In this document: in pieces, positions 1 to 34,129 of the stretch | Layout of the letters: each line of letters opens with the position of its first letter | Numbering within the stretch: position 1 is the stretch's first letter | Position numbers and translations under genes: made by a program | From: an uncultured archaeon | GTDB taxonomy: Archaea; Nanobdellota; Nanobdellia; Woesearchaeales; CAIVOO01 | NCBI GenBank assembly: GCA_903904885.1 | Contig: CAIVED010000012.1 | Location: forward strand, 1 to 34,129 | DNA: 34,129 bases | Reading direction: 5' to 3' | Notes under the pieces: model-generated | Databases searched by the model: none | Seen by the model: the letters and a program-made list of their open reading frames with translations, nothing else | What the model was told of the DNA's origin: nothing

Positions 1-1
1 C

Positions 2-1765
2 AAAAAACACAGGGATGATGAATTATCAATAGATTATACTGCTCTTACGCAAATTGAGCAGTTGGATATCACCAAGCATAGCAAGGAGATAATAGGCAGA
101 ATAAAAGACAAGATTGGAGAGATTCTGAAAAGCTCTAACAAGGCGTTGCCTGATTTGGTGCTTGATATCTATGAAATAACAGGTTTAAATCGAGCATTTA
201 CCCATGAGAGAACCCCAAAAAATGTAGAAGCCTTGATGAACCTGAAGAATTTCTATGAATTGTCTGAGAATTATTATAGAATACATGAGAAGAGCATATC
301 CTCATTCATTAATTATCTTGAAATTCTTGAAAAGCTTGGAGTGGAAGTTCCGGCATCAAAGATTACAGATATAAATGCTGTAAAGCTTATGACAATACAT
401 GCTGTCAAGGGTTTGGAGTTTGACAAAGTAATAGTAACTAACCTGGCAGAGGATAAATTCCCTCTCGGAAGGGCAAGAAATGAGCCATTAATACCAAAAG
501 AGCTCAATCCTGATATTAAGATCTTCCTTTCTAAAAACAAAGTTGAAGATAAAGAAGAGGCAATAAAAGAATATGAAAAAAGAGTGCAGCTTCTTGAAGA
601 AAGACGTCTTTGCTATGTTGCATTCACAAGGGCAAAGAAAGAATTGATTTTGACATTTGCACGCTCTTACAATAAAGAGGAAGATTCAGCAACGCCATCT
701 ACTTTTTTATGTGAAATAAAGTATAATGACAATAAAGATGTTGTTTTAGAGAAAGATAATGAAGAGAGATGCACAATATTTGCTCCCTGCTCAATGCATG
801 AACAGCACAAATCATTGATTAAAAAACAATTGATTGATTCTCTTGATTCTGAAGATATTAAAACGATATTATCCCGACTGGTTCTTTACCATGCTATTCG
901 CGAGGGCAAGGTGCCTGCATATGACATTGATTTGAACAAGCTGATTGACGCTAAAGAATTAGATGTAAATATCTCTAAACACAAGAAAAGGGTTTCAACT
1001 CTGAAATTCGACAAGGAAAACTTCAGATTCAGCCCAACAGCAATACTGGAATATGATGAATGCCCAAAGAGATACGAACTGGCGCATATTTTCCAAATGC
1101 CTCAAAGAGGGGCTTTCGGATGGTCAAGAGCTTCTTCCGGGCTATTTGTTCACAAGCTGTTTGAAACAGGCGTGAAGGAAATGTATGATTCTGCTGATAA
1201 GTTTGTTCAGGAAGCTGCCAGGATGGCAAAGCTGGAAGAATGGAAAGGAGTTGACCTTGAAGAAGTCAATGACATGATTAAAGTATTCTGGGAAAGGCAC
1301 AAAGGAAGATATGATTCTAAGACATTAATTGAACAAAGGTTTGATGTGGATATTGGCGGATACAAATTCACAGGCTTCGCTGACAGGATTGATTTTATAA
1401 CAGATAAGGATGTTGAAATAATAGATTATAAGACAAATGGGCAGGCAATTGACCCTAAGAAAAGAGCCTGGCAATTAGGATTTTATGCACTTGCTGCCAA
1501 AAAGCAGTTGAAGCTGAATCCTGTCAAATTAACACTTGAGATGCTTAAATTGGACAAACCTCTTGAGGCAGAGATGGACGCTGCAGGCAATGTTACATGC
1601 GGCAGGTCAAAAGGGTTTAATCTGGTTGAAGTAGAGAAAGAGATGATAGCCTGCTGCGGAAACATTGTCAAGGATTACGAAGGGGAATTTTTACCTGTTA
1701 AGGACGATAGCCCCTGCAGATACTGCGGATACAAGTTTTACTGTCCTAAATGGGAGGAGAAGTGA
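2..1765 (+). CDS. UvrD-like helicase C-terminal part fused to Fe-S RecB-type nuclease (5' partial)
   Basis: The frame is open from the window edge, so the gene starts further left; the TTG at 62 is not a convincing start. Residue numbers here count from that TTG. The first part carries superfamily 1 helicase motifs: LMTIHAVKGLEFD (about 109-121) matches motif V and RRLCYVAFTRAKKEL (181-195) matches motif VI. The C-terminal part is a PD-(D/E)XK nuclease of the RecB/AddB/Cas4 type: H364 in FVHKLFE, D441 in GFADRID, D455-Y-K457 in IIDYKTNG and Q471. Four cysteines (C334, then C552-x2-C555-x5-C561) have the spacing of the AddB/Cas4 iron-sulfur cluster. Such proteins unwind and resect double-strand ends in recombination or defence. 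The N-terminal ATPase half is not visible. It may be host repair or cargo of the adjacent element; the type III restriction genes follow 82 bases later. Confidence 0.88.
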   Translation, partial: KKHRDDELSIDYTALTQIEQLDITKHSKEIIGRIKDKIGEILKSSNKALPDLVLDIYEITGLNRAFTHERTPKNVEALMNLKNFYELSENYYRIHEKSISSFINYLEILEKLGVEVPASKITDINAVKLMTIHAVKGLEFDKVIVTNLAEDKFPLGRARNEPLIPKELNPDIKIFLSKNKVEDKEEAIKEYEKRVQLLEERRLCYVAFTRAKKELILTFARSYNKEEDSATPSTFLCEIKYNDNKDVVLEKDNEERCTIFAPCSMHEQHKSLIKKQLIDSLDSEDIKTILSRLVLYHAIREGKVPAYDIDLNKLIDAKELDVNISKHKKRVSTLKFDKENFRFSPTAILEYDECPKRYELAHIFQMPQRGAFGWSRASSGLFVHKLFETGVKEMYDSADKFVQEAARMAKLEEWKGVDLEEVNDMIKVFWERHKGRYDSKTLIEQRFDVDIGGYKFTGFADRIDFITDKDVEIIDYKTNGQAIDPKKRAWQLGFYALAAKKQLKLNPVKLTLEMLKLDKPLEAEMDAAGNVTCGRSKGFNLVEVEKEMIACCGNIVKDYEGEFLPVKDDSPCRYCGYKFYCPKWEEK

Positions 1766-1787
1766 AAAGAGTTGTTAATAACTTAAG

Positions 1788-1797
1788 TATTTAAAAA
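1788..1797 (+). promoter_or_regulatory. possible box A promoter of the type III R-M operon
   Basis: TATTTAAAAA in the 82-base gap before mod resembles an archaeal TATA box. Initiation about 25 bases downstream would leave a leader of roughly 30 bases that includes the AGAGGA ribosome site at about 1835-1840. A second A/T stretch at 1811-1820 could serve instead. Confidence 0.4.
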
Positions 1798-1847
1798 GAA
1801 CAACATTAATAAACATTATATGACAATTAATTAGAGAGGATAATAAA

Positions 1848-4382
1848 ATGTCAAGACCAAAAAAGAATAAAATTCCAATTAAAGAACGTTCAAGTGCTCA
1901 AGAATTTAATGACCAAGTTAAACAATATACCTATGAAGAACAAAAGAGAGTAAATAACCCTCCTGTTGGTTTGGTTACTGCTGAAACCGATCATTTAAAT
2001 GGAATAAAAAAGTATGAATATGATCCTCACTTAGACCCACAATTACAATGGGCGGGAAAAAAAGAAGGAATGAGTTTTGATGTTGATACCGTTTCTCTTC
2101 ACGTTCATGAACGAATAGATCCCTTAACGATTATTGAGAATGTTAAAAAGAAGGAAGAAACTTCGCAGATTCAACTTTTTCATTATTTTGAATCGTCAGG
2201 AAGTAATTTACAAATAAGAGAAGCAATCGAATTCTATAAACACAGCCAAAATTGGTCTAATCGTTTGATTGCAGGAGATTCTCTAATTGTTATGAATTCT
2301 CTTTTAGAAAAAGAAGGGATGTCTGGAAAGGTACAGATGATCTATATTGATCCACCTTATGGAATCAAATATGGCTCAAACTTCCAGCCATTTGTAAATA
2401 AAAGAGATGTCAAAGACAACAAAGATGAAGATTTAACTCAAGAGCCAGAGATGATTAAGGCATTCAGAGATACGTGGGAGTTGGGGATTCATTCTTATCT
2501 AACTTATCTTAGAGACAGATTAAAACTTGCAAAAGATTTATTGACAGAAAGCGGAAGCTGTTTTGTCCAGATTTCAACACAAAATGTCCATCATATTAGG
2601 GAGTTAATGGATGAAATTTTTGGAAGTGAAAATTTTGTCAGCCTAATTGTGTACAGAACTAAAAATATGTCTTTAGATACAAAATATATTGGAACAGTAA
2701 ATGACTTTATTATTTGGTATGCTAAAAAGAAAACTGAAATGAAATATAGGCAGATTTATTATCCCTCTAATGTTGAGGGCGATAATCATTGGAATCTTTA
2801 TGAAATAAATGGTAAAATAAAAGAGATGACTAAAGAACAAATTGAAAATAATAAATTATTACCTGAGGGTTCCGACCCTGTAAGATTGACTGCACTTTAT
2901 CCTATTGGTTATAATGAAAAAAGAGATTATGAAATTGAATTTGAAGGAAAGAAATATAGACCAATAAAAGGAAGATCTTGGAAATTTTCTCCTGAAGGAT
3001 TTGAAAAATTGGCAAGGGCTAAAAGAATAATGCCTTATAAAGGAGGTCAGTTAAATTATGTTTTGAAATTATCTGATTATCCTGTCTCCCCATTACATTC
3101 ATTATGGCATGAAACAGCACCACCGTCATCAAAATTATATGTAGTCCAAACATCGACAACACCTATTCAAAGATGTATGTTAATGACTACAGACCCCGGT
3201 GATTTGGTTTTTGATCCAACATGTGGAAGCGGAACAACAGCTAATGTTGCTGAGGATTGGGGAAGAAGATGGATTACTTGTGATACTTCAAGAGTTTCTA
3301 TAACTTTAGCTAAACAAAGACTAATGACATCCATCTTTGATTATTATGAATTGGCTCATCCTTCCGAGGGTGTCAGTTCAGGATTTAAATATAAAAAAGT
3401 GGCTCATATCACTTTGGGTTCGATTACTGGGGAAGATGTTAGTAATGATGAGACACTTTATGATAAACCCTTAATCGACAAAAAAAGAAAGAGAGTAACC
3501 GGCCCTTTCACTTTAGAAGCAGTTCCATCTCAAAGAGTTACAACTTTTGAAGAAGTTGAAAAGACAGCCCAAGAGCCAGATATGACAATTGCTCGTTCTG
3601 GAGAAACATTAAAACAAAATGATTGGATTGATGAGATGCTCGCAACAGGAATAAGAGGAAAAGCTGGTCAGAAAATAGAATTTACAAGAATTGAAACTGT
3701 TGGCGGAACAAGATATGTTCAAGCAGAAGCAGAAACCAAAGACGGGCAAAAAGCAGTCATCTCTTTTGGCCCTCAATACGCTCCTTTAGAGCAGAGACAG
3801 ATTGAATTAGCAGTTGATGAAGCCCAAACATTAGTTCCTAAGCCAAAAATGGTTATTTTTGCTTCTTTCCAATTTGATCCAGAAGCTGCCAAAGACATTG
3901 ACGAATTAAAATGGCCAGGAGTAAATATCCTAAAAGTTCAGATGAACACAGATTTGCTTACAAATGACTTAAAGAAAAAGCGTTCAAGCAGTGAATCATT
4001 CTGGCTAATGGGACAACCAGATATTGAACTAAAGAAACAAGGAGATAAATATATTGTTCAGGTGAATGGCTTTGATTATTACAATACAAAAACAGGAGAA
4101 ATTGAATCTGGAGATGCTTCAAAAATTGCTATGTGGGAATTAGACACCGATTACGACGGAAGAAGTTTATATCCAAGACAAGTATTTTTCCCAATGGCTG
4201 GAAATGATGAAGGATGGAACAAACTCGCAAAAAGTGTTAAATCAGTAATTGATGAAGAGTTGATTGAACAATATAAGGGAAATAAATCAATACCATTCAA
4301 GTTAGGCAACAATAAGCAAATTGCGGTTAAAATTATTGATGATAGAGGAATTGAATCATTAAAAATAATCAAGGCAGGATAA
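1848..4382 (+). CDS. mod: Type III restriction-modification DNA methyltransferase (Mod)
   Basis: Adenine-specific N6 methyltransferase that recognises the target and methylates one strand in a type III system. The catalytic motif IV DPPYG (168-172) comes before the S-adenosylmethionine motif DPTCGSGTT (456-464), which is the beta-class order expected for Mod. The region between holds the target recognition domain. At 844 residues it is longer than many Mod proteins (about 600-700); the extra length is a C-terminal part after about residue 500 that I do not recognise. ATG 1848 has AGAGGA 8 bases upstream. The stop overlaps the start of the next gene by one base (TAATG), so the two are translationally coupled. 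Codon use is A/T-rich compared with the genes right of 12900, in keeping with transfer. The recognition sequence cannot be read from the protein. Confidence 0.92.
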   Translation: MSRPKKNKIPIKERSSAQEFNDQVKQYTYEEQKRVNNPPVGLVTAETDHLNGIKKYEYDPHLDPQLQWAGKKEGMSFDVDTVSLHVHERIDPLTIIENVKKKEETSQIQLFHYFESSGSNLQIREAIEFYKHSQNWSNRLIAGDSLIVMNSLLEKEGMSGKVQMIYIDPPYGIKYGSNFQPFVNKRDVKDNKDEDLTQEPEMIKAFRDTWELGIHSYLTYLRDRLKLAKDLLTESGSCFVQISTQNVHHIRELMDEIFGSENFVSLIVYRTKNMSLDTKYIGTVNDFIIWYAKKKTEMKYRQIYYPSNVEGDNHWNLYEINGKIKEMTKEQIENNKLLPEGSDPVRLTALYPIGYNEKRDYEIEFEGKKYRPIKGRSWKFSPEGFEKLARAKRIMPYKGGQLNYVLKLSDYPVSPLHSLWHETAPPSSKLYVVQTSTTPIQRCMLMTTDPGDLVFDPTCGSGTTANVAEDWGRRWITCDTSRVSITLAKQRLMTSIFDYYELAHPSEGVSSGFKYKKVAHITLGSITGEDVSNDETLYDKPLIDKKRKRVTGPFTLEAVPSQRVTTFEEVEKTAQEPDMTIARSGETLKQNDWIDEMLATGIRGKAGQKIEFTRIETVGGTRYVQAEAETKDGQKAVISFGPQYAPLEQRQIELAVDEAQTLVPKPKMVIFASFQFDPEAAKDIDELKWPGVNILKVQMNTDLLTNDLKKKRSSSESFWLMGQPDIELKKQGDKYIVQVNGFDYYNTKTGEIESGDASKIAMWELDTDYDGRSLYPRQVFFPMAGNDEGWNKLAKSVKSVIDEELIEQYKGNKSIPFKLGNNKQIAVKIIDDRGIESLKIIKAG

Positions 4383-7192
4383 TGACAACTACAACTCATT
4401 TAATAATAAATAGTCCCTATGAAAAACCAAAACTTCATCTGAAATATAATAGGGAGATAAGAAAATTTGAATTAGTAGAAGGACGAAGGAACGCAGGTTA
4501 TGTTGTTGCTTCTGAACATTCTGAAAGTTTTGATGACCCCGGAATATTTGTTGAATTAGAATTGGCTAATAGAATACGGGAAAGGGTTGATAAATGGAAG
4601 GGAAACGGTTATCCGGGCATTTCTTCAATAACTAGAGACCTTTTAGAGCATTGGAAAAATCAAGAAAGAGAGCTAAAATTTTTCTTTTGCCAAATTGAAG
4701 CTATTGAAACTTTAATCTGGCTGTTGGAATCCCCAGAAAGTGAAAAACAAGGTATAGAAATTCCTCTTGATGGCGGGGAGATGCAAAGAATCTGCTCTAA
4801 AATGGCAACAGGAACAGGAAAAACAATAGTTATGGCCATGCTTATTGCTTGGCAAATCATAAACAAAGTAACTTATCCCAAAGATCAAAGATTCACAAAA
4901 AATGTTTTGATTGTTGCTCCTGGCTTAACAGTTAAAAGCAGACTACAAGTTTTAATTCCTGACTCTCCTGGAAATTACTTTGAAGCATTTGATATTATCC
5001 CTCCAGATTTATTTGATAAACTAAGACAAGGAAGAGTAAAAATAATCAATTGGCACATGTTGGATTGGGACACTCAAGACAGAATAAATAAAAAAATAGA
5101 GAAAGGGACTTTAAGAACAGTAGATAAAAGAAAGAAAACAGAAATAAGCGACGAAGCATATATCAAACAAGTTTTAGAAGAATTAGGAGATTGCAAAAAT
5201 TTACTGGTAATAAACGATGAAGCTCATCATGCTTGGAGAGTAAACCCTGAAGCAAAAGGAAAATATCAAAGGATAGGCGAAGAAAAAGATAGTGCTGAAG
5301 AAGCAACAATCTGGATTAGTGGATTAGACAGAATAAATAAAGCAAGAGGGATCTTGAGATGCCATGATTTTTCTGCAACACCATTTTATCCCTCGGGGAA
5401 AAAAGTAGGAGAAGATCAATTATTTACCTGGATTGTAAGCGATTTTGGTTTAAATGATGCAATTGAATCTGGCTTAGTAAAAACTCCTAGAGTAGTTATC
5501 AGAGATGATGGAAAACTCGACAAAAAAATGAAGTCTAAGTTTTATCATATTTATAATGACCCAACTGTAAAAAGTGATTTAAACAGGAGTGTAGAAGCAG
5601 AAGTTCCACTTCCAGACTTAGTAAGATTAGCATATATACATTTAGGAAAAGATTGGTTAGAAACATTAAAACTTTGGGAAAGATCAACCCCTCCAGCAGA
5701 AGTTCCACCCGTTATGATAACTGTATGTAATAGAACAGAAACTGCCGCAAGAGTGGAGAATGCATTTCTCAAGGGGAAAATTCCAATAGATGAATTAAAA
5801 GATACAGAAAAGACTTTGAGGATTGATTCTAAAATTCTATCTGAAGCAGAAAATAAAGAAACTGGAGACAATGTTGAAGTATCCAACAGACTTTCAAAGT
5901 TAGAGCAGGCAGAATTATTAAGGCAAAAAGTAGATACTGTTGGAAAAAAAGGGAAGCCTGGAGAGAAAATTCAAAATATTATTTCTGTTGGGATGTTATC
6001 TGAAGGATGGGATGCTAAAACAGTAACGCATATTATGGGGTTGAGGGCATTTTCAAGTCAATTATTATGTGAACAGGTTGTTGGAAGGGGGTTAAGAAGA
6101 GTTTCGTATGAAGTTGATGAGGAAACAGGATTATTCAAACCAGAATACGTAAACATTTTTGGAGTACCATTTACTTTCTTACCTCATGAGGGCGGGGAAG
6201 ATACTCCTCCAGAACCACCTAAACCAAGAACAAGAATATTTGTTGATGACACTAAAAAAGAACATGAAATTAAATGGCCTAATATAATTAGAATTAACCA
6301 TATTTATTCTTCTAAATTAACATTAGACATGAAAGAAGTAAAAAGAATAGAATTAAGGCCGGAAGACACCCCTTTTAGATCTGAACTTGCTCCGTTTTTA
6401 GAAGGAAAACCCGACAGTACAAAATTAACAGAGATTAATCTTGGCGATGAAAAAGTTGAAGACATGTTAAAAGTTTTAAGAAAACAGCGATTGATTTTTG
6501 AAATTGCAAGAGATATTTTTGACCAGGTAAAACCGACATGGCCGGGAAAAAGAGAATTTTTGCTGATCCAAATTGTTAAAATTGTAGAAGATTTTATTGA
6601 TTCCAACAGGTTGATAATTAAGGGAGAAACTTATAATGAAGATTTAAAGAAACGCTTATTAATCCTTTTGAACATGAACAAAATTGTTCAGCATTTATTT
6701 AATGCAATTAGATTTGAAAATACTCAAGAGTTAATTCCTATTTTTGATAAGGAAAAACCGATTAAATCTACTTCTAATATGATGACCTGGTATACAAGCA
6801 AACCTTGCGAGTTAAATACCCGCTCAGAGATTAGCCACACTATTTTCGATAGTACTTGGGAAGCGACAGAAGCATTTGAATTAGATAGAAATGAAAACAT
6901 TGAATCATGGGCAAAGAATGATCATTTAAATTTCTTTGTAAACTATGTCTTTGGAGGGGTAATCCACAAATATTATCCAGATTTCCTGATTAAACTGAAA
7001 AATGGGAAGATGCTTGTTTTGGAAATTAAAGGAAAAGATGACCAAAAAAATAAAACTAAAAGAGAATACTTTAAAGAATGGATTGATGCAGTAAATAATG
7101 ATGGTCGTTTCGGAAAATGGGAATTTGATGTTTCTTTCAGAACAGCAGATATAAAAGATATTTTAAAGAAACATAGCGTTAATGCACCTTAA
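4382..7192 (+). CDS. res: Type III restriction endonuclease subunit (Res), DEAD/DEAH helicase plus nuclease
   Basis: ATP-dependent restriction subunit working with the Mod protein encoded immediately upstream. It has a superfamily 2 helicase core: Walker A ATGTGKT with K147, DEAH box at 279-282 within VINDEAHH, motif III-like FSATP (about residue 333), and a motif VI-type segment EQVVGRGLRR near residue 565. The C-terminal part holds a PD-(D/E)XK nuclease: D867 in YYPDFLI and E881-x-K883 in LEIKGK. At 936 residues it has the normal length of Res and looks intact. The start ATG is embedded in TAATG at the end of mod. The gene ends 7 bases from the stop of the converging PLD-like gene. Both halves of the system appear functional by motif content. 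Confidence 0.93.
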   Translation: MTTTTHLIINSPYEKPKLHLKYNREIRKFELVEGRRNAGYVVASEHSESFDDPGIFVELELANRIRERVDKWKGNGYPGISSITRDLLEHWKNQERELKFFFCQIEAIETLIWLLESPESEKQGIEIPLDGGEMQRICSKMATGTGKTIVMAMLIAWQIINKVTYPKDQRFTKNVLIVAPGLTVKSRLQVLIPDSPGNYFEAFDIIPPDLFDKLRQGRVKIINWHMLDWDTQDRINKKIEKGTLRTVDKRKKTEISDEAYIKQVLEELGDCKNLLVINDEAHHAWRVNPEAKGKYQRIGEEKDSAEEATIWISGLDRINKARGILRCHDFSATPFYPSGKKVGEDQLFTWIVSDFGLNDAIESGLVKTPRVVIRDDGKLDKKMKSKFYHIYNDPTVKSDLNRSVEAEVPLPDLVRLAYIHLGKDWLETLKLWERSTPPAEVPPVMITVCNRTETAARVENAFLKGKIPIDELKDTEKTLRIDSKILSEAENKETGDNVEVSNRLSKLEQAELLRQKVDTVGKKGKPGEKIQNIISVGMLSEGWDAKTVTHIMGLRAFSSQLLCEQVVGRGLRRVSYEVDEETGLFKPEYVNIFGVPFTFLPHEGGEDTPPEPPKPRTRIFVDDTKKEHEIKWPNIIRINHIYSSKLTLDMKEVKRIELRPEDTPFRSELAPFLEGKPDSTKLTEINLGDEKVEDMLKVLRKQRLIFEIARDIFDQVKPTWPGKREFLLIQIVKIVEDFIDSNRLIIKGETYNEDLKKRLLILLNMNKIVQHLFNAIRFENTQELIPIFDKEKPIKSTSNMMTWYTSKPCELNTRSEISHTIFDSTWEATEAFELDRNENIESWAKNDHLNFFVNYVFGGVIHKYYPDFLIKLKNGKMLVLEIKGKDDQKNKTKREYFKEWIDAVNNDGRFGKWEFDVSFRTADIKDILKKHSVNAP

Positions 7193-7199
7193 TGAATTT

Positions 7200-7967
7200 T
7201 TAGATTACTCGTTTGCTAATATTCCAAGTTTGTTCATATATTCCTTTTAATTTCTTGGGCTCTTGGAGTTTAATAAGATACGTTGGTTTTTTGGCACCAT
7301 CTTTTATTGACTGTCCCATAACCCACCCATCTTTATCATTTATGAAAATCCCTCTGTCATGAATTTCTTCAGTTTCTCTTGTTTCAAAACCCCCTTTCTG
7401 TTGCGTTTTAAACATATTCGCAAGTTTAGTGAACTTTCCTCTTTTATCAGCGTTCCTTGAATTTGTCAATATTCTGACATCAACACCCTTGTCGATATCT
7501 TTGAGTGTTATCTCAAGTAGATGTTCATCAATAAATGGATCTATAATTAAAATATTTTTTTTAGCTTTTTTTATGATTTCCTTAATATCTAAATGAAAGT
7601 CAAATCTGCTCCCTTTATCATAAACTCGCTCAGTAAACTCTGTGCTCTCCTCAAGCGCAATCTCAATATCAGGCCAATGTTCTTCAATATAGCTTACTTT
7701 TTCAAGACTGCTTTCTGGATTTTTATACTCTGTTATTGTCTCGATATTTCCTTCAATTTTTTTGAATGCTTTTTTTATTGCTGGATTGGACTCCTTGGCA
7801 ATTTTTGCCAATAGGAATTTATTTAGTCTGTTGAGCTGAGCTACCTTACCTAAAAATGCTTTTTTATATGTTGCATTTCCTTTATACCTATTTAATTTTG
7901 ATAATATCTCTTTAGTTTCTTTGATCAAATTGAAAAGACTTTCAAAATCTTCTTTAAGCACAGTCAT
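7200..7967 (-). CDS. Phospholipase D-like (HKD-type) protein, last gene of a five-gene operon
   Basis: The C-terminal half is a PLD-like domain: a strand-turn IIDPFIDEHLLE, then VDVRILTNSRN, then a catalytic-type HDRGIFIND and a downstream GQSIKDG. Only one HxK-type motif is present, in the HDR form common in prokaryotic defence and nuclease-like PLD proteins; such domains act as dimers to cut phosphodiester bonds. The Asp after the four hydrophobic residues is shifted by one (ND). The N-terminal half is helical and probably coiled coil (many Lys, Glu, Leu). I place the start at ATG 7967, because it overlaps the stop of the upstream gene as ATGA; a TTG at 7988 is also in frame. Likely the effector of the operon; whether it acts on DNA, RNA or lipid is not visible. 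Confidence 0.72.
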   Translation of the reverse strand: MTVLKEDFESLFNLIKETKEILSKLNRYKGNATYKKAFLGKVAQLNRLNKFLLAKIAKESNPAIKKAFKKIEGNIETITEYKNPESSLEKVSYIEEHWPDIEIALEESTEFTERVYDKGSRFDFHLDIKEIIKKAKKNILIIDPFIDEHLLEITLKDIDKGVDVRILTNSRNADKRGKFTKLANMFKTQQKGGFETRETEEIHDRGIFINDKDGWVMGQSIKDGAKKPTYLIKLQEPKKLKGIYEQTWNISKRVI

Positions 7968-8314
7968 TTTCTTAAACAGTATTTCCAAACTCCTCCTTCA
8001 TTTATTCTATTCAGAATTTTCTTATTTTTTACAAAATTAACACTCAAAAGTTTGCTCACTGATGCTTTGGGATATACATACCCTCCTCTTTTCAGTTCAG
8101 CCCAGATTTCATCTACAGATTTGAGTTCATTAAGAAAGCCTTGGTGCATCAGAAAGTTTATGCCGCCATTCAAGCCCTTAAATTTCTCTTTGCTGCTTTG
8201 CAAATGCTCTTTTTGTGAGATACCATTTGTTGCTTGATCCGTAGAGGCTTCTAATTTCTTAATCCGTTCTTCGTGGTCTTGCAAAATGAGTTTTATCTCT
8301 TTTTCGTCTGTCAT
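7964..8314 (-). CDS. Small winged-helix-like protein, copy 2 of a paralogous pair
   Basis: About 116 residues. The N-terminus is a short coiled coil (DEKEIKLILQDHEERIKKLEA). The C-terminal half, GGINFLMHQGF then ELKSVDEIWAELKRGGY then a Ser/Val-rich helix and a basic end, has the shape of a small winged helix. It aligns over its whole length with the product of 8691-9011 in the same operon (GGIRLLLDNGFF, ELKREGY and the KR end), so the two genes are paralogs. ATG 8314 overlaps the preceding stop as ATGA, and its own stop overlaps the PLD gene in the same way. I do not recognise a named family; related small proteins occur in other archaea. DNA binding or protein-protein adaptor are both possible. 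Confidence 0.7.
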   Translation of the reverse strand: MTDEKEIKLILQDHEERIKKLEASTDQATNGISQKEHLQSSKEKFKGLNGGINFLMHQGFLNELKSVDEIWAELKRGGYVYPKASVSKLLSVNFVKNKKILNRINEGGVWKYCLRK

Positions 8315-8694
8315 TTGAACATCTCTGCACATTTGTGAATATTGTAATTGGGGATTTTATATTTACCTGTCTCATTCTTCGCAACAGTCTTAAGCTTGGT
8401 GGATAATTCTCTTGAAACACTTGTCTGAGCTATTCCAGTTAGTTCAGCAATCTCCCTCGAGCTAGCACATTCCTCAAACTCTTTAATTAGTTTCTTTATT
8501 GAAATCACTTTTCTTGACAAAAGATATATTATAATTCTTTTCCATTCGGGCTGCTTATGGAATAGGCTGTCAAAAATAATCTCTCCTTCTTTGGTGAACC
8601 TAACAAATCCTTGAAGCATTGATGCCAATACTTCTAGGCTGATTTCATCTGCATCCTTTTCAACTATTAATTTGTCCAGTGGGTCTTCGCTCAT
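8311..8694 (-). CDS. Helix-turn-helix protein of the PLD operon
   Basis: A 127-residue protein. Residues 36-65 form a compact helical segment (KEGEIIFDSLFHKQPEWKR, then IIIYLLSRKVI). Residues about 76-98, ASSREIAELTGIAQTSVSRE, are a clear helix-turn-helix followed by a basic wing, so it probably binds DNA. The start ATG 8694 overlaps the previous stop as ATGA and the stop overlaps the next start as ATGA, so its dose is tied to its neighbours. It could be the operon regulator, or a structural part of a nucleoprotein complex with the PLD effector. I cannot assign a named family. Confidence 0.72.
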   Translation of the reverse strand: MSEDPLDKLIVEKDADEISLEVLASMLQGFVRFTKEGEIIFDSLFHKQPEWKRIIIYLLSRKVISIKKLIKEFEECASSREIAELTGIAQTSVSRELSTKLKTVAKNETGKYKIPNYNIHKCAEMFK

Positions 8695-9011
8695 TTTCTC
8701 TTTTCATACCTCCAGCCTTCTTTGTCTTTGCTTCTTGTAAGCATCTTCTGCTTATTAGTAAATGTCGTGCTCAATGTACTTGCGACACCTGAGACTGATA
8801 ACTTGTAGCCTTCCCTTTTAAGCTCATCAATAACTTCATTTAATGATTTTGGAGAATCAAAAAAACCATTATCTAACAATAGCCGGATGCCGCCTGCAAG
8901 GCCGTTGTATTTCTTGCCTGGCTTATTACGTACCTGCTCTTTTAGTCCTTCTATTCTATCAAGCCTGCGTTCAATTTCAATAATCCTTTGCTTTAATTCG
9001 TCTTCATTCAT
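8691..9011 (-). CDS. Small winged-helix-like protein, copy 1 of a paralogous pair
   Basis: About 106 residues: an N-terminal coiled coil (DELKQRIIEIERRLDRIE), a basic linker, then a winged-helix-like domain with GGIRLLLDNGFF, LNEVIDELKREGY, VSGVASTLS and a KR-rich end. It is a paralog of the product of 7964-8314. I take ATG 9011, which overlaps the upstream gene by 8 bases; an in-frame TTG at 9029 would lengthen it by six residues. It lies between two other helix-turn-helix-type genes in a tightly packed operon. Function unknown. Confidence 0.7.
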   Translation of the reverse strand: MNEDELKQRIIEIERRLDRIEGLKEQVRNKPGKKYNGLAGGIRLLLDNGFFDSPKSLNEVIDELKREGYKLSVSGVASTLSTTFTNKQKMLTRSKDKEGWRYEKRK

Positions 9012-9468
9012 TTTTGGACCAATTTTCAACGGTCTGCTCTCCTGTTGAAGTCACCTGATAAGCTTTTTTGTTATCTTTCTTTTTTGGGAGCTCAGTGATT
9101 AGTCCCTTTCTGATGTTCATATTTATTTTGTCATTTATGTTGGTTGGGATAGGCTCTTTTGCCTTGATATATGCTTCTTTAATGTCATCAACGTTGAAGC
9201 ATTCTGAAGCTTCCTGTTTCTCAAGGAAATATCCCATAAGCAGTACTTTTTCCACATCAGAGTCCGGCTTCTTTTGTAAAATGAATTCCTTTATGGCTTG
9301 TCTTTTCAAAGAATGGGTCTCGGGTGTTTTTTCATAGTTTACTTCTTGATGTTCGCCCCTCTGTAGCATTTGCTTTAGTAACGAAGCAAGGAAAACTTCC
9401 TTCTTAAAATCTGTTTCATTTTCCGCATCTTTCTTTGCGACACTGATCATTTCTTGCATGTTTGTCAT
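9004..9468 (-). CDS. First gene of the PLD operon: two-part helical/winged-helix protein
   Basis: A 154-residue protein. The N-terminal third is helical (DFKKEVFLASLLKQMLQRG). The C-terminal part looks like a winged helix: EKVLLMGYFLEKQE, CFNVDDIKEAYIKAKEPIPTN, NDKINMNIRKGLI, then a wing ending AYQVTSTGEQTVENW. Small archaeal proteins of this layout (family lacking a name I can give) are familiar to me as hypothetical proteins. ATG 9468 is preceded by GGAGG, and a good box A lies 35-45 bases upstream, so this is the first gene of the unit 9468-7200. Its role is unknown; DNA binding or sensing is an inference from the fold. Confidence 0.7.
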   Translation of the reverse strand: MTNMQEMISVAKKDAENETDFKKEVFLASLLKQMLQRGEHQEVNYEKTPETHSLKRQAIKEFILQKKPDSDVEKVLLMGYFLEKQEASECFNVDDIKEAYIKAKEPIPTNINDKINMNIRKGLITELPKKKDNKKAYQVTSTGEQTVENWSKNE

Positions 9469-9478
9469 TTTTCAACCT

Positions 9479-9492
9479 CCCCTGAGCAGGGG
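9479..9492. promoter_or_regulatory. Palindrome CCCCTGAGCAGGGG at the transcription start of the PLD operon
   Basis: Six-base arms CCCCTG/CAGGGG with a two-base centre. It lies between box A (9504-9514) and the start codon at 9468, where transcription should begin, and overlaps the ribosome site. This is a natural position for a repressor operator or a small hairpin hiding the ribosome site. The helix-turn-helix proteins of the operon are candidate ligands by inference only. Confidence 0.5.
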
Positions 9493-9503
9493 GTAAACAT
9501 ATC

Positions 9504-9514
9504 TTATATTTAAA
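9504..9514 (-). promoter_or_regulatory. Box A promoter of the five-gene PLD operon
   Basis: On the minus strand TTTAAATATAA preceded by a purine-rich GAAAGG (BRE-like). Initiation about 25 bases on, near 9482-9486, gives a leader of about 15 bases that still contains GGAGG before ATG 9468. Confidence 0.6.
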
Positions 9515-9844
9515 CCTTTCTTAAAAATGCCTTTTTTTATCATTTTAGTTTATAAACTGGCAATTAAACCTCCGTTTATTAGTAATAATCAATTTGATTG
9601 GCTGTTTGGATATGACACGGCATGCCTGGTATGGACCTATATCAAATATGATAAAACGGCAATCAGGCATTGAAATAGGCTCTTCATGTTGTTTAAAGAA
9701 ATCTATTATTTATGAACTTTATAAAATTTGCTATATTCTTTGACGTTAATTCAATTTTAATGTTCTCATAGCATATTAGATTTACAATCTGTTTGGTTAA
9801 ATCTTCAATTTATTTTTAAATTTGCCTATACCTAGCAATACATA
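9515..9844. other. Intergenic region between divergent promoters
   Basis: Together with the two promoter segments, this stretch separates the PLD operon from the gene at 9909 (about 430 bases between the start codons). It is A/T-rich. I see no convincing gene, tRNA or CRISPR repeat. Short imperfect inverted repeats are present (ATGCCTG near 9624 against CAGGCAT near 9672, and TATCA against TGATA near 9640-9655), none strong enough to name. Confidence 0.5.
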
Positions 9845-9857
9845 TTTATAAATATAA
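9845..9857 (+). promoter_or_regulatory. Box A promoter of the winged-helix gene at 9909
   Basis: TTTATAAATATAA is a very good archaeal TATA box. Initiation should fall near 9875-9880, giving a leader of about 10-30 bases depending on which start codon is used. Confidence 0.6.
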
Positions 9858-9908
9858 CCATACTACTCTATAATAATTATAAATTATTAAATGGGGGAGC
9901 AATTAACA

Positions 9909-10931
9909 ATGTCAATGGTGTTGCGGCAAAGAGGTAAGCGTTCTGATATCTATGGCAGCATAGTTGAAACTCTTAAAACTGGTTCTTATAACATCCTCCA
10001 GATATCTGAAAAAACAGGAATCAACTGGGAGACAGTAAGGAATGCACTATCAACCCTGGAAAGTATAGATGTTGTTTCAAAAGAGGATAACAAATATTAC
10101 ATTGACCAGACAAGAATTCTAAACATAAGGGAAGATACTCTGCTGGGCCTGCCGTTGACAGAAGAGCAAGAAAATAAAATCAAAGGCCTGGCTGCAAGGA
10201 TAAAGGAGAAATGGAATAAGATAACAAGTAGGCCATTAAACAAGACATTCCTACAAAAAATGATGGTAAAACTGATTCAGGAAGAAAAGATAAAAGACAT
10301 TCCATACGGCTGGTATTTGTTCGGCTTATGCACAGTGCTGCAATTGGACCCGCAGGAATTGGGAAAATCAGAAGAAACAGAATATGACAAAAAAATAGAA
10401 ATTATCGTAAGGGACTTTTCAAATATGCATTCCACAAATGAGCTGATGACAAGGCAATATACTGAGGAAGCAAAGCCGTTGTACCTTTCAAAAATGAAAC
10501 TCTCAAGCATATTGATGAACCCGTTCACAGAACATTCCATAAATCTTCTAAAGATAGAGATAAGAAATATATTGTTCAGCTTTCAAAAGAAAGAAGACAA
10601 CAAGGATATTATGGAGTACCTTAATGGTTTTGACTCGATTGTTATAAGATTAATAAAAACTCTAAATCTCAAAGAACTTGAAGAGCTTAGGCAGAGCATA
10701 AATGAGTCATTTACAGCAATCTGGGACATGCTTGGAGCATATAATTTCTATGAAAACATGATTCCTTTTTACGGGCAAACTGCAAAAAAATATTACATAA
10801 TTAGGATAGAAATCCTGAAAAGCATAGCAGAAAGCTACTTAACAGCATTAAAGGATAATATACCTATAACCGAAGCTAAAGAAGACTCCCTCTCAAAATT
10901 CAAAGGGATTCTGGCCTCACAATCTCAATAA
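9909..10931 (+). CDS. Winged-helix-turn-helix protein with helical C-terminal region, unknown function
   Basis: The N-terminus is a winged helix-turn-helix (NILQISEKTGINWETVRNALS, followed by a two-stranded wing ending DNKYYID), so a transcription factor or DNA-binding adaptor is likely. The remaining 250 residues are predominantly helical with no motif I recognise. I prefer ATG 9909, since GGGGGAG at 9893-9899 is then a ribosome site; the upstream in-frame ATG 9891 would add six residues and bury that site in the coding region. The 3' end overlaps the converging PIN gene by 32 bases, so the two transcripts are partly antisense. No partner is evident. Confidence 0.72.
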   Translation: MSMVLRQRGKRSDIYGSIVETLKTGSYNILQISEKTGINWETVRNALSTLESIDVVSKEDNKYYIDQTRILNIREDTLLGLPLTEEQENKIKGLAARIKEKWNKITSRPLNKTFLQKMMVKLIQEEKIKDIPYGWYLFGLCTVLQLDPQELGKSEETEYDKKIEIIVRDFSNMHSTNELMTRQYTEEAKPLYLSKMKLSSILMNPFTEHSINLLKIEIRNILFSFQKKEDNKDIMEYLNGFDSIVIRLIKTLNLKELEELRQSINESFTAIWDMLGAYNFYENMIPFYGQTAKKYYIIRIEILKSIAESYLTALKDNIPITEAKEDSLSKFKGILASQSQ

Positions 10932-11307
10932 GATTCTGGAACTCTGCAAAGTCCTCAATATTCTGGGTTACTAAACGAATTGCATTCCCTTTTTTAGCAA
11001 GCACAACATGTAAGGCATCAGGATAATTTGAAGAAGAAATCCTTCTGGCTTCATTTTCATCATCTTTTGTTCTCACAATTTCAATCACATCTTCTTTCTC
11101 AAACTGCTTGATAAACTCCTCAATAACCTTAACATCGCAATGCTTTTTGAATTCATCAATAACCCAGTCAGAAATAACAAGCTTGTATTGCTTCTCCTTA
11201 ACTTTTCTGAATACACTTAAAGCGAAATCTGCCAAATCCCTGAACCTGTCTTTTCTACCCTCAAACAAGTCCCTGTAAACGCAAGTGTCACAATATATTC
11301 TGCTCAT
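10900..11307 (-). CDS. PIN-domain ribonuclease-like protein
   Basis: 135 residues, the size of a VapC-type PIN protein. The acidic site residues are in place: D7 in IYCDTCVYRD, E52 in VIDEFKK, D97 in YPDALHVVLA, and D119 in VTQNIEDF after the last strand. PIN domains are metal-dependent RNases, often toxins cleaving tRNA or rRNA. No small antitoxin gene lies directly upstream (11308-11339 is non-coding before the integrase end), so a conventional vapBC pair is not evident. Its 3' end converges on and overlaps the winged-helix gene at 9909-10931. Probably cargo of the integrated element. Confidence 0.8.
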   Translation of the reverse strand: MSRIYCDTCVYRDLFEGRKDRFRDLADFALSVFRKVKEKQYKLVISDWVIDEFKKHCDVKVIEEFIKQFEKEDVIEIVRTKDDENEARRISSSNYPDALHVVLAKKGNAIRLVTQNIEDFAEFQNLIEIVRPESL

Positions 11308-11339
11308 GGCAATAGATTGTTGTTTTTATTTATAAAATC

Positions 11340-12644
11340 CTACCTTTCCTGTCCTGCCATCATCTCAACAATCTCCTGACTTATCTTAGCTTCGGAGATT
11401 GTTTCATCCAGCTTAATCTTCATTCTTTCCTTTGCGTCCTGGTTTATCTTTTTGTCCTCAAGGAATTCATATACCTTCTCCAGCTTGGATATTTTCTCGC
11501 TGAATTTTTCAAACTCCCTGTTTTTCTCTTTCGTTAGATTCTGAATTTGATCCAACAAAAGCGCTCTCTCCTTTTCTATGTCCTCAACTCTCTTCTGCAA
11601 TTCTGTCCTTGTATCCGCATCATCAAGATCTTCCTTTGTGATCGTGTCTTTCATTCCTAGGAACTGAGTGTAATAATCCAGTCTTAGGCTGTCTTTCCAT
11701 CCTCCTCTATAACGAAGAGCTGTTTCCTGCTGGTATCTTGTTGTCCAGTAACAGGCACCGGAATGCCTGAAGTCATACATTGTCGGAGTTTTGCCAATTA
11801 CTTTCCTGCCAAGCTCTTTCAAATATTCATTAACCCTGTAAGGGGCTATTTTAAACAGGTAATCATCGCCCTTAAGCCCTTCTTTCTCAATATATTTCTT
11901 TACCATCTTTGAAGACAAAATCAATTTTATTTTTCTTCCAAATGTCTTGCTTGTTTCTTCCCTTATATCCAGCTGATATATTTCTCCCTTGATTTCTTCC
12001 AAATCGCACACTCTGACATTTGCCAGTTCTTTAGGTGCTCGGATAATGCTGTCAAAAAGGAACATCATAAGAACTTTGTATTTGAATTTGGCCACATCTA
12101 TCATTTTTTGAAGTTCTTCGATTGTGAAATAGACAAACTGAGGGGGTTTTTCGCTATCCCGTAAAAGATCTTCTGTAACATCTGTAAGAAGTTCGCCTTC
12201 TTTTCCCCTGGTGTCATAATGCAATCTCGACTGGGCTCTCATATACCAGTGCCAGAATGCCTTTATATCCTTGATAAAATCAACCTTGTGCTCATAGGGC
12301 TTGCCGTCAACCCGTTTGAATTCTCCATTTTTGAGCTTAAACCCAAATTCTGTAGCCATGTCCCTGGTGATTTTGGCGAGATTTACCTTGTACTCCAACT
12401 CAAAGAATTTGGCAATTTGAGGCAGTCTTATTCTCAAAACATTCAACCTTATGGGACTCCTGCAGCCCTTATTGCTCCCGTTTATGTTCTTGCCCCTTTC
12501 CATATCCATAAGGTATCTTCTTATCAGGTCGGAATTATCCTTAGAAATGCCCTCTAGCTTCATCCCGTAACTTTTCCAGTTTTCCCACTTCTCCTTGTTC
12601 TTATGGGGGTCAATTACTTCAACCATAGAAAGGTATGGATCCAT
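11340..12644 (-). CDS. Tyrosine recombinase / integrase (archaeal type)
   Basis: 434 residues with an N-terminal core-binding part (1-165), a catalytic domain (about 170-330) and a C-terminal coiled coil (about 345-395). Catalytic-type residues: R202 in IIRAPKELANV, a probable Lys near 233, R293 in the MYDFRHSG box (Tyr replaces the usual first His), W316 in RGGWKDS and the nucleophile Y324 or Y325 in DYYTQF. It would integrate and excise an element at a tRNA gene: its start lies 43 bases from the 3' end of the tRNA-Gly gene. Box A at 12666-12675 places initiation at ATG 12644 (leaderless); a second box at 12649-12657 would instead suit ATG 12626, six codons in. An 18-bp palindrome covers the start. 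Confidence 0.88.
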   Translation of the reverse strand: MDPYLSMVEVIDPHKNKEKWENWKSYGMKLEGISKDNSDLIRRYLMDMERGKNINGSNKGCRSPIRLNVLRIRLPQIAKFFELEYKVNLAKITRDMATEFGFKLKNGEFKRVDGKPYEHKVDFIKDIKAFWHWYMRAQSRLHYDTRGKEGELLTDVTEDLLRDSEKPPQFVYFTIEELQKMIDVAKFKYKVLMMFLFDSIIRAPKELANVRVCDLEEIKGEIYQLDIREETSKTFGRKIKLILSSKMVKKYIEKEGLKGDDYLFKIAPYRVNEYLKELGRKVIGKTPTMYDFRHSGACYWTTRYQQETALRYRGGWKDSLRLDYYTQFLGMKDTITKEDLDDADTRTELQKRVEDIEKERALLLDQIQNLTKEKNREFEKFSEKISKLEKVYEFLEDKKINQDAKERMKIKLDETISEAKISQEIVEMMAGQER

Positions 12645-12648
12645 ACCT
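12631..12648. promoter_or_regulatory. 18-bp perfect palindrome over the integrase start
   Basis: AGGTATGGATCCATACCT is identical to its reverse complement. It covers ATG 12644 and the predicted transcription start of the integrase gene, where a bound protein would block expression. It could also be an arm-type or core recombinase site. Confidence 0.55.
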
Positions 12649-12665
12649 AGTATTTATACGCTACG

Positions 12666-12675
12666 CATATATATC
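12666..12675 (-). promoter_or_regulatory. Box A promoter of the integrase
   Basis: On the minus strand GATATATATG is centred about 26 bases before ATG 12644, which fits leaderless transcription. TATAAATA at 12650-12657 is a second possible box for the internal ATG 12626. Confidence 0.5.
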
Positions 12676-12686
12676 GGAAAAGCGTG

Positions 12687-12924
12687 TGGTACGTCAGGCG
12701 GGAATCGGACCCGCTTCTCGACCTTGCTCCATCTGGGCTCGTTCAGTTTTTAACAAATCCGAGCCCGCTTCCACACAGGGGACCTCGCTTTTCGGACAGA
12801 AAAGCAAGAGGTCACCTTTCCTTTGATCAAACGCAAGAAAACCTTTTGGTTTTCTGCGCCCAGAAAATGCAAGCATTTTCTTGGGATTTGGGAGGGTCGA
12901 ATCCTACCGGTAGACTACTGACGT
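12687..12924 (-). tRNA. tRNA-Gly(CCC) with a 164-base intron; CCA encoded
   Basis: On the minus strand exon 1 (12924-12889) and exon 2 (12724-12687) fold into a cloverleaf. The acceptor is ACGTCAG/CTGACGT with discriminator A and encoded CCA. The D arm is GTCT/GGAT with loop ACCGGTA, and the anticodon arm is CGACC/GGTCG with loop C-T-CCC-A-A. The variable loop is AGAA and the T arm GCGGG/CCCGC. The intron (12888-12725) lies between positions 37 and 38. A canonical bulge-helix-bulge is visible: CTCC pairs with GGAG and each side has a three-base CAA bulge. Anticodon CCC and the C2-G71, G3-C70 pairs suit glycine. The core is odd: C at position 15, A at 48 and C at 55. The 3' end adjoins the integrase, so this is the likely integration target. 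Confidence 0.85.
12725..12888 (-). other. tRNA intron with four consecutive stem-loops
   Basis: The 164-base intron contains strong hairpins in order along the minus strand. These are AGAAAATG/CATTTTCT with a four-base loop, CGCAGAAAACC paired with GGTTTTCTTGCG across AAAA, GACCTC/GAGGTC continued by GCTTTTC/GAAAAGC, and GGGCTCG/CGAGCCC. The ends pair as ATC/GAT next to the bulge-helix-bulge. I found no convincing C/D or H/ACA box combination. Confidence 0.7.
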
Positions 12925-12950
12925 GTAATCTTAAGTGAGATTCTCGCCCG

Positions 12951-12960
12951 TTTATATAGT
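12951..12960 (-). promoter_or_regulatory. Box A promoter of the tRNA gene
   Basis: ACTATATAAA on the minus strand ends 27 bases before the mature tRNA 5' end, the standard archaeal distance for initiation just ahead of the tRNA. Confidence 0.6.
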
Positions 12961-13086
12961 TTATCCTGCTTCTTCGCTTATGCAGTCTGCAAATTCTCTT
13001 AAAGTTCAAGAAAAAAAAACTGAGAATATATGGGAGGGCACTTCAATTCCCCCGAACACCCTATTAAAAAGCGGAGAGATGTGTGT

Positions 13087-13104
13087 AAATAAAAAATAAA
13101 AAAA
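13087..13104 (-). terminator. T-rich terminator after the 15249-13135 operon
   Basis: On the minus strand a run of TTTTTTT, A, TTTTTT, A, TTT lies about 30 bases past the stop of the receiver-like gene. U-rich tracts without hairpins are the usual archaeal termination signal. Confidence 0.55.
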
Positions 13105-13134
13105 GCTCCGAATGGAACCATTAAATTTATGCTT

Positions 13135-13611
13135 CTATTTCTTCATATAATTCTGTCGATAGAAACTTATCAACATCCTTGCCTGATCTTCAGGAACAAT
13201 TCCAAGCGTTTCTCGGACTTTTTTTAGGGCTTGTTGTGTAGCAGTTCCATCATTTGAGTCTATAAATTGTAGTGCTTCTCTCCAAAATCTTCCTTCCACT
13301 TTAGACATTTTATCAAATGTTTTTACTAAATCTGAACTAAACACTCTTACTCTATTAAAAGTTCCTCCATGTTCATAGGTTCCGCCAGTTGCGATATAAG
13401 GAAGTCTCCCTGCTCTTATTGCGTTTTCAACTACTTCAAATCCGCTTTCTTCATGTTTCATTCGCATGTCAGTAATTATGCAATCATAGTCTCCAAGAGG
13501 TCTTTCTATTTGTTCTATGTCTGAAGCAAAATCAATTCTTTTATCCGCAGTCATGGCTGCCATTCCATTCTCGAAGCTATCATCGATATATAATATCTTT
13601 TTAATTGCCAT
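13135..13611 (-). CDS. Receiver-like (CheY-fold) protein, stand-alone
   Basis: 158 residues. The N-terminal part follows a response-regulator receiver: KKILYIDDS with D10-D11, CIITDMRM with D48 as the likely phosphoacceptor, YIATGGT with T75 at the switch position and a Lys near 97-101. The C-terminal 45 residues (KVEGRFWREALQFID onward) form a helical tail without a recognised output domain. ATG 13611 has GGAGAT upstream. It is the last gene of a five-gene operon; no histidine kinase is encoded in the window. It may bind a partner protein among the operon products in place of DNA. Confidence 0.75.
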   Translation of the reverse strand: MAIKKILYIDDSFENGMAAMTADKRIDFASDIEQIERPLGDYDCIITDMRMKHEESGFEVVENAIRAGRLPYIATGGTYEHGGTFNRVRVFSSDLVKTFDKMSKVEGRFWREALQFIDSNDGTATQQALKKVRETLGIVPEDQARMLISFYRQNYMKK

Positions 13612-13616
13612 CTTTT

Positions 13617-13997
13617 TTATCTCCTTAGGCTATACTGTAGTGTTCTTTTTCCTGCAGCGGTTTCAGCATCAAGTATCAGCCCATCTTTTGTGCTTGAAGG
13701 GTTTATTGCAACTGTTCTGATATAATTGTAGTCACAATCTCTTGAAGAGTCATACTGATCTCTCCAGGTATAACATACATGATCTACACTTTTATCTGGA
13801 TGGAAGATAGTTACAACCCTTGCCATGCCTGTTCCGCCAGGACCAAATTTATTGTACCATTGCTTACTAGATACTACTACTGCGGCTCCAGAATTTTCGT
13901 CAAAAACAACCGGAGTGTTCTGCCAAAGCTCTGAAATTACTGAGTCTATATCTGGATGGGCCATCCTTGCCTTTTCCATGTCTGTTTTGTTTTTCAT
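13617..13997 (-). CDS. Unrecognised protein, fourth gene of the TrmB-linked operon
   Basis: About 126 residues from ATG 13997, which has GGAGAG just upstream; the frame extends further but would run into the preceding gene. The sequence is mixed strand and helix with conserved-looking aromatic segments (SSKQWYNKFGPGGTGMARV, then HVCYTWRDQYDSSRDCDY). The strand-rich middle suggests a small beta-sheet domain. No family recognised. Five bases separate it from the receiver-like gene, so they are co-transcribed. Confidence 0.65.
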   Translation of the reverse strand: MKNKTDMEKARMAHPDIDSVISELWQNTPVVFDENSGAAVVVSSKQWYNKFGPGGTGMARVVTIFHPDKSVDHVCYTWRDQYDSSRDCDYNYIRTVAINPSSTKDGLILDAETAAGKRTLQYSLRR

Positions 13998-14010
13998 TTT
14001 CTCTCCACAC

Positions 14011-14337
14011 TCAAATTCCGTACCTCTCAATTTTTGTATAAAATTCCGGAAGCTGTTCCTTAAGAGCGTTCCTGATTTCTTCTCCATGTTTATTTCTTAT
14101 TAATTCCATCACTACCGACCCCAAACTCCGATCCAAGTATGCTCCATCATGAAGATTTAATGCGCGTATTCCCTTGTCTATTTCTCCGCAGTTCCAATAG
14201 CTTTTTGCAAGAGAGCTTGAAAGATACGTAGATGAGGTTCTTTCTACAATCTCCAAAGCCATGTCCAAATGCAAAGGGTCGCACACAATAAGCAACACTG
14301 CCGCTTCCCTGTTTAATTCTTCATCTTCTTTATTCAT
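14011..14337 (-). CDS. Unrecognised small helical protein, third gene of the operon
   Basis: About 108 residues from ATG 14337 (GGGAGAG upstream). It is nearly all helical and reads like a pair of helical repeats: REAAVLLIVCDPLHLDMALE then SSSLAKSYWNCGEIDKGIRAL, with spacing reminiscent of TPR or HEAT units. No catalytic motif. It may be a scaffold for the other products. The gap to the next gene is 13 bases. Confidence 0.62.
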   Translation of the reverse strand: MNKEDEELNREAAVLLIVCDPLHLDMALEIVERTSSTYLSSSLAKSYWNCGEIDKGIRALNLHDGAYLDRSLGSVVMELIRNKHGEEIRNALKEQLPEFYTKIERYGI

Positions 14338-14370
14338 TTTTCTCTCCCACACAAATCGGATTCATTCCTA

Positions 14371-14679
14371 TTAGCTCTTTCCGATTATTGCTTCCAATTC
14401 GCACTCTCGTTCTTGCAGCCTTCTTAGTTCGCTTCCCGACCAGTTATCAGCGAGCCTATTTAGACCGCCCCAGTTTGCCCTGTGTCTCAAGGATTCCTGC
14501 TTGATTCTATTCCCATCCAGTTCCTTGTATGCGACAGCAATTTTGGGGTCCTGGGATTTTATCAGGCGGATAATATACTCCTGTCTTTCTATAATAGATT
14601 CTTGTCTTGCCCGCGCTTCTTCTCTATGCCTCAGTTCTATTCCGTAATCCGTTTCCAAGTTATAGTCATCTGCTCCCAT
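14371..14679 (-). CDS. Coiled-coil protein, second gene of the operon
   Basis: 102 residues, highly charged. Residues 15-45 (REEARARQESIIERQEYI) and 80-100 (ELRRLQERECELEAI) are predicted coiled coil. ATG 14679 has GAGGA upstream. No family recognised; probably structural or an adaptor to the P-loop ATPase encoded upstream, 21 bases away. Confidence 0.62.
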   Translation of the reverse strand: MGADDYNLETDYGIELRHREEARARQESIIERQEYIIRLIKSQDPKIAVAYKELDGNRIKQESLRHRANWGGLNRLADNWSGSELRRLQERECELEAIIGKS

Positions 14680-14700
14680 TTTCTTTTCCTCTGCACTCGC

Positions 14701-15249
14701 TTAAACCGCTTTCCTCATTCCTTCGTCCAGATATTTTGTTATCATTTCCAGCCGTTCCTTTACTGTCCCTGCCGGTATGTGTATTGGTGCGTAGCCGCAG
14801 TCGAGATATGCCCTTTCCAGTTTGTCGCAGAGTTCGAGGGCCTCCTGCCTGTTTTCTCTCCTTACATCTGTCTGCTCTGTCACCGCCAGCGGGTCTACTA
14901 TGAAGACCAGGTCGTAGCCCTTGTCCCAGCGCCTTTGCCAGTGCGAGCTGAAGATTATTCTTACCCCCGTGTTGCTTGTTTTTTCAGTGTAGGCCAGTCC
15001 GTCAGGCACTCCCCTGTCGCAGATTACTGTTCCTGGCTTTTGCTCTGCTTTCCTTTCCCAGTCCAGCTGGTATTCCAGTATTTTTTGCTGGAAGTCCTCT
15101 TCCAGCCATGGCTCTTTCACCTCATTGCTTTGCCTGTCCTTTATGTGGTAGGTTGCCGCTTCCGGCACAATGTGGTAGCCCATTCTTGCAAGCTCGTTGC
15201 ACAAAGTTGTCTTGCCGCACCCGGGCCCTCCGGTTATTGCTATTTTCAT
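14701..15249 (-). CDS. P-loop ATPase/kinase of AAA_28 type, first gene of the operon
   Basis: 182 residues from ATG 15249, which has GGAGG nine bases upstream. Walker A is GGPGCGKTT (7-15). VICDRGVPDG (about residues 80-89) and LVFIVDP (about 115) match the later motifs of the AAA_28/NadR-like kinase group, in which small P-loop proteins bind or phosphorylate nucleotides or other small molecules. The C-terminus is helical. It leads the five-gene unit 15249-13135, whose promoter abuts a TrmB-type inverted repeat. The substrate cannot be told from sequence. Confidence 0.75.
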   Translation of the reverse strand: MKIAITGGPGCGKTTLCNELARMGYHIVPEAATYHIKDRQSNEVKEPWLEEDFQQKILEYQLDWERKAEQKPGTVICDRGVPDGLAYTEKTSNTGVRIIFSSHWQRRWDKGYDLVFIVDPLAVTEQTDVRRENRQEALELCDKLERAYLDCGYAPIHIPAGTVKERLEMITKYLDEGMRKAV

Positions 15250-15297
15250 TCTTTGCCTCCACACCCATCTTAAAGAATACTAGAAAAACATGGAGTA

Positions 15298-15307
15298 TAT
15301 AATAAAT
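15298..15307 (-). promoter_or_regulatory. Box A promoter of the 15249-13135 operon
   Basis: TTTATTATAT on the minus strand. Initiation near 15277 gives a leader of about 28 bases with the GGAGG site before ATG 15249. The inverted repeat at 15308-15329 touches its upstream edge. Confidence 0.55.
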
Positions 15308-15329
15308 TGTTGTGGAAATTTCTACAACA
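15308..15329. promoter_or_regulatory. Inverted repeat, second copy of the putative TrmB operator
   Basis: TGTTGTGGA, spacer AATT, TCTACAACA: nine-base arms with one mismatch and the same geometry as the copy at 15611-15632. It lies directly upstream of the operon box A, a position more usual for activator than for repressor sites. Confidence 0.65.
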
Positions 15330-15340
15330 GTTTTAGAATT

Positions 15341-15577
15341 TCACTTCCCGTCATCAAAAGAATTCCTGAATGTTTGGCACAGGACATGGCCGTACCAGTC
15401 CTGGTTGCAGACGCTTCCGTTATAAGAGGTTGCATAGGCGCAGTAATCCCGCAAAGGGCAATAGTCCCTGTTGTCCCTCTCAACCCTGAAGCTCCCATAC
15501 CTCCTTTCAACTTGCTCTCTTTTCAGAAGCCTGTCCTCATCAGAAACCGCCTCTTCAAGTACAGCTGCATCCGCCAT
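15341..15577 (-). CDS. Small Cys-containing protein, leaderless
   Basis: 78 residues. The C-terminal half carries four cysteines (C50 and C55 in YCPLRDYC, C67 and C77), which could bind zinc or form a small Fe-S or disulfide unit, with an aromatic QDWYGHVLCQTF segment. A box A at 15598-15606 is centred 25 bases before ATG 15577, so the mRNA should be leaderless. It is divergent from the TrmB-type gene and shares its inverted repeat. Opposite-strand frames in this stretch are less convincing. No family recognised. Confidence 0.6.
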   Translation of the reverse strand: MADAAVLEEAVSDEDRLLKREQVERRYGSFRVERDNRDYCPLRDYCAYATSYNGSVCNQDWYGHVLCQTFRNSFDDGK

Positions 15578-15597
15578 GGCATTTCTGAAATAATTGC

Positions 15598-15606
15598 CTA
15601 TTTAAA
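15598..15606 (-). promoter_or_regulatory. Box A of the small Cys-containing gene
   Basis: TTTAAATAG on the minus strand lies about 25 bases ahead of ATG 15577, fitting leaderless transcription. It is 4 bases from the shared inverted repeat. Confidence 0.55.
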
Positions 15607-15610
15607 CCAG

Positions 15611-15632
15611 TGTTGTAGAACACTCTACAACA
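15611..15632. promoter_or_regulatory. Perfect inverted repeat between divergent promoters (putative TrmB operator)
   Basis: TGTTGTAGA, spacer ACAC, TCTACAACA; one more G/C pair extends it to 15610-15633. It sits between the box A of the small Cys gene (15598-15606) and that of the TrmB-type gene (15641-15650). A second copy is at 15308-15329. Binding by the neighbouring regulator is an inference. Confidence 0.7.
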
Positions 15633-15640
15633 CAGAAACA

Positions 15641-15650
15641 TTTAAATATG
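15641..15650 (+). promoter_or_regulatory. Box A of the TrmB-type regulator gene
   Basis: TTTAAATATG centred 26 bases before ATG 15671, so transcription probably starts at the start codon (leaderless). Confidence 0.6.
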
Positions 15651-15670
15651 CAATTAATATTATCTGACTT

Positions 15671-16375
15671 ATGGACATCGAAAAAGTTCTTTCAAATCTT
15701 GGCTTTTCACCAAATGAAATAAAGGTCTACCTGACTTTAAACGACAGGGGCTCTCTCAAGGCAGGCAAAATAGCCACAATTTCCAAGATTGACAGAAGCA
15801 GCTGCTACAACGCATTGAAAACCCTCGCAGAGAAAGGGCTGGCAAGTTACGTTCTAATCGGAGCAGTTAAATGGTTCCAGGCAACAGGACCAAAAAGACT
15901 GCTAGATTATGTCAAAGAGCAGGAGGAGGACGTCAAATCCATTCTTGATGATTTGCATGCAAGGCACAAGGCCGCGAAAATAGAAGGCCAGGTGAGGCTG
16001 TTCAAGGGAATCAAAGGTGTAAAGACAATTTTCCTCGACATGATAAGGACAGGGAAGGAAAACTATGTTTTCGGCTCAGAGGGGCAATTTTCCAAGAGAA
16101 TGCCTGAATTCGCAAAGCAGTTTGAAAGGCTTAAAAATGAAAGCGGAATCAAAACAAAATTAATTCTCAGAAAAGGCAGAAAAGAGCTTGGCTCAAAAAC
16201 ATCGGAGTACAGGCATCTCGATGTTGAAGAAAGCCTTGCAGTAACAAACATCTATGGAGACAAGATTGCAATCATAATATGGACAGACGAGCCTGAGGGG
16301 ATAATAATAGAGAACAAGTCCGCTGCAAAGGCGTACAAGAGTTATTTTGATGTTTTGTGGAAAGTGGCGAAATAA
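15671..16375 (+). CDS. TrmB-family transcriptional regulator
   Basis: 234 residues. The N-terminal winged helix (about 5-75: LGFSPNEIKVYLTLNDRGSL, IDRSSCYNALKTLAEKGL) is the TrmB DNA-binding domain. A helical linker follows (80-105), then a C-terminal effector part with VRLFKGIKGVKTIFLDMI and ending NKSAAKAYKSYFDVLWKVAK, the layout of archaeal TrmB proteins that lack the long sugar-binding domain. Such regulators repress or activate by binding inverted repeats near box A. A perfect inverted repeat lies just upstream of its own promoter, with a second copy at the operon promoter at 15298. The gene ends directly against the stop of the converging DedA gene. Confidence 0.85.
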   Translation: MDIEKVLSNLGFSPNEIKVYLTLNDRGSLKAGKIATISKIDRSSCYNALKTLAEKGLASYVLIGAVKWFQATGPKRLLDYVKEQEEDVKSILDDLHARHKAAKIEGQVRLFKGIKGVKTIFLDMIRTGKENYVFGSEGQFSKRMPEFAKQFERLKNESGIKTKLILRKGRKELGSKTSEYRHLDVEESLAVTNIYGDKIAIIIWTDEPEGIIIENKSAAKAYKSYFDVLWKVAK

Positions 16376-16987
16376 TCATTTTTTCTTTTTCATCAAACTC
16401 GCAACATGCCAAACATAATAGACAACAGCAATTGCTATCAAAGCCAAAACAACCCAGTCAAGCATCTGAGAATATTTGTGTATAATCAAGTAATTGGCTC
16501 CTAAAACAAACCCCAAATAAAGCAGGAACGTGTTCCAGATTAATGCCCCGAGAAAGGTGAGAATGCTGAATTTCCATAGTTTCATTTTTCCGATTCCGGC
16601 GGGCAGGGAAATCAAATGGCGAACAACCGGGATGAACCTGCTCACAAATATTGTCCAGACACCATAATGCCTGAACCATTTCTCTGTCCATTTTAATCGC
16701 GATTCATCAAGCAGAGCATATTTGCCCCATTTTTTTATCACAGGAATCCCGCCGTAATAGCCTATTGCATATGAAAGCCAGCTTCCCAAAAGAGAGGCAA
16801 CACCGCTCAAAACAGCAATCAGCCAGAAGCTCAATTTGCCCTGGGCAACAAGATAGCCGGCAAACGGCATAATAATCTCAGAGGGAATCGGCACCATGGT
16901 GCTCTCAAGAAACATGAACAGCATAATGCCGGGATAGCCAATAGCCAGAATCACAGAATTTACCCATTCTATAAGCTGTTCTATCAT
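16376..16987 (-). CDS. DedA-family (VTT domain) integral membrane protein
   Basis: 203 residues with four to five hydrophobic segments (about 10-30, 50-75, 135-160, 175-195). Family signatures are present: ESTMVPIPSEIIMPFAGY near the N-terminus, with E28 and E37, and FVSRFIPVVRHLISLPAG, the F-x3-R-x3-P-x2-R motif. DedA proteins are membrane lipid scramblases or transporters that affect envelope and proton balance. Full length. ATTTATAAA at 17010-17018 lies about 26 bases ahead of ATG 16987, so the mRNA is probably leaderless. It converges on the TrmB-type gene with no gap. Confidence 0.9.
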   Translation of the reverse strand: MIEQLIEWVNSVILAIGYPGIMLFMFLESTMVPIPSEIIMPFAGYLVAQGKLSFWLIAVLSGVASLLGSWLSYAIGYYGGIPVIKKWGKYALLDESRLKWTEKWFRHYGVWTIFVSRFIPVVRHLISLPAGIGKMKLWKFSILTFLGALIWNTFLLYLGFVLGANYLIIHKYSQMLDWVVLALIAIAVVYYVWHVASLMKKKK

Positions 16988-17009
16988 GGGAAGAAGTCTT
17001 CGGCCGAGG

Positions 17010-17018
17010 TTTATAAAT
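17010..17018 (-). promoter_or_regulatory. Box A of the DedA gene
   Basis: ATTTATAAA on the minus strand, centred 26-27 bases before ATG 16987. No ribosome site is visible ahead of the ATG, consistent with leaderless mRNA. Confidence 0.55.
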
Positions 17019-17019
17019 G

Positions 17020-17721
17020 TTATTCTCTTAATATTTCCGAAAGCTTATTGTCAGTTACAGAGGATGACCACCAGGTCCTTTCCTGCCTGCTTTTCGCAAC
17101 CTTCCCAAGATACTTTCCTGACTGCTGAAGATCCCACTGGCTAAATCCTCCGCCGGCAATCCAGGGAAAATAACTAACTTTTAGAACCCTCCTGATTTCA
17201 TATATGCCATCAGCGCGGCCGTTTACCTGGGAAACAAGCAGCGGAATGTATAATTCAAATTCCGGATCATCCAGTGTAAGCAGCGGCCTTCCCCTTGTTT
17301 TCGCAAGAACCCCCGCCTTTTCCTCAAAGATTATGTAAGCCCCCGTCACTTCACCATTTTCGTGCTGCCCCACTTCCTTTATTTCAGAATAATCAATTTC
17401 AGGCCGTGTCTGCCTTACCAGGTTGTTGTGCGGAAATGAATAGTCCCCAAGCTCATCCCAGAAAGGTGATATTGTCATGCTGAATCTCTGGGCAATATAA
17501 TGAGAATTTGCAAATTCCAGCCTTGGCCTGGAAAAATGAATTCCCTGCACAAATAATGGAGGGGACTGCTTTTTGTAATGCTCTATCACTTCTCTTATTG
17601 CCCCGCTTTCATGGACAATTCCGATTTTTTCCGGTACAGGGTCTTTAAATCCTGGATCCTGCGAAAGCGCTATTTCCAGATTATGCTCCATCTCGAGTTT
17701 CCTGGCTTCAGAAAGGTTCAT
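17020..17721 (-). CDS. Unrecognised soluble protein, 233 residues
   Basis: No signal peptide or membrane segment. An N-terminal helical region (1-50) is followed by a strand-rich middle (LFVQGIHFSRPRLEF, GAYIIFEEKAGVL, YEIRRVLKVSYFPW) and a Trp/Ser-rich tail. The Phe/Trp/Gly content suggests a beta-barrel or binding domain, but I recognise no family. The start ATG 17721 has no strong ribosome site; an A/T stretch at 17735-17748 is a weak box A candidate. Apparently a single-gene unit, with its stop overlapping the DedA promoter region. Confidence 0.62.
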   Translation of the reverse strand: MNLSEARKLEMEHNLEIALSQDPGFKDPVPEKIGIVHESGAIREVIEHYKKQSPPLFVQGIHFSRPRLEFANSHYIAQRFSMTISPFWDELGDYSFPHNNLVRQTRPEIDYSEIKEVGQHENGEVTGAYIIFEEKAGVLAKTRGRPLLTLDDPEFELYIPLLVSQVNGRADGIYEIRRVLKVSYFPWIAGGGFSQWDLQQSGKYLGKVAKSRQERTWWSSSVTDNKLSEILRE

Positions 17722-17786
17722 GGCATCTATGCGGGGCTAAAAACTTAAAAACCTTTGGTTTAATTTCCACTTAAAAGTAGAGAATA

Positions 17787-18182
17787 TTAAAACCCCCTGA
17801 TTCTTCTCAAGAAACGCGGGTTAGAATAATCATCCATGTCAGGAATTTTGTTAATATCATCAAGCATGAAAAAATCATCCTGAAAATGCTCCCCGGTTTC
17901 GTGCCTGATAACAGGCAAAAATTCCTCGCCATATTTTCTTGCAAACACCCACTCCGCAGCGAATATGCCCGTGTAATGGTGCCTCTGCTCCCTGTGCTTC
18001 ATTGCATTAAGTTCTGTGTATCCAAACAGCTTCGCAAAATATAGCTCTGAAAACAGGTCAAACCAGGAGTGCAGCTCTGTTATGAGTTTTTCAACCTCCT
18101 CTTTTCTTGAAGAATATAACTCAGGATAATTTCTCTTGGCATTCTTCAAAGATTTTTCAATATGGTCTGGTGTAATGCTCAT
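17787..18182 (-). CDS. Unrecognised helical protein rich in His and Glu
   Basis: 131 residues, mostly helical. The segments MKHREQRHHYTGIF and VIRHETGEHFQDDF place several His and Glu residues on neighbouring helices, which could bind a metal, but the pattern matches no enzyme I know. ATG 18182 has no clear ribosome site. The stop is about 65 bases before the next gene start, with no strong promoter seen between. Confidence 0.6.
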   Translation of the reverse strand: MSITPDHIEKSLKNAKRNYPELYSSRKEEVEKLITELHSWFDLFSELYFAKLFGYTELNAMKHREQRHHYTGIFAAEWVFARKYGEEFLPVIRHETGEHFQDDFFMLDDINKIPDMDDYSNPRFLRRIRGF

Positions 18183-18222
18183 CTTTTTATTCCTGGACGG
18201 AAAGAGTTACGTGCCCTCAACC

Positions 18223-18555
18223 TTAAGTATTGCTATTTTTTGGCCATTTGAATTTATCGCAGCCTTTTTCGCATACAGTATATAGGTCATAGGATGAATC
18301 AAGCTGCTGCTCCCACCATTCTGCTGAGCAGTCATGCTCATCCATCTCCTCTCTAAGCGTGCGAAGCTCATATTCATATTGTGCTCTGCATTTTCTGTTG
18401 CATTCTAGGAACTCGGGGCTGTATGTTGCAATTTCCGCCTTGATACTGTAATAAAGCCCTGTGCCCAATGCTGCCAGCGTTCCCGCCACAGCAACCGCAG
18501 CTATTCCAATCAGGCATTTTTTTCCAATTTCTTTTATTCTATTTTCAAGCTTCAT
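18223..18555 (-). CDS. Membrane-anchored protein with twin CX3C motifs
   Basis: 110 residues. One hydrophobic segment (about 14-36) should anchor it with the C-terminal part outside. That part has C52-x3-C56 and C95-x3-C99 separated by a long charged helix with C76 in the middle. Twin CX3C on two helices is the layout of disulfide-bonded helical hairpins. The start ATG 18555 overlaps the stop of the receiver gene as ATGA, so it is coupled to the receiver and, beyond it, to the secreted hydrolase. Function unknown; an outside sensor or surface chaperone is a guess. Confidence 0.65.
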   Translation of the reverse strand: MKLENRIKEIGKKCLIGIAAVAVAGTLAALGTGLYYSIKAEIATYSPEFLECNRKCRAQYEYELRTLREEMDEHDCSAEWWEQQLDSSYDLYTVCEKGCDKFKWPKNSNT

Positions 18556-18965
18556 TGCACTTTTCCATTGCTATCAAAATGCGGCTTTACCTCCCGTTCA
18601 TAGGTCTGCCTGTCCATTTTCAAAAGCTTTGCAATTATCTGTGCGATATTTGCCTCGACTCCGCTGAAATAGTACAGGCCAAGCTCCCTTGCCTCTTCGG
18701 CTTCCCATTTTTCTGAGAAGCCTATTATTAACTCATTGTCAGTTGTAGCCTTTATCTTGAATGCGGTCTGATAGCCGTTAATTGGCGGGTCATGGTCAAG
18801 CACAACTGCATCATACTTATGGTCATGAGCGAGCCTCAATGCAGCCCCTGCGTTGCCAGCCGGGGTAAACTCAACCCTTCCGTTGAATGCCCTCCTGAAT
18901 CTCGGCACATAACTCTCATGGTCGTCATCCACAACCAAAACTTCCAGTTTTTTTGCTTCTGCCAT
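18552..18965 (-). CDS. Stand-alone response-regulator receiver domain
   Basis: 137 residues from ATG 18965, which has GGGGGAGTG upstream; the longer open frame runs into the preceding gene and is not used. Receiver features: VLVVDDDHE acidic cluster, D in VVLDHDPPINGY as phosphoacceptor, and Ser in LIIGFSEKW at the switch position. The usual late Lys is replaced (GLYYFSG), so phosphorylation-coupled signalling may be altered. No output domain. It begins one base after the stop of the GH5/beta-helix gene and overlaps the membrane protein gene downstream, an unusual operon for a receiver. Confidence 0.8.
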   Translation of the reverse strand: MAEAKKLEVLVVDDDHESYVPRFRRAFNGRVEFTPAGNAGAALRLAHDHKYDAVVLDHDPPINGYQTAFKIKATTDNELIIGFSEKWEAEEARELGLYYFSGVEANIAQIIAKLLKMDRQTYEREVKPHFDSNGKVQ

Positions 18966-18966
18966 T

Positions 18967-21900
18967 TTAGCACTCCCCCGGCGCCACCTGGGCGCCATCA
19001 TGATAATTGTTTCCTTTGTTATCCACGCAGAATTTATTGTCTCCTGGCTGCAATACGCCCCCACCATAGAAGTCATTGCTGTAAAAATTATTTTCACTGA
19101 CTTCCTTGCCATAGACAAAAAGGTCTGCTGTATTGTTCAGAATGTTCCCGGTAAATGTATTGCCGATAACTCGGTGGCCCTGTATCTTTGCATTTCTTCC
19201 GAAAAGAAGCTCGCCGATTTTCCACAGATTTCCGTCATTCAAACCGATTCCTGCTTCTGAACTGCCGGAAATTGTGTTGTTTGAAATAACATTTCCTTCG
19301 GATGGTCCCGGTGAAAAAAGGCCCTCCATGCCAAAGCCGAATCCGTTATTCCTCATAACATTCCAAGACACGGTGTTGTTGCTTCCTTCAATTATAGATA
19401 TTCCGGCTCTTGAATTGTTCTCTGCAGTGTTGTTGTAAACCTCTGCGCCTGCGGAATACACCAAAGAAATTCCGTCATTTCCGGAGTTACTGATTGCATT
19501 GTTCCCGTAAACAACATTGTCAAATCCAGCCACTGTAATTCCTGTTCCTGTATTGGCCTGTGCTTTATTCCCGATTATATTGTTCCCAATCCCGATAACC
19601 AGCATGCCGCTGTTGCTTCCGGATACTTCATTGTTTTCCAGCGTGGAATCTATTCCCCCTCCGACAATTCCATTCCCATTATTGTAGGCTTTATTGCCTT
19701 TTATTGTTCCGTAATATGCTGCGAAAACAATTCCCCCGCGGTTATCGTGGACCGTGTTATTTACCAGCTCAAGATTCTTAATTGCGGTCATATTCAGGCC
19801 GTTTTCAAAACCTTCTATGTTGCAGTTCTTTACGGTTATATTTTCAATAAAACCTATTGAGCTGATGAACCCCGCAATATTGTTGATTATCGGGGACATA
19901 TTCTGGAGATTTGAGGTCTTGTTTATCCAAAAGTTCAGATCAAAAACCCCTGATGACGCTACTCCCTGACTGGTTCCTGCACCGATAATATGCGCTCCGT
20001 TGCAGTCTAAAATGACATTGCTGGAATTTATTGTCATGCCTTCCTCAAGGTTATAATCCCCTTCGCAAAAAACCGTATTTGAAGACAAAACAAGATTGCT
20101 GCTTGGCTCTACGCATGATTGGCCCTGGGAATAGGGTGTTAAAGGAAAATTGTCAATCTTTCCGCTTCCAATATTGTAGGGCAAATCGCAAATTCCATCA
20201 TTATTCAGGTTATTGCATCCTTCTGCAGGCTCATCATATTTGCTCCAGTGATTCCCCTGATTGCTGCAATTCCATTTTGTGGTGGAATTTGAAATCAAAC
20301 CCGCATCATTAACATTATTTGCAAAATAATTTCTGCAGACAGTTGTGTTGTAATAATTCGAGGCTGCGCTGCCTGTTAAGCCATAGGCATCATTCAAAAA
20401 AGTGTTGCCTATTATTGAATTGTGCCTGCAGCTGTACCAGCAGTAAATGCCTGAACCCCCATCATGTATGGTGTTGTTTTCAAATAATGTGCCTTCAACT
20501 CCATCAAGGGATACGCACCTGCCCCAGTTGATGCAGGTCAGATTGTTGTTTATTATTGTGCTGTTGTATACTCTTATCAGATATATCACATGATCTCTTA
20601 CGAAATTGAAAGTGTTGCCTGATATCAGCAAATTACTTCCCCTGCCATTCACTCCCAGGCCAACATTATTAATTATTGATGCTGAATTCCCAGTAGCTAT
20701 AAACATTCCATAGTTAAGGGTGTTGTTTATTGCTGTGAAATAATTCCCCACTGCGTTAATCCCTCCGGTAAGATTCAAAATGCAGTTTTTTACTGTAACC
20801 CGGGAATATCCATTAATATCTACTGCAAATGTTGAACGGTTACCGGAAATTGTAGAGCCATTGCAGTCAAGCGCGACACCATTTGCTGCTATGTTTATTC
20901 CATTAGGCAAATAAAAATTGCCATTGCAAAGCGTGGTGTTATAGGTTATGTTCATGTCATCAGTAGGCATAACACATCCGCCAACAAAAACATGGCTGCA
21001 AGTCAAATTCGCCAGGCAGGTGTCCATTGTCAATGGATCCCCATCATCACAGTTCTCCAACATGGTTGTTTCTGCCTGACATTTCCCAGTTATGCACCTG
21101 CCTTCATCGTGCATTATATTATTTAAAGCGCAGTAGCCGCCGTCAAGATAGTCGCATTCGCTATCTGTACTGCAGTCTACACTAAGCCCATTCATGTAAT
21201 CCGCATGATTACTAATCACATTACATACTGAATCTCCCGGACAGAAAACAAAATAACCGTCATTTCCAGCTGCCTGGCTGTCGGCAAGAAGCCAGAAAGT
21301 GTCTCCATTAACACTGTTGCTCTCAATCTCGCTGTAAAATCCAGACATTTTCGCCTGCTTATCAGCAACTGAGCCGAATTCTTCCATTACAACAGGCTTT
21401 CCAATAACACTGTGTGAATCTTCAGCATGCTCTTTAATCCACAATGAATAATTCACATCATCAAATTTTCCCGCTTCAGGATAGTACCTGAATGTTGTGA
21501 AATCAACCGATGGCCACTGGTGATTTGCAATGAAATCCTGGCCTTCATTTCCATGATACCACCAGGACCATTCAGGATCTGAAGGCTTGTTAAGATAACC
21601 GCCATCGCTTCCCGGAGTAACCATATGATTTGAGTCTATTGACTTCACATATGCGCTCATCTCGCCAATCCAGCTGTTAAGCACAACCCCTGTTTTGTTT
21701 GACCTTGCTCTTGGCTCATTGGCAAGCTCCCAGGCAAATATTGTCGGGTCATCTTTGTATTTTATCCCGGTTAATGTATTGGTTCTGTTTAGAAAATAGT
21801 TCACATAACTTTTGTAGATTTGCTTAGTGCAGCTGTTTGAATAAAAAGCGTCATGCACCTGGGTAGGTGTGCCAAACGGCCACGGCTCATCTGCATCGCA

Positions 21901-22362
21901 TATGCTTGCGTTGGTTACATTGCACCATTTGGCATACTGGCACATTCCCCCAAAATTATCCCAATTGTTAACAAGAGGAACAGTAAGCTTTAGATTTCTA
22001 TCAGAAGCTTCTTTTATTATCCGGTCAAACTTTTGGAAAGTGGCTTCATTGTAAACGCCCGGAGAGGTCTGGAATGAATTATAGCTTGCATCACTGCAAG
22101 TTCCGTCGCAGAATCCCCAGGTTCGGATTACTTTAAGGCCGAGGCTGTCAGCATCATCCATAACCTCCTGAACATTGCTCAAGGGCTTGTAAAACAGGTA
22201 ATAATTATTTGCACCGGCAAAATAAAAAGGATTCCCGTTTATTTCAAACTCTGTTCCGCTGGCCTGAACAAAGCCCTGGGCGTTGACAAAGCCCAATCCC
22301 ATCAAAAAAGCAAGAATTAACTGGATTGCTCTTAAGTTTTGAACCAACTGTTTCATTTTCAT
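18967..22362 (-). CDS. Secreted GH5-type endo-mannanase-like enzyme fused to right-handed beta-helix domain
   Basis: 1131 residues from ATG 22362. The ATG at 22374 contains the GGAGG ribosome site for the second ATG, so I take the latter. A signal peptide is visible (hydrophobic ILAFLMGLGF, cleavage near VNA, about residue 27). Residues about 30-370 are a glycoside hydrolase family 5 domain, closest to mannanases (subfamily 7): acid/base E216 in WELANEP and nucleophile E328 in VMEEFG, with the Trp-rich cleft. A Cys-rich linker (about 395-455) leads to two beta-helix modules, each opening with an LC/FC-G-N/D-Y segment and an LDCNG strand, with many N-linked glycosylation sequons. It probably breaks down mannan-like polysaccharide at the cell surface. 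Start of the run that continues into the receiver gene. Confidence 0.85.
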   Translation of the reverse strand: MKMKQLVQNLRAIQLILAFLMGLGFVNAQGFVQASGTEFEINGNPFYFAGANNYYLFYKPLSNVQEVMDDADSLGLKVIRTWGFCDGTCSDASYNSFQTSPGVYNEATFQKFDRIIKEASDRNLKLTVPLVNNWDNFGGMCQYAKWCNVTNASICDADEPWPFGTPTQVHDAFYSNSCTKQIYKSYVNYFLNRTNTLTGIKYKDDPTIFAWELANEPRARSNKTGVVLNSWIGEMSAYVKSIDSNHMVTPGSDGGYLNKPSDPEWSWWYHGNEGQDFIANHQWPSVDFTTFRYYPEAGKFDDVNYSLWIKEHAEDSHSVIGKPVVMEEFGSVADKQAKMSGFYSEIESNSVNGDTFWLLADSQAAGNDGYFVFCPGDSVCNVISNHADYMNGLSVDCSTDSECDYLDGGYCALNNIMHDEGRCITGKCQAETTMLENCDDGDPLTMDTCLANLTCSHVFVGGCVMPTDDMNITYNTTLCNGNFYLPNGINIAANGVALDCNGSTISGNRSTFAVDINGYSRVTVKNCILNLTGGINAVGNYFTAINNTLNYGMFIATGNSASIINNVGLGVNGRGSNLLISGNTFNFVRDHVIYLIRVYNSTIINNNLTCINWGRCVSLDGVEGTLFENNTIHDGGSGIYCWYSCRHNSIIGNTFLNDAYGLTGSAASNYYNTTVCRNYFANNVNDAGLISNSTTKWNCSNQGNHWSKYDEPAEGCNNLNNDGICDLPYNIGSGKIDNFPLTPYSQGQSCVEPSSNLVLSSNTVFCEGDYNLEEGMTINSSNVILDCNGAHIIGAGTSQGVASSGVFDLNFWINKTSNLQNMSPIINNIAGFISSIGFIENITVKNCNIEGFENGLNMTAIKNLELVNNTVHDNRGGIVFAAYYGTIKGNKAYNNGNGIVGGGIDSTLENNEVSGSNSGMLVIGIGNNIIGNKAQANTGTGITVAGFDNVVYGNNAISNSGNDGISLVYSAGAEVYNNTAENNSRAGISIIEGSNNTVSWNVMRNNGFGFGMEGLFSPGPSEGNVISNNTISGSSEAGIGLNDGNLWKIGELLFGRNAKIQGHRVIGNTFTGNILNNTADLFVYGKEVSENNFYSNDFYGGGVLQPGDNKFCVDNKGNNYHDGAQVAPGEC

Positions 22363-22372
22363 TTTTTCCTCC

Positions 22373-22386
22373 ATAGCTAAAGCTAT
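22373..22386. repeat. Palindrome ATAGCTAAAGCTAT upstream of the GH5 gene
   Basis: Six-base arms with a two-base centre, immediately upstream of the GGAGG site. It may be an operator or an mRNA hairpin affecting translation of the secreted enzyme. No clear box A is seen beside it. Confidence 0.4.
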
Positions 22387-22411
22387 CTATCGGCTCTTTT
22401 TTCCAGACAAC

Positions 22412-22801
22412 TCAGCCCAACTCAGGCAATATTTCCTCTGAGTCCCTCAAATGCCTTGCAAATTTTGCGGCATCTGCGCGGGCCCTCTCATACTGAGGAT
22501 CATTAAAAGTCCTGCTAAACAGCTTCCTGCAGCCATCTCCGCCGTTTTTTGAGTAAACCTCAGCTGAAAATCCTCCATTAATTTCACGATTCAGTTCCCT
22601 AAGCGCAATTACGTAATGGTTTTCCTGCTCTTTTTTGCCGGAAATGATAAGGAAGTTCCTTTTTCTGTCCAGGAAAAACAGCTCATTGTCAACAATCCCG
22701 CTGCAGGTGTACTCCCGCTCTTCGCCGTACTCTCCAAGCACTTTCTGGGCGAGCGTATCAAGCCATTCTTCAATCAATACTTCTTCTTCGGGGATGTTCA
22801 T
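22412..22801 (-). CDS. Unrecognised protein coupled to an Lrp-like regulator
   Basis: 129 residues: helical start (EEEVLIEEWLDTLAQKVL), a strand-rich centre (YTCSGIVDNELFFLDRKRNFLIISG) and a helical end. No signal peptide, no recognised motif. ATG 22801 overlaps the Lrp-like stop by four bases (ATGA), so the two are translated together. The GH5 gene follows after about 50 bases. It may be a partner or target of the regulator. Confidence 0.62.
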   Translation of the reverse strand: MNIPEEEVLIEEWLDTLAQKVLGEYGEEREYTCSGIVDNELFFLDRKRNFLIISGKKEQENHYVIALRELNREINGGFSAEVYSKNGGDGCRKLFSRTFNDPQYERARADAAKFARHLRDSEEILPELG

Positions 22802-23232
22802 TCTGGCATGAACCTCTCTCTTTCCTCAACTTTAAGTATCTGGAACGGCTGCAATTCCACTGAAAATTTTGATTTAAGCTGCTCAACCCAGTTTATGAAC
22901 TGAAAGCTGTCCCTGCAGACAACCTCTATGAGGAAGCTAAAGCTTGAATTTGTGTGATAGACTGAATTCACGCATTTCTGCTGCTTCAAAAAGTCCAAAA
23001 CCTCTGATTTTTGGTGGGGGCTTGCCTTTATGGCAACAATATGGTGCGCGGTATAGCCCAGGCTTTTGTAGTCAAGCAGGGATGACCTTTTTGTGACATA
23101 TTTTTCCTCTATTCTTTTCAGCTTGTCCGCAACAGTGGAGATAGGAAGGCTCAACTCCCTTGCGATTGCAGATATGTTCAATTTTTTCCCCTGCCTTAGA
23201 TGCTTCATTATTTCCTTCTCATTCTGGTTCAT
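22798..23232 (-). CDS. Lrp/AsnC-like transcriptional regulator
   Basis: The N-terminus is a standard Lrp helix-turn-helix (NEKEIMKHLRQG, LNISAIARELSLPISTVADKL). The C-terminal half has the strand-helix pattern of an RAM/AsnC effector domain (HIVAIKASPHQKSEVLDFL, VNSVYHTNSSFSFLIEVVC). I take ATG 23232, which begins directly at the domain and has GGGAGATGA upstream; ATG 23250 is the alternative. A TGATATATCA element near 23259 may be its promoter. As first gene ahead of an unknown protein and the secreted hydrolase, it may control that run in response to a small ligand. Confidence 0.78.
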   Translation of the reverse strand: MNQNEKEIMKHLRQGKKLNISAIARELSLPISTVADKLKRIEEKYVTKRSSLLDYKSLGYTAHHIVAIKASPHQKSEVLDFLKQQKCVNSVYHTNSSFSFLIEVVCRDSFQFINWVEQLKSKFSVELQPFQILKVEERERFMPE

Positions 23233-23258
23233 TGAATTTTCATCTCCCATCAAAGTGT

Positions 23259-23268
23259 TGATATATCA
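23259..23268. promoter_or_regulatory. TGATATATCA palindrome/box A ahead of the Lrp-like gene
   Basis: A ten-base perfect palindrome with TATA character, about 27-36 bases before the preferred ATG 23232. It probably serves as box A, and it shares the TGATATAT half with the palindrome at 23865-23882. Confidence 0.4.
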
Positions 23269-23802
23269 CCCGCATCCGCGTTCATATTCCCCTCCTATTT
23301 GTTCAAGCTCAGAAGGGCTTGATTTGATCAGCTCGCCTGGAGACAATACATTTGGTTCTATTCTGTAAGAAACCCTTATGCCTTCTGCGCAGTAATCATC
23401 AAGCGAGAAAGGGCCGGCATATGAATGCTGAAATCCATCTCTCATATTTCTTGTTTCAACTATCGCAACCCACTCTTTTCTCTCGCCTATCCACATCAAA
23501 ACGAATGATTTTCTTGCTAACCCAGCAATCTTCATGGGATATGCAAAGCATGCAGAAACATATGCGCTTTCAGAATCAAATCTTTTAAACCTCGAATAAC
23601 TGACTCTTTTGAAGCCACATTCGCGGGTTATTCCCGGAAGGATTTTTTCATCATAATAAAGCTCTTTTATCTCTTTGGGAATTTCGCTTAATGGGCCTGC
23701 CATAGGAATTTCAAATGGGACAAACCCCCTTTCCTCGGGGTTTATTGCAAGCTTTTCCAGTGCAAGAACAATCTTCCCCCTCTGATTTTTTGGCTCTTCC
23801 AT
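23266..23802 (-). CDS. Unrecognised protein, 178 residues
   Basis: No signal peptide or membrane segment. The centre (SESAYVSACFAYPMKIAGLARKS is helix-like; FVLMWIGERKEWVAIVETRN is strand-like) and the C-terminal VSYRIEPNVLS strand suggest an alpha/beta fold. No motif recognised. ATG 23802 has a weak AGGT upstream. It is transcribed divergently from the AbrB-PhoU gene, sharing a very A/T-rich intergenic region with candidate box A sequence near 23842-23851. Confidence 0.62.
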   Translation of the reverse strand: MEEPKNQRGKIVLALEKLAINPEERGFVPFEIPMAGPLSEIPKEIKELYYDEKILPGITRECGFKRVSYSRFKRFDSESAYVSACFAYPMKIAGLARKSFVLMWIGERKEWVAIVETRNMRDGFQHSYAGPFSLDDYCAEGIRVSYRIEPNVLSPGELIKSSPSELEQIGGEYERGCG

Positions 23803-23864
23803 TTTGACCTGTAAATCTCACAGCTTTTTACGTCAATTTAACATATATATCTATGTGATATAAT

Positions 23865-23882
23865 TGATATATTCATATATCA
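23865..23882. promoter_or_regulatory. Palindrome TGATATATTCATATATCA upstream of the AbrB-PhoU gene
   Basis: Eight-base arms and a two-base centre, ending nine bases before box A of the AbrB-PhoU gene. The position suits an operator, but A/T-rich promoters give such palindromes by chance more often than other DNA. Confidence 0.4.
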
Positions 23883-23891
23883 TTTAGAAAA

Positions 23892-23903
23892 GTTTATATA
23901 TAA
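23892..23903 (+). promoter_or_regulatory. Box A of the AbrB-PhoU gene
   Basis: TTTATATATAAC-type sequence centred about 26 bases before ATG 23923, and no ribosome site before the ATG, so the mRNA is probably leaderless. Confidence 0.6.
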
Positions 23904-23922
23904 CTCAAAAATAATACGTTCC

Positions 23923-24870
23923 ATGAAAAGGAAAGTAATCAAGCAGGGCAACGGAACATTGACCATAACATTGCCTAAGCAGTGGGCTGATGAAGTCGGG
24001 CTGAATAGCGGCGAAGAAATTGAGATAACCATCAGCCAGAACAACCTGATTGTTACTCCGGTTAAATCTATCGTGAAAAAAGAGATAACAATAGATGTTG
24101 ACAAGTTTGAGAGGCTTTCTTTCGCGAAATTTCTCATAGCATGCTATGAGCAGGGATTTGACACCATAGACCTAGTTTTCACAAAATCCCACGTCCAGTC
24201 CTGGAGCCACGGAAAGGAGCAGGTTAACGATGTAATCAACTTTTTTGTTACAAGGCTGATAGGATTTGAGGTTTTGAGCCAGACTAAAAACAAGGTAAGA
24301 ATAGGCAACATATCAAAGGAATATGTAAAATTTGAAAGCATAATGTCACGAATATTTTTTCTGATAGAGGAATATCTCTCAACACTCATAACAGCATTAG
24401 AAACTAATAATCATGAATCATTGTCGGAAAGAGAAAACCGCCATGACAACATAACAAAACTGGTTGCCCTGGGATGCAGAATAGTCCATGATTCAACCGA
24501 GTTTTCAAAGGTTGAAGCAATGAATCTTGTAACAATCCTGAATCTGCTGGACAAAATAACTGACTTCATAAGATATGCCTGCAAGTACACTTCTTTGTAC
24601 AATAAGAAGGTAGGCAGCGACACAATTAAAACTGCCAAGAAATCCTTCAAGTTCCTTGAGTCATACAGGCATTTCTTCAATAAATTCAGCTATGAGGCAA
24701 TAAGCGAACTTGATGAGCTGAGAGGGGATGTAAAAAAATCTTATCTTGAATGCGTACAAAACTGCCCGAAAGAATCAGCAATAAATTCAAATTTTGATGC
24801 ATTGGTTGAAACACTTCATGGGGCAATAAAGACAAGGATTGCGATTGAATTAGCGAAGAAAGAAGGTTAA
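23923..24870 (+). CDS. AbrB-like DNA-binding domain fused to PhoU-like domain
   Basis: 315 residues. Residues 1-48 form an AbrB/SpoVT swapped-hairpin domain (VIKQGNGTLTITLPKQWADEVGL, GEEIEITISQNNLIV). The rest is a long helical bundle of PhoU type, with acidic helix faces such as ESLSERENRHDNITKL that in PhoU proteins bind metal clusters. Archaeal proteins of this layout are thought to regulate phosphate uptake. No pst transport genes lie nearby. Leaderless promoter at 23892-23903. The gene converges on the large repeat protein without overlap. Confidence 0.85.
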   Translation: MKRKVIKQGNGTLTITLPKQWADEVGLNSGEEIEITISQNNLIVTPVKSIVKKEITIDVDKFERLSFAKFLIACYEQGFDTIDLVFTKSHVQSWSHGKEQVNDVINFFVTRLIGFEVLSQTKNKVRIGNISKEYVKFESIMSRIFFLIEEYLSTLITALETNNHESLSERENRHDNITKLVALGCRIVHDSTEFSKVEAMNLVTILNLLDKITDFIRYACKYTSLYNKKVGSDTIKTAKKSFKFLESYRHFFNKFSYEAISELDELRGDVKKSYLECVQNCPKESAINSNFDALVETLHGAIKTRIAIELAKKEG

Positions 24871-27800
24871 TCAGCGAAAATCAGAAAAATCTCCATTCTT
24901 AAGCATATAGTGCATCGCATTGATAAAATAATTTCTTCTTGCGGTTATTTCTCCACTTTCCATTTGCTTAACCCTTTTTCTTGTGCAAGATGCATAAACA
25001 CTAAGCGACTTAAGAATTGAAGGATCTGTGAGCGCAAGCATTTCTTTCTTATGCAAATCCTTTTTTGCAGCGAATTCAGGATCATGAAGCGACCTCATTT
25101 CTACATAGGCTTTCACATAATTTTTTGTTGCACCCACCGGTATTCCCAGCCTCGGTTCTACCAGCCCGTATGTTATATCATCAATCTCCAAACCATGCCC
25201 CGCAACTGCAAAATCAAGCATATATTCATTACAAGTATTTTCAATTATCTTGTTGTCCCCAAGAATAATTGGCAAATCTTCATTCAGCTCCGCATACCGA
25301 ACAAAATTGCTAATTATTCTCCCGCTTTCACGAATTAAGCTTTGGGGCACAGTCCTCATTAAAGTTCTATAAACATTATTGCTGGTTTCTTCAAGAGGGG
25401 ATTTTATTGCTTCATAATGAGGCATTCCAAAAGGAGTTCCGTATTTAACATCTGGAAATTCCGTCAATGTTTCTTCGGCAGCTAACCTAATCTCTTTATG
25501 GGCAAGCCCAAGCATGAAAAGGTTAAGCATTGCTGCATCATGACCCATATGCCCCGTCTTCCAAAGAATATTTTTTTCTGTTAACGAGCGGAATATTTTT
25601 CCAGCAATTACACTTCCTGGCGCTCTCTTGGCAAGATTGGCTAGCACTAGCATGCTTAATCCGTCATCCAGCTGCAGGACTTCTCCTTTTTTTTCTGAAA
25701 TTAATTTACCAAATTCCAAAAGGTTTGGTTTAAGAGAGTAAATGCGGTTTTCTGCTTCATTTTGTTCTGGCAAAGCAAGTTTAACAACATCATCTGTCAC
25801 GCTTACTACATTATAAGAAGTGTATCCTCCTTCCAGGAATGTTTCCGGGTGTTCCCTTTTGAATCTATGAAGGTCTATAAGCATATGGGTTATCTGATCC
25901 CGTTCGTAGTCTTTAAGGTCCTTATAATTTTTTTCAACAAAATCGCTAATGCGTTCTGCATTGTTCGAATGAATTTTTCTTTCCTCTTCTTTAAATATCT
26001 TTTTGAGCATCTGGTCTTGATAGTGCTGTGCTCTTGCTGCCATTGCAATATTAAACAATCCTTGGGGATTTTCTAAATCATCTAAGATACTCAATAATCC
26101 ATCAGAAAATGCCAAATAGTTATCCTCAATACTATTATTATATTCTTTTATTGATTTTGCATCTCGCTCAATTATGGAAAGATATATTTTTTCAGCTTCT
26201 TCAGGCAATTCTCTTGCAAGGAAATGGAGACTTCTACTTAATATATAATTGCAGTTATTTTTAAACATGTTATCATAAACAGCAACTACCTCCGTAGGTT
26301 CAACAAAACCTAAACTAATCAGTTTAGTTAAAGCCTGCATAGAATTACATAACTGTCTCTCTTCTTTGGATTTTAATGAATCAGCATACAATCTCATTAC
26401 TTCATTTGCATTGATTTTCCCTGAAGGAATGATGTCTGCTAAAGAACCAATATCTCTTGCTGCAACATGCAGAGTTATCCCTCCTTGAGATATTGCTTTA
26501 TCATAAATAGCGATAACCTCTTTTGATTGAACTTTTCCCGAAAGTATAGCTTCAGCTAAAGAAGCCAAATCAACTGGAGAACCTCCACCTTGTCCATTTT
26601 GTTTTTCAATAATCTTATGATACAGATTAATAATTCTTTTAGAATCAATTTTGCCAGAAGAAATTCCTTTAGACAGGTTTCCTAAACTCTGTGCTGCAGC
26701 TGAAAAGGGGGCATACTTCCCACTTCTTTGATCAACAGGAAAGTCTGACCAAAATTCAACCAGAGTTAATAATGATTCCGTATTAACATTGCCTGAAGCA
26801 ATCCCCTCTGCTAATCCCCTTATTGCACGAGAACAAAAAGCAAAATGAAGTTTTATCACTTTTTCAGAATCAATATATCCTTCAGACGCAACTTTTCCTA
26901 ACTCATCCAAAAATGAGTCCAATGCAACTTGTTCATCATAATTACCTCTATCAATAAGTTCTCTACAAAAATTAATAACCGCATCGGGATTTATCTTGCC
27001 TGACGGTATCGCTTTTGCTAATGAAACAAGAACCAATTCTTTATGTTTAAAAGATTCTTTAGTTGCAAGCACATCATAAAATAAATCAAGAACAACATTA
27101 GGATCGATATGTCCTGAAGGAATTAGATTTGCCAAATCTCTCAAAGCGACTATGGGTTCATAATTAATTTTTTTTTCTTTTTTAAGTGCGGATTTATAAA
27201 AATTTGCAACTACATCAGAAGAAATTTTGCCTGAAGAAATTAATGGAGCAAATTTGCCAAGATTTGAAAAAACTGCCTTTTCAGTATCCTCATTATTAGA
27301 TAACTCACCACATAATTGGATAATATCTTCAACACCAAATTTGCCTAACTCACTCAAATGTAAAAGAATTCCAAAAGAATCTTTTACTGTTTCAGGATTG
27401 TCTAGCTGTTCTCTGCAAAAATCAGCAACTTGCATAAAATCGGTTTTTTCTGATTTTAAGGCATTTTTAAGATATCCAAAATCGAGATTTACTCCTTTAG
27501 ACCTAAGATCTCTGTGCAATTCAATAACTTGGGACAAACTAACCTTGCCAAGTTGAAGCAACTCATCCAAGTAGCTAGTCCATCGCACGAGCAAGTTTCG
27601 GCTAGTTGAGATATGCCGGGGGTTTGCAATTACACTCCGCTTATACAGATCTAAAACTTTATCCATATCCAAATCAATAAAATTGGCAGATCTCATCAGA
27701 AGAGCAACAAATTCAAGGCTTCGTGGAAGATTAGCAAAGTATAGTTTTAAAACACTTGGAGTAAAATTTTCAGCAAAATCCAAAAATATTTTTTCATTTC

Positions 27801-28266
27801 TCCCAATAAAATTAAGAAAACTAATATTATCATCATTAAAAAAAGTAGTTAATATTTCTTCGGGGGTCATTAATGCTGATTGAAATTTACTTCCACAGCC
27901 TTTTACAAGATTGTCTGCAGAAAGAACAGCAAGAGAAGCATCTGGAAAAAGGCCATGGTCCGCAATCAATTCCAGAATATTTGATCTAAAACGAGCAGAT
28001 AGATAGTTTTCAATTTTAAAAAATAGGGAGGAATGATGAGCTTCATTTGGATCATCTGGAGGAGCAAACTGATCTGGTGAGTGGCTATTTGCAACAATAA
28101 AATTTTGATAGTTATACTCATTAGCTAAAGCTTTGATAATCAGCTCTGCATGAGTTTCTTGGTCATCAATATTTCTAAAACCTATATGTTCAAGATTCAG
28201 CCCTTTTTCCTGAGATGTAACATTTTCTAGACCTTTTCTAAATGCATTTCTAATTTTAGATCTCAT
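24871..28266 (-). CDS. Large helical-repeat protein with kinase-like, probably degenerate, C-terminus
   Basis: 1131 residues. From about 230 to 670 there are nine or more repeats of about 37-42 residues with consensus L-A-x2-I-x-SGKI-x4-VI-x-LY-x3-I (for example IPSGKINPDAVINF and ISSGKIDSKRIINLY), an alpha-solenoid similar in feel to PPR or HEAT repeats. Near 1003-1025 the C-terminus has LGDNKIIEN followed by YMLDFAVAGHGLEIDDITYGL. This resembles the HGDWKEDN and VDFAMVGLGFEVDELAY of the kinase encoded next door, but the catalytic His is lost and the loop is one residue longer. ATG 28266 overlaps the kinase stop as ATGA. I infer a scaffold or substrate-binding pseudokinase partner. No signal peptide. 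Confidence 0.72.
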   Translation of the reverse strand: MRSKIRNAFRKGLENVTSQEKGLNLEHIGFRNIDDQETHAELIIKALANEYNYQNFIVANSHSPDQFAPPDDPNEAHHSSLFFKIENYLSARFRSNILELIADHGLFPDASLAVLSADNLVKGCGSKFQSALMTPEEILTTFFNDDNISFLNFIGRNEKIFLDFAENFTPSVLKLYFANLPRSLEFVALLMRSANFIDLDMDKVLDLYKRSVIANPRHISTSRNLLVRWTSYLDELLQLGKVSLSQVIELHRDLRSKGVNLDFGYLKNALKSEKTDFMQVADFCREQLDNPETVKDSFGILLHLSELGKFGVEDIIQLCGELSNNEDTEKAVFSNLGKFAPLISSGKISSDVVANFYKSALKKEKKINYEPIVALRDLANLIPSGHIDPNVVLDLFYDVLATKESFKHKELVLVSLAKAIPSGKINPDAVINFCRELIDRGNYDEQVALDSFLDELGKVASEGYIDSEKVIKLHFAFCSRAIRGLAEGIASGNVNTESLLTLVEFWSDFPVDQRSGKYAPFSAAAQSLGNLSKGISSGKIDSKRIINLYHKIIEKQNGQGGGSPVDLASLAEAILSGKVQSKEVIAIYDKAISQGGITLHVAARDIGSLADIIPSGKINANEVMRLYADSLKSKEERQLCNSMQALTKLISLGFVEPTEVVAVYDNMFKNNCNYILSRSLHFLARELPEEAEKIYLSIIERDAKSIKEYNNSIEDNYLAFSDGLLSILDDLENPQGLFNIAMAARAQHYQDQMLKKIFKEEERKIHSNNAERISDFVEKNYKDLKDYERDQITHMLIDLHRFKREHPETFLEGGYTSYNVVSVTDDVVKLALPEQNEAENRIYSLKPNLLEFGKLISEKKGEVLQLDDGLSMLVLANLAKRAPGSVIAGKIFRSLTEKNILWKTGHMGHDAAMLNLFMLGLAHKEIRLAAEETLTEFPDVKYGTPFGMPHYEAIKSPLEETSNNVYRTLMRTVPQSLIRESGRIISNFVRYAELNEDLPIILGDNKIIENTCNEYMLDFAVAGHGLEIDDITYGLVEPRLGIPVGATKNYVKAYVEMRSLHDPEFAAKKDLHKKEMLALTDPSILKSLSVYASCTRKRVKQMESGEITARRNYFINAMHYMLKNGDFSDFR

Positions 28267-29771
28267 ACAAACCTCCCTTCTTTTGCAACCTTCTCAACCA
28301 TATACTTGTAATACTGCCTCTGCCTGAACTTGCTGTCATCCATCATGTCACGCTTGTTCATTACGCTGTGCCTCAGCACAAGCTGAGACAAGAATGCAGC
28401 ATCTGCAATTTTATGCATCTGCTGCCCATAACCCTCGTTAACACGATAGCTGAACTCAACATCCTGCGATGACCTAAACCTGATGTAGTCGTCAACAAAC
28501 CCATGAAACTGCTCCAGCCCAAAACCAAACCTCGCATCAGACAAGTAATACGCCAGCTCATCAACCTCAAAGCCCAAACCAACCATGGCAAAATCAACAA
28601 GATGGCCATTGACAACATTATCCTCCTTCCAATCTCCGTGAATGACAGAGCCCGCCTCCAATTTTTTTTGATGGTTATAACCGTCAACAACCGGAACAAC
28701 TTTTGCGGTATCAACTTTTGTTTCACTAAATCTTCTCCAGCCTTCCCCGGAGACATTCAAAAACGGAGTTATACCCTCATTAACATGAGACAACCCGTGA
28801 ACCCCCGCACACACAACCGGTTCAAAAGAACCTTTATGCCTGCCAGCTTCCCTATGAAAAACAGACATCAAGAAAAGATTATAAAAAATATCATGTTTAT
28901 TGAATTGTGTCCCAAATAATTTATTCATTTTAACAAAACCCCGCTCATAAAGAAGCAGATTGTCCATTGCAATAATTGCAAGATCATAGCTGTCGCTTGC
29001 AACAAACTCGCTCGGGTTTAAATTTGCCCTGAAATTGCTAAAAACACTGAGTTCCATGCAATAGGCTGAATACTCCGGCTTTAGCCTGGAGGACAAATCA
29101 ACCTTGATAAATTTATCCTTAAACACAAAGCCTGTTCTGCTTGTGAAATTTCTATCTGAAACAATTATCTCGCTTAAACTGTCGGGAGAAAGTCTTGCCC
29201 TTTGCTGTATCTCTTTCGCTATAAAATCAGTTTCTTCACCGCTCAGTTTCCCGCGAGGGTCCAGCTTTTGTATAAACCTTTCAACAAGATTGTCAACATG
29301 TTTTGGATGTTCAGATAATATCTGGTTAAGCGACTCAATTACTGCATCCGGGCCTCCCATGCCTATTGCTCCGCTGCTTAAAATATGACAATCCGGAATA
29401 AGATGTCTCATTAATAGCTTTGAGTCCCCGGAGCCCCCGGTTAAGAATATGAACTTTGGTGAGCTAAAATTTCTCCGGAAATATTCATCAAGAGCGCTTA
29501 TGGAATGAGCACTTTTAGAATAACTTATGGGAGTTTTTGGTTCATCATTAAACGGAAATTGGGTCACTATAAAATCAAAAGGGCCAAATTCCTTAAAGTC
29601 CCCGCCCATAATTTCATCCGCTGCCGACCAAAGATTCCCATACGGTTTAACTGTTGAAAAACGATAGAGAGAATTGACTATGGCCCGGAATTGCTCTGCA
29701 ACTAAACGTTCCATCTGAGTCCCGCTTGAATATAAATCCAACATTCGATGAATGAATACTCCGTGCTTCAT
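28263..29771 (-). CDS. APH/choline-kinase-like phosphotransferase with N-terminal extension
   Basis: About 502 residues from ATG 29771. The C-terminal 300 residues fit the aminoglycoside phosphotransferase-like kinase fold. FKDKFIKVD near residue 218-226 is the ATP-binding Lys strand. H378-G-D380-W-K-E-D-N385 is the catalytic loop (H-G-D-x4-N), and D393 in VDFA is the metal-binding Asp. Such kinases phosphorylate small molecules or proteins. The N-terminal 180 residues match nothing I know; FLTGGSGDSKLL there is not a true P-loop. Box A at 29794-29803 places initiation at about 29774, so the mRNA is near leaderless; a GTG at 29777 is the other possible start. It is coupled to the solenoid gene by ATGA. 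Confidence 0.78.
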   Translation of the reverse strand: MKHGVFIHRMLDLYSSGTQMERLVAEQFRAIVNSLYRFSTVKPYGNLWSAADEIMGGDFKEFGPFDFIVTQFPFNDEPKTPISYSKSAHSISALDEYFRRNFSSPKFIFLTGGSGDSKLLMRHLIPDCHILSSGAIGMGGPDAVIESLNQILSEHPKHVDNLVERFIQKLDPRGKLSGEETDFIAKEIQQRARLSPDSLSEIIVSDRNFTSRTGFVFKDKFIKVDLSSRLKPEYSAYCMELSVFSNFRANLNPSEFVASDSYDLAIIAMDNLLLYERGFVKMNKLFGTQFNKHDIFYNLFLMSVFHREAGRHKGSFEPVVCAGVHGLSHVNEGITPFLNVSGEGWRRFSETKVDTAKVVPVVDGYNHQKKLEAGSVIHGDWKEDNVVNGHLVDFAMVGLGFEVDELAYYLSDARFGFGLEQFHGFVDDYIRFRSSQDVEFSYRVNEGYGQQMHKIADAAFLSQLVLRHSVMNKRDMMDDSKFRQRQYYKYMVEKVAKEGRFV

Positions 29772-29793
29772 AGGCACAGGATATTGCAGAGAA

Positions 29794-29803
29794 TTATATA
29801 AAT
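29794..29803 (-). promoter_or_regulatory. Box A of the kinase/solenoid operon
   Basis: ATTTATATAA on the minus strand, centred about 27 bases before ATG 29771; initiation near 29774. Confidence 0.55.
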
Positions 29804-29844
29804 CTTCCCATATTCACTATTAAACCGTAGTATAACAAGGACTT

Positions 29845-30663
29845 TCAACCCCGAACCCTTATCGTCCTGGTTTCCTCAAACCTCCCGTCTCCCGGGAGAA
29901 AGTTCATAATGTCATCCAATTCGCCGCCGATTTTCTTGTGAATCTGCTTTGCCAAATCGGTTTTCTTTATGTCTCCGGGCGAAACTATCACGTATTTTTC
30001 TGCCTGCTTTTCAACAGCAGTAACAGGCCCGCCAATAATCCTACCCTCTTTGGTTATGCCAATCGCAACCTGCATATTGAAATCCTTGACATGACTTCTC
30101 TCTCCGTAAACCATAAAAGCGCCTTTGGGAACAAATTCCCCTGCCTTTGCTTCCTTTGTTACCTGCTCAGGCTTGACATAAAAAATAGAAGGCGAAAATC
30201 CCCGCTTCCATGCTCTTGAATAAACAGCGCATTCCTGCGCAGCCTCGCTGATGGAAACATTTCCGCACTTGCCCTTGCATTTCAAAATTACAAACGGGCT
30301 TCCAGGCTCGTCTGTGTGGAAAACCAAATCGCCGGTTTCCGTATGCTTTTTCACCACAATTTCATTTGTAGTTGCATCCTTCCCTCCGATGCAGAGAAAT
30401 CCTTCAGAAGTAAAAAACCAGTGGAACTTCTCATACCATGCCTTTTCCGCCTTTCTCTGCTTTTTTTCCTTCAGCGCCTCCTCGCTTTTCCTTTCCCTCT
30501 CAAGCTCAATTGATTTTTTCTTTTTCAGCTCTTCCAGTTTCTTCTTCTGCTCCTCAATTATCTTCCTTGCGCCGGCTGTCTTTTTCTTCAGCTTCTTGGC
30601 CCGTTCAAAATATTCAGCCGCGTTCTGCTCAATTGATTTTTTTACGGATAGCGTGACTTTCAT
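29845..30663 (-). CDS. Stand-alone NFACT-R (Rqc2/RqcH C-terminal) RNA-binding protein
   Basis: 272 residues from ATG 30663. Residues 1-75 are a basic coiled coil opening with VTLSVKKSIEQNAAEYFE, the segment that in full-length Rqc2/RqcH/Tae2 proteins starts the coiled-coil region. Residues about 78-190 are the NFACT-R domain: WYEKFHWFFTSEGFLCIGG, DATTNEIVVKKH, HTDEPGSPFVILK, and AVYSRAWKRGFSPSIFYVKPEQV. Full-length proteins (about 600-700 residues) recognise peptidyl-tRNA on 60S/50S subunits in ribosome quality control. Here the NFACT-N and helix-hairpin-helix parts are missing and not encoded nearby, so this is either a split protein or a reduced factor. Box A at 30686-30695 fits leaderless transcription. 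Confidence 0.85.
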   Translation of the reverse strand: MKVTLSVKKSIEQNAAEYFERAKKLKKKTAGARKIIEEQKKKLEELKKKKSIELERERKSEEALKEKKQRKAEKAWYEKFHWFFTSEGFLCIGGKDATTNEIVVKKHTETGDLVFHTDEPGSPFVILKCKGKCGNVSISEAAQECAVYSRAWKRGFSPSIFYVKPEQVTKEAKAGEFVPKGAFMVYGERSHVKDFNMQVAIGITKEGRIIGGPVTAVEKQAEKYVIVSPGDIKKTDLAKQIHKKIGGELDDIMNFLPGDGRFEETRTIRVRG

Positions 30664-30685
30664 TTCCAATTAGAATGAATTAGCC

Positions 30686-30695
30686 ATTTAAAAAT
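30686..30695 (-). promoter_or_regulatory. Box A of the NFACT-R gene
   Basis: ATTTTTAAAT on the minus strand, centred 27 bases ahead of ATG 30663; leaderless mRNA is likely. It separates this gene from the pilus operon that ends at 30713. Confidence 0.5.
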
Positions 30696-30712
30696 CCTTC
30701 TTCCGGTTCTTG

Positions 30713-31648
30713 CTACCCGACAAACCCCTGTGCCAGCAATATCACAACTATGGAGAACACCACCATTATCAGCGAATGCTTGATGCCGTAAACAGCAGAG
30801 CCCTCTGCAAGCTTTCCGACAACAAGCCCCGCAAAAAGGGCCTGTATGACTGCCACCATCAGGAATACACCGTGCAGGCTCACAAACCACCTGCCGAGCG
30901 TACCTATGAATTTCGGTAATGAGGTTGTGTCTATGCTAACCTGCATTGTCAGCCCACCGAGGCCGCCCTTGAGTGCTATTCCCGCAGGGCTGAAAGCCCC
31001 CTGCACTCCGCCGGTCTGCTCCAGGCTCTGGATGTAAGGAACAAGAAGGTTCTGGATTATAATCATTACCACAAGGAAAACCGCAAAGATGACATAGCTC
31101 TGGATAATCTGCGCATGGGCTGCGGCGCGCCTCTTCTGCTTCAGCTTTTTTATTTCAACAACAGATTCGGTAACCGATTCGAGGACATCCTCAATATTTC
31201 CCCCGCTCATCTCCGCCTCTATGACTGATGAAATGGCCCTTTTTATCACAGCGTTCTTTGTTTCGTTGGCAAAGTTAAGCAGCGCCTTATGCACCGGGAT
31301 TGCCCATTCTATCTGATTGGCAAGCTTTCTGACATGAGGGGAAAGCGCTCCGTAGTCAATCTTCGAGACGTGCATTATCGCCCTTGGAGCCGGCATTCCT
31401 GATTTTATGGAGCCTGAAAGGTTTCTTACAAATTCAGGGAATCTTGACTCAATCTCAGACTGCCTCTGGAGAGCGAGGAAAAATTTAATCCAATAGGGAG
31501 CGGAAGCAACCGCAATTGAGAGCACAACAAGCGGCCCAAGCCACGGTGTTCCCCCGAAAAACATCAGATCAAGCAAAAGCAGGAAAAGTGCAATTACAAA
31601 AGTCGGGATGTACGGCTTTATTCTTTTGTATGCTGTTTTCTTTGCCAT
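30713..31648 (-). CDS. Type II/IV secretion F-domain membrane protein (FlaJ/TadC-like), second copy
   Basis: 311 residues. Hydrophobic segments at about 14-55, 180-205 and 255-310 frame a cytoplasmic T2SSF domain (ESRFPEFVRNLSGSIKSGMPAPRAI, EAEMSGGNIEDVLESVTE), the inner-membrane platform protein of archaeal type IV pili and archaella. ATG 31648 has GGAGG six bases upstream and follows the stop of the larger homologue directly. The operon order (ATPase, coiled coil, large F protein, small F protein) suggests that the two F proteins act together, as in tad-type systems with TadB and TadC. Confidence 0.87.
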   Translation of the reverse strand: MAKKTAYKRIKPYIPTFVIALFLLLLDLMFFGGTPWLGPLVVLSIAVASAPYWIKFFLALQRQSEIESRFPEFVRNLSGSIKSGMPAPRAIMHVSKIDYGALSPHVRKLANQIEWAIPVHKALLNFANETKNAVIKRAISSVIEAEMSGGNIEDVLESVTESVVEIKKLKQKRRAAAHAQIIQSYVIFAVFLVVMIIIQNLLVPYIQSLEQTGGVQGAFSPAGIALKGGLGGLTMQVSIDTTSLPKFIGTLGRWFVSLHGVFLMVAVIQALFAGLVVGKLAEGSAVYGIKHSLIMVVFSIVVILLAQGFVG

Positions 31649-33262
31649 CTAAACCTCCGGTTGCGTGAACTGCAAAAATATCAGGAACGCCACATTAAGC
31701 AATGGAACAATCACATAGGTTCCTGCCACAATCAGCGTGTCAATCGGTATTCCGCCCACGACGCCGCCCAGGATGCTGACCAGCGAAAGCGCCGCCACAA
31801 AAAACAGCGGCGCAGCGATAAGTATTCCGGTGTAAATGTCTGAATAGGTTGAAATTGTTTCTGAATATTTCTGCCTCTCAAGCTCGTATTCAAGAAGCGC
31901 CTCCTTTGACTTTTCGTTCATGTAAACTTTCAGCTCTGAGCCGCTCTCGATGTTGCTGAGCACGCCCTCCACATACTCCTTGAAAGCATCCGAGGGTGTT
32001 GTCGCAGCGACGGATTTCAGCGCCGTAAGCAGGTCATATCCGAAAAGCTCCACATACTCGACTATTTTTTCAACCTCAGATGATATTTCGCCGTATTCCC
32101 TTGACTGGGCAATCAGCTTGAACATCTTGACAGGAGGAACTCCTGAGGAAGCCACAGCTGCCATGTGATTGATTGCAAATGGCAGGTTTGTTTTCATATT
32201 CTTTGCCCTCTGGGCAGACTTGCCGTAAGGATAGTAATAGAACCCGAAAAATGTTATTGCCCCCATGATTATCGCAATGAGGGCAGATTTTATCATTATG
32301 AACGCAAAGGGATTGCCGAGCATTGCAAAGAAAAGCGCAAGGAACGGGAACGAGACAATCATGGCAAGTATAGACACCAGCACCATTATATTCACGTAGG
32401 TGTTTGAAAGAATCTTTATGTTTGCCAGCCTGAGTGAATTGTACAAATACCTGAAGAATTCAGGAAATGTGTCAATAAGATAGAAGCTTGCTTTCCTTAT
32501 GGTAAGGTTTGCTAGCGTGCCGAAAAAAGAAACCTTGTAGGGAACCAGCTCCCTTCTTTTTTCCATTATTTTTTTTATTCTGCCTGCTTCCTCAGCTATT
32601 GCAGATTTTGTGATTTCCTCCTCAAATTCCGCAGAAGGCCTATGCCTGAATCTCATGACCTCTTTCGGTATGGAAGTCTCTTTGCCGATAAAGCCTTCCT
32701 CTTTAAGCTTGAATATTCTTTTTGTTCCCTCCAGGATATATTCCGAGGCAGGCCTTTTTTTTCTGGCTTTGTAGAAATGCCTAAGCCCTCTCCAGAGTGC
32801 AACCATAAAGAAAGGCTGCCTTTCTGCCTCTATGCCGGGCTTCGGTATCCTAACCCTTGCCAGCGCTTTTTCATCCTCAATTGAAGGCCTGGGGATTTTT
32901 TCCTCTTCTTCTTTTGGGGCAGCTTCCCTGGCAGCATGAATCGCAGGATGCCTGCCTAGCCTGAATTTCTGCTCTGACTTGTCATCATAAACAGAATAGA
33001 AGAGCTTGGAATTAAGAAGCTCCAGCTTTTTCATGATCTGGTAAAGATACGACGAATAATACTCCTCCCAGTCCTCCTTTGTCTTGCCTTTTACAAGCTT
33101 GGACAGAAGCTCCTTGTACTGGAAATAGGTGTGCTTTCCGCTCTGGTACTCATGGAACAACTGGGCAATCCTTTTGCCAAGGCCTTCCCTGTACTTATGA
33201 TACTGCTCAGCCTCCTTTACCAGCTCAAGAGCCTGTTCTGCTATTTTTTTAATCTCTCTCAT
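31649..33262 (-). CDS. Type II/IV secretion F-domain membrane protein (FlaJ/TadB-like) with long cytosolic N-terminus
   Basis: About 537 residues from ATG 33262; a TTG at 33286, overlapping the upstream stop as TTGA, is an alternative start. The first 270 residues are soluble, charged and partly coiled coil (EQALELVKEAEQYHKYREG), longer than in typical TadB or FlaJ. Membrane segments lie at about 290-345 and 480-535, with the F domain between (FAINHMAAVASSGVPPVKMFKLIA, VEKIVEYVELFGYDLLTALKSV). It forms the platform that receives rotation or movement from the ATPase. Gene spacing is zero to the downstream homologue. Confidence 0.85.
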   Translation of the reverse strand: MREIKKIAEQALELVKEAEQYHKYREGLGKRIAQLFHEYQSGKHTYFQYKELLSKLVKGKTKEDWEEYYSSYLYQIMKKLELLNSKLFYSVYDDKSEQKFRLGRHPAIHAAREAAPKEEEEKIPRPSIEDEKALARVRIPKPGIEAERQPFFMVALWRGLRHFYKARKKRPASEYILEGTKRIFKLKEEGFIGKETSIPKEVMRFRHRPSAEFEEEITKSAIAEEAGRIKKIMEKRRELVPYKVSFFGTLANLTIRKASFYLIDTFPEFFRYLYNSLRLANIKILSNTYVNIMVLVSILAMIVSFPFLALFFAMLGNPFAFIMIKSALIAIIMGAITFFGFYYYPYGKSAQRAKNMKTNLPFAINHMAAVASSGVPPVKMFKLIAQSREYGEISSEVEKIVEYVELFGYDLLTALKSVAATTPSDAFKEYVEGVLSNIESGSELKVYMNEKSKEALLEYELERQKYSETISTYSDIYTGILIAAPLFFVAALSLVSILGGVVGGIPIDTLIVAGTYVIVPLLNVAFLIFLQFTQPEV

Positions 33263-33282
33263 GCCAAAAACCCCAACCTTGC

Positions 33283-33495
33283 TCAAGGAATGTCTTCGCT
33301 TTCAATGCTCTGGATGATTTTCTTTGAATGGAGTGAAATCTTCAAAGCCTGGTTTCTAAGCGCATCATATCTCAGTCTTGCTTCCTCAAGCTCTTTCTCA
33401 TCCCTTACCTCGCGGGATGCCAGGTCCTCATAGAGTTCGCCTATTGTCTTGATCTTTTCAAAATCAATCCTTAACTGCTCAAGCTTGTCTCTCAT
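33283..33495 (-). CDS. Short coiled-coil protein of the pilus operon
   Basis: About 70 residues from ATG 33495 (GTG 33510 is possible). Almost entirely charged helix (KLEQLRIDFEKIKTIGELYEDL, EKELEEARLRYDALRNQAL). No family recognised. It lies between the ATPase and the platform protein genes and its stop overlaps the alternative TTG start of the latter, so it may be a small connector of the motor. Confidence 0.55.
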   Translation of the reverse strand: MRDKLEQLRIDFEKIKTIGELYEDLASREVRDEKELEEARLRYDALRNQALKISLHSKKIIQSIESEDIP

Positions 33496-33572
33496 AGTGT
33501 CGAAAACCACCAGCCAAAGACTGATGGAATTTCTTGTTTTTTTCTTTTAACATCTTGTGGCTTTTTGACGCA

Positions 33573-33598
33573 CAAAATTCCACTCAAGTGGAATTTTG
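33573..33598. repeat. 12-bp perfect inverted repeat at the ATPase stop codon
   Basis: CAAAATTCCACT, centre CA, AGTGGAATTTTG. In the minus-strand mRNA it is a strong hairpin whose apex holds the UGA stop of the ATPase gene. It could stabilise or terminate part of the operon transcript, so that less of the membrane proteins is made than of the ATPase. There is no T-tract after it on the minus strand. Confidence 0.6.
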
Positions 33599-34129
33599 CA
33601 GTTTGAATTGCTTTATAGTCCCTGCCCTATCCTTGTAGTATGAATTGATTATTTTCGCGGTATCCCGGAATTCAATAATTCCCTGCTCAAGCATTTTTGT
33701 CAGCAGCGCCGCTCTGGTTTTAATCTCCGCCTCCAGTTCCTTTGTTGAGACTCCTGTTCTTGAGCTTATTTTCTGGAGCATCACCGATTTATTGTTGTAA
33801 ATAAACTTGTCATTTACAGAATCCCAGCTGAACAAGGTGTTTGATGTTACCTTCCCCATTTCCTCTGCAACATTTATTATTTCCACAAATTCCTTCATTC
33901 TCCTGAAAGATTTTTCGGGAGTTTTTATGTGAGTCACCACAATCACTATGTCAAGCGATGAGACAAGCGAAGGCGAAAGGTTTATCGGAGGAGTTTCAAA
34001 TCTCCTGACCATTGTTTCAACGCTGCCTGCATGGAAAGTCGCAAAGCTCGGGTGGCCTGATGCCATTCCCTGGAAAAGGACATAGGTTTCTTCGCCCCTT
34101 GTTTCTCCGAGGATGACATAATCCGGCGC
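33584..34129 (-). CDS. Type II/IV secretion (pilus) ATPase, C-terminal part; partial at the window edge
   Basis: The frame stays open to the right edge of the window. The first visible residues, PDYVILGETRGEETYVLFQGM then ASGHPSFATFHAGS, are the Walker B and His-box region of GspE/FlaI/TadA-type motor ATPases; VRRFETPPINLSPSLVSSLDIVIV is the usual following segment. The C-terminal 90 residues (FSWDSVNDKFIYNN, SSRTGVSTKELEAEI) form a helical tail typical of archaeal members. It powers assembly of a type IV pilus-like filament by the two F-domain proteins downstream. Confidence 0.9.
   Translation of the reverse strand, partial: APDYVILGETRGEETYVLFQGMASGHPSFATFHAGSVETMVRRFETPPINLSPSLVSSLDIVIVVTHIKTPEKSFRRMKEFVEIINVAEEMGKVTSNTLFSWDSVNDKFIYNNKSVMLQKISSRTGVSTKELEAEIKTRAALLTKMLEQGIIEFRDTAKIINSYYKDRAGTIKQFKLQNST

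Follow-up and report, generated by a model that had tools for sequence, protein, structure and literature searches.

Two kinase genes and their products

The window analysed here, a stretch of 34,129 nucleotides from an uncultured archaeon of the order Woesearchaeales, carries two overlapping kinase genes, an AbrB-PhoU regulator gene that converges on them, and a conserved DNA element between this regulator and a divergent operon (Table 1). Genomes are labelled with G-numbers, G000 being the source genome of the window, which was searched as 1.31 Mb in 44 contigs.

Table 1. Features of the kinase/AbrB-PhoU locus, in window coordinates
Feature	Position	Strand	Basis or remark
Lrp/AsnC-like regulator in divergent operon	22798..23253	-	shares 53% identity with a regulator of the G233 divergent operon
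First gene of divergent operon, 178 aa, no Pfam match; candidate regulated target	23266..23802	-	36 bp beyond the element
Wider block of intergenic conservation that includes the element	23809..23884	.	four-genome comparison
Ultraconserved 44-bp element TTAACATATATATCTnnnnGATATAATTGATATATTnnTATATC, GATATA inverted repeats; probable operator	23838..23881	+	four-genome match
AbrB-PhoU regulator, 315 aa	23923..24870	+	Pfam MazE E=5.8e-10; AlphaFold; Foldseek
Solenoid-kinase protein, 1131 aa	24871..28266	-	ORF; AlphaFold; Foldseek
Kinase domain of solenoid protein	24874..25959	-	alignments; invariant S817, K829, E839, D1004, K1006, N1010, D1018
Catalytic loop LGDNKIIEN (D-x5-N) of solenoid protein	25237..25263	-	LGDNK[IL]xEN conserved in G233, G438, G463
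ATGA stop/start overlap of both kinase genes	28263..28266	-	sequence
Upstream APH-like kinase	28263..29771 (ATG, 502 aa) or to 29777 (GTG, 504 aa)	-	ORF; Pfam APH E=0.0017
Catalytic loop HGDWKEDN of upstream kinase	28617..28640	-	sequence and alignment

The two kinase reading frames and their ATGA overlap are present as a sequence-only reading had described them. GGGAGG lies immediately 5' of the overlap, and thus of the second start, and a TATA-like box, TTTATATA, is found about 27 nt 5' of the ATG of the upstream kinase (29771). The motifs HGDWKEDN...VDFA and LGDNKIIEN...LDFA can be aligned with each other, and the homology claimed for the two proteins is well above chance: in BLASTP the C-terminus of the solenoid protein matches the upstream kinase over 222 residues at 25% identity (E=2e-14), and a genome search also links them (E=2.3e-12). 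The upstream kinase, which has its own N-terminal domain besides the kinase part, agrees with the HGD-x4-N consensus and scores 18.6 bits against Pfam APH (PF01636), below the gathering score of 23.2. Its closest relative, at 44%, is in G453.

The 1131-residue protein consists of an alpha-helical, HEAT-like solenoid (approximately residues 1–765) followed by a C-terminal APH-fold kinase domain (approximately 770–1131). An unrelated fold at this C-terminus had been set beforehand as the result that would speak against a kinase-like lobe; the AlphaFold model instead has the two lobes of a kinase, with pLDDT of about 80–95 in this domain and lower values in the solenoid. Foldseek matches the kinase domain to the APH kinases 3csv (prob 1.00, TMt 0.51), 6fuc and 6fux, and the remainder of the model to karyopherins and other HEAT-type solenoids. 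Pfam search gave no APH match for this protein, and a PDB sequence search for relatives of the kinase returned 3csv alone (E=0.23). Among relatives the solenoid sequence is poorly conserved and the kinase domain well conserved, as would be expected if a variable input domain were joined to a constant output domain.

The same reading called the C-terminal lobe broken and degraded, a description that the alignment does not bear out. A further six genomes of the order contain relatives of the kinases, and in the resulting alignment of eight kinase domains the Ser of the G-loop, the beta3 Lys, the alphaC Glu, the GD pair that holds the catalytic Asp, the Lys at Asp+2, Asn and the DFG-type Asp are all invariant. 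The solenoid copy departs from the HGD-x4-N consensus in carrying Leu for His and one extra residue before the Asn (LGD-x5-N), and LGDNK[IL]xEN..N.Y..DFA is common to all four solenoid proteins; both oddities are also seen in stand-alone relatives, one in G453 (LGDWKPEN, with Leu for His) and the other in G381 (MGDLKIPEN, with D-x5-N), such that the consensus varies already within the family. A pseudokinase is recognised by the loss of at least one catalytic residue, and the alignment reveals no such loss in the solenoid kinase domain. As every canonical kinase residue checked is kept without change in the eight family members, we do not call this kinase degraded, and a pseudokinase tail is rejected. 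An active kinase of the APH fold, with a GDxKxxEN loop like that of protein kinases, is the most likely identity of the protein; its D-x5-N spacing could weaken metal binding.

A kinase gene does overlap the gene of a giant alpha-solenoid protein with the same C-terminal fold, and we found no description of such an arrangement, in agreement with the view that this is not a described system. The further proposal, that the solenoid guides the upstream kinase, finds no support in phylogeny or synteny. In the tree, the two window kinases sit in separate clades, the upstream kinase with that of G453 (100/100) and the solenoid kinase with those of G438, G463 and G233 (97/97). Neither G233 nor G463 has a kinase 5' of its solenoid gene (the G438 contig ends inside the gene), which rules out the upstream kinase as an obligate partner, and G453 lacks a solenoid and has its kinase facing its own AbrB-PhoU. 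The homolog search that had been recommended for the pair recovered relatives of each kinase; no copy of the upstream kinase was found in the solenoid relatives in which it could be checked. A scan of genome contigs found only three MAGs, corresponding to G438, G463 and G233.

The convergent AbrB-PhoU gene and its partners

The evolutionarily constant partner of the solenoid-kinase is not the upstream kinase but the convergent AbrB-PhoU gene, which the earlier reading overlooked. The stop codons of the two genes abut at 24870/24871. Kinase and AbrB-PhoU are directly convergent in six of the seven close-family genomes, with gaps of -33 to +5 bp, and in the seventh, G363, a single 254 aa gene separates them. 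The AlphaFold model of the regulator (pLDDT 91.6) opens with an AbrB/MazE hairpin domain and closes with a six-helix PhoU bundle, and the part between them is of mixed alpha/beta structure. Its best 17 Foldseek matches are 1sum, annotated as hypothetical, and 16 PhoU or PhoU-like chains, with MazE of MazEF (1ub4_C, prob 1.00) at rank 28. The AbrB/MazE DNA-binding domain is found in all 30 aligned AbrB-PhoU members, and Pfam PhoU in just 5 of them.

AbrB-PhoU is present in 302 of 353 genomes of the order. Its neighbourhoods were sampled by simple ORF calling on loci ranked by similarity to the window's AbrB-PhoU, with several loci per genome, flanks of 1.5 kb for part of them, and four loci (L055–L057, L060) contributed by the kinase search. 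In this sample a convergent gene lies 3' of 67 of the 79 AbrB-PhoU genes, often with a 4-bp overlap, as compared with 80 of 233 control genes (34%) from the same stretches (Fisher p=3e-15). Among the convergent partners, 63 have a length of 140 aa or more; they include 22 guanylate-kinase-like proteins, 10 APH, 6 Hanks-type kinases and 3 PEP-utilisers, the remainder being HAD, NUDIX, HEAT-like or unclassified; these labels denote sequence clusters, of which Pfam backs only part of the members. Since non-kinases are among the partners, pairing need not mean that the regulator is phosphorylated. Partner type follows the AbrB-PhoU tree, with 28 changes against 47 when shuffled (0 of 200 shuffles as low), and the APH partner taken alone requires 2 changes against 9.6. 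The partners at L044, L074 and L082 have apparent receiver-like domains ahead of the guanylate-kinase-like domain, a hint of phosphorelay input, and L081 and L087 hold tandem AbrB-PhoU paralogues with a convergent partner beside only one of them.

Searches that start from the kinases lead back to the same regulator. A profile search of 371 genomes of the phylum matched kinases in nine, of which six are convergent with AbrB-PhoU: those of the source genome and G233, and distant kinases in G153, G022, G220 and G267. In G141 the kinase gene follows, on the same strand, a gene that is only weakly PhoU-like, and this search showed no AbrB-PhoU beside those of G006 and G056. In the guanylate-kinase family, the genes of eight large multidomain proteins converge on AbrB-PhoU within the fetched sequence and G036 provides a ninth (locus L098), whereas none of the short stand-alone guanylate kinases is convergent with it in the stretches fetched. 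A general association between protein kinases and AbrB-PhoU can be rejected, as the 30 Hanks kinases with the highest scores in the order all lack an adjoining AbrB-PhoU in the fetched stretch.

The conserved DNA element and the divergent operon

The 44-bp element is present in exactly one copy in each of the four solenoid-kinase genomes (G000, G233, G438 and G463), with 0 mismatches in its 38 specified bases, and it always lies at the AbrB-PhoU locus, 23–41 bp from the divergent start. The pattern was derived from three of the four genomes, so that only G438, which matches it perfectly as well, counts as independent. A search of 59 further genomes of the order, a set without G381 and G363, gave no match even when up to 3 mismatches were allowed; the exact long element was not found in G453. 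Third codon positions of AbrB-PhoU are only 36–46% identical among the four element genomes, and recent transfer therefore does not explain the identity of the element; the best 44-nt coding window of the gene has 31 identical columns in these genomes. The surrounding block of conservation extends into the promoter/leader of the divergent operon. In G438 (L015:3024-3504), where the AbrB-PhoU start codon is ambiguous, the element remains with the divergent gene and the AbrB-PhoU promoter, approximately 440 bp away, keeps a GATATA-N4-TATATC half, an arrangement that fits an operator serving both directions. The element is thus probably an operator, and its position suggests AbrB-PhoU as the binder. 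Upstream of AbrB-PhoU genes in general, a palindrome signal was seen in 30 of 79 cases against 70 of 238 control upstreams, which is not clearly above background. Rfam gave no structured-RNA match in the window.

Divergent operons differ in content between genomes yet share some genes: those of G233 and G463 have in common a histidine phosphatase and a 286–289 aa protein, and radical SAM proteins are encoded in those of G233 and G438. Adjoining the divergent operon of the window (18967-22374) is the gene for a secreted-looking protein of 1135 aa with right-handed beta-helix/NosD repeats, the N-terminus of which resembles a glycoside hydrolase; the corresponding G233 cluster contains a GH113 gene. 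A response-regulator receiver-like domain (E=6.7e-5, below the Pfam cut-off) is encoded at 18552-19118, in an ORF that overlaps the beta-helix gene at its end. Farther off, at 62-7192, genes for a UvrD_C/PD-(D/E)XK protein and, after it, an N6/N4 DNA methylase and a ResIII helicase resemble a type III restriction-modification cluster.

A candidate signalling module and its relation to known systems

We consider it somewhat probable that the locus is a sensor-kinase/transcription-factor module of Woesearchaeales with its own operator. In such a module the HEAT-like solenoid would sense or dock a signal for the C-terminal kinase, which in turn would modulate DNA binding by AbrB-PhoU through phosphorylation, via the PhoU-like helical domain. 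AbrB-PhoU would bind the GATATA-repeat operator and in this way repress or activate both the divergent operon and its own promoter. The 502 aa kinase encoded upstream may be a second family member acquired at this locus, and perhaps another input to the same regulator. A precedent for a kinase acting on AbrB-PhoU is AbrB of Bacillus, a substrate of the Hanks kinases PrkC, PrkD and YabT (PMC6213207); that its phosphorylation modulates DNA binding is stated in the title of a study cited in that paper. A broader generalization is more tentative, and we regard it as possible rather than probable: each AbrB-PhoU factor of the order may have as its counterpart a phosphotransferase that is encoded convergently and is interchangeable in kind (APH, guanylate-kinase-like, Hanks or PEP-utiliser), with varied input domains and dedicated operators, in a two-component-like scheme without histidine kinases.

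The main rival to phosphorylation of the regulator is a small-molecule messenger, in which a small molecule or nucleotide, once phosphorylated by the kinase, serves as the ligand that AbrB-PhoU reads. The APH, guanylate-kinase-like and PEP-utilising families usually act on small molecules, and the extra alpha/beta middle part of AbrB-PhoU would suit such a role; we nevertheless find this improbable, given the protein-kinase-like Lys at D+2, invariant in the close family, and the six partners that are Hanks-type protein kinases. Next comes a toxin-antitoxin module of HipBA type, with the kinase as growth-arresting toxin and the MazE/AbrB-domain protein as antitoxin and repressor. AbrB/MazE is indeed a classical antitoxin fold and HipA a kinase toxin (PMC2701414), but the genes here are convergent and do not form the single operon of the HipBA type, and the regulator has 315 aa and occurs across most of the order with very varied partners. 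Moreover, the portion of a published survey on which we draw names PIN, MazF, Fic/Doc and RelE as AbrB partners, and no kinase (PMC2701414). We therefore think this quite unlikely.

Two other readings are given equally little weight. Convergence could stem from common ancestry alone, or let the two genes control each other in antisense, the proteins being biochemically uncoupled, as overlapping 3' ends can work through antisense transcription and some partners are not kinases; that partner family follows AbrB-PhoU subclade, and that kinase-first searches recover the pairing, argues otherwise. Regulation of an active upstream kinase by a pseudokinase-solenoid scaffold from the same operon would account for the overlapping genes and for the His-to-Leu and spacing changes of the solenoid copy. 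Against it stand the invariant canonical residues, the G-loop Ser included, the recurrence of LGD in G453 and of D-x5-N in G381 among stand-alone kinases, and the solenoid relatives of G233 and G463, which have no such upstream kinase. As for other identities, a defence system was rejected on finding no PADLOC match, and a viral origin because viral contigs contained no relative by protein patterns and no exact copy of the element.

Such modules would bear on sensing and response in small-genome DPANN archaea. Most sampled AbrB-PhoU genes have a convergent partner, in many cases a kinase-type protein, and if each pair is a sensor kinase with its transcription factor, then inputs, operators and regulons are predicted for many unannotated genes. 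For the solenoid-kinase subfamily the candidate operator is already a precise sequence, occurring once per genome. The components of the locus are of known kinds, while the fixed convergent pairing, the interchangeable phosphotransferase folds and the unique ultraconserved element appear to be undescribed; in the open-access literature, to which our search was confined and which excludes subscription papers and preprints, we found no paper joining Woesearchaeota with AbrB and no account of such a pair. The locus suggests a little-known archaeal signalling module.

In fold and in the order of catalytic motifs, the window kinase is like the APH/choline-kinase-like phosphotransferases (PF01636; 3csv, 6fuc, 6fux), from which it differs by its score below the Pfam gathering threshold, its protein-kinase-like GDxKxxEN loop, its fusion to a HEAT-like solenoid and its place beside a DNA-binding gene. 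AbrB-PhoU has the six-helix fold of the PhoU phosphate-signalling proteins (1t72, 2i0m, 4q25), to which it adds the N-terminal AbrB DNA-binding domain and the middle alpha/beta part; no phosphate-transport genes were found among the window ORFs tested. HipBA modules also combine a kinase with a DNA-binding partner, but here AbrB takes the place of an HTH antitoxin, the genes are convergent and the kinase belongs to another family. To our knowledge, the Bacillus subtilis genes for AbrB and for PrkC, PrkD and YabT do not form a conserved pair. That system is comparable to the window pair in having an AbrB-type regulator as kinase substrate (PMC6213207), whereas the archaeal pairing is fixed and draws on varied kinase families. 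Finally, as in bacterial two-component systems, a sensor kinase is coupled with a cognate DNA-binding regulator and many such pairs occur per lineage; in contrast to those systems, there is no histidine kinase, the kinase module is interchangeable between unrelated folds, and the genes are convergent.
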